DNA from: Laccaria trichodermophora | Lineage: Eukaryota; Basidiomycota; Agaricomycetes; Agaricales; Hydnangiaceae | NCBI GenBank assembly: GCA_018417955.1 | Contig: JACTVC010000039.1 | Location: 248,001-312,000 of the forward strand | Length of the DNA stretch: 64,000 nucleotides | Reading direction: 5' to 3' | Shown: positions 1 through 64,000 of the stretch, in pieces | Layout of the letters: each line of letters begins with the position of its first letter | How positions within the stretch are numbered: position 1 is the stretch's first letter | The notes under the pieces: generated by a model | Database searches by the model: none | What the model was told of the DNA's origin: nothing | The model's input: only the letters and a program-made list of their open reading frames with translations | Program-made: the position numbers and the translations under genes

Positions 1-1034
1 AGCCGCTTGAACGCAGACAGGTTGGAGATTGCCTCCTAACGGAACAATAGAAAGGTAGTCAAGAATCTGAGGGTTAAAACGCACCGGAGTGAGAGTTGGG
101 TTGCGAATGTCGAATGTTATCTTTTCAAGGTTAGGGAGTCGCTCTGCGACGACTGAAGGGGTGCTAAGTCATTAAATAAGGTATGAATTTCGGAATAAAG
201 GTAGAGCCACCTTTGATAACTTTTGTACAATCTGTGCCTTCGAAGGTTCCAAGCGAAACTACGTTGGGGCAATGTGCAAAGAGGGTCCCCCAGAATACCT
301 CGGGGCATGCGCCAATGCAAGTGACAGCTTTCACGTTGGGGAAAGCCGGCAGGATATAATGACCAGTCGCAGGCACCACCAAAGTACGGATTTGAGGAAA
401 TTTTAGACCTCTGAATACTTTATAGGTTACTTCCGCCCTGCGCATTCCGAGCCCAAGGGCTTGGAAAGTGTGAAGGTTAGGGAAAAGCGCTAAACACCGA
501 GCGAGTTCAGCTAGAACTGTGTCGTAACAGTAGCTCTGTAATATAATGTTTACAACCCTGCCATTCATTTCATTTCGTCAATAGATATAAGGACAAGAAT
601 CTTGCAGGCTGAGCATACTGAACGTATTGCGCCAACGTTGGATCTCGAATGGTCACAATCTCTAACTGGCGCACTAACTCCGTCGCGATATCTTTGGAAA
701 TGATCTTGAGGATATTACGGCCTAAATCCCTCTCGTTGTCGATCCACTTGCTGGCGCAGACTTCGATGCGCCGCCAAACGTGGGGCAAGAAAATACTGCG
801 AAGGGATCTACAAGTCTGGGAAAGAGAACGGAGGGTGTTATGATGTGCGAGATAGCGCGCATGATAGACACACTGCTTGTAGGAGGGGATGGGGACGCGA
901 ACAAGGTGAGAGGTGACCTCGAGAAGGAGTTCGACGGGGAGCGATGGAAATCCAGAGATGTTGACGGGTCCTGCAAGCATAAGGCGCTCATTTGCCAGCT
1001 TCTCACTCCGGCCTGAGCGCGTTTTTGGTGGCAT
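1..1034 (-). CDS. F-box protein with leucine-rich-like tail (partial, 3' end outside window)
   Basis: Probable substrate-recognition subunit of an SCF-type ubiquitin ligase. Three exons can be joined: 1034-619, 557-211 and 152-1 (open at the window edge). Introns are 61 and 58 bp (GTATGC...CAG and GTGGCT...CAG). The N-terminus has an F-box-like helix set: SLPVELLLEVTSHL, then LRSLSQTCRSLRSIFLP and HVWRRIEV. The following exons contain LRR-like pieces such as LALFPNLHTFQ and ERLPNLEKITFDIRNPTLTP, usual for basidiomycete F-box proteins. The start was placed at the MPPKTRSG methionine; an upstream codon eight residues earlier is also open. The gene is divergent from the NACHT gene, 240 bp away. 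The target cannot be inferred. Confidence 0.8.
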
Positions 1035-1274
1035 CTTACTGTGAAGATGCAGTTTCACTTGGAAAAGAGACAGGAGTCAAACGCAATTATGTAGGAGCAC
1101 GTGATCGCACCTGCTTGATGCCATCGCTCATGAGGACAGCTTGGTGGGCAGCAATCCCAGATTCCCACTGCCTTCTGCGCTAGCGTGCACGGGTGCGATG
1201 CTTCCTAAGAATTCACACTGGGGTCGGTCAACATCCCATCCAACACTATCCAGGGTTTCCAATAACCAACCCTC
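1035..1274. promoter_or_regulatory. Shared divergent intergenic region (F-box / NACHT)
   Basis: 240 bp between two divergent start codons must hold both promoters. I see no clear TATA box or named operator in it. Confidence 0.35.
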
Positions 1275-3708
1275 ATGTTCGCGAACGCTTCTGGTTTTCT
1301 CGTGCAACACAGCACATTCAATGAGGTTCATGGAGATTTGAATCAGGGTGCACGAGGATTGTCTGGTATGTTCATTCATATCATTTGCCTCTTGTCTCAA
1401 ACTGTTCTCAGGACTACAAATTCTTGACCGAGTCGTTGCGGCTGGCGCGATGCACGACTCAGCGGAACGCTTCCCACCTCCTAAATGCCATCCTCGGACT
1501 CGACTCGCAATCATGAACGATATTTTAGGCTGGATTAAAGATCCTAACAACAGCTCAAAAATATTGTGGCTGAATGGTCCAGCGGGTGCTGGGAAATCAG
1601 CCATTGCGCAAACTATCTCTGAGCTCTGCGCCGACGACGACATTCTCGTAGCCAGCTTTTTCTTCTCTCGCAGGGCGCATGGTCGGAATCACGCCAAGCA
1701 ATTCTTTACGACAATCGCTTGCCAACTGGCCGTCAACATCCCTTCCCTCAAACCGATCATCGAGGAAGCCGTGGATGTCAATCCGTTACTACCCACCAAA
1801 TCCATGGATCTCCAGTTCTCGAAACTGATTGTCGAACCAATACAGTCAAAGCAAGAGACTATCTCTCCACCCAAGGTTATTATCATTGATGGCCTTGACG
1901 AATGTCGCGAGCGGGATGACCAAACGCGCATTCTTCAACTGATTGGCCGAGCATGTGGGCAACGACTTCCCATCTGCTTTTTTATCGCCAGCCGACCCGA
2001 ACCCAATATTCGGGATGTGTTTGACTCCCTTGTAGTTCGGCGTTCATCGAGGTGCCTCGTCCTGGATGATTCCTTCCACCCTGACGATGACATAAAAAAC
2101 TTTCTGCAATCCGGGTTTTCTGACATTTTGGAGAAACATCGACGCACGATGCAGTCGGTGCGATGTTGGCCTTCCGAAGCGGACCTTCGAACGTTGGTTT
2201 TTCGATCGTCAGGACAATTTATCTACGCCGCAACAGTCTTGAAATTTGTTGATGATCGACGTTATCGGCCCACTGACCGTCTCAACGTCATTCTTGGAAC
2301 GTCGTCGGCCCAAAAGTCATCTACTGCGTTTGCAGATCTAGATGCTTTGTATTCTCAAATCCTCTCATCATCATCCAATACCCCCGAAACGTTTCGTATA
2401 CTCGGGGCGCTGCTTGTTCTACATATGGAGGATCTGTTTGCTGAGTTCCTGCAACATTTTTCCAACTTTTTTGAAGATCTTCTCTTCATTCAGCGTGGAG
2501 ACCTATACCTTGCCTTGAGCGGCCTTCACTCCTTATTTCAAGTCCCAGACCCTCTCGATCCGGAGACGGCATCGGCACCTGTGCGACTCTTCCACCAGTC
2601 ATTCAGCGACTACTTGGTAGACAATCTCCGCTCAAAGGAATTTTGCGTCGATCTGAGTACTTCCCACGCTGATCTTACCCGTTGCTGCCTTAGTGCCCTC
2701 ATGGAGGTTTATCGTACAGGCTTCAGGTTTGGAGATGAAGGAAGTATATCGGGGGAAGTCTGGGTGTATGCCTCTAAGACCTGGTGTCTTCACTGTATAA
2801 ACGCCAATCCGGATCGTGAACTAATGGATGACCTCGAAGCTTTCAGTGTTGTTCAATGGGTTGAAAGGTGTCCTAGCACAGCCGATCCTGATGAAGAAAT
2901 TGAACCACTGGTTGAGTTGGCCAAGGTATTGGAATGGCTATCCTCCAACGTAAGACAGATGTTCTTTGAATTTGTTCAACTTAGCTCAAGTTTTCTTCAG
3001 CCATCCTTAGCAACACAGCATATATTTCAGACATATTCGACTTCTTTGGATGCATACTTTACGGAATCTTTGGCCAAATGCACTCACCAAGATAAACTTC
3101 CTCTATTATTAGGTGTTTTCGTTTTCAGCTCGATCTCCCCTTACGACGCTCAGGTTTTTCTTGGACTGTCTACCGAAGATATGCCTGGCATACTGAAACC
3201 TTTGATATCCATCATATCCTCAGACTACCTACATTGTGATCCTTTGTTTCGCGCTTTCCTGGTTGATCCAGCTCGTGCCAGAAATTATTTGGTTGACTCT
3301 TCAACTCATACCCGTGTCATCGTTCGTTATCTAGAATTCATCATCCCACGACCCGGCTTCTCTTATACCTTTTTGACACTGCTGGAATGCTGGAATTCTC
3401 ATCTCCCAGTTGCCTTCCCTACCGTGGAGCTTCTTGACTCTCTCCATAAGTTACCTGGACATCTTTCTTTCCAAGTCCACTCCTTAGTTACGATGAAGAA
3501 CGTTCAAGTTGTTCTTGACTGGCTCCAGGTTAGTGGTTCATTCATTGTGGTTGGCTGCCAGGGCATTAATGTGCACTTCCCGTAGAACCTCAATCCTCCT
3601 CCTGAGGACCTGATCACTTCTTGGCAAAAACTTCAAGATACCATCAGACACTTAACCCTTGAATGCTATACACCCCGGCGTCCAAACCCTTTACACTTGT
3701 TGACATGA
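1275..3708 (+). CDS. NACHT-domain NTPase, NLR-like protein
   Basis: STAND-type P-loop NTPase of the kind common in fungal NLR-like proteins, which can act in self/non-self recognition; no ligand can be inferred. Exons are 1275-1365, 1412-3528 and 3586-3708 (776 aa). The short first exon gives the motif FNEVHGDLNQ, and then the family signature MHDSAERFPPPKCHP follows. Walker A is GPAGAGKS (about residues 86-93) and Walker B is VIIIDGLDEC. A sensor-like region reads GQFIYAATVLKFVDD. The first intron is 46 bp and the last is 57 bp (GTTAGT...TAG). The last exon ends in a stop at 3706 without WD40, ankyrin or TPR repeats, so the protein has the NACHT and helical middle but no recognisable repeat sensor. 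No stops interrupt it. It is a paralogue of the copies near 45.5 and 61.8 kb but clearly diverged from them. Confidence 0.88.
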
Positions 3709-5093
3709 CTCCAACATGACTCTGAGACTCACGTTTTCATCTCCCATTCAAGCACCCGATCCACTTTGCAGTACCCGCTGGGATTTGGACTTTCTCTTAC
3801 ACCGTTGTGTTTAGGTGGTGATGCGGCCCTTCTTATCGTCGGTTCGACCTCACCTGAGGTGCTGTTCTGTTCATGTTCGTAGAGGCAGTTTGCAGGCTGC
3901 TTCGCTGGACGAAATTCTTCGACATGACCACCAAAGCTTCTTTTTTGGACGCAACGACTATCAAATCACCTACAAATCCTTAGAAAACTCGCTGATACTC
4001 ACCCTTTATTCCGACTACATTCACCGCTTTTGGTCGGACTACTTGACTAGAGCACAACGCCGAGTCAACGTCGAGTAAGTATCCTCGATTGATGATTAAT
4101 AGCGTGACAAACACCTGTCTGTCACATCAACGTGACAGGTTTTTCAACCAACTGAACACCACCAAGATATCGGAAACTGCTTGATAATCTCCTGTGGGTA
4201 AGGTTCTTACTTCTGGAGACAGTATCTGCTGAGCTATATTGACAATAGGGTAACGGTATCTCGTGACAAATCAAATTCGAAGCGTTGTCATCCGTGCGCC
4301 TTGACCACCTTCGCTTTGTCCAACCCCTTTTCGAAGTAAATAGACAAGTATGAGGGCCAAGTCCTGTGTGGTCCCCTTCTTGCAAAGTAAGTCAAGGTTT
4401 TGCACACAATAAACCATAGATACTGAGAAGCCATATCATATAGCAAGTTATTGTCGCCGTTGTCTTCACCTGCTCAACTTTTGTCGGATGGAAGTTTTCG
4501 CAATTGTGCTGACTGCCATACCAACTACTGCTGCTGTCCGATTGTATCTCCCGTCTAGGCACAACGCATATTGTTCGCCACTTCTGTTCACCGACGTAAA
4601 TTGCGAGTCGTTAAGCCGCCTCGGCTTCAAACCCGACGACTTTTGTGGGGAAGCTTAAAAGGATCGTGCATTCCCCTACTGCACCTTCGAGCCTTCCATG
4701 ACAACTGGGGACATCTCCACTCCTTCTCCACTACCTCCTGTGGGCAGGGCTCCTGAATGCGGCACTCCCATCTCGAATTGTATCTCCTCTCGAGTTCATG
4801 TGTTGACCACCTCCACATTGGAAGGCGAACTGCCCAATCATGCCCTTGCACAGCTCACACCTTCCAAAGTATCTGGGGCACCGCTTGGTGCTATTGGTGC
4901 TGCAAGTTCTCTTTCGTCGTTACATAATCCTTCCTCTCGGAAGAAGTTGCCTTCCAAACACGTTCTCTCCAATCGACAACCCTCGTCATGGACCGAAGGC
5001 CCAACCGCATCTCACCCGTCCGGCTCAAAGGCTATATCTGGCAAGTTTGATTCATATCCCACTTTCCGGCGCTTTCATTTACGCGCGTCGTAA
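3709..5093. other. Region without a supported gene; possible 5' exons of the next gene
   Basis: About 1.4 kb with only short open frames. A Ser/Thr/Pro-rich frame starting at an ATG at 4698 lies in the same frame as the gene that follows and is separated from it by one TAA at 5091. It may be an upstream exon, but no intron I tried removes the stop and keeps the frame. A short frame at 3815-4078 is not recognisable. Confidence 0.4.
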
Positions 5094-7516
5094 TACACTA
5101 TAGAACCTTCTACTGGGCTACCAGCGAAGCAGCGGGAGCCCATAACCCAGCCCTCCTTATTCAAATGGAGCCCTCCATCAGACGTGCAAGAGAGTACCGT
5201 CACAGGAAGTACCAGTTCGCGCGGCCCCGCCTTTTTTGATCTGCATTTGCATGAAGATCTTCGTCTCAAGAGAGTCGTTCTCGTGCCAGATCTAGCCATC
5301 CAGATTAGTGAACATGCTGACATTTTGTTGGAACGGTATGGCGATCGTCTACCTGATGAGAATGGCCCTCTTCCGAAAAAGTATCCGACAATGGAGCGTT
5401 TGGAGGATATTCAAATCACCCAGGGGAAGTTGAAGAGTGAACTCGGCGTGCAGACCTTTTATAAAACTTCCATCGCAAACCATTGCCTGACCCTGGCGTC
5501 AATGCTTCTCTTTGGAGTCCACTCTCCCATCCTAACCTGGTCTGCACAGTCTGATGATAAGCAAGCCATAGCTGATGGATTCTTGTCAGCAAAAATCGGA
5601 GAAAATTCGGACTTGGCGGCTTTCTTCGTGGATTTGCAACAAGAATTGGAGCTCCTGGTAGACTGGCATTTGGATGTCGTGGCGATTTGGGAATTCAAAA
5701 GCCTTTCAGTCGGAAAACGAGCCCTTATGGACGCTATTCTTCGTTTGGCGTCTCGGAGTCCTTTTCCGTGGACAGCGTGCACGCCCAGAGATTATTGCAA
5801 TCGAAGGTACCATTCACGCCATGACATCAGGCCTGTAAAGACGGGAAGGAAGACTGGGCCTGACTGTCAGCCGTTAATGATTGCTTTGCCAGTGCTCGGC
5901 AAGCGAGGCTATGACGACACGTTCGACTTGAGAAACCCAGCCGGCTGTGAAGCTGATGTTTGGGTGGAGGGAGAAGAAGAGCAGACATACAATGCCGATC
6001 CGACCGTAGACGAAGGTGCTCGGCCCCCTGTTAACCCTCCCACCAACGACGGGTTCAGTTTGGACATGAGTGATATTGAAACAAGTCAGGACCTCGTGCA
6101 ACAGGTGAGATTTGAACACGACACTTGCTGTAACCCACCGCTGACGCCACCCACAAAGATTTTTGGACTTTCAAAATCTCAGGACGAGCATGATAATTTT
6201 ACGACCGCCTGTCATATAATACAGCAGGTATGACTCCAGAGTACCTTAGTGAGTGACTTCTACTGATCTACTTGGGCAAAGGCGTGGGCAGAGGCAGTCT
6301 ACAATGACGCCACCTTTATAATCATCAACGCGGGCCAGTACGAATTTATCGCTAAACGCCATAGAGGATCTCAGATCCTTTACATCTCACAGGTGATCAA
6401 GGTCTGTGAGTCAGTTCCAGCGTACGGAAAGCTTCACACCGCCCTATATATCGTTGCCTTCCAAGATGCACTCAACCGGGCCAAGCAATTGAGAGACATC
6501 AAGCGCAATCCAAAGGCTCAGTTTCCTTCTCGTTATCATCTCATCTACAAGAACGATCATCGTGAATATAAGCATTACGAAACCCGCTTGGTTCAGTCTG
6601 AAGAGGAAAGTAGGAAAACTAGCGATGAACGCTTAGAGAAGGTGTATAACATTTGCCCTTTTTCAAGTCCTTCTCTTTCTCTAACCAGCCCGTAGGATGT
6701 GGGTGATTTCCTACGGTCATGCCGCAGTATACGAGTACATTCGGAAAATCCCCTCTTTCACAATGAGGTGCACAATTTTGTACGCGTCTCACAGAGCGAA
6801 CACATTTTGGATCCAGATAGACATCAAGAAGAAAGGTTCAAGAGTCTCAGTTTGATGCTCACGCCGTTCAAAACTTCTGTCTATAGCTCGGCCGTTCTCT
6901 TCGACAATGAACCCGATGACCAGCTTCGCGACAGATATGTCTTCAAACTCTACCAAAAGAAAAATGGTGCCCAAACAGCTCTCGACGAACATGCGCGATA
7001 TATCTGGCTACGTGAACAAAACTTCAAGGGCTGTGTCGACGCTCTTGGCTTATTTCGTTGTATAATAGCGGGAAGACAGAGGTATGGACTGCTGATGACA
7101 CATGGCGGGTGCTCGCTTTTGGACGCAAACCTCCAATCTCCCAACAAGCGGTGCGTTTCTATTGTTATTAGCCCGCATCTTTAAATCTTACTGAGGATTA
7201 CGATAGCGAGTTGCTTCGTCCCAAATGTGACAGCATCATAAAGGAACTCATCCGAATCAATATTAGTCACAATTCACTGTTCTTGGAGCATTTCGCCTTT
7301 GATTCGAAGACAAAGAAACTTTCCCTGGTCAGCTGGGGAGACGCCGAAGAGCCTGTTGATGATCTCGCGGAAAAGGTCGACCATGAGGAGGGACTGCGGC
7401 GGTCTGAACGGATGAAAAGAACGCATGAGAAGCAGCAGCGAAGGAAGATACGAAACTGGGAAGCTGAGAATAGAGCTATGGTCGATGATTTGAAGGAACA
7501 TTTTAAAAGGAAATAG
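5094..7516 (+). CDS. Kinase-like protein A, probable pseudokinase (5' end unresolved)
   Basis: First of two tandem paralogues. Exons are (5094)-6227, 6282-6641, 6696-7150 and 7207-7516, about 752 codons; the true start lies upstream, because the first in-frame ATG is only at 5391. The second exon is exactly 360 nt, as in gene B, and reads AWAEAVYNDATFIIINAGQ against AWAQSVAQNTTFILFHCGN there. The C-terminal part aligns with a kinase fold: FKLYQKK (lysine strand) and GLLMTHGGCSLLD (hinge). Where gene B has HGDIRPQNMLV and LIDFDRA, this gene has ISHNSLFLEHFAF and LVSWGDAEE. The catalytic HxD and the metal-binding aspartate context are therefore lost. The N-terminal region contains VVAIWEFKSLSVG, vaguely like an ExK nuclease strand; I would not lean on that. 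The frame is intact, so a scaffold or regulatory role is more likely than simple decay. Confidence 0.68.
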
Positions 7517-7631
7517 ACAAGAAGTAGAGGTAGAGTTTGCTACCTAATAGTCAACGTGATCACGTGCGAATCCTTCGAGGGATGTTTGAAATGAGCTAAG
7601 TTGAAGTCTACCGCGCGAGTCTCGAATCTCA

Positions 7632-9813
7632 ATGGCGTCGGCCACCTCAAAACCTTCGGACTATGTGGAATGGATGAACTTGGCTTACACTGCCAATCCT
7701 GCTTCTCTAACTCAAGAAGGCGGTTATACCCCGGTTCCCCCACAGTCGGCACTGACATTTCACGACAAGCATCTTGACCAGGGCTTGGTGCTCAGGCATG
7801 TCAGATCGTTAACTGCGTTAGTCGTTGACTTGTCCAATGTCGCCACAGAGCTCGTGCAAGGTATCTCAAGTCTTGGAGTCTCTTTGCCCAAGGTTGGCCG
7901 CTACTTCGTTATTGAGCCAGTCGACCACCCAAGAATGAGAGATGCAATGGCGGTGGGGGAACACTACGTGGAACATGTCTCGGAACCGTGTTGCAGTCTG
8001 GCTTCGACCCTGGCTTTCCATCCAGCTTGCCCTGCGTGGACGAGTATCCTTTGCTGGAATTACCCTCCGTCTCCTCGATCTATCAGGTTTGCAGTAGATG
8101 GATATTCGCTGCGGGTCTGTCGCACAGAAGATGCGCCGTATGAATTGATCCTTCCACGTAAAGTTCAGGAGTTTATTGATGATGAGACGAAGGATGAGCT
8201 TCGCCGGTTAATAATCGCCTCTCCTTACTTGATCACGGGTCAAATGTATGCGGTTGCAGAGGAAGCCCAGGATTTGGTGAAAAGACTACTGCAGCCATCT
8301 TCATCCGGATTCAAGTGGATCATGCCTCGCACTTTGGGTCAGGAGCTCTACTCTTTCTCTGTGTCGGACAAGACTCTGTTAGACGCAGATATTCTACCTT
8401 CGGTAAAGGAGGAGGTACGCAAATCACGGCTTCACAAGGTCAAACAAGCGCGACGGCTTCCTAAAGCTTCGTCTACCGTCATTCCCCCTTCCCGTGCTGG
8501 GATTAGACGTGGTCGTAGTTATGACACACACCCTGATTCTCAGCAGTTTCTTCAACATGTAAGGTTTAACTCTCTCCATTTGATTCAAATTCTAAATCAG
8601 AACAGGCTTGGGCTCAATCAGTTGCACAGAACACCACATTTATCTTGTTCCACTGTGGAAACTACGATAGAATTGGTGTTCGCCATCGTGAAACTCAAAC
8701 TCTCTATCTATCCGACCTGATTGACGTCAAACATTGCAAGGATCCGGCATACGGCAAGCTCCAAGTTGGTCTCTATTCTGCAGCGATGCAAGACGCCAAG
8801 GAACGCTTGACGCACGTCAAGGAGTCTTTGGAGCTTACAGAAGTCAAATCTGTGGGTAAAAAGCGTCGTCTTCCAGATGACATGAAACAGTCAACAAATC
8901 GGGGCAATAAACGACGCCGCGTTAACGCCAATCAACCAGAGAAAGAAGGCAATGAGAGCGACGATGTAAGCGTCTTTCCTAACTGCCTCCTTGCTCCTAA
9001 TGTACAAATTTTAGCTCTTTAGGGAAGAAATCAGTCGCCGTGATCTAGCCTTGGTTCGCCTTCAGTATGGCATCTACAACTCTCTAGTTCCTGCTTCTTT
9101 CCTTCGGTGTGGTCCTTCTGTCTTTTGGGGCGAAATAGCCGTACCGTTTAAGGAACCAAAGCGGAAAGCTAGCTATAGTTCGACCGATTACATGTCTCTC
9201 ACCCTAGGGGATGAGATAGACGAGGGCGCTGTTGGGACTGTCCACCGCGGTACACTATCACTTCAAACCAACCACGGCGCTTTCCTCGTACGTCAAGTGG
9301 TTGCAAAACTCGCATTCCAATCTGAACATAAAGAGAGTCTTGAAGATGAAATGTCCATGTATGTTAATCTATCCCGCACGCAGAACGTCAGGGGTGTCCT
9401 TCCTGTCTACGGCCTTTTCAAGGACATGGAGGGAGGGCCTCTGCTGATGATCCTCCCGTTTGGTGGTGTATCGCTCTTCATTCGGGAGACGGAAAGACAT
9501 GGTGGCATATACCCTAATTCCGTAACGGTTTCTGAATCCGAGCGGTATGCCATTGATAGACAATTTGTGAATTGGCGCCTGATGAGGTATTTTTTGCAGT
9601 AAGGGTTTCATCGATGCACTGCAGAGCATTCACGATGGCGGAATTTTGCACGGTGACATTCGCCCTCAGAACATGCTGGTGAACGGAGAAGATGTATATC
9701 TTATTGATTTCGATCGTGCTCGAGACCAAGCCTCCACTAAGGCAAGAGAAGATGAGATGGTGAACCTACGACGTCTGCTTGCCGTGAACCCGGCAGCCTC
9801 AGATTGCTTGTGA
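7632..9813 (+). CDS. Kinase-like protein B (basidiomycete family)
   Basis: Second tandem paralogue, 676 aa. Exons are 7632-8558, 8606-8965, 9015-9544 and 9600-9813; introns are 47, 49 and 55 bp with GT...AG ends. The N-terminal 300 residues are of unknown fold. Exon 2 encodes the domain shared with gene A. From exon 3 the protein follows a protein-kinase order: LGDEIDEGAVGTVHRG (glycine loop), VVAKLAF (lysine), EDEMSMYVNL (helix C), GGPLLMILPFGGVSLF (hinge), HGDIRPQNMLV (catalytic loop, HGD for HRD) and LIDFDRA (DFD for DFG). The chain stops soon after DFDRA, so the C-lobe is short or absent. It could be an atypical small-molecule or FunK1-like kinase rather than a classical protein kinase. 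It starts 115 bp after gene A, which supports tandem duplication. Confidence 0.78.
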
Positions 9814-10007
9814 CGAGTTTAGTAGTGACTTGCCGACACCCGCCTTCCTGCTCTCCCATACCCTCGCTTCCTTTAGCGTTCTGTTCTTTGTTTCTCTTAT
9901 ACCTGTTGTATTTTATGGTGGCCAAGGCTCCATCTCAAGGAACGGCGGGGTCGACATCCCTCCGACCCCACGATACTTCACTATGTCGGGGTACTCATTC
10001 TTGTACC

Positions 10008-10346
10008 CGTTTTACCACATGATATCGAATATTTATTTTGGAGATGTACGTAGACGTGTATTTACCTGTAAAACATCTTTCTACAATGTATTTTTATTCG
10101 GCAGCATCCAACGCATCTCTATGTTAGTTGACCCCTCCTCAACTGACAAGGTAATAAAGTCCACCCCAAAATCCTCGGCACCCTCCCACTGGCATGCAGC
10201 CAAGTCGTTGGTTAGTTGACGGTGATCCACGACCATCTTCGTCTTTCGCAACGGTCCGATTGCGGGACTGTCGTAGATTTCGTACAAGATTCATTCAATG
10301 CAGGTGGACGCTAACATGAGGAGGAGTTTGCCGCGGATTAGATGTA
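10008..10346 (-). pseudogene. Truncated copy of the 3' end of the Efm5-type methyltransferase gene
   Basis: This stretch aligns along its length with about 13885-14252, the last exon and 3' flank of the intact methyltransferase gene 4 kb away. Shared pieces include the 3'-flank motif GATGTACGTAGACGTGTAT and the coding runs IGPLRKTKMVV and WEGAEDFG. The copy lacks the rest of the gene. It has an early break in the region of ITSTSIEETL and has lost the original stop frame. It is a dead partial duplication, inserted just 3' of kinase-like gene B. Confidence 0.85.
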
Positions 10347-10763
10347 GGTCTATCGATACCAGTACATTGGAACCCCACGTTCAACGTTGTCTCAAGTCAA
10401 TTACAAAATATTCATCACTTGTGTGCTATAATCGTGCACAGAATTAGTGGCACTGCCAAAAACAAAAGTTGAAATTGGATCGACGATCAGCTCTAAATAA
10501 TAACGGTGTTATGGAGGTTGAACTTGTATCCCAAATGGAAATCGGAGACCCCGCGGGAAAGAGGGTGATTGTTGGGGCGCGTATCCGCCTAAGTAATGAT
10601 CTTGTTGGTGAGGAAGAGAGGGACTAGAGCAGTTGATCTAAGCCTTTGGGCACGAGAGTCCGGACGTACAAGAGGTATGCGAGATGTGATGAGTTGTTGG
10701 CAGGAATCGAGAAGGAAGGCCGTTCTCCTGGCCGTGGTGTTGTCAGGCTTGCGATCATACTCG
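10347..10763. other. Intergenic, nothing recognised
   Basis: About 400 bp between the methyltransferase fragment and the convergent GTPase gene. Only short open frames are seen, with no repeats or RNA genes. Confidence 0.4.
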
Positions 10764-12461
10764 TTAAATACGGGAGAAACCGAACGGATTCCTCGCCTTC
10801 GCCGCACTCAACTCTGATCTCACTCTCTGCAGTATCAAAGCCGTATTGTCGTGTGCGTTTTGGGACGCGACGAAATTTCTCTCCGCTTCGGCAAGGGCGG
10901 CACGAACCGTCTTCAGCTCTATTTCCGCCCCATCCATGACACTCGCCAAAGTCGAATTGACTTCGTCGAGCTCGGAGGCGGTCCTTTCTTGTGCTGCCTG
11001 GGATGCGTGCAACTGTGATTTCAACTGGGCTATATTCGATCTAGCTTCTGCAAGGTCGTCCAACGTCTTCTCATGTGTCACCGCGTTCGCACGGAGTTGG
11101 TTACACTCGTTGATGCGTTCCACTGCTTCCCTGTCATTCGTATCCCGTAGCCTGGTCAGGGACAGAGATAAATCAGACACGGTGGCTTGAAGATCCTCGC
11201 AGGTTTTTCCGAGCTGCGCCTTTCTGAAGGCATCTGTAGAGTGGCCGTCGAGCAAAGATTGAATCTGAAATCGGCATTCCAGGATTTCCCTTACATGTAG
11301 AGTTTTGAGGAGTTCAATTTCGCTTCTCAGCTCAGCTTGACGCCTTTTCTCCAACTCAAGATCCATCTGCTAACTAACTTTAACAAATGCCTCCACGACT
11401 CTCACAGATTGTGGGCGCACCTTTGCTGATGTTTCCCTCTCTTGTTTCAACTGGTCGATAGCGCTCTGGAGTTCATGCTGTCTAGCCTCCAATGCCTCCC
11501 TTGCTACTCTGTCCTCAATGCTTCGGGCTTTCATCTCTGCGATCTTCTGGTTCAGATCGATGACATCCCTCTTTTGCTGAAGCTTAAGATTTTGCAACTC
11601 CTTGTACAGCTCCGCACCAGCTGACGTCTCCTCGACAGTCTTTCCCTCAGCAAGCTCCTTCTGCATCTCGACAAATACGGGGTCAAGAGCAACAAGCTCA
11701 CTGACGATAGAGATCGGTGGCAAGAACTCTGGACCCTTCGGAATTCCCTCCGGGGGAAATTGGCCAGATCGGACAAATTTTGATTTCCCTTCAACGAGCC
11801 CTTTGAAAAATCTATCCTTGGTCTTCAATTCTGTTTCGAGTTCAATACCGTGGTCCAGTTCAATCTCGTCCCAAAAGGTTGTGACAACGACAACATTCTT
11901 CAGAGGGTCAGGTCCGCATAACTTCTTGAACATCGTCATGTTGCGTTGCAAAGAGCCGCCAACTCTGGGATCACAGATGTTGTGCAGGTATAATATGCCG
12001 GAGAACTTGCGGTCCTCATCGTACCTAGGCACTTGAGGTTAAGGGTTACAGATAATGACAACGAACTGCTTACTTTGCTTTGAGAAAAGCACCAATTTCT
12101 TTCAGAATGGCGAGGTCAGATTTACCGCCAGCATCGGCGGTGTAGTCGTTGAAACCCGGCGTGTCGACAAGTGTCACATGAAGGCCATTCTTCATCAAGA
12201 AATCATACTCCTTGATGTCGCTGGTTTGTGACTCCAAGCCATGTCCAACGTCCGTGACGTCCTTTCCGAGTATGGCATTGATAAACTTGCATAACGCAAG
12301 ATGGTAAGCGGGAGTAGCGAGAGTCTAGAGACTACCATACCGATGATTTGCCGGTCCCCGTTCCTCCCATGACGCTATGGTAGCACTTCAATTAGGCGCT
12401 CAATGCAAAGATGTCCGACATACGCTATTAAACCGGCTGGCTTTGTTTCCTTGATAGCCAT
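10764..12461 (-). CDS. GTPase (AIG1/TRAFAC-like) with coiled-coil tail
   Basis: 496-aa protein from five exons: 12461-12424, 12374-12341, 12285-12074, 12024-11421 and 11366-10764; introns are 49, 55, 49 and 54 bp. The last intron (GTGCGC...GCAG, 54 bp) also removes an in-frame stop. The G1 motif is GGTGTGKSSFIN, starting about 15 residues after MAIKETKPAG. G3 is LVDTPGFND. The G4 position is read as VVVVTTFWDE rather than the classical NKxD. Roughly residues 190-496 are charged and heptad-like (repeated E, Q, K, L), predicting long coiled coils, for example EALEARQHELQSAIDQLK. Fungal proteins of this layout resemble septin/AIG1-type GTPases that assemble on membranes. The function is unknown; a role alongside NLR-like genes is only a thought. 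Confidence 0.82.
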
Positions 12462-13201
12462 TGTCGCGCTAGAATTTTGGAAATCACAATCTTGAGAGAA
12501 GATGAATGAATTGACTTTTCCGGGGAAATGTCGTTATCCAACGTTGCGTGTTTTATAAACTCGTGCAGGCGCTTCATCAAACGGGCGTTGGTCCTTCGTG
12601 TCTCTTCGGCGCTATTCAAAGCCACGCCTGCAAGCCACTTGACCTAACCCGGGCCGATGTTACTGAACTCTCCGTTGATTCATGGTTCCAACGTTCCGTC
12701 AAAACCTCCCAGGATCAGGAGTGAGATTGATTTTAAAAGTAACATTCAACGGCGTCATCGGTGTTATCTGGCCAGTCCCAGTCAGAATACGATCAGTGTT
12801 ATATACTCTCCCACCGACAAAACGCTGAGAAAGTTTAAAACCATGATGAGGGTGGTCTACCAACGCCTTGAGGCGAGCAAAGATATCGATGTTCAGCACA
12901 GATCAACATCTGGGTCGTGGAAGCAACGTGTAATCCCCTCATTCCCGTCCAACACTCCACAGTCGAGTCTTCCTGAAGGTGAGAGATTGGTGGGGTGACA
13001 TGACAAAGCGATACAGAGAAGTGCGGGGTTCAAGTAGGGTTCAACAGTGTTTGACAGCAAAGGACATATCCGCTCAAAAGGCTCAAAAGAACCATTTATA
13101 GCAGAACCGAACTTCAACATCACTAGATGAAAAGCCACAAAAACGAGTCACAGTCCTGAGGCAATAGACCAATTAGCTCAGTAACATGTGGTGCAGGGGG
13201 G
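12462..13201. other. Intergenic, nothing recognised
   Basis: 740 bp upstream of the GTPase gene and downstream of the next minus-strand gene. Short frames occur on both strands, but none has a domain or a convincing intron structure. It probably contains the GTPase promoter. Confidence 0.4.
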
Positions 13202-13816
13202 TCAGCAGGAGTGTTGAGACACATAGACCTTAGGGCCTCCGGTACCTCCTGTAATCGCCTCACTATTTTCCTCGGCATATTTCCTTAGCTCGCCATTAAC
13301 AACAGCATCGGCGTTTGAGCAAGAAAGGACACCCTCCTTATCGAGGACCCTGATGGCTTTCTTGAGCCAAACGCGGCAGCGGAAGTACCCGTCAGTGGCG
13401 AGGTCGCAATCTGGGAGAGTCATTGGGATGGGCTTCAATAACGCTGTTATCTGCTCCGCGCTGTTTTCCTGTACATTACCTATCAGATATCTAGCGTTAG
13501 TCTTGGAAAAGAATGGGGGAAAAACTCGGAAACCAACCAATCTTGACAGCTGCACAGAATGTCAGCGAGGCGACCAGTGTCTCGTCTCGAGCCTCAAAGA
13601 CGAAGTGCCCCTTGGCCAGCTCCGAGGCGTGATACCTTGTGCAGGTTTGGTTATCTTGCATGATGGAGAGCGTGTAATGGAAACCATTAGCAGCGACGAA
13701 GGCTGTTGCATAAATATCTCCGGCGGCGAAGAAGTCTGTCGTTGTTGGGCTGGAGAATACGGCGGTCAGGAAGTGAGCATGAAATTTGAAAGGATGACTT
13801 ACAAGTGTGAGGACAT
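13202..13816 (-). CDS. Small conserved basidiomycete protein of unknown function
   Basis: 167 aa from exons 13816-13803, 13749-13538 and 13479-13202; introns are 53 and 58 bp. The first exon is only 14 nt (MSSH plus part of a codon) and is followed by a canonical GTAAGT donor. The protein reads ANGFHYTLSIMQDNQ, RYHASELAKGHFVFEARD, VWLKKAIRVLDKEG and GGTGGPKVYVSQHSC. I recognise the pattern (QDN, RYHA, a final cysteine and a V-W-K-A-[IV]-R helix) as a recurrent basidiomycete family, possibly the one catalogued as DUF6914; that name is from memory and uncertain. No signal peptide or membrane segment is seen. It lies about 180 bp downstream of the methyltransferase gene, on the same strand. Confidence 0.7.
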
Positions 13817-13999
13817 TTCGATGACGAAGCAAAAGGGGTTTGGAGACTCCGAAGTCGAGAATCTACTTGGTTGATGTCCCGATTCACCTGATATCGAAAT
13901 ATTTACCCATCCATTTACAGATGTACGTAGACGTGTATTCAATGTAAAATATATTTCTAAAATGCCTTTCCATTCCGCAGCGTCCAGCGCATCTCTATG

Positions 14000-15252
14000 T
14001 TAGTTGTCCTTTCCTTCCTCATCATCCGACAAGGTACCAGGGTCAAGCCCAAAATCCTCAGCACCCTCCCAAGAGCCCCACGCAGCAAAGTCATTGGATA
14101 GTTGGCGGTGCTCCACGACCATCTTGGTCTTTCGCAGAGGTCCGATTGGGGAACTGTCGTAGATTTTGTGCAGGGTTTCTTCAATGGAGGTTGACGTTAT
14201 GAGGAGAAGTTTTCCGCTGGTTGGATGTAGGATTTGACGTAGAGTTTGAGCGATTTTGATATTTGTTACCTGGGTTGGGTGACATCAAGTCAGTATGCAT
14301 GAATGGAAAAAGGGATGAAGAAAAGTACCTCGTTCAGAAATGGTGGGTCTACGACTGCCACGTCTACTTTACCCCTCAACGCTTCAGGAAAGACGTCTGG
14401 CTCGTCGAGGTCATATGGGGTATACTGCTTTGGCGAGACGACTGCAAAGCGTTGGTCGTACTCCAAGAGGTGGGCACCTGGGAGAGGGTTTAGATGTTGA
14501 AATGCGACAAAGCCTGTTGGGCAGCAGAGGAATGCTATGGTTGTTTTCGGGGTGCAGAGGGTATGAAGGGCGCGAGCGAGGTGGTTGGCGAAGGGTTCTG
14601 TGTACCTAGAGATATAGGGTTAGTGGAGAAGGTAAGGAAGAAAGGGCTTGAGGCTTGCCCGTCTTTTCAAGCTCGAAAGAAATGGATTGAAAGTTAGATA
14701 GAAGATGTCGTCCTGACAGTCAAAAGGTTACTGTGTCCGGTGTGTGAGATACACCCCTGGTCCCGATTCCATCCCGTGGTCCATCGTTCAGTCCATCTTT
14801 CATGCGTACTTTTCAAGTGTCGCATCCTCTGGCGGCTGGCCATGTGCACGTCGGCCTCTGAGTCCATCATGGTTTGGGTGGGAGGATATCCCGTATCCCG
14901 TATTTTATTCATCGGCTTTCTGTACTCACCAGAATTGGCTCAGCTGCCAGTCTTCACCAAACGCGAGGCGGAATTCCGCTACGCTGATAGGTGATGGCTT
15001 GGTCAATTCTTCTTCGTCTTCTTCGTCATGGCAGTGCTCGTCATCTAAAGCTAGACCTGCTATGCGCGCTGCAGCTTGTTCTGCTGCTAGCTCGTTAAAG
15101 CGCTGTTCTTGGTCTGCTTTGTCGGAGAGGAAGGCGTCGAGAAGGGCGAGGGTGTTTGCGTTGAGAGCTGGTGGCGAGCCGGAGTGGTCGGAGAAGAAGG
15201 AGGAGGATGTCGTTGTGGGCGAATGGGGTATCGCAAGGGCTGCTGTGGACAT
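14000..15252 (-). CDS. EFM5: eEF1A lysine methyltransferase (EEF1AKMT1/Efm5 family)
   Basis: SAM-dependent methyltransferase that modifies a lysine of translation elongation factor eEF1A in the cytosol. 289 aa from exons 15252-14930, 14605-14329 and 14269-14000. The family signature GEDWQLSQFWY spans the first splice junction. It is followed by FLCCPTGFVAFQ, LLEYDQRFAV and the DPPF motif (VAVVDPPFLNE), which corresponds to the DPPY catalytic motif of this family. The C-terminus reads IGPLRKTKMVVEHRQLSNDF. The first intron is about 324 bp, much longer than the others in the window. The N-terminus has a Ser/Thr-rich lead (about 30 aa) before PALNANTLALLDAFL, the usual start of homology. The substrate lysine differs between yeast and human members and cannot be told here. 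The 3' end of this gene was copied to 10008-10346. Confidence 0.9.
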
Positions 15253-16373
15253 CGCCGTTGGAGGAGGTTGGGAGGAGGACCGTGGCCCTGCCGTGGCCCA
15301 AAAAATTGTTCACGGAACAGGGACAAAATAGACTCCGACTTCTGATCATCCTGCCTCATCATCCTGCTCACTTCAACGTTGTCAACCAATTATCAAACAC
15401 GGACGACAGTGAGGAAGAAGAATTGTGGTTCTCGTCTCTTCTGGGTGAGGTGCTCGTTCTCAAAGGATTCATTCAAGTACTTAGCGGCTGTCATCTCACA
15501 TTTCAATTGCAGGAAACAATCACCCATTGGTGTGCTGCATTATTCGTGCTTTTGGAATCGCAAAGATAAAAAAGGATGGTTCAAGCTACACCCGTAGGAT
15601 CCACTACGTGTTACAATTTTGTGCTTGCGAAGACAGACTAGACCATGGCAATACCGAGGGGAATGTCTAGAGTTGGTTTACAACTTGTTGGACTTCTCTT
15701 CGCAAATTGGACCTCTATTGGCAGTGAACGCAACTGTTTAGGAGCGCATCGCGGCGCCTCTCAGCGAACATGAACTGTCAATCCCCCTGTACCACTTCCT
15801 ACCGCAATTTGACTATGGAATTAGTCGGATTACGTTGTTCCTTCGTCACAAGTAAGTGCTGCCGATTTCCACGTGTGGTGTCATTTTGAACTACTTTTCT
15901 TGTATGTTAGCCCAGCCTCTCCTTCACCGACACTTCAGGACGTGCTCTGACCATCAAAAGAAAAGTAGGCTGTTTACGATTTGAAGGAGAAAAGGACGTT
16001 AACCAATCACCCTTAGAGCCTGTCACTCGAAGCATTCTTACTATAATACTACATACATAAGACTTTTAACGTGGAGCCCGTGCCACACTAGACCAAACAA
16101 ACTCCTGGCCAGCTTCGCGTTCTTCTCCTTCTTCCCCGTTCGCCTGCGCGCGCTCTCCTCTCCATCCATCCATAGCGATACCCTCCACCTCGTGCCAGCC
16201 CGTGGCTTCTTAAAGAACGCCAGGGAACCACGATTTGGTCTCCAAGTGATCGAAGCACAGTGCGTGTCGACATCCTCCTTCCGCTCAGCGAACTCACAGA
16301 TATATGCGGTCAATAGACACCATTCCTGTTGACCCCGCCATAGTTACTTTCCAGTCCTCGCAAAGGTTACACA
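15253..16373. other. Divergent intergenic region, nothing recognised
   Basis: 1.1 kb between the start codons of the methyltransferase (minus) and the kinase (plus). It must contain both promoters. Short overlapping frames exist, none convincing. Confidence 0.4.
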
Positions 16374-19300
16374 ATGGTTGTGCAAGCTCCACAATTGGAA
16401 GTCCAGGATCTGGACTTTGAACCATTCTCGGTTTGTTGGAACTTCCTTTTGCCTCCTTTGCACTCTAACATCTTGGCCGTAGAACACCTTTTCTGGCCTG
16501 TTTGGCGGGCTTCCGTTCGCTCTAAATGATCAGCATTCTCCTGACCTTGAACGCGCTACCTATGAAACGAGCTACAATACCCATGTGCGCTTTTTCCCTT
16601 TCGTGAGGTTGTAGCTGATCCCACGCACTCTCTTAGAACTATACGAATTTGTCTGTTTGGGATGATGATGACATTGAGGTATGCCTTCACATCTGCTAGT
16701 GGTTTTGATGGTTGGATTTTCAAGCTGCTTGCAGGAAATCATGATGATCATGCCCAAAAAATTCCCTTCGACGCTTTCCACGATACCAGAGGACTTGGAA
16801 CCGACCTTAGCCATCACAGTGTGTTACTCGAGTACCTTCTGTTCCATTTGCCATGTCTAACACTCGAGTGCAGCATACCCCTGCGCTGTCTGATTTTGAA
16901 ATCCTCCAGCCTCCTCAAATCACTCGCAAATTGATCACGACAACCCATTGCCGGAACCGCAGCACAGGAAAGCCTTTCACTCTCAAATCCAAGCGGGTGG
17001 ACTCTCAGGCAGTTTCCCGTTGGTCTGAACAACTTTTTTTGGAATATATGCGCGATTTTCCCTCGACCCAGGTTCAAACTGCATTCATCCGGTATCTACA
17101 TGCGGCGTTTCAGGAGGGGGAGCAGATGTATCTGGTTTTGGTTTGTCGTCTGCCATGGTTTCTAGTCTATCTGCTAATTAGAGTGGCATGGAAGGATCCC
17201 GAACCTACGCTCACCTTGCGTGGTCTTGTTAGTAGGCATGATGGCTTTCTGGCAGCGGATGTCGTTCTGTTCTACGCTTCCGAAATCGTGAGTTTTCTCC
17301 TCCGCCTATGAGACAGCTAAAGTAACGCTCTTTCAAGGCAATGGCGATCTCTACCCTCCACTCTGCAGGTGTCATGCACAGGGATTTGAGTCCCTCGAAC
17401 GTGATGATCGATGGCGAAGGACATATCCTTTTGACATGTTTTGAATGTGCAGAATTCTTCGGTCCCTCACGCAGTTTCTTGAGTGGAAACAGCCTCATGG
17501 TAGAATCGGAAAGCAAGGCTTATCATGCTCCCGAGATCTTGCTGGGATGGGGACACGATTCGACTGTGGATTGTTGGGGTTTGGGGATGCTTTTGTATTT
17601 CATGTTACTTGGGACGGTGGGGCTTATTTTTGAGTCAAATTCCATGTGCTAACCCCTCCAAAGCACCCCTTTGACGTTGTTGAAGCCGACGACGACCACC
17701 AACTACTCAAGGATAAGATTCTGCAGGGCTCAATACCGTCCGATATGCTTTGCACTGTTGAGTTTAGAGCCAGGGATTTGACCTTGAAGGTTTGGGCTGC
17801 ATATATGCGTGCATACCTTGTCCCTAAACAGTCTTTGACAACAGTGTTTGGAACGGAATCCTGTTGGGAGGCCCGACATTGAAAGGATCAAGGAACATCC
17901 GTACTTTTCACGAACGTGAGCAACACATATCTCTTCTTATGTTGGCGACTAATCTACCTCAGATCCTGGGAGTTGGTGGCTTCGAAACGTAGCGAAGGTT
18001 TGCAATTGATCAAATTTGTTAATACCGTGCTATGGGCTAACCATATTTATCGTAGTGCCTATTGTCCCACAATCCAACAGCGGCCGAACTATAAACGAGA
18101 CGAACACGTTGAAGAGAGCTGCGTCTTTGACACCTTTCAGGTCGACCGTGTTGGACTCAGATCCTTCTCTGGTCGACTGGAAGACCCGGACGATCATTCC
18201 TCAGCTTCCTGAGATTTTCCAGTCTTCGATGTCGATTCTGCCCATCCATGAAAACGATTCTTTCTCTCCCCTACCCGCTGTTGATGGTCAAGCGTCGTAT
18301 GTAGAAGATGCTGGATTGGACGAAGAAGAGGGCACGGAGGCCAATTCTATCGAGCGCAGAGCACGTTTCTGGGATGCGTTTGACAGGGAGCTCGAGGGTT
18401 CCTTGGACGCGAACAGGAACGTTGACCTTGGATCAGCCATATCGGTGAACGTCATTTCTGGGCCTACGAAGCTACGCCGTCAGAAATCCTTGATCTATCC
18501 GCAGCAACTCATAGCAAGCTTGAGCACGACGTCTCTCCAGATACAGCACAAACTTCGGAAGAGGAGGATGGCGAAGAGTAAGACCAAATCAACGAGTGCT
18601 TTGCGGCGACAAGATCTACAGGAGCTCGACTTGCCGGTTGGGATTGAGCAAATCGGTAGTGGCATTGGGTTCACTTATAATTTGCCCGTTGTCACGGTGT
18701 CGAGCAAGGCTTCAATCTGTACCTCAGTGCCGAGAACGTGCTATGGGAGGGCGTTACAGCAACTCGGGCTTGGTGTTGGTCTTGGGTTTGATAACGGCAA
18801 CAGGAGCATTAAGAGACACGGGCACGGGTGTGCGAAGAGGACGAGCAAGATTAGGGCGCGAGAGGGGGGACAACGGCAAGAGAGTAAGAAGCTGGAAGAT
18901 TCGGGTTCGAGGCAGCAGAAAGATTTGAGTTCGAGGGAGAAACAGCGGGATTTGAATACGGTCGAACAGCAAGATTCGGATTCGAGGGAGCAGCAAGACT
19001 CGAAATCGACGCAACAAGGTTCCAAACCGGGGCAGCAGCAAGATTCGAAGTCGAATCCAACGAGGAGATTCTTGAAGGAGATGTATAGGTGCCCGAGCTG
19101 GATTTTGTCTACTCCTTTCGGTGTCCCGTCTCCCTTGGCCCTTACGGTTGCGAACTCTGGGAATGAAGCTGCTAACGTCGGATTCAGTGGCAACTTAGAT
19201 CCGGCCTCGGACATTCTGTTGGACATAGCTGCGCCAACACCAGCGGACGGTGTGTCGGTTCATTCAATTTTAACCTGGGACTCAACGTGGGACGGGGACT

Positions 19301-19656
19301 TACACTTGGACGCGACATCTCCTGTGGCTAACCTGGATGCGGCATCTTCTGGTTCAAGCTCAGACGCGACATCTCCTAGGCCAGGCTCAGATGCGGCCTC
19401 TCCAGGCTCAAGCTCAAATGTTAGTTCTCCAGGTTCAAGCTCGGACCCAACCTCGCCCGCGTGTCTCTCACAAAACTCGGATGACGACACTGGCCCTTTC
19501 ACACCTATGACAATCGTGTGTGCTGAGGAAGCGAGTGTCCCGAAATCTGTTGAATTGGCGGTGGACGGAGATGGACATATGGATGTGGTCGACGTGGAGT
19601 CGACGTTGCGGCTGGTCACCTCGTCAGGACTTCGTTTATCTTTTCTCAGCGCGTGA
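16374..19656 (+). CDS. AGC-like protein kinase with altered DFG and long low-complexity tail
   Basis: 936 aa in a ten-exon model: 16374-16430, 16483-16584, 16637-16678, 16735-16818, 16874-17287, 17338-17616, 17664-17789, 17845-17915, 17963-17997 and 18056-19656. Kinase order: FTLKSKRVDS (lysine strand), RYLHAAFQEGEQMYLVL (hinge), AADVVLFYASEIAMAISTLH, GVMHRDLSPSNVMID (intact catalytic loop), YHAPEILLGWG and VDCWGLGMLLYFMLLG. In the DFG position the sequence is LLTCFECAEFF, so the magnesium aspartate is a cysteine. A glycine loop is not visible. A 54-nt candidate intron (17128-17181, in frame) makes the hinge uncertain. After ERIKEHPYFSR the tail of about 550 aa has Gln/Ser/Arg repeats (QQDSDSREQQDS) and Ser/Pro/Gly repeats (DAASPGSSSN). 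It is either a pseudokinase or a kinase with unusual metal chemistry. Confidence 0.75.
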
Positions 19657-20079
19657 GGGGTTCTTTTGTAAAACTTGAAGATGTTCGTTTTGTCGTATAA
19701 TTATTGAATACATATTGCCATTCGAACTCAGCTTACAACTCGAAGTGATAGATTCGATTCTTCTACCCCACATAGCAGGCTGAGCCGAACAATTACAAGT
19801 TGTAACAGGCCTCTCGAAGATATTTACGAGGGTTGCCAGTGGTTATGAGCAGAGGCAGTCGACTTGTATTACAAGCAGCATGTAAGTGCTCACTCACAGT
19901 TCTTTGATTGAAACATAAAAAGATATCTGTGAGGATAAAAAGAAGTAATTGACCACTGGCAAGTCGGTATCGGTAAGTGGTTGCCAAGTATGTAGTCGTG
20001 GTAATACCAACGAAAAGTAGAAAAACCTGAATCCTAAAAAAAGTAGCATGGTAGGTAAAAAATGTCCAATGAGGTTTCC
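19657..20079. other. 3' intergenic, nothing recognised
   Basis: Converging 3' ends of the kinase and the secreted-protein gene. AT-rich, with no coding signal. Confidence 0.4.
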
Positions 20080-20844
20080 TCAAGTGGGGCAGCCTTTAAG
20101 CAGGCACTGTATTGCCTCTATGAACAAGACGACAATGGCAAGCTCCGGCGAAGTTATCGTCGCGGCTGAAGCAATGGCGAAAAGAACCGCATCGCTAAGG
20201 AACGTCACACAACTGTTTGGAACACCAGTCTCAACCACACAACCAACGGCGCATTCCACTATTTGCAGGTCAGAGTCGCCAGGCTGTCCGCAGATGTGTC
20301 CCAAGCAACTAAAAAGAGGCGTGTCGTTCTCCACATCCTTCAGGCAGGTCTGGACCTCTGATAACAGTGATTGGATACTAATAATGATAGCGGGGGGGTA
20401 CTTGAGGCCGATAAGATCCAGGGCGGAACTAACACATTTTCCTGGATCTGTAATGCACCCCTGGGGAGCTGGCCCACATGTGACGGGTGAGCAGGCGCCG
20501 GAACAAGGACTGAGTGAGTTTCCGCAGTACGGGCCGCAGAAACCATTGCCAGTGTTGATGCATGTGGGTGCGAGGCAAGAGTATTGGGTGGGGTCGTATG
20601 GTGGACCATACTGGGAGCAGATGTTCTGTCGTGCGCTCATGCGCGATGTAGGCATGTACGCTGCGGATCTACCTGCATGAGGTTGTGCTACCATGAGGGT
20701 GTGGGGAACGCTCGGATCGGAAGCTAAAAAGAGGTAGGTCAATAAGGACGGGTATATCAGCGGGAAGAACGCACATGGATTCGGAAGGTGGAGCGCATAG
20801 GTAACGGATGCGAAGGCGAGGATGATACGGCTAAGGAACATCAT
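20080..20844 (-). CDS. Secreted cysteine-rich protein
   Basis: 237 aa from exons 20844-20775 and 20723-20080; the intron is 51 bp (GTGCGT...TAG). The N-terminus MMFLSRIILAFASVTYA is a clear signal peptide with a likely cut after the alanine. The mature chain is cysteine-rich, with clusters such as CINTGNGFCGPYCGN and CSGACSPVTCGPAPQGC. It then has hydrophobic stretches (KYPPAIIISIQSLL, SPELAIVVLFIEAIQCLL) that could be amphipathic or membrane helices. There is no enzymatic domain. Secreted small proteins of this style occur in fungi as effectors or wall-associated proteins, but nothing here decides the role. Confidence 0.72.
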   Translation of the reverse strand: MMFLSRIILAFASVTYALHLPNPCAFFPLIYPSLLTYLFLASDPSVPHTLMVAQPHAGRSAAYMPTSRMSARQNICSQYGPPYDPTQYSCLAPTCINTGNGFCGPYCGNSLSPCSGACSPVTCGPAPQGCITDPGKCVSSALDLIGLKYPPAIIISIQSLLSEVQTCLKDVENDTPLFSCLGHICGQPGDSDLQIVECAVGCVVETGVPNSCVTFLSDAVLFAIASAATITSPELAIVVLFIEAIQCLLKGCPT

Positions 20845-21796
20845 GACTTGAAGCGTCAGACTACTATGGCACTTGGCCGTTTATATGCCTGAAACGAGGT
20901 CATCCTTAGGCGGAGTGCAAAACTAAGAGGATTTCGGCTGACCTCGAACGTTTGAATGGTTGTTATTTTAATGCCTAGCACGAAGCGCTCCTCTCTGGCG
21001 GAATCACAGGCACAGATCTTTATCTTCGGAGACGCCAAGGGACACTGCCAGATCACATAACTTAGTAGCATAACAGATATGCGTACCACCGCAACGAGTT
21101 AGTAGACAACGGTGCGATGTGGGGGTCCATATGCCAGCGGCTCCTGCACCACGATCATGTCATGATCTGCCCTTTTGAATGTGTAAAATGGGGGAGACAT
21201 ATAAAGTGAATTTCGGGGCGCCAAAACTCGACAGCGTTGGGTCAGGTGTCTTGCTGCAGTAACTTGCTAACAGCAGCACAATTGACGCTTCGGACTTAGG
21301 TCAGAATACCGGGTTCTAGACAGTCGAATCAATTGAATCACAGTAGGTCCTTAAGCAGGGCCGCCTTTGACTTGAGACAGAGGGTCTGAAGAAGGACATT
21401 ATCCAGGATGAGGCGCCTTGATGAACGACGAGGGAGTCAAACGCATCCTAAATGTAGGGCTTGCTTCGGCTAGCGATGACAGCAGATGTGCGGCACAGAG
21501 CTCAGAGAAACTTGAAGTGAAGCTTTCACAGCACCCGCTATCCCAAATTTTGGTCACGATTGCGAGTTGATGCAATGACTAGAGTGAAGCGCTCTGCTTC
21601 CAACCGTCGCCCTAGACATAATGTAAGATGAGAGGCGAATATCGTATGGGAACATATGTACCAGATTATGCTGGTAAACCAACCATGAGCTTCATAGAGC
21701 GTGCTACTTCATGACCTTCAAAGTTGCTTCAAGCTTCAAGTTTGTGCTGGTCGAAGAGTCTTGTTTGTCTACACCATCTCAGGCAGACAAGACTCG
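20845..21796. other. Intergenic flank of the LINE insertion
   Basis: Host sequence between the secreted-protein gene and the LINE. No coding frame longer than about 75 codons and no recognisable element. It is continuous in the ancestral state with 44258 onward. Confidence 0.45.
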
Positions 21797-21806
21797 TAAG
21801 TGCAAC

Positions 21807-21809
<3 letters not shown>
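21797..21809. repeat. Left target-site duplication of the LINE
   Basis: TAAGTGCAACAAC immediately precedes the T run. The same 13 bases (15 if two T are counted) occur at 44243-44257, immediately beyond the other end of the element. Confidence 0.88.

Positions 21810-21847
<38 letters not shown>
21810..21847 (-). other. Poly(A) tail of the LINE (T run on + strand)
   Basis: 38 consecutive T on the plus strand abut the target duplication on one side and the ORF2 3' UTR on the other. Confidence 0.9.
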
Positions 21848-21848
<1 letters not shown>

Positions 21849-22215
21849 GTGGAGCTTATCAGCACACGACAATCTACACAGTAGACCTCCTGTACTAGCA
21901 TATTTTGTGGGGGTTTCCACCCCACTTTAGCTGCCACCCCGAGGAAATGCATTTACGTACACCTGGGCTGCTTATTGTCCAGGTAGTGTGAGGCTCGGGG
22001 CGACAGATAAAGGACCTTAACGGTTCCGTCCAGCTAGTCGTGTTGCCCCAATACTCACTAAAACCCCGGTAGTATTCATCCAGTTTTCTTGAAGGCTTGC
22101 TTCATTCTGTAGGACTCCTGTCCTCGTACGTTTGACCAGTTCTGGTCGTATGGCCTTTCGTCCGTATTTGCGTTTGTTAGTTGCGATCATATCTAGCTTG
22201 AGCCTTTTGTTTATC

Positions 22216-23282
22216 CACTGTGCACCCCAGGTCAGGTTATTTTCCCTGGGTGTAAAACTGGGTATATAGGTTATAATAACTACTTTCTCGGACTACAATC
22301 CCTGGGTGGTAAATAAAATAACTTGGTCAACAGGTTGTTGATACCTGGTTAGAATAACTTGTTATATGATGGAAATAACCCGCTCCCAGGTCTCGTTGTA
22401 ACAGTTATTATAACCTGTTAACCAAGTTGTACTGTAGAGGCAAAATAGCCGGGAAAACAGGTTTTCTCACTCCTTGTCCAACAGATAGAAATCACTACAT
22501 TGAATTTTGATTGGACTGGTATAAAAAACTTCGTAGACAGATGAAATTGAGGCTATAACTGAGTACTGAGTGTTTATATACAACCTTTCTACACGGTATC
22601 GACCAACTTAAGATGCTTGGATGAACGCGTCGTTGCTTCCTCATCCGAACCCAAACCCTCATTCCCAGACTGAGCCCCCTGATACTCCATATCATCGTCA
22701 TCCTCGTCAAAGTGTCATCCTCATCCCCATCCCCGCCATAGCCTGCCAAAATTTCCCCTTCCCCCTTGCCCAGTCTGCAGGGAAGCGCTTTCGTGTGTTT
22801 GAGTAGATCTGGCACATTGAACTCAATTAGTAAGTCAGTTGCCTTGGGAGTAAAGCACTTACCAAACGGAAGATGTTAGCCAGTTTATGATGGACGATGT
22901 CAAGAGGTCAGCCGGGGCTGCTGGATGGGGGAGGGAGAAAGAGGTTGTTTGATCCCATTCTCACGTTTGTTGAGTATTATTATATAGAGATTGCGTCGTT
23001 TGCTCCACAATGACATCAAAGCTCCCCTGAGATATATATATTGATACACCTGGTTCACAAGTTATGAAGATCACTTGTTGAACAGGTTATAATTTAACTT
23101 GGTATCTACTGGTTTCGAGGATGAGGTAAAATTTACTGGGTTTCCGGGTGATTTGGATAACCTGGTAATATCTGGGTATTATTACTGGGTTCAGAATAAC
23201 CAGGTAGGTACCCGATCTTCCGGTGAAAGGTTGAAAGCACTCGGTGATCGGGGGAAAACAACCTGAACTGGGGTGCACAGTG
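22216..23282. mobile_element. CACTG-ended TIR element (CACTA-like), 1,067 bp, with 3-bp duplication
   Basis: The left end CACTGTGCACCCCAGGTCAG and the right end (reverse complement CACTGTGCACCCCAGTTCAG) are inverted repeats. They are flanked by ATC on both sides (22213-22215 and 23283-23285). Short motifs such as AACCTGGTTA, AACAGGTT and AACTTGGT recur in both orientations near each end (about 22.23-22.45 and 23.04-23.22 kb), as in the subterminal repeats of CACTA transposons. No transposase is present, so it is non-autonomous. Excising it joins the two parts of LINE ORF2 in frame. Confidence 0.85.
22589..22945 (-). pseudogene. Possible captured host gene fragment inside the CACTG element
   Basis: On the minus strand a frame with ADLLTSSIINWLTSSV is followed by a 41-bp GTAAGT...AG candidate intron. 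It continues FNVPDLLKHTKALPCRLGKG and EILAGYGGDGDEDDT. After a one-base shift it continues DEDDDDMEYQGAQSGNEG and ends KHLKLVDTV with a TAG at 22591-22589. The exon-intron-exon pattern plus an acidic C-terminus suggests a piece of a host gene carried by the transposon. I do not recognise the parent gene. Confidence 0.45.
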
Positions 23283-26200
23283 ATCGCGGCGGTCCATCTC
23301 CGTCTGACTTTGTCTGGGGCATGGATTTGGCTTTTATCTTCTTCTCTTTCTATTCTCCACTCACACCTTATTTTCCATATGAGGTGGGCCGACTCTGATA
23401 CAATAATCATGTACAGGTGGTCTTTTCCTTTTAGCGTCCTTCCTTTATCGTCCTGGAATGCGGGGAGCCCACATCCCAGTACTGTTCCGAGCGTAGGGGC
23501 ATTTAGTGTTATTCTCTTTTGTTTCAGGATATCTCTTGCTAGCATTCATACTGTCTGCTGGCCTGAGGCAGGGCACTCAGTGAGTATATGTTCCATAGAC
23601 TCCTCTCCTTCGCATATCATGCACTTAGCTCTATGTTCGAAGTTTGCTATTTTCGTCCAGTAGGCACCGCATCTATAGGCATTGTGCATGGACTTCCAGA
23701 GGTAAGCTCTAGCTTCTTTGTTGATGTTGCGGTTTTTAATTGATATCCAGATCTTTTCGTCTGTAGGCAGGATGCCGGTGCTCCCTTCTATCGCGAACCT
23801 CGTCACATCTAGGTTTATTGTGGTGCCTCTCCTGGTGGGGGCGGTCTGCTGTTGGCGTATCCCTCAGTATAGCAGTGCTTGCATCATTTGGCAGAGCTTT
23901 GCTCCCATGATCTCGAACATCTCTGGCCTTGCGAGGTTTATTTGTTCAGGGTCTGTCCGGGCGCTTCCTTCCTTTGCCAGTTTTAGTGCGCATTTGATTT
24001 CTTTCTTTTTTTGAAGCCTCAACCAGGTTTGACCACCTCTTTTTGTCATTAGGGCGAGGCACGTCATTAAGATGTCGCTGTTGGCTATTCCTATCCATCC
24101 CCTGTCTTCCCAGTCCTGGGCGTGTCTTGCAAGACCTTCTATTATCGGCCGTGAGCTGGAGTTTATACAGATGTTTGAGCCAATTGGGCATGTTTGTAGG
24201 GTCTGAAGAACCATCGCTAGTTCAGCTCCACTAGTGGTCTTGATTTTGGTGGGCAACCTAGTCGACCTATTTCGGGGGTCCTCTTGTCCGAACCAGATTC
24301 CCCCCCCTGCCTGTGCATTTTCATTGCCTTTGTTTATACAGCTTCCAGCAATGTATATCTGGGTTACCACGTTTCCTTCACTTATGGCCTGCTCTCTTAT
24401 TGCCGGTGAAGTAGGGGCTGTCTTATGGTCTTTGACAAAGAGTCTGAAACCTTCGGTTACCGATTTTGTTGTTATATCAGTGTCGAACAGTTCTGCATTT
24501 TCGTTGTTTGGTTCTTCCCTTTGGGGATTGACCTCAGGATCAGGGGGATGTGCGTCGGGGGGGTGGGCATCTGGGTTCCACATCGGTGGGAGCATGCCTA
24601 GCATTTTTCTTGCAGCATCTCTGCATTTCTTAGCATGCTTACATCCTTCTAGTCTACTTTCTTTGCAGGTCTCACAGGCGCAGTTGCTTCTTCTGCTATG
24701 GTTCAAAGTCTCTTTATCGATAAAGTCTTTCATTTGGCCCACTGTTAAGATGTGGTGATTCTCTCTTTGGCATTTGGCCCATTTATCGTTATTGGGGAAT
24801 CTACTTCCTTTTCCCATGCTGATGTGGTGCCATATGGGCATTGATCTCTTAGTTTCTTCATTCAAATGAACTGGCCTGAAGCATGTGCCGTATTTGGCTG
24901 CTGTTTTGATCATCTTACTCAGCATTTGTGGTAATTTTCCTTTACTCCTCGTAGATGTTGCCCACGTTTGTAGGAATGTGTTGGCCTTGGATGCCTCGTC
25001 AGTTACACGGTGTTCTTTTGGGATGTTGTTTGCTATGATTTCATCTGCCACAATTGCCCACTTTGGCCTTTGTTCATCCATTTGTAGGTAGGATTTAGCT
25101 TTCATCAGCTCAATGGCTTCATTTCTGGAGATAATGTCCAGCACTTTTTTCCCTCCTTCCTTATGTGTCAGCCGGTAGGTTTCTTGTCCTATCATTGGTT
25201 GCAGGCCTTTGCCCATGAAGCTTCGTATTTTCTTTGTCATCCAGTCCTCAACCTCAGGGGGCATTCCTTGTACCCTGGTTAGATACTGTGTGCGTCCTCC
25301 AATTTCCATGCTAACAATAAGGCGTCTTCCATCCTGTGTGGGGTGGGTCCTATCCCACCTGCTGAGGCTGGTGTCTATTTTCTCCTTTACTGGTGTCCAT
25401 ACATTTATTTGGTCGACTCCATTTCCCACGAAGGCTCCAAGCACTCTCATGGGCTCTTTTTCTTTTGCGATGTGTATGTTCACAGGGATCTCTTCATGCC
25501 CATCTCCTAGTTTCCTTGTACTTATAAGTTGTTCTCTATATTGGGGAGAGCCAATGGGGATGATTTCAGTTTTTTGGACATTGAATTTGGCTCCTGAGGC
25601 TTTGCACCATTTCCTTAGTATCTTTTCCAGGTCAGTGAATCTGTCCTCTTCTGACAGGTAGACAGTAGTATCATCTGCAAAGAGTGATGCTATTATGCGT
25701 TCTATTTGGCCTTTTATATGGACGCCTTTTAGCTGGGAGTTTCTTAGCATGGTGGCCAAGGATTCTATTGCGATGTTAAAGAGGAGGCATGACAACGGGT
25801 CTCCCCACCTGACGCCTCTTATTATTTTGAAGGGGAGGCTTATTTCCCCATTTATTATTATGACAGTATGTGCATCTTGGTATAGGGCTTTAACTGTGTT
25901 TATGAAGTGTGTCGGTAAACCAAACTTTTCTAGGGATTTCCATAGGAATTCGTGTGATATTTTGTCATATGCCTTTTCTTGGTCCAGGCACACTATAGCT
26001 CCATTTATTTCTTCAGTTTCACACAGATTTATTAACAGCTTTACTAGGTCGGTTTGATTTTCTATTCTTCGTCCTTTCATAAAGCCAGCTTGGTCCATAT
26101 GTATTATATTAGGTACTGCATCTGTGAGTTTTGTTGTTAGTGCGCATGTCATAATTTTGTAGTCTGCATTGAGCACCGTGATGGGGCGATAGTTGCTAAT

Positions 26201-28483
26201 TTCTGACTTGTCATTTTTCTTGTATATAGGGCACATCCAGCCATCAGAGAACCCTTCGCCCACTGCTATACCTTCTGTTTCAATGTCGTTGAATACTTTT
26301 GTTAGTGTTTCAACTGCATTGAAGGTTGGTGACTCATTGTCTTTGGTTGCTTCATGCATTTCTGCTAGTTTGCTCCAGAGTTCATGCGGCAAGCCATCTA
26401 TTCCTGGTGATTTTCCATTTGGTAGCCTCCTGATTGCCTCTTTGACGTCACTTAGGGTGATCTTTTTAGCAAGCTTAGCTTTTTCTGTTTGGAGTATTGT
26501 GATGTTTATTTCCTGGAGTATTTCAGCCATTGCCGGGCCCTCATTTTGTGCATCTGGCAGCTCTAACTTTTGTAGGTCTTCATGGTATTTTTTTGCAATC
26601 TCTGCCATCTTATCTGACCTACTTTCATATTCAGGGGGGTCAGATCCTGGGCGCCGCAGCTTAGTTAGCATATCCCGGGTTTTGCATTCTTTGCCCATGG
26701 CCATCCAGGTTTTCCCGATTGTTTCTGCTTCCAGTAGGCATTTTGTAGTCACATTATCTCTTTTCCTGGTGTGCTTAAGCTTCTCTAGGGCTCTTATTTC
26801 TACCTTGAGTATGCCCGCAGTTGTCATTTTGGATTCTGGCTCCATTGAGGCATTGTTTAGTATGTTTTCTAGCATGGCTTCCTTCTTTTTTATCTCATTT
26901 TGTAATTTAGGGACATATTTTCTGGTGAAATCCCTTGCATATTTTGCTAGTGACTTTTTGAACACACTGAACAATGTTTGTGGGTTTTTACTTGGTGAAC
27001 GTCTATGTTTGTTGCATTCAAGGTCATCTTCTAGCTTCTTTCCCATGTTTGATATTTCTTCCATTACTTCTTTTTTGTCCAAGAGGAAGGCGGGGAAGGC
27101 CCATCTTCCTTTCCCTATGTAGGGGGCACCGGGGTTGGAGAACTGGACTGAGACTAGACTATGGTCTGTGTCTAGTCCTGCTTCTTGGATCAGCCAGCTT
27201 TCACTGCAGCTCCATACTGCATCAGTGGTGTATATCCGATCAATTCGGGATTGTGACCCAGTGGCTTTTTGGAGGTATGTGTGTGCTATTTTATCAGGGT
27301 GCTGTTGTTGCTGTTGTTGCCAACCATCTGAGAGCTCAAGAGCTGACTTTAAGTTGTCTAGTTCTACTGTGCATTGGTTAGGGTCTTTCCTCATAGGCAT
27401 TCGGTCTAGTTCGCTTTCTACCATGTTGAAGTCCCCTAGCATAACATCAGGTCTAGGGAGTCTATTTTCTTCCCAGTGTCTGTTCAGCTTTTCCCAGAAG
27501 GCTGCATTTTCATCATATGCATTTGGTGCATAGATTGCAAGGATGTTTATTTTAGAGCTGTTGTGCCAGGGGAGCTCCAATAGGAGTGCCCTTCCAGCAA
27601 TGACAATATGTGTTTTCACTTCTTTCCATAGTGTGAAATTTTTATTTATTATGAAGGCGATGCCTGCACGTGCACTCGGCTGACCCATATCTTGGGAGTT
27701 TATTATAAGGAGCCTTTTTTGGAATTGTTGGTTTAGCTTTTCCTCTAGTTCTGTGGTGAGGTGTGTTTCTTGTACGGCTAGGACACCTATTCAGTTGTCC
27801 CTCATAATCTGGTTGATGTGCTGCCATTTGTCTTTTGTTCCTTCTGATCCTCCCCCTCTCATGTTGAGGGTTGCTATTTTGATGCTAGCTTTTACTTTTT
27901 TGTTTCTAGAGGGCCTGGGAGCATTATTTGTGGTATTCAAGTTCCTTGCACATGGTCTTTGTCTGTTGTTTCCATTATCTCCAGTTCTCGTAGTATTTTG
28001 TGATACGTAGTTTCTTGCTGCGCCATTTCTTGGCGTATAGCCTGTGCGGCTTTCTCGTTCATGAGAGGACGCGTCAGCTAGGTTGTACCCTTGTTGACGG
28101 TTTTGCCCATCACCTAACTCTCTGGTTCCTTCATTGGGGAAAGAAACGACAGGCAGATTGCTACCCCCTTGAGATCCAGAGAGGCCAATAACCGATACCA
28201 AGTCATTTACCGTAGTCATAGTGGGAGCAGATGTATTTGTGAAGGGAGTGGTTGGTATACGCTTGCCAGTCTACAACCATACACTGGGGCGGGTGACCTT
28301 GCCCAGGTTACCAGGGGGGACTATGCCATAGATACTTATACCTAAATGATATTGGGCCATATAGGTCTTTTCTCCATAGCTTAAGCTTCTCAGCACGGCT
28401 TGTCCAACCTAAACAGATTTCCATTTGCATACCCTGGGGGTATAGCCCTCCCTGAAAGCTTTCCTGTAACCTAATTGGCCAGT

Positions 28484-28488
28484 GTATT
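28484..28488. repeat. Target-site duplication GTATT (left) of LTR element 1
   Basis: GTATT directly before the left LTR is repeated at 39218-39222 directly after the right LTR. Confidence 0.9.
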
Positions 28489-28856
28489 TGTGAAACCGTA
28501 GGGCGATTCGGGACTTCTTGACGAAGGCGTGAGTGCGAGATGGCGGCGGAGAATATCTGGGGTACGCGGGAGAGAGATAGTAAAGTGGTGCCGCGAGGCG
28601 ACACCACGTGAAGGATATCCTGTGACCCAGGAACTGGGGCGCGGTCACCCGGCGCAGGACTCTTGTATCCCGGAGGGGAGGCATAAGGCTGCCTAGCCGT
28701 ATAGAAATGGGGTGACTCCGTCCACATGTAATGTATAATGTGGTTGCAAAGTGAGTATCTTTGTTGTGAATGCAACGCTATACAGAGTAGGGATAAATAC
28801 AAGTAAATACGATGATTCTAAGTCACGCATGGAGTATGTACTACCACACCGTTACA
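28489..28856 (-). repeat. 3' LTR of element 1
   Basis: 368 bp, TG...CA ends, matches 38850-39217 without a difference that I could see. Confidence 0.92.
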
Positions 28857-28867
28857 AAGCCCCCCCG
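28857..28867 (-). other. Polypurine-like tract of element 1
   Basis: CGGGGGGGCTT on the minus strand directly abuts the 3' LTR, the place expected for a plus-strand primer. The same form (GGGGGGCTT) is found in element 2. Confidence 0.55.
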
Positions 28868-29728
28868 TGAGATTGGAGCATCGTTTCTATAGCGTTGCCC
28901 ATAAACTTGAGTTTTCGATCTGTCTCTTGCTCCTCTTTTGCTTTCTTGTAACCGACGGACAGGGTTGCATGGTTGCCCAACGTCTCTCCATAGTTGATCC
29001 TTCATTAACATCCATGATTGTGGGTCGTTTGTCATTTTTTATACGGCTGCATGGGGTCCGTCTCCGTTGGCTTAGTAATTTTAGGTCGCTCGTCCGGGTC
29101 AAATCAGGTAATTCAATCAGCCTGGAAGTTAAGACAGTAGGTCGGGATGGATGGTTCAGTCTATCTGTTACGATATCTGAAGTTAGTGATGGTAGAGGAG
29201 ACCAGGAGTAGTTGGCCAGAGGAGAAAGCAGTTTAAGCGGAAGTCTTGTTCTTCGTAAAGTCCTCGTTAGTAATATGGTCGGTAGTAATGTGATCTTGAC
29301 TAGAACAAGCAAGGTATATGCTTCCGACTCCGCCACCCAGGCATGAGGGTAGGACTATATAGTGGTATTGGCGACCTAGGCTGCAGCGTCATAGTGTCTC
29401 CTATATGTGGATCGTATTTTGCATATAGCTTGCAGGATGCTGTGCATGTTACTTTCGCGCTCATGGGCAGCGAGACATTATGCAGTAACCCCGTAGTTGC
29501 GAGAGTGTGAGTAATGGATGCCAGTAGTGGGGTGACTAAGGTTATGTCGCTAGTGGATGAAGGGAGCCTGAAGGCATGAGTTGATGGGTTATGATAGCGA
29601 GAGATAGGAAATCGTTTGGGAGGTGGAGAATAGTGCTCAGATAGAGCTGGTGGTCGGTGACCAGATTGAGGGGAAGGGCACCCAGCACGATGATGGAGTT
29701 CCAGCAGAGACGGGGTATTGGGGGAGTT
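28868..29728 (-). other. 3' untranslated interior of element 1
   Basis: About 860 bp between the stop of the giant ORF and the G run. Only short frames are seen. Confidence 0.5.
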
Positions 29729-32700
29729 TCAAGGTTGTCGTAGTCCTTGATGTATTGACTTGTGAGTAGATGGTGACCTGACCATCAGGGCTTTTGGCGC
29801 AGATGTGACATCCTTCTGAATTTGTGCAGTATTGAAAGGGCTCAGCCGAGGACAGGTCAGTCGCTCATTCTCTTTACGACAGCCTGGGGCGTGTAACCTC
29901 GTTCGTCGAGCTTGCTTCGTTAATTCCTTCCTGAACCAGAAACTTCGGCCCAATTCGTCGTTTTCTCTGAACATTTGCCTCGGGATCAGTTGCAATCCAT
30001 TTGCTTCAGCAACTACAGCAGCCTGGACAGGCGCGAATTCCCTTGAAACTGGCGTTTTATGGAGCATTAAGTTGAGTGGGAAGGGTTCTAAAGAGTTTGT
30101 TCTGTCGAAATCATTCATTGACTCATTATAGGGCACTTCTCTGCTAGGCGAAGCTTCATTCATTGCTACGTTAGGATTATTTGAGACGGGATGCAGCTCC
30201 ATGCAGCCTGAAACAGTTTCAGTGGCGCGGTCGATGGGGGTCACTAGAGCAGCGTGCAGGTCGCGCTTAAGAGGATAGCCCTTGTATTTGTCAAAGCATG
30301 AGATACTCTCCTTCAAGTATCGTCGTTTTTGGTGTTCTTCCATCCCATTCGGCCATGTATCTAAATGGCAATTATCTATTTCTTCTACTTCGACACACCC
30401 TTGTCTGCGTCTAAGGCCCTTTTGAACCTTCATTGCCCAACTAACGTTGAGCAGGGATCGCTCACAGCATAGTAAGGAGTCCTTGCCCTCGGAAGCGGGC
30501 ACACTCAGGCTAATTCTCTTCCTCCACGAAGTGCTGCATAGCAATTCGGACGAATGGTAGGCATTGCATACCTCACAGGGGCGATTCGTCCCGTTGTCCG
30601 TTATTTGCTTTATCCGTAACGGTCCATCTGCGCAACTGTCATAGGAGCATCCTGCGTCGTGGGTGCCAGAGGGGGCATGTATATTGGTGAAACGAATGAA
30701 CCTAGAGAGATAGACCGGTATAGTCTCATGACACTGTTCTCCTGGGTCTGTCCGATTTAGGGGCAAAGAGTTCATCTCGATTTGATGATTCATTCTAGTC
30801 TCGCTGAATTCATCCTTAACTGCCTTCTCCGAGTCTAGAGGGCTTCTGTGCTTTCCCTCGGCTGCGAGTGGTCTGGTGTAAACCTCTAGGATTTGACTAT
30901 CAATGGCGTCTTCCCATCGCCTTGTAGGGTAAGCGGCCTGGTTAGGTACAGCAGTCGCCCTTATGGGTACACTATTGTTATCCAATGGAGAATTGGTTTC
31001 ATGTCTGGGTGAACGGTGAACGGTGGCAACGGCCCCCCAAGCGACTAGTTGTTGATTGACCCTTTTAAGGACTCGCGCCCATTCTAAGGCTGCGTGATTG
31101 ATGATAAAGGTGTCTCCCTCCCTTTCGTAGTAGATTCCTGCTGATTTAAATGTCCACTTCCCCGAGGCGATTACTTGACCTATTCGCTCGTTGGTTACAT
31201 CTGGCATAGCCCCCCATCCGTTTGTTAGATGAATTTCACATCGCTCCTTGGGTAGCTTATCGACTAATTGAGGCATTTTGTTAACCACCTCCCATACTCC
31301 TTTCGATCTGTTATGGCTAAAGGTTACTTCAAGATCCCTTACTAGTGTAGGCTGGCCTTGTCGTAGTCTGATTCTTGGGGTCAGGTTCAAGGTGCTTGTA
31401 TATAATCGGTAGGATTTATTCGCTATTGGGTGTTCTGGTTCGAGATTATTCGCGCGAGCATCCTTGGTCTGTTCGAGGATAATTATAGAATCCGCGCTCT
31501 GCTGTCGTTCCACAACCCCACTTAGGAGGTCAAGCAGGGGAGTTGTGATCATAGAGTAGGGAGAAGCATGATTTAGGAAATGAATGGCCGTTTCGAAGGA
31601 TATCGGTCGCTGGTTCGATGACATAGGATGAGCAAGGGTCGAGGTAGCTTGCACTTCCTCCTTAAGCGCTAGCCATTCTAATTGCAAGAGTTTTTGTCCT
31701 AATAGCAACACGATTGTGTGACTCCTGTAGTCTTTTATGGGACTTGATACTAAGAATAACCCCGACACAGCTGCGGCTCCTAACAATTTGTCTGGGCAGA
31801 TTGAATGTCCTTTCCCGTCTTTTGAATAGATCGTGAAGTCGAACACGGGTGACTGCAGGGATATAAGATTGAGTAGCATTCCTTCGATCCACCAAGGTCT
31901 TAAGCGGCATCGAAAGACGGTTTTTACTTCAGAGACTTCAGCAGTTTCGAGTCGGATTGACCCTGTTAGGATATCCAACGAAGATGCTTGGGGTCCCTTC
32001 AAAAGCAGTCGACCTGTAGCTTTAAGCTTAGCTGGTTGCGCTTCGTTCGTGGGTTCTGAGGTCGATTGAATATTAGGTAGCGGTGGGGTTTGAATTCGCG
32101 CTTTTACATGTTTTAATCGATCATTCATCTCATAGGCTGCAACATTTCTAGGCCACACTCTAGACGATCCTTCTCTAAACTCGGGGAATGTTTCTGGGTT
32201 AAGGTCAAGTGGCTCGTCTCTGTTCCGCTCTAGAGGATTCTTCGAAAAGGCTGTGATCTCCAATTCCCAGGGGAGGCAGCCCTTGATTCGACCATCATGT
32301 TCCGGGGCAGCTGCTATCAGATACCCCATAATCTCTAGTGTTCTAGGAACATTTGTCTTCATAGCTTCTGCAGAATCTGTCGTCTTACTCAAGAGCTCTC
32401 CTTCTTGGGGTCTGTCAGTCTCAACATCCATGTCATGTAAATGTCCTTTGTCTCGAGGTTTGTCCGTAGTAACCTCTGGGTCAGGCAGATACCCAACTAC
32501 TTCGGGCTTTTTGTCTCGAGGTCTGTCAATCACAACATCCAGGTCATGTAGACATCCTTCGTCTCGAGGTTTGTTCATAGTAACACCTGGGTCGTGCGGA
32601 TACCCAACTGCTTCCCCCCCTAGGACATGCCACGGGAGAAGGCTGGCGACAATGATGGTTAAGGAGGAGGCAATCATTATGTCTTGACCCTCCGTGCCTA

Positions 32701-35700
32701 AGGTAACAGTAGAAGGCCGGATGAGGGCCTCGTTCGAGGTCATGAATTCTGTGTGCTGTTTCGCGCTATCCTTAGGTCTTGCGCGTGCTACAGCCTTCCC
32801 ATGGATGAAGAACCCCGTCGTATACACTGCCGAGATTTCAACTGCTAGATTGCAGTGCCGAGCAGAGGTGGCGAATATTACGCGCCCGAATAACTCGCGA
32901 TGCTCAATGATGAACTTAGTGACACTTAGTTTGCTGACGGTTTGAAGATCCTCGACAGGTTCCATCGTCTTCGCGGAGGTTCGTCCCAAAGCTCTGGAGA
33001 CTAGGGATAGTCCCTTGCTCTTCCTCCTTTCATAACGCCTAATTCTTTGCCAGTCATGGTGAAATGCAAGCACTCGATGATAAGTTGCGACCGGTAACAC
33101 TTTGGTTTGGTCAAAGACTTTGTGCATTTTGACGGTGACTCTATCGCGCTTTATAGCAGCGAACGATCCCTCCGGATTATTCTGAGTTGCGCATGTGACC
33201 CACATGAACAAGCAACGCCCATCCCTTTCTTCAATTTTGTCGGGATCTAAATCTTCGAGAACCTTATGAATAACGTCACGTTTCCTGGAAGGAGGACAAT
33301 TCCAAAGGACTTGTTTGGAGCGGGCATAGATGCACTCCACACACGGTAGGCTGGAGCGTACATCAGAATTGTCTGGTTCAATGGTTGCTCCTTTCCTTGT
33401 TCTGTCATGCAGAAATTCCTCTCTAGTCACGGTTGTAGGCCCCCCAGCCCAGAATAATTGGTCGAAGGGTTTAGCTTCTGTGTTACTAGCGAGGTTCATA
33501 TATCTCTCTTTGTCTGCTTCCCTACTACGGGTGTAGGATTCTCTTTCGTCTTTCGAACTGTTAATTTCTGCATTCATTGCATACGTAGCATGCGAATGAT
33601 TGCTACCGTAGCATAGCGTAGGTCTTTTGTGGTATTCGACCCGCAGCCAGGGAGCTGACAACTCCTTGTGGATTCGGTTGACTGCTAATCGTATGTCCAA
33701 TACGGTAAAACCGAAAGCTCCCTTATTGAAGCTGTAAGTTTGGCCTTGAGCACGTTCTCCACTTATGAAATGGAGTCTAATTCCGGTAATTATAACGTCG
33801 CAATGGTAGGTAAGGAAGGCATGATTCGGAGTTGGTAACGTTTCCCGCCCACGTTGAGCGTAGGAGGTCCTCAATTTCAGACTTAGTTTGCGCAAATGGG
33901 ATGCAGCAGGTGCTCTGGGGCGAATGATGATTCTTGCTGGTTTCGGTGATTGCTGCACAGAACAGCTTTTTGATTCATGAACAGATATAAAATCCGGTAC
34001 TAGAAGGTCCCCAGTTCTTCCTATACTCTGTCTCCTATTTGCAGCAGGGTCATGCGCAAAGTTCGGCCTTAAGGTAGGAGCCGGAGGAGACTTCGAGATT
34101 ATGAACCCTTCCCCTTTCAGTAGACGATGGGACGCCAAAGATTGACACTGCCAGATTCCGAAGGCAGTCGACTCAGTTTGAAGAGTTGTCCGGTTGGGCT
34201 CGATAAGAGTTTCGAAGTCGATTCGGGAGTTGATAAGGAGATGGGAGTGTCGCTTCCTTTGAGCTTGTTCTCGAGTGTGTCTTCGTTTCTGGATCCTTCC
34301 ATTAATTCTTTGAAGTTCTGCCCAACATGATACTTGCAGACACTGAATAGAGAACCTAGTAAGGACCCAATAGTCCTTAATGACTTGACTGCGTAAATAG
34401 GCAACAATCCCTATGAAACCTCTGGGGATTGAGCTATAACACTCCTTTCTGGTCAGTAAATTCCTTATGAAACATTTCAAAAGTACTGTCGGATAATGTC
34501 GTGGCTTGTGGTAGGTAGGTGATAGCTCCGTTTGATCTAAATGAGGGGCCCGTAATTGTCGACTCAGAGGGGGACGGTCATAATTCGATAAGAAGCGATC
34601 CCGTTTTTGTTTGGGAATGTAGTTTGCTAATACTTGTAAGATTCGTTCTATGAATGGGTTTGCCCACACGGCTTTGGGCAATCTATTGCGTTCAGTTCCA
34701 TTGGAGGTTTCGAGTTTGGTAGAAGAGGTAAGAGTTTCCTCGACTAGGCCTACTGGTCGAGGATGGGCCTCGCTTTGATCCTCGCTTTTGATCTCTACCT
34801 CCCACGGACTGTTTGATTTACTACGTGTAAACTGCGTCGTGGCTACAGACAAAGACAGTTCTAACGCGAAGGTTTCTCTGGCAGTTCTGTTAGGTCCAGG
34901 GTTATTTGCACTCCTAATAACTGTAGGCACTTTGTTCGCGCTTCTGCAAGACGCGTGCATTCCTTTCGCACCTATTAAGGCAGCGGGGCAGGAAGACAGT
35001 CTTATCAGGATGGAGCAGTCTATTGGGAGCGGACTTGGTAATACTGTACTCGCTAATGGCTCAAGACCATCTTCCTTATGGGGTGGACCCTGAGGGTCTA
35101 CGCCCTCTTTCTTCATCTTAGCTAGTTCTAATTCCATCTCGAGTGGTCGTGTGATTTGATTAGAGATCATAGTTGTAAGATGTAGTAGTACGCGGTGAGC
35201 CGTATAAGCTTGATCGTAGAGGGATTTCACCAAGACTTGAAGTGTTTGATTCTTCGTTAAAACCATCTGGGACGCTTCCGAATGCGAGTTTCGTACGACC
35301 ACGCAAAGGTCATCGGGACTGGAGCATCCTACTAGGTGCTCACTTCGACAGTTTTTTGTTCGTTCCAGTAGGGTTAGAATGCCAGGTACTGAAGCATCCT
35401 TAGCAGCGGTGAAGATAGGAAATTCGGAAGCATGATTCAACGGTGTAGTAACTGGTTCCATCCGGGTTGGCGGGTTCTTGATGGACCCAGAGCTCCAGAA
35501 TTCTTCCTTTCCAACTTGGCTGCATGAAGACACTTGGGTTTTGTCATTCAGAACCTTGGATTGAGTAGCCGCGCTCGAGGCAGCGAGCCAATTGGTGTCA
35601 GTAAAGGAAGCTTCCTGGGTAATCTTGACGAGGGTCTTTGTATTGAGGTAGTTCCCATGATTCCAAGAGACTGTAAAGCTTGAGAATATTCCCTCTAAGG

Positions 35701-38700
35701 TCGTAACATCTGAGTAGTGGGGACCCCCAAACGCAGGTTCGGATACATTCACAGTATTGCGATTTGTGGGCGAGAGGGCCTTAACGCCCCAAGGGATCAT
35801 ATGAAACAGGGACGAATCCTTTCGCTCTTCTGCCGTCCTTTCTAGCTCCTTTTCCTTCGCAATTCGACTTATTGGGGAGGCTAAGGCTTCATCACTTTTG
35901 ATTCTAGCATGGATGACCGCGCGCAAGGCAGCGAACTGATTCAGGTTGGCCGAGTGGAGTTTCCCAGTAGTTTTGTAGGGGGTCTTTGGCCCGGAATAGT
36001 TCGCGCTCTTGTGAGCAGCGATGGTCAAGGCAGCGACTTCGAGGGGCGTGGGCATTCGTTTCTCGTTTTGCGAGATCCTAGGATTTGGAAATGTTCGTTC
36101 AGGAGCCAAGCTGTCTAAGGAATGGGGACTCATGAGCGCGGGCCCCAATACAGATATGAGGGTGTAGTAGGTGAGGACAATGTTCCCTATATCCCAGAGG
36201 TCCACATGGGGCTCGGTTGAGTCTTCACGCTCTACTGTCACTGTTCCTGGATCACTCTCTCCCCTAATTCGACTTGACGAGGATGCTTGCTTCTCATCAT
36301 TCCGGAACTTTCCTTGAGTAGCTGCGACTACAGTAACAAGCTGTTCCGCGCTGACGGAGGAAGGTCCCCAGGTCTTATTGTCGGAAATAGTTGCTTCTGG
36401 GAGGTTCGCGCTCTTGAGAGCTGCGGTCATTATAGAGTCGTTCGCGCTCTCCGGGGCAGTGAGAATCTTAGTCACATTTTTACCAGGTACGGCCGTTTGA
36501 TTCACGCGTTGGAAGGCTGCAGAATTCGAGGATGGATCTGCCCACCTGAACTTGGACAGCAAGTGCATTTCCGGGAGTGTGTGGTCGGATAGGGGCGAAG
36601 GAATGTTGCCCCGGGGGAGGGCGACTTCAAGGGCATGTTCCTCTTCCTCTGCTACTCCTTTTCCCTTTTCTCTTCTCGGCATTGACAGCGTTACAAGATC
36701 ATGATTAGAGTAGCAGGAGTCACTGACATTGTTTCTCAGGTTATTCGTGCTCTTACAAGTGATGAGCACTTCATTCGCACCCTTCTCTATGGGCACGGGT
36801 ATTGAGTTTGCCTTTTTAGAGGCAGCCCAGTTCAAGAGGGTAGTCGCTCTTGTCCGGTAAGACAAAGGAGTGGTTTGTTGGTGGCCGCCAGGTCTAATCA
36901 GTGGTGGTCGAGGGTGATTAGGGCATTGACGAGGAGGGGAATTCTCATGGACTATAATCGTTTGAGTTGTTGGGGTCCGGAATTTGTCAATTGGGAGAGA
37001 TGACAGTGGACTGGTCGTTAGTGAGGAGTGGACGTTCAGCCGAGTAGCGTCGTCACCCTCGAAAGCAGCGAGATTTCGCGCTAACGAGATTGCTGGGGTG
37101 GTGGCAGATTGACTGACTGGGTCGACAGTCAATTCACCTTTACACAATTGAGAGCTTGTATAGATGATAGGACATTGATGAAATGGGAATTTCTCTGAGA
37201 ATGCGGCCGCTTGGCTCGTCCACAAGAGGAGATTCCGGCTTCCAAGGGCTTGCCGCTGGCAATTCCTCGTGTAACTACTGCGGGCATAGCTTGTGTTGGA
37301 GGGGAGAGTCCGTTCCTTTGGCGTTGTTAGGGTTTTTGGAGGCTGCGAGCCGTTGTCTGCCGTAATCGGGTCATGCTCCTCGAAAGTGGCAGATAATCGC
37401 GTTATCATGAATATCGGAGGCACGATATGGTCATCCGTTGAATTTGGGTGGACACCCTCGAAATCGTCAAGCTTGTGTGCTAACGTGGGTCTAGGAACGA
37501 CATGGTTGGCCTGATAGCCAGCGGTCTTGTCTTCACACAGAGTAGTTGAGGGTGACCAGTCGTCATCTGTCGTAGCCAAGTTGCTACCTTCGAGAGCAGA
37601 GGGTAGTCGCGATGACGAGGGTATGGAAGAAGTAGAGTCGACGCCCGTCGCGGCTAAGTCGTTATCCTCAGAAGCAGCGGGTAAACGCGCTAACAAGGAT
37701 AGGGAGGGTGTAGAGTCGTCATCCATCGTAGCTGAGTCATTACCCTCAGAAGCAGCAACTATTCGCGCTATCGAGGGCATGGGTGAGACTTGGGAGGTTT
37801 GATGGATCGTGTTCTCATCTTCATGCGGCGTATTCGAGGACGAGGGGCTGTTGATCAGCCGAGGGGCGCTGTCACCCTCGAAAGTTGAGAGATTACGTGC
37901 TAACGGAGATTCCGGGTTGGATTGACTGAATGGGTCGTCGATTGGTTCAACTTCGCACCATTGAGGGCTCGTTAGCGTGGGGGACTTCCGGCCTTCAAGA
38001 TCCTCAAAAGCAGCGGGTATCAGCACTAGCATAGGTTTGGGAGACGTGGAGTTGTCATCCGTCATTTCCGAGCTGTTGCCCTCGAAAGCGGCGGGTATTC
38101 GCGCTATCGAGGGTACAGGGCTACCATGAGTGGGGAAATCAGGTTCAGTGTCAGGTTTTTCCGTCATCGGCACCCCCCTCTCCTTTTCCCTAGTCCTTAT
38201 CAGCGCTACGATTTCGTGACTGGAAGAGTGATTGGAGTTGCAGAATTCGATTCTATGGCGGTCGTCATTGAAAGGGTAGGTTGTCCATTTTGTCGAGTAG
38301 AGTAACGAGGTGGTCCGCCCACAGATGCCTGGTTTAAACGGCGGCGGTTGGTGATTAGGGCGATGACGGGATGGGGATTCTTCAGGGGATATCACCATTG
38401 AGCTTGTCTGCGAGGGGAAATCCCAGCTTTCAAAGTCCTGATAACGGCAGTTTTTCACGCAACTGCGATGGGCATAGCTTGTGTTGGTTGGGAGAGATTG
38501 AGTCTTTGACGATGTCGGGGTTATTGAAAGCCTAGAACCGTTGTTCGTCGTAGCCGAGTTGTTACCATCGAAAGCAGCGGGTATTCGCGCTAACGTGGGC
38601 AAAGGCGATACAGAGCCGTTGCCCTCGAAAGCAGCGGGTATTCGCGCTAACGAGGGTGTGGGAGCCTCGAGCGAGACGTGGTCAACGGTTTTCTCACCAG

Positions 38701-39088
38701 TGTTAGGTTTTAGGTTTACTTGGGAGTTGGAAGGTCTGGAAACTGTCGTGAGTTGACAGGAACTGTCAATCAGACTTGCCTTATCTAGTTTCTCTGAGCT
38801 TCTGCGCTCACGGACTTCATCTTGGTGAAGTCCGCGGTGCCCCCACCATTGTGAAACCGTAGGGCGATTCGGGACTTCTTGACGAAGGCGTGAGTGCGAG
38901 ATGGCGGCGGAGAATATCTGGGGTACGCGGGAGAGAGATAGTAAAGTGGTGCCGCGAGGCGACACCACGTGAAGGATATCCTGTGACCCAGGAACTGGGG
39001 CGCGGTCACCCGGCGCAGGACTCTTGTATCCCGGAGGGGAGGCATAAGGCTGCCTAGCCGTATAGAAATGGGGTGACTCCGTCCACAT
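29729..39088 (-). CDS. Giant ORF of LTR element 1, about 3,119 aa, function unknown
   Basis: An uninterrupted frame from the first in-frame ATG (39088, inside the 5' LTR) to a stop at 29729. The frame is open even further upstream, to 39163. The N-terminal third is Ser/Thr/Pro-rich with repeats of the type LARIPAAFEGN (variants IARIPAAFEG, LARNLAAFEG, ARLPAASED). The middle carries repeated SAN tripeptides (ESAND, KSANY, RSANK). A short repeat with GYLPDPEVTTDKPRDKG follows. Near the C-terminal third there is CEVCNAYHSSELLC, a near zinc-knuckle (C-x2-C-x3-H-x5-C). No DTG/DSG protease, YxDD, RNase H or integrase HHCC/DDE was recognised. A frame of this length cannot persist by chance at this base composition, so it is translated or was until recently. 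A structural, gag-like role is possible but unproven. Confidence 0.75.
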   Translation of the reverse strand: MWTESPHFYTARQPYASPPGYKSPAPGDRAPVPGSQDILHVVSPRGTTLLSLSRVPQIFSAAISHSRLRQEVPNRPTVSQWWGHRGLHQDEVRERRSSEKLDKASLIDSSCQLTTVSRPSNSQVNLKPNTGEKTVDHVSLEAPTPSLARIPAAFEGNGSVSPLPTLARIPAAFDGNNSATTNNGSRLSITPTSSKTQSLPTNTSYAHRSCVKNCRYQDFESWDFPSQTSSMVISPEESPSRHRPNHQPPPFKPGICGRTTSLLYSTKWTTYPFNDDRHRIEFCNSNHSSSHEIVALIRTREKERGVPMTEKPDTEPDFPTHGSPVPSIARIPAAFEGNSSEMTDDNSTSPKPMLVLIPAAFEDLEGRKSPTLTSPQWCEVEPIDDPFSQSNPESPLARNLSTFEGDSAPRLINSPSSSNTPHEDENTIHQTSQVSPMPSIARIVAASEGNDSATMDDDSTPSLSLLARLPAASEDNDLAATGVDSTSSIPSSSRLPSALEGSNLATTDDDWSPSTTLCEDKTAGYQANHVVPRPTLAHKLDDFEGVHPNSTDDHIVPPIFMITRLSATFEEHDPITADNGSQPPKTLTTPKERTLPSNTSYARSSYTRNCQRQALGSRNLLLWTSQAAAFSEKFPFHQCPIIYTSSQLCKGELTVDPVSQSATTPAISLARNLAAFEGDDATRLNVHSSLTTSPLSSLPIDKFRTPTTQTIIVHENSPPRQCPNHPRPPLIRPGGHQQTTPLSYRTRATTLLNWAASKKANSIPVPIEKGANEVLITCKSTNNLRNNVSDSCYSNHDLVTLSMPRREKGKGVAEEEEHALEVALPRGNIPSPLSDHTLPEMHLLSKFRWADPSSNSAAFQRVNQTAVPGKNVTKILTAPESANDSIMTAALKSANLPEATISDNKTWGPSSVSAEQLVTVVAATQGKFRNDEKQASSSSRIRGESDPGTVTVEREDSTEPHVDLWDIGNIVLTYYTLISVLGPALMSPHSLDSLAPERTFPNPRISQNEKRMPTPLEVAALTIAAHKSANYSGPKTPYKTTGKLHSANLNQFAALRAVIHARIKSDEALASPISRIAKEKELERTAEERKDSSLFHMIPWGVKALSPTNRNTVNVSEPAFGGPHYSDVTTLEGIFSSFTVSWNHGNYLNTKTLVKITQEASFTDTNWLAASSAATQSKVLNDKTQVSSCSQVGKEEFWSSGSIKNPPTRMEPVTTPLNHASEFPIFTAAKDASVPGILTLLERTKNCRSEHLVGCSSPDDLCVVVRNSHSEASQMVLTKNQTLQVLVKSLYDQAYTAHRVLLHLTTMISNQITRPLEMELELAKMKKEGVDPQGPPHKEDGLEPLASTVLPSPLPIDCSILIRLSSCPAALIGAKGMHASCRSANKVPTVIRSANNPGPNRTARETFALELSLSVATTQFTRSKSNSPWEVEIKSEDQSEAHPRPVGLVEETLTSSTKLETSNGTERNRLPKAVWANPFIERILQVLANYIPKQKRDRFLSNYDRPPLSRQLRAPHLDQTELSPTYHKPRHYPTVLLKCFIRNLLTRKECYSSIPRGFIGIVAYLRSQVIKDYWVLTRFSIQCLQVSCWAELQRINGRIQKRRHTREQAQRKRHSHLLINSRIDFETLIEPNRTTLQTESTAFGIWQCQSLASHRLLKGEGFIISKSPPAPTLRPNFAHDPAANRRQSIGRTGDLLVPDFISVHESKSCSVQQSPKPARIIIRPRAPAASHLRKLSLKLRTSYAQRGRETLPTPNHAFLTYHCDVIITGIRLHFISGERAQGQTYSFNKGAFGFTVLDIRLAVNRIHKELSAPWLRVEYHKRPTLCYGSNHSHATYAMNAEINSSKDERESYTRSREADKERYMNLASNTEAKPFDQLFWAGGPTTVTREEFLHDRTRKGATIEPDNSDVRSSLPCVECIYARSKQVLWNCPPSRKRDVIHKVLEDLDPDKIEERDGRCLFMWVTCATQNNPEGSFAAIKRDRVTVKMHKVFDQTKVLPVATYHRVLAFHHDWQRIRRYERRKSKGLSLVSRALGRTSAKTMEPVEDLQTVSKLSVTKFIIEHRELFGRVIFATSARHCNLAVEISAVYTTGFFIHGKAVARARPKDSAKQHTEFMTSNEALIRPSTVTLGTEGQDIMIASSLTIIVASLLPWHVLGGEAVGYPHDPGVTMNKPRDEGCLHDLDVVIDRPRDKKPEVVGYLPDPEVTTDKPRDKGHLHDMDVETDRPQEGELLSKTTDSAEAMKTNVPRTLEIMGYLIAAAPEHDGRIKGCLPWELEITAFSKNPLERNRDEPLDLNPETFPEFREGSSRVWPRNVAAYEMNDRLKHVKARIQTPPLPNIQSTSEPTNEAQPAKLKATGRLLLKGPQASSLDILTGSIRLETAEVSEVKTVFRCRLRPWWIEGMLLNLISLQSPVFDFTIYSKDGKGHSICPDKLLGAAAVSGLFLVSSPIKDYRSHTIVLLLGQKLLQLEWLALKEEVQATSTLAHPMSSNQRPISFETAIHFLNHASPYSMITTPLLDLLSGVVERQQSADSIIILEQTKDARANNLEPEHPIANKSYRLYTSTLNLTPRIRLRQGQPTLVRDLEVTFSHNRSKGVWEVVNKMPQLVDKLPKERCEIHLTNGWGAMPDVTNERIGQVIASGKWTFKSAGIYYEREGDTFIINHAALEWARVLKRVNQQLVAWGAVATVHRSPRHETNSPLDNNSVPIRATAVPNQAAYPTRRWEDAIDSQILEVYTRPLAAEGKHRSPLDSEKAVKDEFSETRMNHQIEMNSLPLNRTDPGEQCHETIPVYLSRFIRFTNIHAPSGTHDAGCSYDSCADGPLRIKQITDNGTNRPCEVCNAYHSSELLCSTSWRKRISLSVPASEGKDSLLCCERSLLNVSWAMKVQKGLRRRQGCVEVEEIDNCHLDTWPNGMEEHQKRRYLKESISCFDKYKGYPLKRDLHAALVTPIDRATETVSGCMELHPVSNNPNVAMNEASPSREVPYNESMNDFDRTNSLEPFPLNLMLHKTPVSREFAPVQAAVVAEANGLQLIPRQMFRENDELGRSFWFRKELTKQARRTRLHAPGCRKENERLTCPRLSPFNTAQIQKDVTSAPKALMVRSPSTHKSIHQGLRQP
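32094..38649 (+). repeat. Dispersed TTCGCGCT octamer in element 1
   Basis: At least eleven copies of TTCGCGCT on the plus strand, near 32094, 32759, 34935, 36000, 36403, 36439, 37073, 37751, 38098, 38583 and 38641. In the coding strand (AGCGCGAA) it is read in one frame as A-R (LARIP repeats) and in another as S-A-N. The shared unit is therefore the DNA or RNA word and not only the peptide. Confidence 0.7.
38824..38848 (-). other. Primer-binding-type site of element 1
   Basis: On the minus strand the sequence begins TGGTGGGGGCACCGCGGACT, one base after the 5' LTR. It starts with TGG as expected for pairing with a tRNA CCA end. The identical 25 bases occur at 60957-60981 next to the LTR of element 2. 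Confidence 0.75.
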
Positions 39089-39217
39089 GTAATGTATAAT
39101 GTGGTTGCAAAGTGAGTATCTTTGTTGTGAATGCAACGCTATACAGAGTAGGGATAAATACAAGTAAATACGATGATTCTAAGTCACGCATGGAGTATGT
39201 ACTACCACACCGTTACA
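38850..39217 (-). repeat. 5' LTR of element 1
   Basis: 368 bp, matching 28489-28856. It contains the first in-frame ATG of the giant ORF. Confidence 0.92.
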
Positions 39218-39222
39218 GTATT
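39218..39222. repeat. Target-site duplication GTATT (right) of LTR element 1
   Basis: Matches 28484-28488. Confidence 0.9.
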
Positions 39223-39437
39223 TGGGCAGTCAGAGCATCAGAGTACCGCATTTTGGGCTTCTTAGTACTCCTCGTGTCCCTTCATTGAAGTTGCTCCCAG
39301 TCCCGCAACCAGGCAGCTGGACACTAGCTATAGCGACATTTAGATGTATATGGTCTTGACAACAGGGGGTACAGGTCATGATATAAGGGGGTGCAGATTA
39401 CGATGATAGGGGGCATAGGTGGTAGGTCTACATGTAT

Positions 39438-41250
39438 CTAAGGACCTTGGGTGTATCCTCGAGCCCCTCTCAGTCTTCCTCTAACATTTCGGGAGTTACC
39501 TCGTCCACGGCCTCGATTTTGCATGTTCATGGTATGGAGACGATATCCATTCAGACTTGAGTTTCCAGCAGGGGAGGCTTCGGTAGCAGCAGGGAGGAAT
39601 CCGATGGAAAAGCCAGGGCCGGCCACAGGGGGGTTTACAGTCCCAGGCTCGGTTGTAGCTGACTTGGTTATCTGATTTCTTGCTGGGTCAGTGGGGCCTA
39701 GCCAGCCTGGGATCTTAGGGAAGGGGCAGAGGCCAGTGGGGTGATCGAAGGACTTGCATTTGAGGCAGGCTGTAAAGGATAGGGGTTTACCAGTGCCGTC
39801 TAGTGTGGTGGGGTAGTCAAGCAATGCTATGAGCTTCACCCAGTTGGCGTGCGCAGCTATGTCTTGGGTGGGAGGTCATACATAGATGTTCCAGGTGACT
39901 CTCGTCTCTCCACCACTTACCCCCATCTCCATAGGGTGTACATGCGCGGTGGCGGTGATGATTGATAGGACTTCATGTGCATCTGCATAGGGCCATTGTT
40001 CTAGCCCATCATTGTGTTCAGTAAGAAAGTGGGGGAGGGCTGTTGAGCTGATGATTTGCTTCCGAACGAGTTCTAGGACTCTATCCCCTTCGTTGCTGTC
40101 ATAGGTCAGCCCTTGGAGTGTGCAAATGTAGTCCGAGATGGGGGGCTCAAACGGGATTGCAAAGAAAGTGATTGCGGCTTTGGCGAAGCACGCGTGGTGG
40201 AGAGCCATGTCAATTTGCTGCTGGTTGAGCCTGAGGACTATGTAGCATAGTGGTGCTTGAGCTCCGGGTACCTTCTCCTGGATAGGTGTTCCCACTTTTA
40301 TGTTGGACCCGGGAAGGATGCTGGTGATCGCGGCGCGGATTTTGGTAGTAGGGGCCGAGGAGTCGTCAAGCTTCGTTTGGTTGAAGGGGTATACAAGAAA
40401 CTTTGGGCTGGGTTCGTCTTTCCACAGCTGTACCTGGGCGTCCGACATTCCATTGAAGACGTTGACTTTGTTCCAGCCATGTATAGCTGGGAACCCCCCT
40501 GCAGGAGTGGGGGTGAATCCGGTGAGGTTTAGAGCCGTCGTGTTGGTGCCGACATTTACGTTGGCGGGCGGGGCCACTATAGCTTGGTTTGGCTGTGCTG
40601 GAGCGAGCAGGGCTGGTATCGTTGGGAGGGCAATAGCCAAAGCTGTGGGGATGATAGGTAGAGCTGGGGCATTCATGTTGACTGCATGGGAAGTGCCCGT
40701 AGTGGCTGGTTGGGCAGCAGGGACCACTAAGGGGTTGGCGGGTGTTGAAGTGGGGGACATGGCTGAGGCGGCCTGTGGCATTTTGGGGGTAACGGGGTCT
40801 ACGTCGATGTTCGCTGAGGCTCCCATGTCTTCATCAGTAGTGTCATCCATCAGCTCGTCGAGATCTATGGGCCGGTCGTTTGACGTTTTTGCAGCTTCGT
40901 CGTCATCCGCTTCCACGGTGCTCGTGGTACGGGGTCTCTTGGTACCCTTGGGTGGAGACTCCTCCGATGATACTAACGTCCATTAGTTGGCAGGGCATCT
41001 TGCTATGTTTTTTGAACTTACCTCTAGACTCGGTCCTGTTAAAGTGGAGTCCAACGAGCGATGAGCGAGGTTGCGCTGGATATCCCCCTTGCGCAATGTT
41101 CAATGGTGTTGCGAGGGCAGGGGTTGCCTCGGGTTGGTTTGCATTCGGCGTGTGCATCGAAACCGCAACTCCAGCCTGCGGTTCCGGGTCGTGGCGTATG
41201 GCTTGCGAAGGTGCAGAGTTGGGTGTGTTCTTGGCTGTGGTAGGAGCCAT
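39438..41250 (-). pseudogene. LINE ORF1 (gag-like, CCHC zinc knuckle) with candidate intron and one TGA
   Basis: Nucleic-acid-binding ORF1 of the Tad-like LINE. The start is at 41250 (MAPTTAKNTPN). A 49-bp sequence at 41021-40973 has a GTAAGT donor, a CTAAT branch-like site and a TAG acceptor. Removing it joins LHFNRTESR in frame to SSEESPPKGTKRPR and to DRPIDLDELMDD, the usual ORF1 layout. A TGA at 39878-39876 then breaks the frame between TWNIYV and PPTQDIAAHANWVKLIALL. After it comes the zinc knuckle CLKCKSFDHPTGLC (C-x2-C-x4-H-x4-C) and an Arg/Gly-rich tail (NRGRGRGNSRNVRGR) ending at 39438. The stop makes this copy defective unless read through. Confidence 0.85.
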
Positions 41251-42668
41251 TCAGTCTGTGGGGGTGGTCATCGCTCAGAAATGGGGGTTTATAGGTACGA
41301 CTTACCTTCCTTATGGATTTATGTTATACCTCCTAGGTTGGTGCTTGTGCATATCCTTTGGCCATGCGCCAGCTTATCTATTGACGTGCGTGTAGAAAGA
41401 GGTGGTACCGGGAGGGCAGAGCGTGAAGAATGGGCAGAGTGGGAATTATGAGTGGGTATGGGGCAGTCGCGGTCTCATCTGGGGGACAGGAACCCAGGTA
41501 ATCGGTTGGCAGGGCAGCATTGTGAGGTACTGTGCGGTCTCGTTCGGAGGACAAGTATCCCGCCAGTAGATAGTAGAGCGAGGTACTATGCAGGGACAAG
41601 GAGGGCTGTTCGACCGTGCGTAGCATGAACTGGGCTGTGTGTCGATGTTTGCATCTGCTCTGGTTCAGTGAGCTTGTCTAGCGGGGGCTGTATGCCGGGT
41701 GGTGTGGTATTTCTTGTTGGGCGTGGGGCCTAGTTGGGTGGAGGCTGCTGCAGCAGGCTCTCGTTGGGTAGTCGTTTGTTCACCGATAGCGTACATTGAC
41801 AGTATGTCTTTGTGAGCGGGCTGTGTTCACTTACTTGTCTATTTGTTGGGCTTTGCGCTTGTTGTGCATTCGTATTTTGTCTCTAACTTTCTCGTGCTTG
41901 CAGCAGACATTTCTGAGGCAACGTCTTGTATGTGAGCAGTTATCACATTAAGTGCGAGGACCAGCAGCGGGTGTGTTGTGTCTCGCCCATTGTATGTGTA
42001 GCAGGATAGGGCTATGTTTAGTATTCGGGTTGGCTATTTCACAGTAAAGCAGAGCAAGTAAGAAATGCACGCTTGTTCATTGTGAGCTTGTGTTGACAGC
42101 GTTTACATTGTGAGTGGGCTGTCGTATATTTGTCAAATTCTTGGGCTTTGCGCTTATTATGCATTCACTGTTCCTTTCAGGCTTCCTCGTGCTGGCAGCG
42201 GTTGTTCCTGGGACAACGTCTCGTATGCTAGTAGCTATCGCATTAGATACGAGGACCAGTGGCAGAGCATATTGTGTCCTGTCTATTGTATATGTAGCAA
42301 GTTAGGACTATATTTAAAGTTGTGATTTGCTATTTGTGGGAGGTAGGAGTAGCGAACTGGGTATGTAGGACACTGTGAAGGCTGCAGGGCAGCTGATGTG
42401 GGTCCCAATGTGGTGTGGTGATTCTATAGGCAGGGGGGGTAAGGGAGTGTAAGGTGTGCTAGGTAGCGAAGATATGTACAGCAGGATGTAGAGCAGGTAG
42501 GGAGTGCAGAAGGGTATTCACAGTGGATGTGGGGCTAGCGAGCAGCACACAGAAAATAAGAGGCAGTGTATGTGGGGCGTAAGGAGTGGGGTGTTATGAA
42601 ATATTGTAGGGACTGCATACCAGTTAGGGGAGCAGGGGGTTGCTTGTTATTAGGGGGCCTTGGCTCGA
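41251..42668 (-). other. LINE 5' region between ORF1 and the upstream small ORF
   Basis: About 1.4 kb without a convincing protein. It contains two tandem 295-bp units, described separately, and resembles a long LINE 5' UTR. Confidence 0.5.
41760..42349 (-). repeat. Two tandem 295-bp monomers in the LINE 5' region
   Basis: Matched words such as GGGCTTTGCGCTT (41849 and 42144) and ACGTCTTGTATG/ACGTCTCGTATG (41921 and 42216) keep a constant 295-bp spacing through the whole unit. The divergence is moderate. Tandem 5' UTR monomers act as promoters in some animal LINEs; a similar role here is inference. Confidence 0.7.
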
Positions 42669-43268
42669 TCAAAGGCATGGGATGCAGGAGGTGAGGATTT
42701 CCAAAAGGGCCCAGCGTAACGGGAGCTCGGCTTTCATGTGTACCAGAATGGCTGGGATGGACACAAGGAATGATGGGATTTCCAGGATTATCATCTCTTT
42801 CCCATCCACCTCGCAGCAAGTAACCACCTCCAGGATGGCGTTTCCACCGTCGTTATGGACGCATCTCTTAAACACTCGATATAGACCATCGCCGGCAGGG
42901 TGTATGTCCCTGCACTCAAGGCGGGTGCCAGCAGTGATGCTGGGCAGACTGATTTTGCCCTTGCACTCCAGCAGTGTCTTGTTACGGAGGGCTGCCAGAA
43001 CCCCCACACGGTCTTCGTTAACCTTTAAACCCATGTAGACGGTCCTTGGCGCTCCTGGTGGCAAGCCTAGGCTGGAGCACCTAGGGCTAGATATGTGTAT
43101 GCCTGCAGGTGCACTGGAGGTGGAGAGGAGTGAGCCTATTTGACTGGAAGGCCGGGCTACATCCATCGACGATGAGGCACTTTGGGGGGGTTCGCCCACA
43201 AAGGAGAGGGAAGGGGATGTCGAGAGGGTGTCAATAATCGTGGCAGCGGCCAGGGATGTATGGTCCAT
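42669..43268 (-). CDS. 199-aa ORF in the LINE 5' region, unknown function
   Basis: ATG at 43268, stop at 42669. The first 80 residues are Ser/Thr/Pro-rich (SLAAATIIDTLSTSPSLSF). A more ordered segment follows: YMGLKVNEDRVGVLAALRNK, SLPSITAGTRLECRDIHP and AILEVVTCCEVDGKEMIILEIP. It lies between the 5' monomers of the LINE and upstream of ORF1, on the same strand. I do not recognise the family. It may be an extra LINE ORF or an older inserted sequence. Confidence 0.45.
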   Translation of the reverse strand: MDHTSLAAATIIDTLSTSPSLSFVGEPPQSASSSMDVARPSSQIGSLLSTSSAPAGIHISSPRCSSLGLPPGAPRTVYMGLKVNEDRVGVLAALRNKTLLECKGKISLPSITAGTRLECRDIHPAGDGLYRVFKRCVHNDGGNAILEVVTCCEVDGKEMIILEIPSFLVSIPAILVHMKAELPLRWALLEILTSCIPCL

Positions 43269-43719
43269 AGTTGGTGGTTGGTTGGAATGCGGTTTGTAGG
43301 GGGAGGCTGCCTGAGTGTTGGTGTGGGCTAGTATTCTTAAAGCATGGATTTGCACCCGATTTATGCATGGGTGTCAATATATTTCCTAAGGGTTGTAGTC
43401 AGTGAGTTAAAGGGCGGGGTAGTCATGATCATGGCCCTTTTTGTATGGCTGCCTGGGCTTACCAGCCATCCTTTGGCTTCCAGTGGTGACACATTCCTTG
43501 CAGGGCAGCAGTTCAACAGGGGGTGCAAGGAGGCTGCTGTTGTTATTTATCTATCATAGTGGGCAGGCGCACTTGGTGCTACTTACAGAGGCATATGTCG
43601 ATTGCGGAGATGCAGGGTCATTGAGACCCTTTGAGGGTTTGGTGTGTCAGCCATATCCTGTCGCTATTTATATCATTTGACGAAGGCCTAGGGCTCGGGT
43701 GTCCTCTGATTCCGTTGGT

Positions 43720-44025
43720 GATATTGGTTAGGGCTTGCGTATTGCTGATATGGGTGTAAGTTGGTGCTAGCCACTGTACCCATGTGGGTTGGTTCCTTAG
43801 CTGCCCGGCAGCATTTGCGAGGACGGTTCTCAACGACTGAGGGAGCTTAGGGGGGCGGTTGTGGTTTGAGTGACGTGTCACACTGTTTCCGTAGATGTGT
43901 TGTAGCTCATCCGCATTGCTAGGTAGGGTGTCAGTTGGGGTGCTAGACTGTACGTGTGTGGGTCTAAGGGGGGAACTTGGTCATTACCAGTGCTTGCGCG
44001 CATTCGCGGCGGCACCACCTTGTCC
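43720..44025 (-). repeat. Two diverged copies of a 173-bp unit near the LINE 5' end
   Basis: GGGTGTAAGTTGGTGCTAG at 43752 and GGGTGTCAGTTGGGGTGCTAG at 43925 open two related stretches. They share the downstream words GTGGGT and GCATT(T/C)GCG. Probably 5' UTR monomers of the LINE, more decayed than those at 41.8-42.3 kb. Confidence 0.5.
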
Positions 44026-44074
44026 ATTGTATTTGGAGCTCCAGGAACATCGTGGTTCCGGATCAAGGTCCCCC

Positions 44075-44242
44075 TTTGAATGCAATCTTTGAATGCAGCA
44101 AATTCCTCCTTACAAATGTCCTTTTTCACGTCGGTGTATGTTGCCAGGATGCATTTCCCATAGACGGTTGCTTGGGCCGAGCAGGTTACTGTGGAATGAA
44201 GAGCCAGCCGTTGTATTGGACGCGTACGTTGAGTAGTGGCTC
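44075..44242 (-). pseudogene. Twin-CX9C (CHCH) gene fragment at the LINE 5' end
   Basis: The minus strand encodes RPIQRLALHS, then CSAQATVYGKC (C-x9-C) and CKEEFAAFKDC (C-x9-C) with ILATYTDVKKDI between them. This is a classical twin-CX9C mitochondrial intermembrane-space fold, resembling NDUFAF8-type complex I assembly factors. There is no ATG, and the homology stops at DCIQ, where it runs into LINE sequence. The fragment lies inside the target duplication, so it came in with the LINE and is not the insertion site. What first looks like a splice acceptor (CACTTAG) upstream is in the target-site sequence. Confidence 0.7.
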
Positions 44243-44257
44243 TAAGTGCAACAACTT
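44243..44257. repeat. Right target-site duplication of the LINE
   Basis: TAAGTGCAACAACTT, equal to 21797-21809 plus two T that merge with the T run on the left side. Confidence 0.88.
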
Positions 44258-45498
44258 CAACTTGTCCTTGACCACCGCTTACCCACAAAATCAGTGCCGC
44301 AAATTTTACGCCTTTTTATAAAGAAGCTGCACTTGACATGCTTGACAACCCAACGCTTTCAAAAAACAAGCCCGCCATGTGTTTATAGAGTTGGAGCACC
44401 TTACCTCTGAAACCCAGTACGTGCAATCAATTGCTGGGGATTTCAATATCATGATTGACCACTGCTTGGTTCGTAGGCGGAGGACCTCGGCGACAGACCA
44501 ACCCTAGAAGACCTTGCCTTTCACACTCACTGCTTTGCCATAAGTTTGTCTGGCCGTCGTGGAGGGGATAATCATGACAATATCTACGGCACTCAGATAC
44601 GTCAGCCGTGAGGCTTCGTGAGGACAAGCAATTTGGAGTCCAACGCGCGAGCGCTCAATTTATCAGGCGACATCTCCAACGTCCGACAGAAAACACACCA
44701 GATGCTGGAATCCCATTTCCCGAGTGTTTGGACAAAGTCTACCGATGACGGACTAGACCCATAGTCCATGATGTCTTTGTGAGGATTCGTACGAAGTCAG
44801 AGAGTCGTGAAAGTACTCAACGGTATCGAGTAAAGGTTCGTTAAACTCATCACCGGTAAACAGACACCCACCTTTCAGATAAGCCTGTAGCTAGGAACGC
44901 GCATGCACAACGCCTCAATAGCATGAAACCCACGCAGAGCGACAGCTGACGCCACAGCGACTTCAGCCACCCGAAGACCATCGCCTGCGATTGTGCAGTG
45001 TCACCCCCTACCGAGAGTATCATAAGAGACTCCGTGCTCTGCGGCGTTCTTGCAGAGGTGTGATATCTGGAAGGAAGATTTACTTTTCTTCCCTTTCTCG
45101 TTGTTTGTCCCTTTTCTGCGCATCACTTCATTGAAAGCTCGAAATATTTGCATTTTACTGTGTCATTTCATAGACCGTTCTATAGACATCATTTGTAAGA
45201 TAAAAAAGAATTTCCGAAATATATCACGTGCCACATTTCCTTCCATACCATGCTCGCTCATAGTCAAAGTTCATCGGACTAACAACAATAGGAATTGCCT
45301 TACAACTATCCAGAATGGTGCTTGTTAATTTTCCAATGTGTCCACATAAACACAAAGTTAACGCTTTTTCACAGCCTCAGGCCTTAGGCACCGGCCAAGC
45401 ACCCACTTTCTGCGGCATCATCCCAACAGGCTCTTGTCGAACTTGTGTCGAACTGCAAAATAACGCTACTACTTCCCAACTACTTCCCATCAACTTTC
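44258..45498. other. Intergenic: LINE flank and NACHT promoter region
   Basis: 1.2 kb without a supported gene. The last 270 bp (from about 45228) recur in degenerate form at 54259-54500 and, for the last bases, at 56700-56740. They therefore belong to a NACHT promoter/leader module. Confidence 0.5.
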
Positions 45499-48213
45499 AT
45501 GGCGTCGACAACACCAATTGTCTCCCAGCCACAGGTAGGACTACTCAACAATTCACATCTCCACAATATCAACGGTGGAACCTTCAACAACGTCGCCGGT
45601 GATTCACACATCAACAACTCGTTTGTCGATTCCTCCACAAATCGTGTGTCCCCTCATGGTATCACTCTGATGAATTCTTAACCTTCTAACGTCCACCGAT
45701 AGCATTCAAGCGTTTACACAGCTTCATCGCAGCTGGCGCCATGCACGATTCAAACGAGCGCTTCCCACAGCCCAAATGCCACCCATCCACAAGGGAAAGG
45801 GTTCTTCAAAGAATTCTCAACTGGGTTGAGAGTGATTCATGTGAAAGGATACTTTGGCTCTCTGGCTCAGCCGGCACTGGAAAGTCAGCAATCGCACAGA
45901 CCGTATCAGAATGCTGCAAGCAGAACGGCCGCCTCGCTGCCACTTTTTTCTTCTTCCGCACGAGCTCTGAACGGAACACAAGCGAGCGCCTCGTTGCCAC
46001 TCTCGCCTATCAAATAGCTCTCTTCGTTCCCGGGGCGAAGGAATTCATTGTGAAGGCGATCGAGGATGACCTCTCCGTCTTCAGCAAAGACATAAACTCA
46101 CAGCTTTTCCAGCTCATCATCCGCCCCCTCACCCTCGCCGCCCAAGGCTGGGATTCGACTCAACAGTTACTTGTAATCATTGACGGATTGGATGAATGCG
46201 TTGACAAGAGACAGCAAACAGATATTTTGAGTGCGATTTGCAACGCATTCATGAACCATGAACTGCCCCTACGCTTTCTCATTTGTAGCCGCCCAGAACA
46301 CGACATTCAAATGAGGTTTCAGCGGTTTGACCTGCGGTCTGCAACTGCCTGTCTTGTTCTTGATATGGACAACACAGTGACACAAGATATCGCAACCTTT
46401 TTGGAGGCGGAGTTCTCACGAATTCACCGAGAGGAGCGCATACAAGAAACGCCATGGCCCTCAAAAGGCGCCATTCAATCTCTAGCTGAGAGAGCAACTG
46501 GACAGTTCATCTACGCATCGACCGTCATCAAGTTTATCGATGATCGGAACTTCCAACCTCAACAGAGGCTTGACATGGTTCTGGGGACTGTTGCGTATGA
46601 AATGTTCTCGCCATTTGCAGAACTCGATCTCCTGTATATCCAGATTCTGGATGCTGTGCCAGTTTCCAAGGTTGAGAAAACTCTTCTTTGCCTTGGGGTA
46701 ATCATTCATCTCCATGACTATCGTTCATTGGTCAACGGCGAATTCGTGATTGATTTGAAATTCCTTGATCAACTGTTTCAAATCAATTCTGGAGGTGTTG
46801 ACCACCTTCTGAGGGAGTTACATTCTGTGTTGGATGTTGAGGAAAACGTTGCCATCCGCCACAAGTCATTCTCGGATTTTTTAAGCTGTAAAACTCGGTC
46901 AGGCAGATATCATATCGACGAAGAAATTTCACGCGCAGAAATTTCTGGGCGTTTTTGGGCGATTCTTCCACAACGGTTGAATCGGTCTCGCAATGCGAAA
47001 TATAACATGTCTCGTTCTCGTATGTGGTTGCTAATATTCTGCGCCAACATAATGATGACACAGTCATTATTAGCCCTGACAGTAATCACGCAGCACTGGA
47101 GAGATTTACTTCCAGAAAGCAGACATGCAAAAGCAACCCTTCGAGAGTTGGCTAATATTGCCGATCTTTTAGAAAAGAAAGCTTCTGACGCCCCTTACGG
47201 CACGATTTTTCATTATCTTGGCATTGAAGAGTTGTCTGATTTCTACCCAACTATCATCTCCTGGCTATCCGAAGAAGTATGTGGCTTGTTATTTACCTAT
47301 CTGTCAGGCTGATGTCCTGTGCAGAAATTAGATGAACAGAATCCCATTTTACGGAAGCAGTATATTTCACTTTTTGACAAGGATATATTGTCTCTCCTCA
47401 AGCGGGTTGAGTTTCTTGATCCTATCCACTCCATCCATTTTCTTGCCTTCAAGCTTCCCTGGATCATTGATGGTTTTACTTATGTTGGCATGCCTGACCA
47501 CTCTGAGGTCTTCTTTGGTTTTTTCTCGGATCCTAGCAGATCTGGAAAGTATCACCTTACTCCACAGCATCATGCTGACATAGTGGTATGGATCATTCAG
47601 TACCACTATCCTCTCCCAAGGGATATACTTGTGCAGCGGTTCCAGTGTGAGGCTCACTCGGATTTGGAAAGGCTGTCAGATGATTCAAGGATTCAACCCT
47701 TGGTTATTCCAAATGACATCCATCTATTTCATCTATCTCATGCTTCTCGTTGTGCGGAACAACTGATTGAGATTATTCGTTTTCACAATCCTGACACATT
47801 TCCTTTAACGGCCCAGGAGGTGCGTGGCATTGTTATTATTCAACATTACATTTAATTGATTTCCAAAAAGTACAGAATTGAAAAAGCCTTGACTCGGGAG
47901 TTTCAAGAACAATACAGGGAAAAGGTCAGGAAAGGGATAGCAAGATACTTATTGGTGTGTTGTATCATTATTGTCCACTCTCCATTCAGTTTTAGAGTGC
48001 TTACACATCCAATTACAGGACAACAGCCAGATGTACGGAGAATGGCTCGCCGTCAAACTTGAAGAAGACAGAAAAATCCAATCTTCCCTCACTCACAAAT
48101 TGGGGACGGTTCCATTGCTTCATGTCGGTTGCTACCTCTTCATCCTCGCGGTTTATTTCAAGTTCCAATGGGTACTCTTCCCTTTGCCGGATCCCCGCAG
48201 TTGCTCCCCGTAG
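45499..48213 (+). CDS. NACHT-domain NTPase, NLR-like protein (intact paralogue)
   Basis: 835 aa from exons 45499-45658, 45703-47276, 47325-47819, 47871-47954 and 48019-48213; introns are 44, 48, 51 and 64 bp. The N-terminus (HNINGGTFNNVAGDSHINN) is the short leader seen in many basidiomycete NACHT proteins. It is followed by LHSFIAAGAMHDSNERFPQP and Walker A GSAGTGKS (about residue 110). Walker B is LLVIIDGLDEC. The helical middle includes GQFIYASTVIKFIDD. The C-terminal exons carry KYRIEKALTREFQEQY and a hydrophobic segment PLLHVGCYLFILAVYF that could be a membrane helix. No WD40 or ankyrin repeats. The fourth exon uses a weak AAAAG acceptor, so the last two exons are less sure. It is nearly colinear with the copy at 61763. 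Confidence 0.85.
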
Positions 48214-48630
48214 AGGGCCTTAGCTGTACTGGTATTGAGTCGCGGACGATGTTGATGGTTTTTGATACCCTTTGTTTTTTGCTACAAATGTTGTACTATT
48301 TATTGACACACTATACTCCAAAACTTATGTTTTGCTACCCTCCCAAACAGTGGCTCTGGCTGCAATTGCGAGGTGCAGTACGGAGGTGAATAGTGAGCTT
48401 CAAAGTAATTGATCTTTCTTTTTTTTTATTACCGTATTCTGGAGGATACAAGCACCGTACAATTCGGACGCGCTCTGGTGCCTAAGCTGAACAGCCCGCT
48501 ACCGACAGCTACAATAGAGGGTATACAGCAATTTTATGTCGGGGTGCAAGCGCCAACCTTGATCTACCTCGATCTTATCTAAATTTGATCCCGGCCCGGC
48601 CTTCCATCCATCCCTTCTCTCCAAACCCAA
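48214..48630. promoter_or_regulatory. Intergenic between NACHT and BCP1
   Basis: 417 bp, same-strand neighbours. A run of T and A at 48418-48430 and no other notable signal. The BCP1 promoter is probably here. Confidence 0.35.
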
Positions 48631-49717
48631 ATGTCCAAAAAACGACCCACCTCCCTCTCCCGCTCCTCCTCTTCCTCCTCCTCAACCCCCTCCCTCATCA
48701 ACGTCTCCTTCGATTTCTTCAACCCAAATCCAAAAGTAGACTATCACGCCCTCACGCGGCTCCTCTCCCAGTTGTTCTCAAGGGACGCAGAGTATTTGAA
48801 GGTTAGGGAGATTGTGGAGTTGGTGTTGGGACAGACGAGGGTTGGGACGACTGTTAAGACTGCGCTGGAGGAGGGAGAGGGGGCAGAGGAAGAGGAGGGG
48901 GATCCGTATGCTTTGTTGAGTGTTTTGAATTTGAATGTGCATTTGCATGGGGGGAATGAGGGTGTTAGGGCGGTTGTTGAGTATGTCCTTCAGAAGGCGG
49001 CTGAGGTTGGGGGTGAGGTTGGGGTTGGGTTGTGTGAGGAGTTGAAGAGGCTTTTGATAGGACAAGGGCAGGGGCAGGAGGACGGGAGACATGTGGGATT
49101 GGTGATTTGTGAGAGGTTGGTGAATATGCCTGTGCAGGTTGTCCCGCCGATGTATAGGATGTTGGTTGATGAGATTGATGCTGCTTTGAGAGATGTGCGT
49201 TCCCCTCCTCTTTTTTTTTTTTTTTTTTTTTGAGAACGTGTTGATGGAGAGGGATGTAGGGCGAACCGTATAGGTTCAGTCATCTGTTGTTCATATCCCG
49301 CGCGTATCATCTTTCGGAGGAGGAGGAGGCGGTGCTTGCGCATTCGTCGACGACGAGGCGGCAACCGAAATCGAAGAAAATGCGTCATGCGACGAGTGAA
49401 CGGCAGTACCAGCAGGAGAGGCCGCGTGATGGGGTTTATTCGTTTCATCCTGAGGATGATCTTATTTCTCAGGTATCCTCTTCGCTCTCTACGTTTTAAA
49501 AAAACCGTTGCTGACGTTGATGCTACTCAAGGTATCCTCCCATACGCTGACATACAAGTATACCACACCTGCGCCGACGGAGAGGGGGAGAGAGGCGTTT
49601 GGGTTGGATGTGCGGGGACGGATGATGTTGGTTCCGCTCGTTGACGCGAACGGAGAAGAGAACGGGGCTTTGAAGAGGTTGGTGGATAGGATGGGGGAGG
49701 TGTATTCTACGGGTTAA
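48631..49717 (+). CDS. BCP1: BCP1/BCCIP family nuclear protein
   Basis: Homologue of yeast Bcp1 and human BCCIP. In yeast it is a chaperone for ribosomal protein Rpl23 with a role in nuclear export. 320 aa from exons 48631-49194, 49260-49472 and 49532-49717; introns are 65 bp (with a T tract) and 59 bp. Family landmarks in order: FDFFNPNPKVDYHALTRLL, LVICERLVNMPVQVVPPMY, FSHLLFISRAYHLSEEEE, DGVYSFHPEDD, FGLDVRGRMMLVPL and LVDRMGEVY. The N-terminus is a Ser-rich basic stretch (MSKKRPTSLSRSSSS). It ends only 15 bp before the stop of the convergent ADE8 gene. Confidence 0.93.
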
Positions 49718-49732
49718 AATACATTATGAAAA

Positions 49733-50400
49733 TCAGCGCTCCTCCAACACCTTTTTGGCACCTTCCACGATAATCTCATGCTCAACAGCATGCAACCTCT
49801 CTTCAAACTCCTCAATGCTCTCACCTTCTTTGAACTCTACCTCCCTAACGATGATCGGCTCCCCTTTATCCACCTCTTTGACTACCCGATGAACCATACA
49901 CCCCGACCTCGTAATCTCCCCCCTCTTCCAAGCCTCAAAAGCCCGTTCGATAGCATTAGCGCCGTCAAATGCACCGGGTAGCGCAGGGTGGAGGTTTATA
50001 ATTGGTATCTCTGAACCTATCAGATCTAGGAAACTCTCGCTGAGAATGTGCATCCATCCCGCTAACACTACCAAGTCGGGAGACGCGCTCAGGACGATGC
50101 GTGCGATTTCGGTATCGTAGTCTGAGCGGGATTTTGAGGGATTGCGGGAGAGGTAGGGTTGGAGGGCTAGGTGGGTTGTTGGGATTGGGGGTACGGCGAG
50201 GGAGGCGCGGGTTAGGCCGTATGCTGCCTTTCGGTTTGAGAGGACTAGGACGATCTGGGAGGATGGGAGGCGGGGTGTGTTTAGGGCGTCTATTAGGGCT
50301 TGGAGGTTTGTCCCTGGTAAGAAATTGTGTAGATGATTATATTGGAGTAGGAAGAGAGAGAGATACCTGAGCCTGAGATGAGCACGACGATTCTCTTCAT
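49733..50400 (-). CDS. ADE8: Phosphoribosylglycinamide formyltransferase (GAR transformylase)
   Basis: Third step of de novo purine synthesis in the cytosol: transfers a formyl group from 10-formyltetrahydrofolate to GAR. 204 aa from exons 50400-50367 and 50313-49733, with a 53-bp intron. The start MKRIVVLISGSG joins to TNLQALIDAL (phosphate-binding loop GSGTNLQAL). Further on are LVLSNRKAAYGL, DLVVLAGWMHIL, NLHPALPGAFDG (catalytic asparagine and histidine) and SGCMVHRVVKEVDKGEP (catalytic aspartate region). Monofunctional, as in fungi. It is convergent with BCP1 (15 bp) and divergent from the MYND gene (48 bp between start codons). Confidence 0.95.
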
Positions 50401-50448
50401 TGAAAGTAGAAAGATTAGATTGCTCGGTAAATACCGATACACATCACT

Positions 50449-51465
50449 ATGGCACAAATCCTCACCACCGTGCAGATCATTGATCTCTACGATATCGCTC
50501 TTTTGCTCAATTATGAACGTGCAGCTACTGAACCTCGGTTCCGACATACGAAGCTGAGGGAGGTCGTGCAGAATGAGGAATTCAAGACTATTCGGATGCT
50601 CACACACGAGTGGCGTATTAATCCTAGCAACAAGCAGAAAACGGGGTTTGTGTTCGATAGATTACCGCCTTATTCACCAGGGGACGACGACGACCCTTCT
50701 GCACCCCCCGATTTACCCTCTACGATGCTTGCCCCTCGAGACCCTTATTGGGCAGCCCAACCCGACTTGTCGTACTTGACTCCATTCCAATTGGAGACGT
50801 TTTATTGGCAAGCGAGGAATCACGACGCGTGCTATAAATCCGTCACCCTCATCCAACATTTCTTTGCGCTTTTCCCACCTGATACGCAGGTGAGGGTACG
50901 TACGGAAAAGGGGAGGGAGTACCTCGTTTCTGCGAATTTGAGGGTGATTATGGAGATGAAGTTGCTCAAGCCGAGAAGGGTGACGCTTAGTTGTGTGTTA
51001 CCGGGGAATATGACGTATATTACGGGAGGGGAGGAGGTGATGGATCATGCTGTTGTTGGGTTTCCTAATCCTAGTGCTAAGGCGGGGAAGGAGGAGGAGG
51101 CGGGGACGATACTTGATCTTGCGTCGTTGCAGTATGGGGATGTAGGTCGGGGATGTGGTGGGAAGAGTTTGTTCGTTTTGGAGGATATTGATGCGTATGC
51201 GAAGAGGTTGGACAAGTTTGCAGAGGGGAATACGTTTGATGAAGCGAAAGTGTCGATGGCGATTGGGGGATCGCCTTGGGATGGGTGGTTGAAGAGGGTG
51301 GCGGAGAGGGTTAAGGATAGATGGGTTAAGAGGGAGGGCTGGTGTGGGCATTGTGGGAAGCCTGGAGAGTTGAAGAGGTGTTCGGTGTGCAAGGATACTT
51401 TTTATTGCGATGGTTTACATCAGGCGGCGGCGTGGGCGTATCATAAACGTTGGTGCAAAAAGTAA
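50449..51465 (+). CDS. MYND zinc-finger protein, intronless
   Basis: 338 aa in a single exon, unusual among its intron-rich neighbours. The last 40 residues form a MYND-type zinc finger: CGHCGKPGELKRC, CKDTFYC and then H, H and C (QAAAWAYHKRWC). MYND domains usually bind proline-rich peptides. The N-terminal 290 residues have no recognised domain; they include an acidic patch (SPGDDDDPSAPPD) and a basic stretch. The start codon lies 48 bp from the divergent ADE8 start, and the stop 14 bp before the next gene. A true start a few codons downstream cannot be excluded. Confidence 0.85.
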   Translation: MAQILTTVQIIDLYDIALLLNYERAATEPRFRHTKLREVVQNEEFKTIRMLTHEWRINPSNKQKTGFVFDRLPPYSPGDDDDPSAPPDLPSTMLAPRDPYWAAQPDLSYLTPFQLETFYWQARNHDACYKSVTLIQHFFALFPPDTQVRVRTEKGREYLVSANLRVIMEMKLLKPRRVTLSCVLPGNMTYITGGEEVMDHAVVGFPNPSAKAGKEEEAGTILDLASLQYGDVGRGCGGKSLFVLEDIDAYAKRLDKFAEGNTFDEAKVSMAIGGSPWDGWLKRVAERVKDRWVKREGWCGHCGKPGELKRCSVCKDTFYCDGLHQAAAWAYHKRWCKK

Positions 51466-51479
51466 CTATACTTACAACA

Positions 51480-51883
51480 ATGACTACACATCTCTACGAA
51501 TCTCTTCTCCCAAAACTCGCTCACATCCTTGAACTCACACGTCGTTCAGAGGGTATAACCACTCCAGAAGCAAAACAGGCCCTCTTGCACGCTACCAATG
51601 ATTTTAAGAACACACTTTCCCAAGCTAGAGACGTCGCTGCCGATTTACCTGGTGGAGAACTTACTTTGTCGGAGCAGGACGAGGTTATAGGGATGTTGGA
51701 GGCTATGAGGGATCAGAAACGGTATCGTCGCGTTATTCACCGTTGGAGGTGCTTGATGCTGATTCTTGAATACACAGTGCACTTTTATCCCAATTCGCGT
51801 CTCGGAGTATATCAGCGGTTGTCCCAATATCGCAAGTGGATATGGAGGTTGATTCGACGGCTTCGACGCCTGGTGGTGCATGA
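51480..51883 (+). CDS. MED9: Probable Mediator subunit 9 (CSE2)
   Basis: 115 aa from exons 51480-51721 and 51778-51883; the intron is 56 bp (GTATCG...CAG). The sequence YESLLPKLAHILELTRR, LLHATNDFKNTLSQAR, ADLPGGELTLSEQDEVI and MLEAMRDQKRALLSQF fits the short two-helix architecture of MED9 in the Mediator middle module, which links activators to RNA polymerase II. MED9 is poorly conserved, so the name rests on length, helix pattern and the LPG-L-S-EQ motif. Without splicing the frame runs into unrelated sequence. The tail is short and acidic/Ser-Thr-rich. The 14-bp gap to the MYND stop implies overlapping transcription units. Confidence 0.65.
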
Positions 51884-51899
51884 GCTTCAGGACTGCGTA

Positions 51900-53120
51900 T
51901 GCACCGTGTTCAACCATCAGCCCTCCTCCTTGGCTAAAATGATGCCCTTTACCCTCCCTTCTCCCTTTGATCCTCCTTCGATGTACAAACCGCACTGCCT
52001 AATCACAATACGCGCAGTTTTTTCAATATGCCAGAAACTGAACATCTGAACCTCGCTCAGCAATCTTTCCAGTAACCTGGCCAACCCTACCAATTTTCGG
52101 CACGTCATTTGGCCATCCCCTGGCACACACATACACTCTCTACGCTCCCTCGAAACCGACGGCATATCATGGACGCATCGCATATCGCTGGGATTGGCAG
52201 TGGGTACTATCGGACACGTGTGTTCGGAAACCTGGCCACATAAATGCGCACAACAGCTTCTGGTGGACGACGCGTCAATGGTGTTGGGGACTGTGTATGC
52301 ACCCATATGTGTAGCATTAGCCCTCCGCCTCTCAAAAAGGAAGCGACACTTCACTTCACCCCTCCATCCCTCTGTCGAGAAACCAATGCACAAACCGCAC
52401 CGCCTATGGTCGAACCTAAACCTCTGAACTTGCTCAGCACTACCAATCTCCTGGCCAACTTTCGGCACGTCACTTGGCTATCCCCTGGCACACACACACA
52501 CACACACTCTCTCTCTACGCTCCCTCAAAACCGACGGAACACCCGCTACATATCATGGGCGGATTTCTTCTTGGGTCTCGAATCGCACATCGCTGGAATT
52601 GGTAATGCGCGACTTGTACGATCATAATGTGATCGGAAGGCCTACAAATCGCAGGTTGCCTGGTGGTCCCTGAGCTTCAAGCTTGGTGGGCCATAAGCGC
52701 GTCACCTCTAAGCATTAGCCCTCTCTTTAAATATCCTGCAATAGGAAATGTCGCTTCCCTTTATGCTCCATCCCTTTGTTGAGGAACCAATGTACAAGCC
52801 GCATGCCAATATGCTCGAGGTTGAACTTCTGAACTTGCTCAGCGGTACGAATCCTCTGGCCAACTTTCAGCGCCATTTTGCCATTCCCTGACACCCACTC
52901 TCTGTCTCGGACGCCCACTGCATATCAGGTCAATGGCGCATTCTTTTTGGCTCTCACATCGCACATCGCTGGAATTGGCGATGGGCATTGGGATAGTGGG
53001 TATATACCATCATGATGTGTTCGGCATGATATCGTTGTCAGTCATGACAATATTCATCAACTTGTGCGCTGATATTGTGGCCTAATGCGCACAACAGCTT
53101 CTGGTGGACGCTGCAAAGGA
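51900..53120. repeat. Three degenerate copies of a roughly 400-bp repeat
   Basis: Three related stretches start near 51945, 52340 and 52740. They share the words ACAAACCGCA, CTGAACTTGCTCAGC, CTGGCCAACTTTC, GGCAC(G)TCA and ACATCGCTGGAATTGGC. GCGCACAACAGCTTCTGGTG occurs near 52237 and again near 53092. A short CA run sits at 52493-52506. No protein is encoded. The origin is unknown, probably decayed tandem or dispersed repeats. Confidence 0.55.
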
Positions 53121-53954
53121 GGTTTCTGGGCAATGTTTGGTTGGGCTTCAGGACCTAACACATCGACTAGAGGAATATAGTCTCAATGGTCCTTATTTAT
53201 CTCGGCTGCGAGATAACGCCTCGTTGAAGTTCAAACCAGATTCGCGGCTGTTTCTCTACGGTACCTCAAGTGGATACGCCTAGAGGCAACTCTCGATATG
53301 TTGGTTAGGCTCATCCTTGTCATGCATCGTCCCAATATGGTATCTGCCACTTTGCCAGACAAACGACTTCGTGATTAAAGACACGTTACTCCAAGTCAAT
53401 GACGTCGCACTCTAGCAGTTGAGGTTGAACACTGAATGTTGAACCCACTCTTGCGGCAGGATGAAGTGACTCGGATGTTCGACGTGTCCATGATCGGCCC
53501 AGGACATTTTAGAATCTCATACATATCACCAAAAACCATGATTGTCAGCCACCCTAAATCCTTTCCTTCCTTCCCCTTGCCCTTCAATCTTCTCCGCGCT
53601 GGACGTTTCACTCATTTCACGCCTTGTTCAAAGAACCTTGACGGTCTTCATCCCTTTCTTCGAAGCGGGTCTTCCTCCATTTCTTTCCCCTTTTCTGCTC
53701 CATCCTAGGAAACCAATGTACAACCCTCACAACCGCCTGATCGCACCTCTCGCCTTAAAATTACTCCATTTCTCAGCTAGAAGGCAAATCCCCGAAAGTC
53801 TACCCGTCCTCTGGCACTCCCCTTCAAACACTGACGTCTTCGGGGTTGGGGATACCATCCTCGCAGCCTGGACAGCGGAGAGAGCTGTTGTGTCGCCTTT
53901 TTTTCAGTTGTGTATATCTACAGAGGCAGTGGAAGACTCGGTATCAGCTGATGT
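53121..53954. other. Intergenic, nothing recognised
   Basis: Continuation of the repeat-rich stretch. A further weak echo of the 400-bp repeat (AAACCAATGTACAA) appears near 53710, otherwise nothing is supported. Confidence 0.35.
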
Positions 53955-54205
53955 TACGTGTGGAACGACTGTATGGCCTGTGGTCACGTCAAGCGCTGAC
54001 GGATTGTACAGCACATCTTTGTTGGTGTTTCTTTTACTCGGAGGCTAACGTGTGCTGATGTCTATCATCCACTAGGTCCGCACCGAATGTAACTTCCACC
54101 TCGCCTGTTTGACGTTACGTGTCGGACGACTGTGTGGCCTGTGGTCACGTCGAGCGCTGAGGGATTGTACAGCACATCCTTGTCGGTGTTCTTTTACTCA
54201 GAGAC
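53955..54205. repeat. Duplicated 90-bp unit, 159 bp apart
   Basis: GTTACGTGT(C/G)GGA(A/C)GACTGT followed by GGCCTGTGGTCACGTC and GGATTGTACAGCACATC occurs near 53955 and again near 54114, with a few substitutions. Confidence 0.65.
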
Positions 54206-54254
54206 TTAGGAGGGCGATTGCGACTCTGAGCTCATCCTTCTGGAAGCGCCTTGT

Positions 54255-54505
54255 GATATTACGTACCACATGTTCTTCCATACCACCGTTATCCAACTCG
54301 GCTCTGGACCGCTAATAGTCAACGTTCATCGCGCCAACAACACTAGAAATTGCCTTCATGCTATCCAGAAGGTGTTCGTTAAATTTTCGATGAATCACCC
54401 GCTTTCGGCATCATGTCATGAACTCATGTCGACCTCATGTCCGGACACCGAACTTCAAAATAACGCTACTACTCCAGACCACTCCCCTCCAACTTTCATT
54501 GTTTA
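54255..54505 (+). pseudogene. Relic of a NACHT promoter/leader
   Basis: Aligns with the 5' flank of the intact NACHT gene (45228-45498). Shared words are CTTCCATACCA, GAAATTGCCTT, CTATCCAGAA, AAAATAACGCTACTACT and CCAACTTTCAT. Similarity stops exactly where the start codon would be. No NACHT coding sequence follows. Confidence 0.7.
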
Positions 54506-55389
54506 CTGGATGTGGATGGAGGCCAATCGCCTCTCATTGTTAAGTGCGTCTTTTTCCCTCCTCTCGGACACAAGGTTGCGGATTGCTGATCTATCAAGGT
54601 CTGGTGCAATTATTCCAATCCTTCCTTCTCTGTTCTACCAACATGGACGTACAAGTGATGCCATGACAACTTGACTACTTGAGTGGTGAAAACCCTGTTC
54701 TTTAAGTATGCTCGGCGTTGAAATACAACGTATCAATGCCGCACGATTGACGCCTTGATATCAGGATCTCGTTCCAGCTTGTCATGGTCGTCCTCTACCC
54801 CACCGTGATCCAGCCCCTCTCTCTCCCCTGGCCGAGGGTAACCTCCGCACCAGAGTCGAATACCTGGCCTCAAAGGTCAGTGGTTGACAGGTCTTGCCCC
54901 CAATCACCACGCACATTACCACTGGTAAGTTCCACTATGCATGCAACACCAACCAACAAAACCATGACAGTGAGATTCACCATTCCTTCTGTTTGTTGAG
55001 TGTGTGCTAACGTGTTTACAGTCAGTGGCGTCGCTATTATGATTCAGTTCATGTTTCAGTGGGGCATCACAACTATTTGCGCGATGCCGGGGAATGTCAA
55101 CGATCACGCAGTGCCCGGCGGGAGGGGGTGCCATCTATTTGACTGCACATCAACTTCATCCTGTGCTCCTTTCAGTGTGCAGTGGCCAACATACTTTGGA
55201 TGTTTATATAGGTACTTGTAGTTTATGTACATTTACGTTGGCATGTAAAGTAGAACCTGCTGCAATATGGATTTCTCTGCATACTTTTCGGATATTTTTC
55301 TGGCATTTTTGTCCTGACCAAGGTCCTCCCATGTAGCATGGCCTATTTTGGAGTCTCGGCCCAGTCATTTCCAAAGCCAAATGATAATA
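54506..55389. other. Intergenic, nothing recognised
   Basis: About 880 bp with short frames only. Confidence 0.35.
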
Positions 55390-56601
55390 CAGCCGTCACA
55401 AAGAATGACGTAGTCTTGGAAGCCTTCGGCTCAGACCTTCGGGAACTTCCCTGTCAGTGTCACGTCAGCCGTCACCGTGATTGACGTGATGATCTCCAAA
55501 TAAGCCAAAGCATTGCAACAGAGCTTTTGAAATCTTTTTGGTCCTGACCCCCATTCCTGCCCAGCCTCCCTCATCGATACTCCCCTCGGCCTCGTTGACG
55601 CGGCATCCACACGACGTGCTTACCGCGTATAGACGCGAAAATGCCCAGACACCAGAGAGCGACACACGAGACGCGACGGCAACGTGCCCAAACTCAACGC
55701 GACGCGACATGCAACCATGAAATGACTGACATCGACTGTACGCGACCGACGCATAGAGCAAAAATGCCCAGACACCAGAGAGCGACACAAGAGACGCGAC
55801 GGCAACGTGCCCAAACGTGACGCGACGCGACATGCAAACCATGAAACGACTGACATCGATTGTACGCGACCGACGCATAGAGCAAAAATGCCCAGACACG
55901 GAAAATGCCCTGACACGAGAGACGCGACACAAGTGACGCGACGGCAACACCCCCAAATGGGACGCGACATGCAACCAACCAAACGACGGTTCGCCACCGA
56001 CATATCGCGCGAAAATGCCCAGACACGAGAGACCCGACACACGGCAACATGCCCAAATGCGATCGACACATCGCATCGTGCCGTGCCTTTATTGTCCAAT
56101 GGGTAGAGTGCAGGCGATGGGGGTGTTAGGTAGAACCGTGTATGTGATTCTGTATGCCCCCTCCCCTCCCCTTGTTTTAAATCTGATACCACCCCTTCTA
56201 CTTAGTTTTGTTTGTGTTGATGTGGACCATGGCACGGCGTGCTGTTGAGCTCGCGCGGCGGATGCAACGGGGTGATTTGGGTACCTGTGCACAGACACCA
56301 ACCCTTGTGTGTTGTAGATATATGTAGATATCTCATACCATATAATATATGCAGTAGTTGTCGTCCCCAGTATGTCACGGAAAACGAATAAGCATAGCAA
56401 GAAAAACCTTGTACAAAATGGCCTTAGAAAAAAATTGACGTTGCTTATGTCAACCTAAGTAGGCACACGGGGGCATTCTGGACCACCGCTTCCTTCAAAC
56501 ATGCTGTCAGGTCTGTCAAGGCGCTGTCGCTGTTGGCGGGTCTTCATCAGTCTTCATCCTTTCATTTCCCATTGCAACGACGTCATTCTTTGTGACGGCT
56601 G
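55390..56601. mobile_element. TA-flanked TIR element (Tc1/mariner-like MITE), 1,212 bp
   Basis: The left end CAGCCGTCACAAAGAATGAC and the right end (reverse complement) match over at least 20 bases. Both are flanked by TA (55388-55389 and 56602-56603). No transposase is visible. The interior is largely a minisatellite. Confidence 0.75.
55637..56090. repeat. Minisatellite, period about 124 bp, about 3.7 copies
   Basis: The word ATGCCCAGACAC recurs at 55641, 55764, 55888 and 56015. Each unit also has GAGACGCGAC, GGCAACGTGCCCAAA, ACTGACATCGA and TACGCGACCGACGCATAGAG, with a shortened form in the later copies. It is CGCGAC-rich and open in several frames on the minus strand, which is a composition effect. 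Confidence 0.8.
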
Positions 56602-57414
56602 TATGCTCAAGCCAAATTCATGACAACTCGGCCGAGTCCGCTGGCCCGCTGTTGATGGGCGCCTGTCACACACCGCTGGCCCATCAGTGATGGGCCCATT
56701 TCACTACTCTTGTCCGAACTGCAGACTCATGACGCTACTACAGTCGCGGACAGCCAAAGTCAACTAATTTCATGATCGTGATATGAGGACCCTGCACAAC
56801 CTTCAATCGTACTTTTTATTGCAGAAACGTGAAGATTAGGACTCAATGCTTTGATTTCCACGAGCCGATTTTTCAAAATCGATGAAATGAGAAAATTTAC
56901 CCCAAAAATATTGGCCGACCCTTAAATGGACCCCTAAAATCATGAAAAATAGCGCAATTGACTTCTTTTTTAAAGCTGCATCTGATCCTGGACTTTGGGG
57001 GAATTCTGATGAGCCGTTTTGGTAGAAAAAAATTATTTTAAACTACCGAAAATGGCAATTCAGGGTCTTCCCACCCCTTTTTGACCCTCAATAAACCCTG
57101 TCTCTTTGACCCCCCTCCCCTCCCCACCTTTAGCAAATTGTATATCATTGATTTCCAATCAGAATTATAATGTTTGGCAAGAGCCACTAAATTTTTCAGT
57201 CACCTCTGGCATTGGGAGCCTGCCAAGGGGGTCTCAAGAGCCGCTGAAGAGCCCTACTAAACGACAAAAATAGTCCAAAATTTTGGCCAACCCAATTTCT
57301 CATGGGAAAAACTTCAAAGAGGTGTTTTTGGACGTATTTCCACATCCTGAGTTCGAATCTGAAGTCAGAATGTCAAAATGTTTAGTCCTTCCCAAGATAT
57401 CAATTTTGTTGACT

Positions 57415-57419
57415 TTGGC
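57415..57419. repeat. Target-site duplication TTGGC (left) of LTR element 2
   Basis: TTGGC before the left LTR is repeated at 61302-61306 after the right LTR. Confidence 0.88.
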
Positions 57420-57738
57420 TGTGAAGCGTTCACTCTGAACTTCTCGCATAGCTGAAGCCAAGAGGGAAGGAGGAGGCAAGAATGGGTGGATCTGGGATCA
57501 ACACCCATGAGTGAGCAATGAGCAGTTACAAGATACTCAGCTGGCCCAACATGATTATGCATACTGTAGGAAGTACAGTTATACAAAGCACTACATGTAG
57601 TGCAAGAGGATGGCAAGACTGCTGACAAGGTGGTGGTTCAAGACAAAAGATCAATATATTATGTAAGATATCCAAATCTAGCTATATACCACTGTTTGAC
57701 TATGGCCTCTGGGCATTCCCTTCCAATCCTATATCACA
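57420..57738 (-). repeat. 3' LTR of element 2
   Basis: 319 bp, matches 60983-61301. Confidence 0.92.
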
Positions 57739-57747
57739 AAGCCCCCC
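57739..57747 (-). other. Polypurine-like tract of element 2
   Basis: GGGGGGCTT on the minus strand, adjacent to the 3' LTR, same form as in element 1. Confidence 0.5.
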
Positions 57748-58019
57748 AATGTCCAGAGGGCATGTAAGGAAAACAATGGTGGGGAAGAATAATAGAATAG
57801 AAATCCTCTTGCCCCCCAGAGTGAATATCAGGATAAAATGAGACCAAAAGGTAGCAAAGCAAAGAAGATGAATAAAAGAAAGAAAAAATTTGGCCCCAAA
57901 TAATTTGCTATCTGGAAAGCTGGTCACTGTAAGCTCCCAGCTTAACCCAGAAATACTCATATGATCCTCCCATTCTCTCTTCAGTGATGTATAACCATGA
58001 GTACTGGGAAACCATGCAA

Positions 58020-58275
58020 GTGGATGGCTTCCAGGTCATCCATCCCAACTCCATTGCCTTTCCCGATCAAGATGGTGTAGCATGCTTCCATCATACTTGT
58101 GGTCTGGGTATAAGACATGTATAGTGTGATAGAGGCTTGCGCCTCTCCACTCAGATCGTTGATCCCAACTCAACTCCCTCTACCCATCAAGATGATGTAG
58201 CTTGCTTCCATTGTGGTGTGTCGTCTGGACATGGGGAGTGTGTAATGGGATAGAGGCTTGTGCCTCTCCTCACAT
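58020..58275. repeat. Tandem duplication, about 120 bp, in element 2
   Basis: Two related units share ATCCCAACTC, ATCAAGATG(G/A)TGTAGC, TTGCTTCCAT and GGGATAGAGGCTTG/GTGATAGAGGCTTG followed by GCCTCTCC. Confidence 0.65.
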
Positions 58276-58544
58276 CTTCCACCTATACTCCCCTACAGCC
58301 CCCCACTTTTCCAGTGTGCGAATCTCAAGAATCAAGCCAGGGAGGATAGAGGCGAAGAGATCGTGCAGTGGAAAATTACAAGCCGTGATCCTAAGTTGGT
58401 GTTAGAGTAGGTAGAGGTGGTGCCAGTTGGGTAGGAATGATGAGAGGTTGAAGGAAAGGGGGAGAGAAAAAAAAAAAATGTTGTCATAAATCTTGCCCCC
58501 CAGAGTGGACACAGGCCATGCAACACACAAGCAGCAATCTATAA

Positions 58545-58920
58545 GGTTACCATGATTGAAGAAGAGTCCGCCGCATAATGTGCGAGCAGCAACTCCTCAA
58601 CACTGATCCGCCGCAAAACATGCGAGCTGCAATCAGGAGCCAGAAGGTTACCATGATTGAAGAAGAGTCCACCGCGTAATGTGCGAGCAGCAACTCCTCA
58701 ACACTGATCCGCCGCGTAACTCGTGAGCAGCAATCAGTACTTCTGAGGGACTCAGAAGGTTACCATGATTGAAGAAGAGTCCGCCGCGTAATGCGCGAGC
58801 TGCAACTCCTCCACACCGATCCGCCGCGAAATGCGCAAGCAGCAATCAGCCTTCTGAGAGAGCCAGAAGGTTACCATGACTGAAGAAGAGTCCGCCGCGT
58901 AATGCGCGAGCAGCAACTCT
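58545..58920. repeat. Four tandem units of about 100-112 bp in element 2
   Basis: AAGGTTACCATGATTGAAGA recurs near 58545, 58646, 58758 and 58867 (the last with ATGACTGAAGA). Each unit has AGAGTCC(G/A)CCGC and two forms of CCGCCGC-AA-GCGAGC(A/T)GCAA. A related word, CCCGCCGCGAAGAGTGCGAG, appears again near 60832. Confidence 0.75.
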
Positions 58921-58929
58921 CAACCAGTT

Positions 58930-60310
58930 GAGGTGTCTCCCCTGCCCATAAGAGTCCTCCAATCAAGTCTTAACACCCCAAATAGAGGGGAGATCCTGAG
59001 GTAGCCAAAAATGTGTTTGAGCATAGCGTAGTGATTTCTGGCCCGTTCCTGGAGATCAAATACCCGTTCGAAAGCTACGAACGACACCTTTCCAACGGTA
59101 TAATTCGCGTATCGTGACGAGCCGTGGTCGTTGAGATAGAGAGGAAGTACCCAGAAACTGCAGTTCTGGAGTAAATGCATACTGCAGACCAGGCTGTTGT
59201 CCGTTATCAACGTAAATAGGTGCGTCGGAAAGGTACGAATCCAACGTCCAAAACGGGCTATAGAACGTCCGATGCGAGCGGGTTATGACAATAGGAATGG
59301 GGAAATGGTTGTTGAAGAGATGGCACTGTAACACAAGGACCGCTTGTCCATTTGATGCGTATGAGGGCTTCCCAGAAGCGCATTGACCGTGGCTTCAAAA
59401 CGAACCAAAGAACGAAAGAGGCGACCGAGATCTCGCCGAGAACGGACGAAATATGTTCATCTTGGTCATACCAGACTGAACTAGGCGAAGCGCCGCTAAC
59501 AGGTGACCGTTTGGCGAGTTCAGGGAGTCCAAAGGAAGGTGTGGATCAGGGCTTTCCAACGCAAAAAAGATGAGAGCGATACGACCGTCAGTTGGCAAGA
59601 TATGACATGAACAAGTCACATGCAAATGGTTGTTGGAGGGATGGTGCTGTGACACGAGAACCGCTTGTCCGTTTGACGCGTATGAGGGCTCCCCAGAAGC
59701 GCATTGACCGTGGCTTCAAAACGAGCCAAAGAACAAAAGGAACGACGAGGTTCTCGCCGAGAACGGACGAGATAGGTTCATCTTGGTCATACCAGGCTGA
59801 ACTAGGCAAAGCGCAGCCAATAGGTGACCGTTTGGCGAGTTCATGGGGTCGAAAGAAAGGTGTAAATGAGGGCTTTCCAGCGCAAAAAAGACGAGAGCAA
59901 TCGGGGCGTCGGTCGGCGAGATATGACATGAACAAGTCACATGTAAGTGGTTGTTGGAGGGATGGTGCTGTAACACAGGAACCGCTCGTCCGTTTGACGC
60001 GTATGAGGGCTCCCCAGAAGCGCATTGACTGTGGCTTCAAAACGAGCCAAAGAACAAAAGGAACGACGAGAATCTCGCCGAGAACGGACGAGATATGTTC
60101 ATTTTGGTCATACCAGGCTGAAGTAGGTGAAGCGCAGCCAATACGCGACCGTTTGGCGAGTTCATGGGGTCCAAAGAAAGGTATGAACGAGGGCTTCCCA
60201 GCGCAAAAGAGACGAGAGCAATCGGGGTGTCGGTTGGCGAGATATGATGTGAATAAGTCCCATGTTGATGTCCCATCAACCCCATCCAACCCAAAACCAC
60301 TCCAAACCCT
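58930..60310. repeat. Tandem repeat of 321 bp, three close units plus one diverged
   Basis: The word CGCTTGTCC/CGCTCGTCC followed by TTTGA(C/T)GCGTATGAGGGCT occurs at 59341, 59662 and 59983, a period of 321 bp. A diverged unit precedes it (about 58930-59340) and ends with the same GGTTGTTGAAGAGATGGCAC. Because 321 is a multiple of three, long open frames appear on both strands (for example 60319-59588 minus). I do not call them genes. Confidence 0.82.
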
Positions 60311-60956
60311 TCTAACCATTCAGAAACCAAGAGGAGCCATTCCAGGGAGTTCATAGAGAAGTAAGGAGGATGAGAATACTCAGTCCTCAAGCAAGAAAAC
60401 AGCAAGGATTGGGAGAGAAGCATAGTAGGGCATAGCACATAATTTCCAGAGCAGTAGACTGAACTGGAGGGATGTCAATGAACATCTGGCTGTTCTTGAG
60501 AGGCCTAGATGCTAAAAGACAAGGGAGATGGTTGAGGAACAGGTGGAGTCTGAGAGACAGTGAAGCAGCACAAAGCAGCAGGCGACACTGGTTGCAGGCG
60601 ACCTCCTCACCAAGTCAATGGCCGCGTAGTCGCGAAATCCAGACATAGGTGAGAGGAACTCTCCTCACAGTAGACTTCAGGCCGCGTAGTCGCGAAATCC
60701 CAAATCCCAGCTGCTCAGAGTCAGCGCAGCACCCCAATCGAACAAACCTCAACCTGCTGTGCAAGCACAAGCTAAAGTCAATGGTTCATCCAACTGAAGG
60801 ATGGATGAGCCCTTTCACATGAAGTAGTAAGCCCGCCGCGAAGAGTGCGAGCAGCAGCTACCATCCATGCTAAGGTTCCTCCTGTGATGAGCTGGCGCAT
60901 TCCCACAACTCTCCAGCTCTCCCTCTACCAAGAAATGCAGACTTCAACCATGCTTT

Positions 60957-60981
60957 GGTGAAGTCCGCGGTGCCCCCACCA
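60957..60981 (-). other. Primer-binding-type site of element 2
   Basis: Identical 25 bases to 38824-38848, one base inside the 5' LTR, beginning TGGTGGGGGCACCGC on the coding strand. Confidence 0.75.
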
Positions 60982-60982
60982 T

Positions 60983-61301
60983 TGTGAAGCGTTCACTCTG
61001 AACTTCTCGCATAGCTGAAGCCAAGAGGGAAGGAGGAGGCAAGAATGGGTGGATCTGGGATCAACACCCATGAGTGAGCAATGAGCAGTTACAAGATACT
61101 CAGCTGGCCCAACATGATTATGCATACTGTAGGAAGTACAGTTATACAAAGCACTACATGTAGTGCAAGAGGATGGCAAGACTGCTGACAAGGTGGTGGT
61201 TCAAGACAAAAGATCAATATATTATGTAAGATATCCAAATCTAGCTATATACCACTGTTTGACTATGGCCTCTGGGCATTCCCTTCCAATCCTATATCAC
61301 A
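60983..61301 (-). repeat. 5' LTR of element 2
   Basis: 319 bp, matches 57420-57738. TSD TTGGC follows at 61302-61306. Confidence 0.92.
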
Positions 61302-61402
61302 TTGGCTGTCCGCGACTGTACATATTTCGAAAATTTTGACCAAAAATTTGGCAGAACACATCCGCTCGTGGGAAAAACTTCAAAGTGTGTGTTTCGACAT
61401 AT

Positions 61403-61661
61403 CACTGGATGCAAGCCACAATTACTTGGACCACATTATTGTAAAAAAAATTGTAAAGAAATTTCAAATAATTCTACAGTAACAATGTCTAAAAGATTGA
61501 AAATTTATGGTGATTTTTTTTTGGATAATGCTACTGTTTGTTAAAAAAAAGTCACAATAATTTTACAGTTTTTCAGATATTGTTACTAAAAGATTATTTG
61601 AAATTTCTTTACAATTTCTTTACAATAATTTGGTTCAAGTTATTGTGGCTTGCATCCAGTG
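61403..61661. mobile_element. Small CACTG-ended MITE, 259 bp
   Basis: Ends CACTGGATGCAAGCCACAAT and, inverted, the same sequence at the right end. The inverted repeats extend about 40 bp with few differences. TAT flanks both sides (61400-61402 and 61662-61664). Very AT-rich, no coding. Same terminal pentamer and 3-bp duplication as the element at 22216 but no other similarity. Confidence 0.8.
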
Positions 61662-61762
61662 TATTTCGACAAGCTGATCAAGATTCTGAAAAAATATTGC
61701 CGAAATATTGGCTGGGATTTGTTGTCTTTGTTTGTCCGCGACTGTACTTCCCATCAACCTTC

Positions 61763-64000
61763 ATGGCGTCGACAGCACCAATTGTTCCCCAGCCACAGAT
61801 AGGACTACTCAACAATGCACATCTCCACAATATCAACGGTGGAACCTTTAACAACATCGCCGGTGATTCACACATCTACAACTCGTCTGTCAATTCTTCC
61901 GCAGATCGTGTGTCCTCTCACGGTATCAACCGGATGAATTCTCAACCTTCTAACGTCCACCGGTAGCATTCGTGCGTTTGCATAGCTTCATCGCAGGTGG
62001 CGCCATGCACGATTCAAACGAACGCTTCCCACAACCCAAATGCCACCGATCAACAAGGGAGAGGATTCTTCAAAGAATTCTCAACTGGGTTGAGAGTGAT
62101 ACACCTGAAAGGATACTTTGGCTTTCTGGCTCAGCCGGCACTGGAAAGTCAGCGATTGCACAGACCGTATCAGAACGCTGCAAGCGAAACGATCGCCTCG
62201 CTGCTACTTTTTTCTTCTTCCGCACCAGCTCTGAACGAAACACAAGCGAGCGCCTCATTGCCACTCTCGCTTATCAAATGACTCTCTCCGTCCCCGGGGC
62301 GAAGGAATTTATTGAGAAGGCGGTCAAGGATGACCTCTCCGTTTTCAGCAAAGACATAAACTCACAGTTTTTCCAGCTCATCATCCGCCCCCTCATCCTC
62401 GCCGCCCAAGGCTGGGATTCGATTCAACGGTCAATTGTTGTCATCGATGGATTAGATGAATGCATTGACGAGAGACAGCAAACAGATATTTTGAGTGTTA
62501 TCTGCAACGCATTCATGATTCATGAACTTCCCCTGCGCTTTCTCATTTGTAGCCGCCCAGAACACAACATTCAAATGAGGTTTGGGCGGTCTGACCTACA
62601 GTCTGCAACTGTCCGCCTTATTCTTGATATGGACTATACTGTTACACAAGATATCGCAATCTTTCTGGAAGCGGAGTTCTCACGAATTCGCCGAGAGCAC
62701 TGCATACAAGAGACATGGCCCTTAGAAGGCGTCGTTCAATCTCTAGCTGAGAGAGCGTCCGGACAGTTCATCTACGCATCAACCGTCATCAAATTTATCG
62801 ATGACTGGCACTTTCAACCTCAACAGAAGCTAAAAATGGTTTTCGGAACTCTTCCGCGTGGAACGCACTCGCCATTTGCGGAAATCGATCTCTTGTATAG
62901 CCAGATTCTGGATGCTGTGCCAGCTTCCAAGGTCGAGAAAACTCTTCTTTGCCTTGGGATAGTCATTTACCATGACCAATATCATCATTCGTTTATCTAT
63001 CACATCCCCATCACTGATTCAGTATTCCTCAATGAACTGCTCCAACTCAACTCTGGGCACCTTCTGAGGGAATTACACTCTGTGTTGTATGTTCAATCAT
63101 CAGTTTCCATCTGCCACACGTCATTCCGGGACTTTTTAAGCTCTAAATCTCGGTCAGGCAGATATTTTATCGACAAAGAAAGTGTCTGGGCTGAAGTTCT
63201 GGGGCTTCTTTGGGCGACTATTCCACGATGGTTGAATCAATTTCACGATGATCCATTAAGTGATTTGCTTTCTCCTTTGGATCCTTATTCTCGTATGTGG
63301 TTGCTAACATTCCGCACCAATATATTGACGACAGTCATTATTAGCCCTGACAGCCATGGCAATGCACTGGAGAGCCTCACTTCCAGAGAGCAGACATGCA
63401 ATGGTAACCCTTCAGGAGCTGGCCAACATTGCTGATTTTTTAGAAAAGAAAACTTCTGACACCCCTCAGAGTGAGATTGTACTCAAGCTTGGCGATGAGT
63501 TTCCTGATTTCTACCCGATTATCATCTCCTGGTTATCCAAAGAAGTATGTGGTATGGTATTTGTCTATCTGTTGGGCTGACCTCCCCGCAGAAATTAGAT
63601 GAACGGAATCCCATTTTGTGGAAGCAGTACATTTCACTTTTTGACAAGGATATGTTGCTTTTCCTCCAGCAGGTTGAGTTTCTTGACCCTGTCCACTCCA
63701 TCCATTGTCTCGCCTTCAATCTTTGTCGATGGAGCATCCAATACTTTTCTCATGTTGCCATACCCCGCCAGATTGACGTCTTCCTCGATTTTTTCTTAGA
63801 TCCTAGCAGGTCTGGAAAGTATCATCTTACCTCGCAGCATCATGCGGACATAGCAGTATGGATGATTCAATCCTATCATCCTCTTCCCAAGGGTATATTT
63901 GTGAGGTGGTTTCAGTGTGAGGACCGCAGGGCAAATATTCAAACACCTTTGGCTAGATTGCTGTCGGATCAATCTAGACATGAACTGAAGAATCAAACCA
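61763..64000 (+). pseudogene. NACHT-domain paralogue with a 2-bp frameshift (runs off right edge)
   Basis: Close paralogue of the gene at 45499. Exon 1 is 61763-61922 (HNINGGTFNNIAGDSHIYN), exon 2 is 61967-63544 and exon 3 starts at 63592; splice sites match the paralogue. Walker A GSAGTGKS and Walker B VVIDGLDEC are intact. Near 63330 the paralogue has GATGACACAGTCATTATTAG while this copy has GACGACAGTCATTATTAG, a loss of two bases that shifts the frame; the old frame ends at 63435. Downstream the original frame is resumed (SLPESRHAMVTLQELANIAD) and stays open to the window end. The leader is also broken by transposons (56741-61744). It is therefore probably non-functional, or encodes a protein of about 500 aa that ends after the NACHT region. 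Confidence 0.85.

Follow-up and report, generated by a model that had tools for sequence, protein, structure and literature searches.

An intact long open reading frame is usually read as evidence of a useful protein, and an LTR element that carries such a frame with no recognisable enzymes raises the question of what keeps it open. The element considered here lies in a window of 64,000 nucleotides of the Laccaria trichodermophora genome, and we have measured the openness of its frame and the constraint on its amino acids separately, using autonomous copies from that genome as a matched control.

The element is oriented on the minus strand. Its two LTRs of 368 bp (5' LTR, 38850..39217; 3' LTR, 28489..28856; both minus strand) are identical to each other, read TGTGAAAC...GTTACA on the plus strand and are flanked by the target site duplication (TSD) GTATT (28484..28488 and 39218..39222). 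The primer-binding-type site (PBS) TGGTGGGGGCACC occupies 38836..38848 on the minus strand, with 38848 as its first base, and is read through in frame. Paired LTRs, TSD and PBS together identify an LTR retrotransposon insertion, and its recent origin, proposed in the earlier note, is borne out. For the purine tract listed there alongside these features, a weak run of seven G (28860..28866, minus strand) followed by CTT precedes the 3' LTR and represents a candidate polypurine tract. Folding of the leader predicted a hairpin directly after the PBS (38811..38834, minus strand), as it did in the autonomous and non-autonomous leaders that were folded; it is a candidate packaging or dimer signal. 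When up to three mismatches are allowed, the genome contains the leader pattern 97 times, against 0 for the reversed pattern used as control. Among ten other copies checked, all have a 5-bp TSD and LTR pairs that differ at 0-5 sites.

The frame (29729..39163, minus strand) counts 3,144 codons from a mechanically assigned TTG and 3,119 codons plus stop from its first ATG (29729..39088, minus strand), in agreement with the single unbroken frame described before. The other two minus-strand frames of the interior contain 194 and 195 stops. The ATG itself (39086..39088, minus strand) sits inside the 5' LTR and precedes the PBS by 240 nt. Of 25 LTR ends examined in autonomous and non-autonomous elements, some of them near-identical copies, 21 have an ATG at this position. 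No match to the encoded protein was found in Pfam (E up to 10), in PDB (E up to 1) or, at E 0.01, in a large protein database (7,985 candidates scored).

Pol became recognisable when the protein was compared with an autonomous element that this genome also contains. Judged by homology and alignment, the window frame is a collinear, degenerate Gag-Pol frame of a chromodomain Ty3/gypsy element (L055). Collinearity with the autonomous ORF (blastp) starts at the LTR and continues as far as the RNase H region, through an N-terminal region (residues 88-352; 38108..38902; 7e-31), a Gag-position remnant, labelled by position (residues 1766-2069; 32957..33868; 3e-17), a protease-to-RT remnant (residues 2071-2379; 32027..32953; 2e-32) and an RT/RNase H remnant without catalytic blocks (residues 2388-2816; 30716..32002; 1e-55), all on the minus strand and the last three also supported by alignment. 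The L055 protein has Pfam matches to RT, RNase H, integrase zinc finger and chromodomain, with an integrase core that scores under the cut-off; Pfam gag is absent from both proteins, and Pfam protease has no match in L055 either. In the window protein, deletion or substitution has affected the motifs of RT, RNase H and integrase as well as the capsid- and protease-position blocks, with the capsid-position block mostly missing. DSGAD, which we take to be the protease motif in this alignment, is missing from the protease-to-RT remnant, and the block was lost at one alignment junction in the window copy and in copies C23, C5 and C77. The RT YxDD block and a Pfam RT match are absent, as are Pfam matches to the RNase H, integrase and chromodomain that L055 possesses. 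Lacking YxDD, these domains and the protease, the element is not an autonomous chromovirus; the collinear Gag-Pol homology, together with the PBS and LTR-borne ATG that it has in common with the autonomous chromovirus, marks it as a derivative of one. The statement that no pol could be recognised thus stands for the Pfam and PDB searches and for the catalytic motifs, but not for homology, and the protein is not simply the over-grown gag that had been considered, as the strongest match covers the RT/RNase H part. Since young copies have no enzymes and RT-bearing elements carry the same PBS, we infer that the lineage is mobilised in trans by chromovirus helper enzymes.

Amino-acid constraint on this protein is nearly absent, apart from a weak remainder around residues 1901-2400. 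dN/dS between lineages is about 0.9 (range 0.76-1.29), estimated only from codons in windows whose nucleotide identity was 60% or higher and in comparisons that share copies and are not independent. The first three lineage pairs gave 0.91, 0.84 and 0.91. Another 16 comparisons, of which 15 could be used, gave 0.76-1.29, and all four comparisons with C34 gave 0.86-1.26. The unused fit (C10b-C77b) was degenerate, with no silent change, and is still counted in the median of 0.93 of the 16; C10a-C77a has hardly diverged (dS 0.004) and carries little information. Significant departures from 1, all of them below it, were obtained for one of the first three pairs and 3 of the 15 further ones. Replacements were no more conservative than random (z of -1.36, -0.05 and -0.85, against +10.6 for autonomous copies). 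The autonomous control gave 0.003-0.068 in 21 of 21 comparisons, most of them saturated; the pair L079-L081 was added because the first control was saturated (dS 2.4). One of the 21 has dS 0.26 and kappa 7.3, and autonomous copies at matching divergence have a dN/dS of 0.07.

The frame, on the other hand, is strongly preserved. Over the 2,101 codons aligned between the window copy and C23, about 59 nonsense events were expected (37-79 in 200 simulations) and none was found; C23 has one early stop, located outside these codons. Stops are also present in C4, C11, C10, C36 and the pol-less L071, the last with three in frame. Frame breaks in two sister pairs are private to single copies, and diverged sister lineages have retained frames of similar length, in which breaks are few and mostly private. 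With costly gaps (25/10), all 75 aligned blocks of eight comparisons begin in the same frame, and the length of 68 of the 86 gaps is divisible by three; at intermediate gap cost the proportion was 23/39. Cheap-gap blastn gave no excess of such gaps in three pairs (29/95; 16/38 for the window copy and C23, 10/44 for the window copy and C5, 3/13 for C23 and C5) and placed 0.9-3.9% of aligned bases out of frame; these cheap one-base gaps we take for alignment noise. The lineage dN/dS and the random replacements, together with the missing nonsense events and set against the value in autonomous copies, suggest that the frame is selected for openness and its amino-acid sequence hardly at all. The earlier view that the protein is selected is therefore retained for the open frame but not for the sequence. 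Degraded pol domains, or other copies broken everywhere with dN/dS near 1, had been named as outcomes that would speak against it: degraded pol and a ratio near 1 were indeed found, but the frames of other copies are not broken everywhere.

We lean, by a modest degree, towards a non-autonomous lineage that descends from a chromodomain Ty3/gypsy element, is trans-mobilised by it, and retains the old Gag-Pol frame because an open frame lets its RNA pass quality control. The 3,119 codons are what was left of that frame after enzyme loss. As the start codon lies in the LTR and the frame crosses the PBS and leader, translation could not be shed without losing cis elements. A ribosome stopping early would leave kilobases of 3' UTR and expose the RNA to nonsense-mediated decay, or the RNA would fail to reach packaging; early stops would thus remove the RNA, and mainly open-frame copies would leave progeny. 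Only RNA translated to near its end would escape decay and then be copied by the helper, the frame serving as a quality-control pass and not as a protein gene. A report on Rous sarcoma virus describes premature stops in gag that lower unspliced RNA via Upf1 (PMC2925335). The viral genomic RNA is similarly exposed to Upf1-dependent decay when gag has a premature stop, but the virus handles its long 3' UTR by an RNA stability element, whereas the window lineage would do so by a frame that stays open almost to the 3' end. We consider it rather probable that, in a long-lived lineage, translation itself is selected, with at least 3,000 codons kept open while amino acids drift with hardly any restraint, and that host RNA quality control, rather than any function of the protein, preserves the 'gene'. 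If the proposed mechanism is correct, elements of this type sense nonsense-mediated decay naturally, the giant frames retained in some non-autonomous elements are explained, and annotation pipelines are warned that an open frame alone does not equal selection for its product.

Translation in cis might instead be needed for packaging or localisation, with ribosome-bound or just-translated RNA passed to helper Gag. A kept frame of nearly free sequence is compatible with this, as are the start codon and leader hairpin common to the helper. Coronavirus defective interfering RNAs, reportedly the subject of van der Most et al. 1995, may offer a precedent, judging from the title of that study, but they belong to an RNA virus, whereas the present case concerns an LTR element in a genome, followed over evolutionary time. 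It is hard to see why 9 kb, rather than the 5' end alone, would be kept open, and we regard this explanation as rather unlikely.

The protein itself might work as a scaffold or decoy that is long, under loose constraint and perhaps disordered, its exact sequence being of little importance. LARIPAAFEG-type units recur in its N-terminal half, and 7 of 46 bins have omega below 1 with LRT > 3.84, five of the seven in residues 1901-2400, where a weak residual amino-acid constraint persists; the other 39 bins do not differ from 1, and one of ten sliding windows between the window copy and C23 does so (0.64, LRT 6.4). The N-terminal part is well conserved, with omega significantly below 1 in 2 of 15 pairs, but silent changes are scarce there as well (dS 0.05-0.18, with omega at 0.34-1.84), a pattern suggestive of constraint in cis. 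As the replacements are not conservative either, a working protein seems unlikely to us.

That these are recently dead Gag-Pol copies, too young to have gathered stops, would fit the identical LTRs of the young window copies and the neutral appearance of differences among seven close copies (36 silent, 61 replacement and 3 stop-type, each site counted once; p 0.33, with 4.7 stops expected). The lineage comparison contradicts it and makes it very improbable: dN reaches about 0.27-0.55 between lineages with the frame retained, in spite of the nonsense events expected in one pair. One stop-type difference (C7, residue 376) falls within a patch of compensating indels that leaves the C7 frame open, and the two others are both in C11. 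The close copies had seemed to show too many synonymous differences in a count that entered window-specific changes anew for each copy; the excess was gone once each site was counted once. Host-derived cargo or a captured gene, another earlier suggestion, might have accounted for the empty Pfam and PDB searches, but is already contradicted by the collinearity with the autonomous Gag-Pol and can practically be discarded.

No published case was recognised from titles and abstract openings, in a search that had most subscription journals outside its reach. LARD and TRIM elements are non-coding, non-autonomous LTR elements without long frames, which tells against the reading favoured above, and TR-GAG elements are non-autonomous with a retained gag domain. 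Like all three, which are thought to be trans-mobilised, the window lineage is non-autonomous and has retained LTRs and PBS; unlike them, it keeps a full-length degenerate Gag-Pol frame open, and its interior, coding over 3,119 codons, is not the long non-coding one of a LARD. Non-autonomous Athila elements of Arabidopsis are likewise pol-less LTR elements with intact ORFs and continued amplification, but purifying selection on their ORFs is reported (PMC2410132), and the window lineage is nearly free of amino-acid constraint. In build the lineage resembles agaricomycete chromoviruses (L055/L056), with which it shares the LTR end, PBS, leader hairpin, LTR ATG and a single Gag-Pol frame running through the PBS; catalytic motifs and low dN/dS (0.003-0.072, against about 0.9) set these apart from it. 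The best database match in this group is from Hypsizygus marmoreus, at 70% over residues 1740-2894.

The LTR element at 28489–39217 (minus strand) has two identical 368-bp LTRs, a GTATT target-site duplication (TSD), a primer-binding site (PBS; TGGTGGGGGCACC) and a weak purine tract. Its open frame runs uninterrupted from 39163 to 29729 (minus strand); counted from the first ATG, at 39088 within the 5′ LTR, it has 3,119 codons, as the earlier note had estimated. The other two minus frames of the element interior contain 194 and 195 stops. The alternative frames of the ORF contain 182 and 190, against 144 expected from base composition, so its openness is not explained by a stop-poor composition. 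Eight diverged 60-nt repeats (37037–38662; LARIPAAFEG-type units, with repeated matches in relatives too) are located in the N-terminal half, and a 111-bp in-frame tandem duplication lies at 32409–32614. A 22-bp tandem repeat (39352–39413) is situated just outside the element.

The element appears to belong to a living non-autonomous lineage. In the genome searched (59 Mb, 77 contigs), all 40 scored candidates (best 40 of 188) matched its LTR, i.e., at least 40 matches. Ten of the 13 other full-length copies were checked (C10, C36 and the short pol-less L071 were left out); all have 5-bp TSDs, and their LTR pairs differ at 0–5 sites, being identical in six. A pattern for the leader that flanks the PBS hits 97 places in the genome, against 0 for the reversed control. 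At least 26 of the 97 have a listed reverse transcriptase (RT) 3.5–9 kb downstream on the same strand, leaving at most 71 elements without RT. Non-autonomous LTRs are ~89–99% identical to the window LTR. Those of 12 of 13 autonomous copies match it only partly (70–88% per matched stretch), and that of L070 gave no match; the TTTCACA end and PBS are present in all 13. LTRs of diverged non-autonomous lineages (window element, L050, L052 and L054) are ~90% identical, and the aligned ORFs of the window element and copy C23 ~78%.

Comparison of copies indicates that the open frame is kept. Frames broken everywhere else, a case that the earlier note set against its own reading, were not found: the whole frame is open in six of seven close copies, the window element included, and other breaks are mostly private. 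C11 stops at residues 355 and 3086. In C23 a single early stop is followed by 3,420 codons, and three stops at other positions interrupt its sister C4. C10 is broken by one stop, and C77, the sister of C10, by one frameshift elsewhere. Since the breaks in these two pairs are private to single copies, the source copies were open. C5 reads for 3,290 codons before it stops; C36 is interrupted by a stop, a frameshift and another stop; and single stops divide the one frame of L071 into stretches of 264, 1,529, 161 and 142 codons. A search with the C-terminal half (best 31 of 392 candidates) left 21 places after removal of nine with listed RT and of C23:2258441, which aligns like those; 10, 13 and 20 of them have a frame that is open for 3,000, 2,000 and 1,000 codons or more, respectively, and 12 of the 21 were read (C34 in part). 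In eight comparisons with costly gaps, all 75 aligned blocks keep the same frame and gap length is divisible by three in 68 of 86 cases (29 of 95 with cheap gaps).

The window protein had no match in Pfam, PDB or a large protein database, in line with the earlier note, which saw no recognisable pol; it is nevertheless collinear with the protein of the autonomous chromovirus L055. Residues 88–352, 1766–2069, 2071–2379 and 2388–2816 match the latter at 7e-31, 3e-17, 2e-32 and 1e-55, respectively; the window element is a derivative of a chromovirus. L055 carries Pfam RT, RNase H, integrase zinc finger, Tf2-type SH3 and chromodomain. The integrase core of L055 was under the Pfam cut-off, and no gag or protease model matched. 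The L055 pol is matched at 70% by a protein of Hypsizygus marmoreus, which makes an agaricomycete host most likely. L055 is one of the RT matches in the genome (best 150 of 247 candidates) that lie in one uninterrupted frame, the longest of 2,970 codons. In alignments by eye of the window element, C23, C5 and C77, a block with the protease-type DSGAD motif is absent at one junction in all four; the capsid-position block is mostly absent, with edges agreeing between the window element and C5 and differing in C23 and C77. The RT YxDD, RNase H aspartate and integrase motifs are deleted or substituted, and the C34 piece likewise lacks YxDD. C5 retains a weak RNase H profile match (E 0.0077, under the cut-off), and the same scan found none in pieces of C77 and C23. 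The window element does not qualify as an autonomous chromovirus, nor as a LARD, an element with a long non-coding interior. TR-GAGs have an intact gag domain, and neither the window protein nor L055 has a Pfam gag match.

The amino-acid sequence itself is hardly kept. Pairwise codon models gave dN/dS of 0.91 for window–C23 (2,101 of 2,708 aligned codons kept), 0.84 for window–C5 (1,366 of 2,649) and 0.91 for C23–C5 (1,560 of 2,558), of which only window–C5 differs from 1 (LRT 5.3). Fifteen of 16 further comparisons were usable and ranged from 0.76 to 1.29, with LRT >3.84 in three, all below 1; comparisons have copies in common and hence are not independent. C34 gave 0.86–1.26 in all four comparisons. 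The earlier note had taken dN/dS near 1 together with broken frames as evidence against its reading; dN/dS near 1 was found between lineages, but the frames are mostly unbroken. With respect to chemistry, amino-acid replacements are random (z −1.36, −0.05 and −0.85); those of one autonomous pair are conservative (z 10.6). The autonomous control L055–L056 gave 0.055 (0.072 unfiltered), and autonomous RT pieces 0.003–0.068 in all 21 comparisons, one of which has the same transition bias and a dS of 0.26. Neutral simulation of the window–C23 distance produced 59 nonsense events (37–79, 200 runs); none occurs in the compared codons, which are open stretches of both copies. Against full neutrality, LRT exceeds 3.84 in 7 of 46 bins, all below 1 and five within residues 1901–2400; two bins in residues 2401–2800 lean above 1 (1.39 and 2.00; LRT 3.5 and 3.8). 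In the N-terminal part silent sites are conserved too (dS 0.05–0.18; omega 0.34–1.84, significantly <1 in 2 of 15 pairs), as expected from the LTR, PBS and leader signals there.

In 21 of 25 LTR ends of autonomous and non-autonomous elements, several from near-identical copies, an ATG precedes the PBS by 240 nt; of the other four, one has it at −261, one has it at −243, one lacks it, and one belongs to L055, a cut duplicate of L057. The window frame reads through the PBS and a hairpin common to RT-bearing elements, so that translation is tied to cis elements which any parasite of the helper has to retain. This strong near-palindromic hairpin (38811–38834), directly after the PBS in autonomous and non-autonomous elements, may act in packaging or dimerisation. 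When gag of RSV carries stops, unspliced RNA is lost in a Upf1-dependent way (PMC2925335). An early stop would expose element RNA to decay, or spoil its handover to Gag, and every copying round would filter for open frames, not for amino acids. Filtering through decay or handover is the most economical reading. It agrees with the frame ending ~0.5–0.9 kb short of the 3′ LTR in the window element (872 nt), C23, C4, C10 and C77, internal breaks disregarded.

Pol-less Athila elements keep ORFs under purifying selection, according to their authors (PMC2410132). The mode of selection proposed here, on the openness of a frame and hardly on its amino acids, was not found for LTR elements in the literature searched; the closest functional analogue in that literature appears to be coronavirus defective RNA.

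About 0.8 kb from the element, an ORF of 1,274 codons that encodes a reverse transcriptase domain (23864–27688, minus strand; RVT_1, 2e-34) is perhaps a LINE-type retroelement. The plus strand encodes three NPHP3_N/NACHT NTPase ORFs (1348–3585, 45741–47312 and 61972–63435), which resemble the NLR-like genes common in agaricomycetes, and an ORF with a MYND finger (50449–51465).
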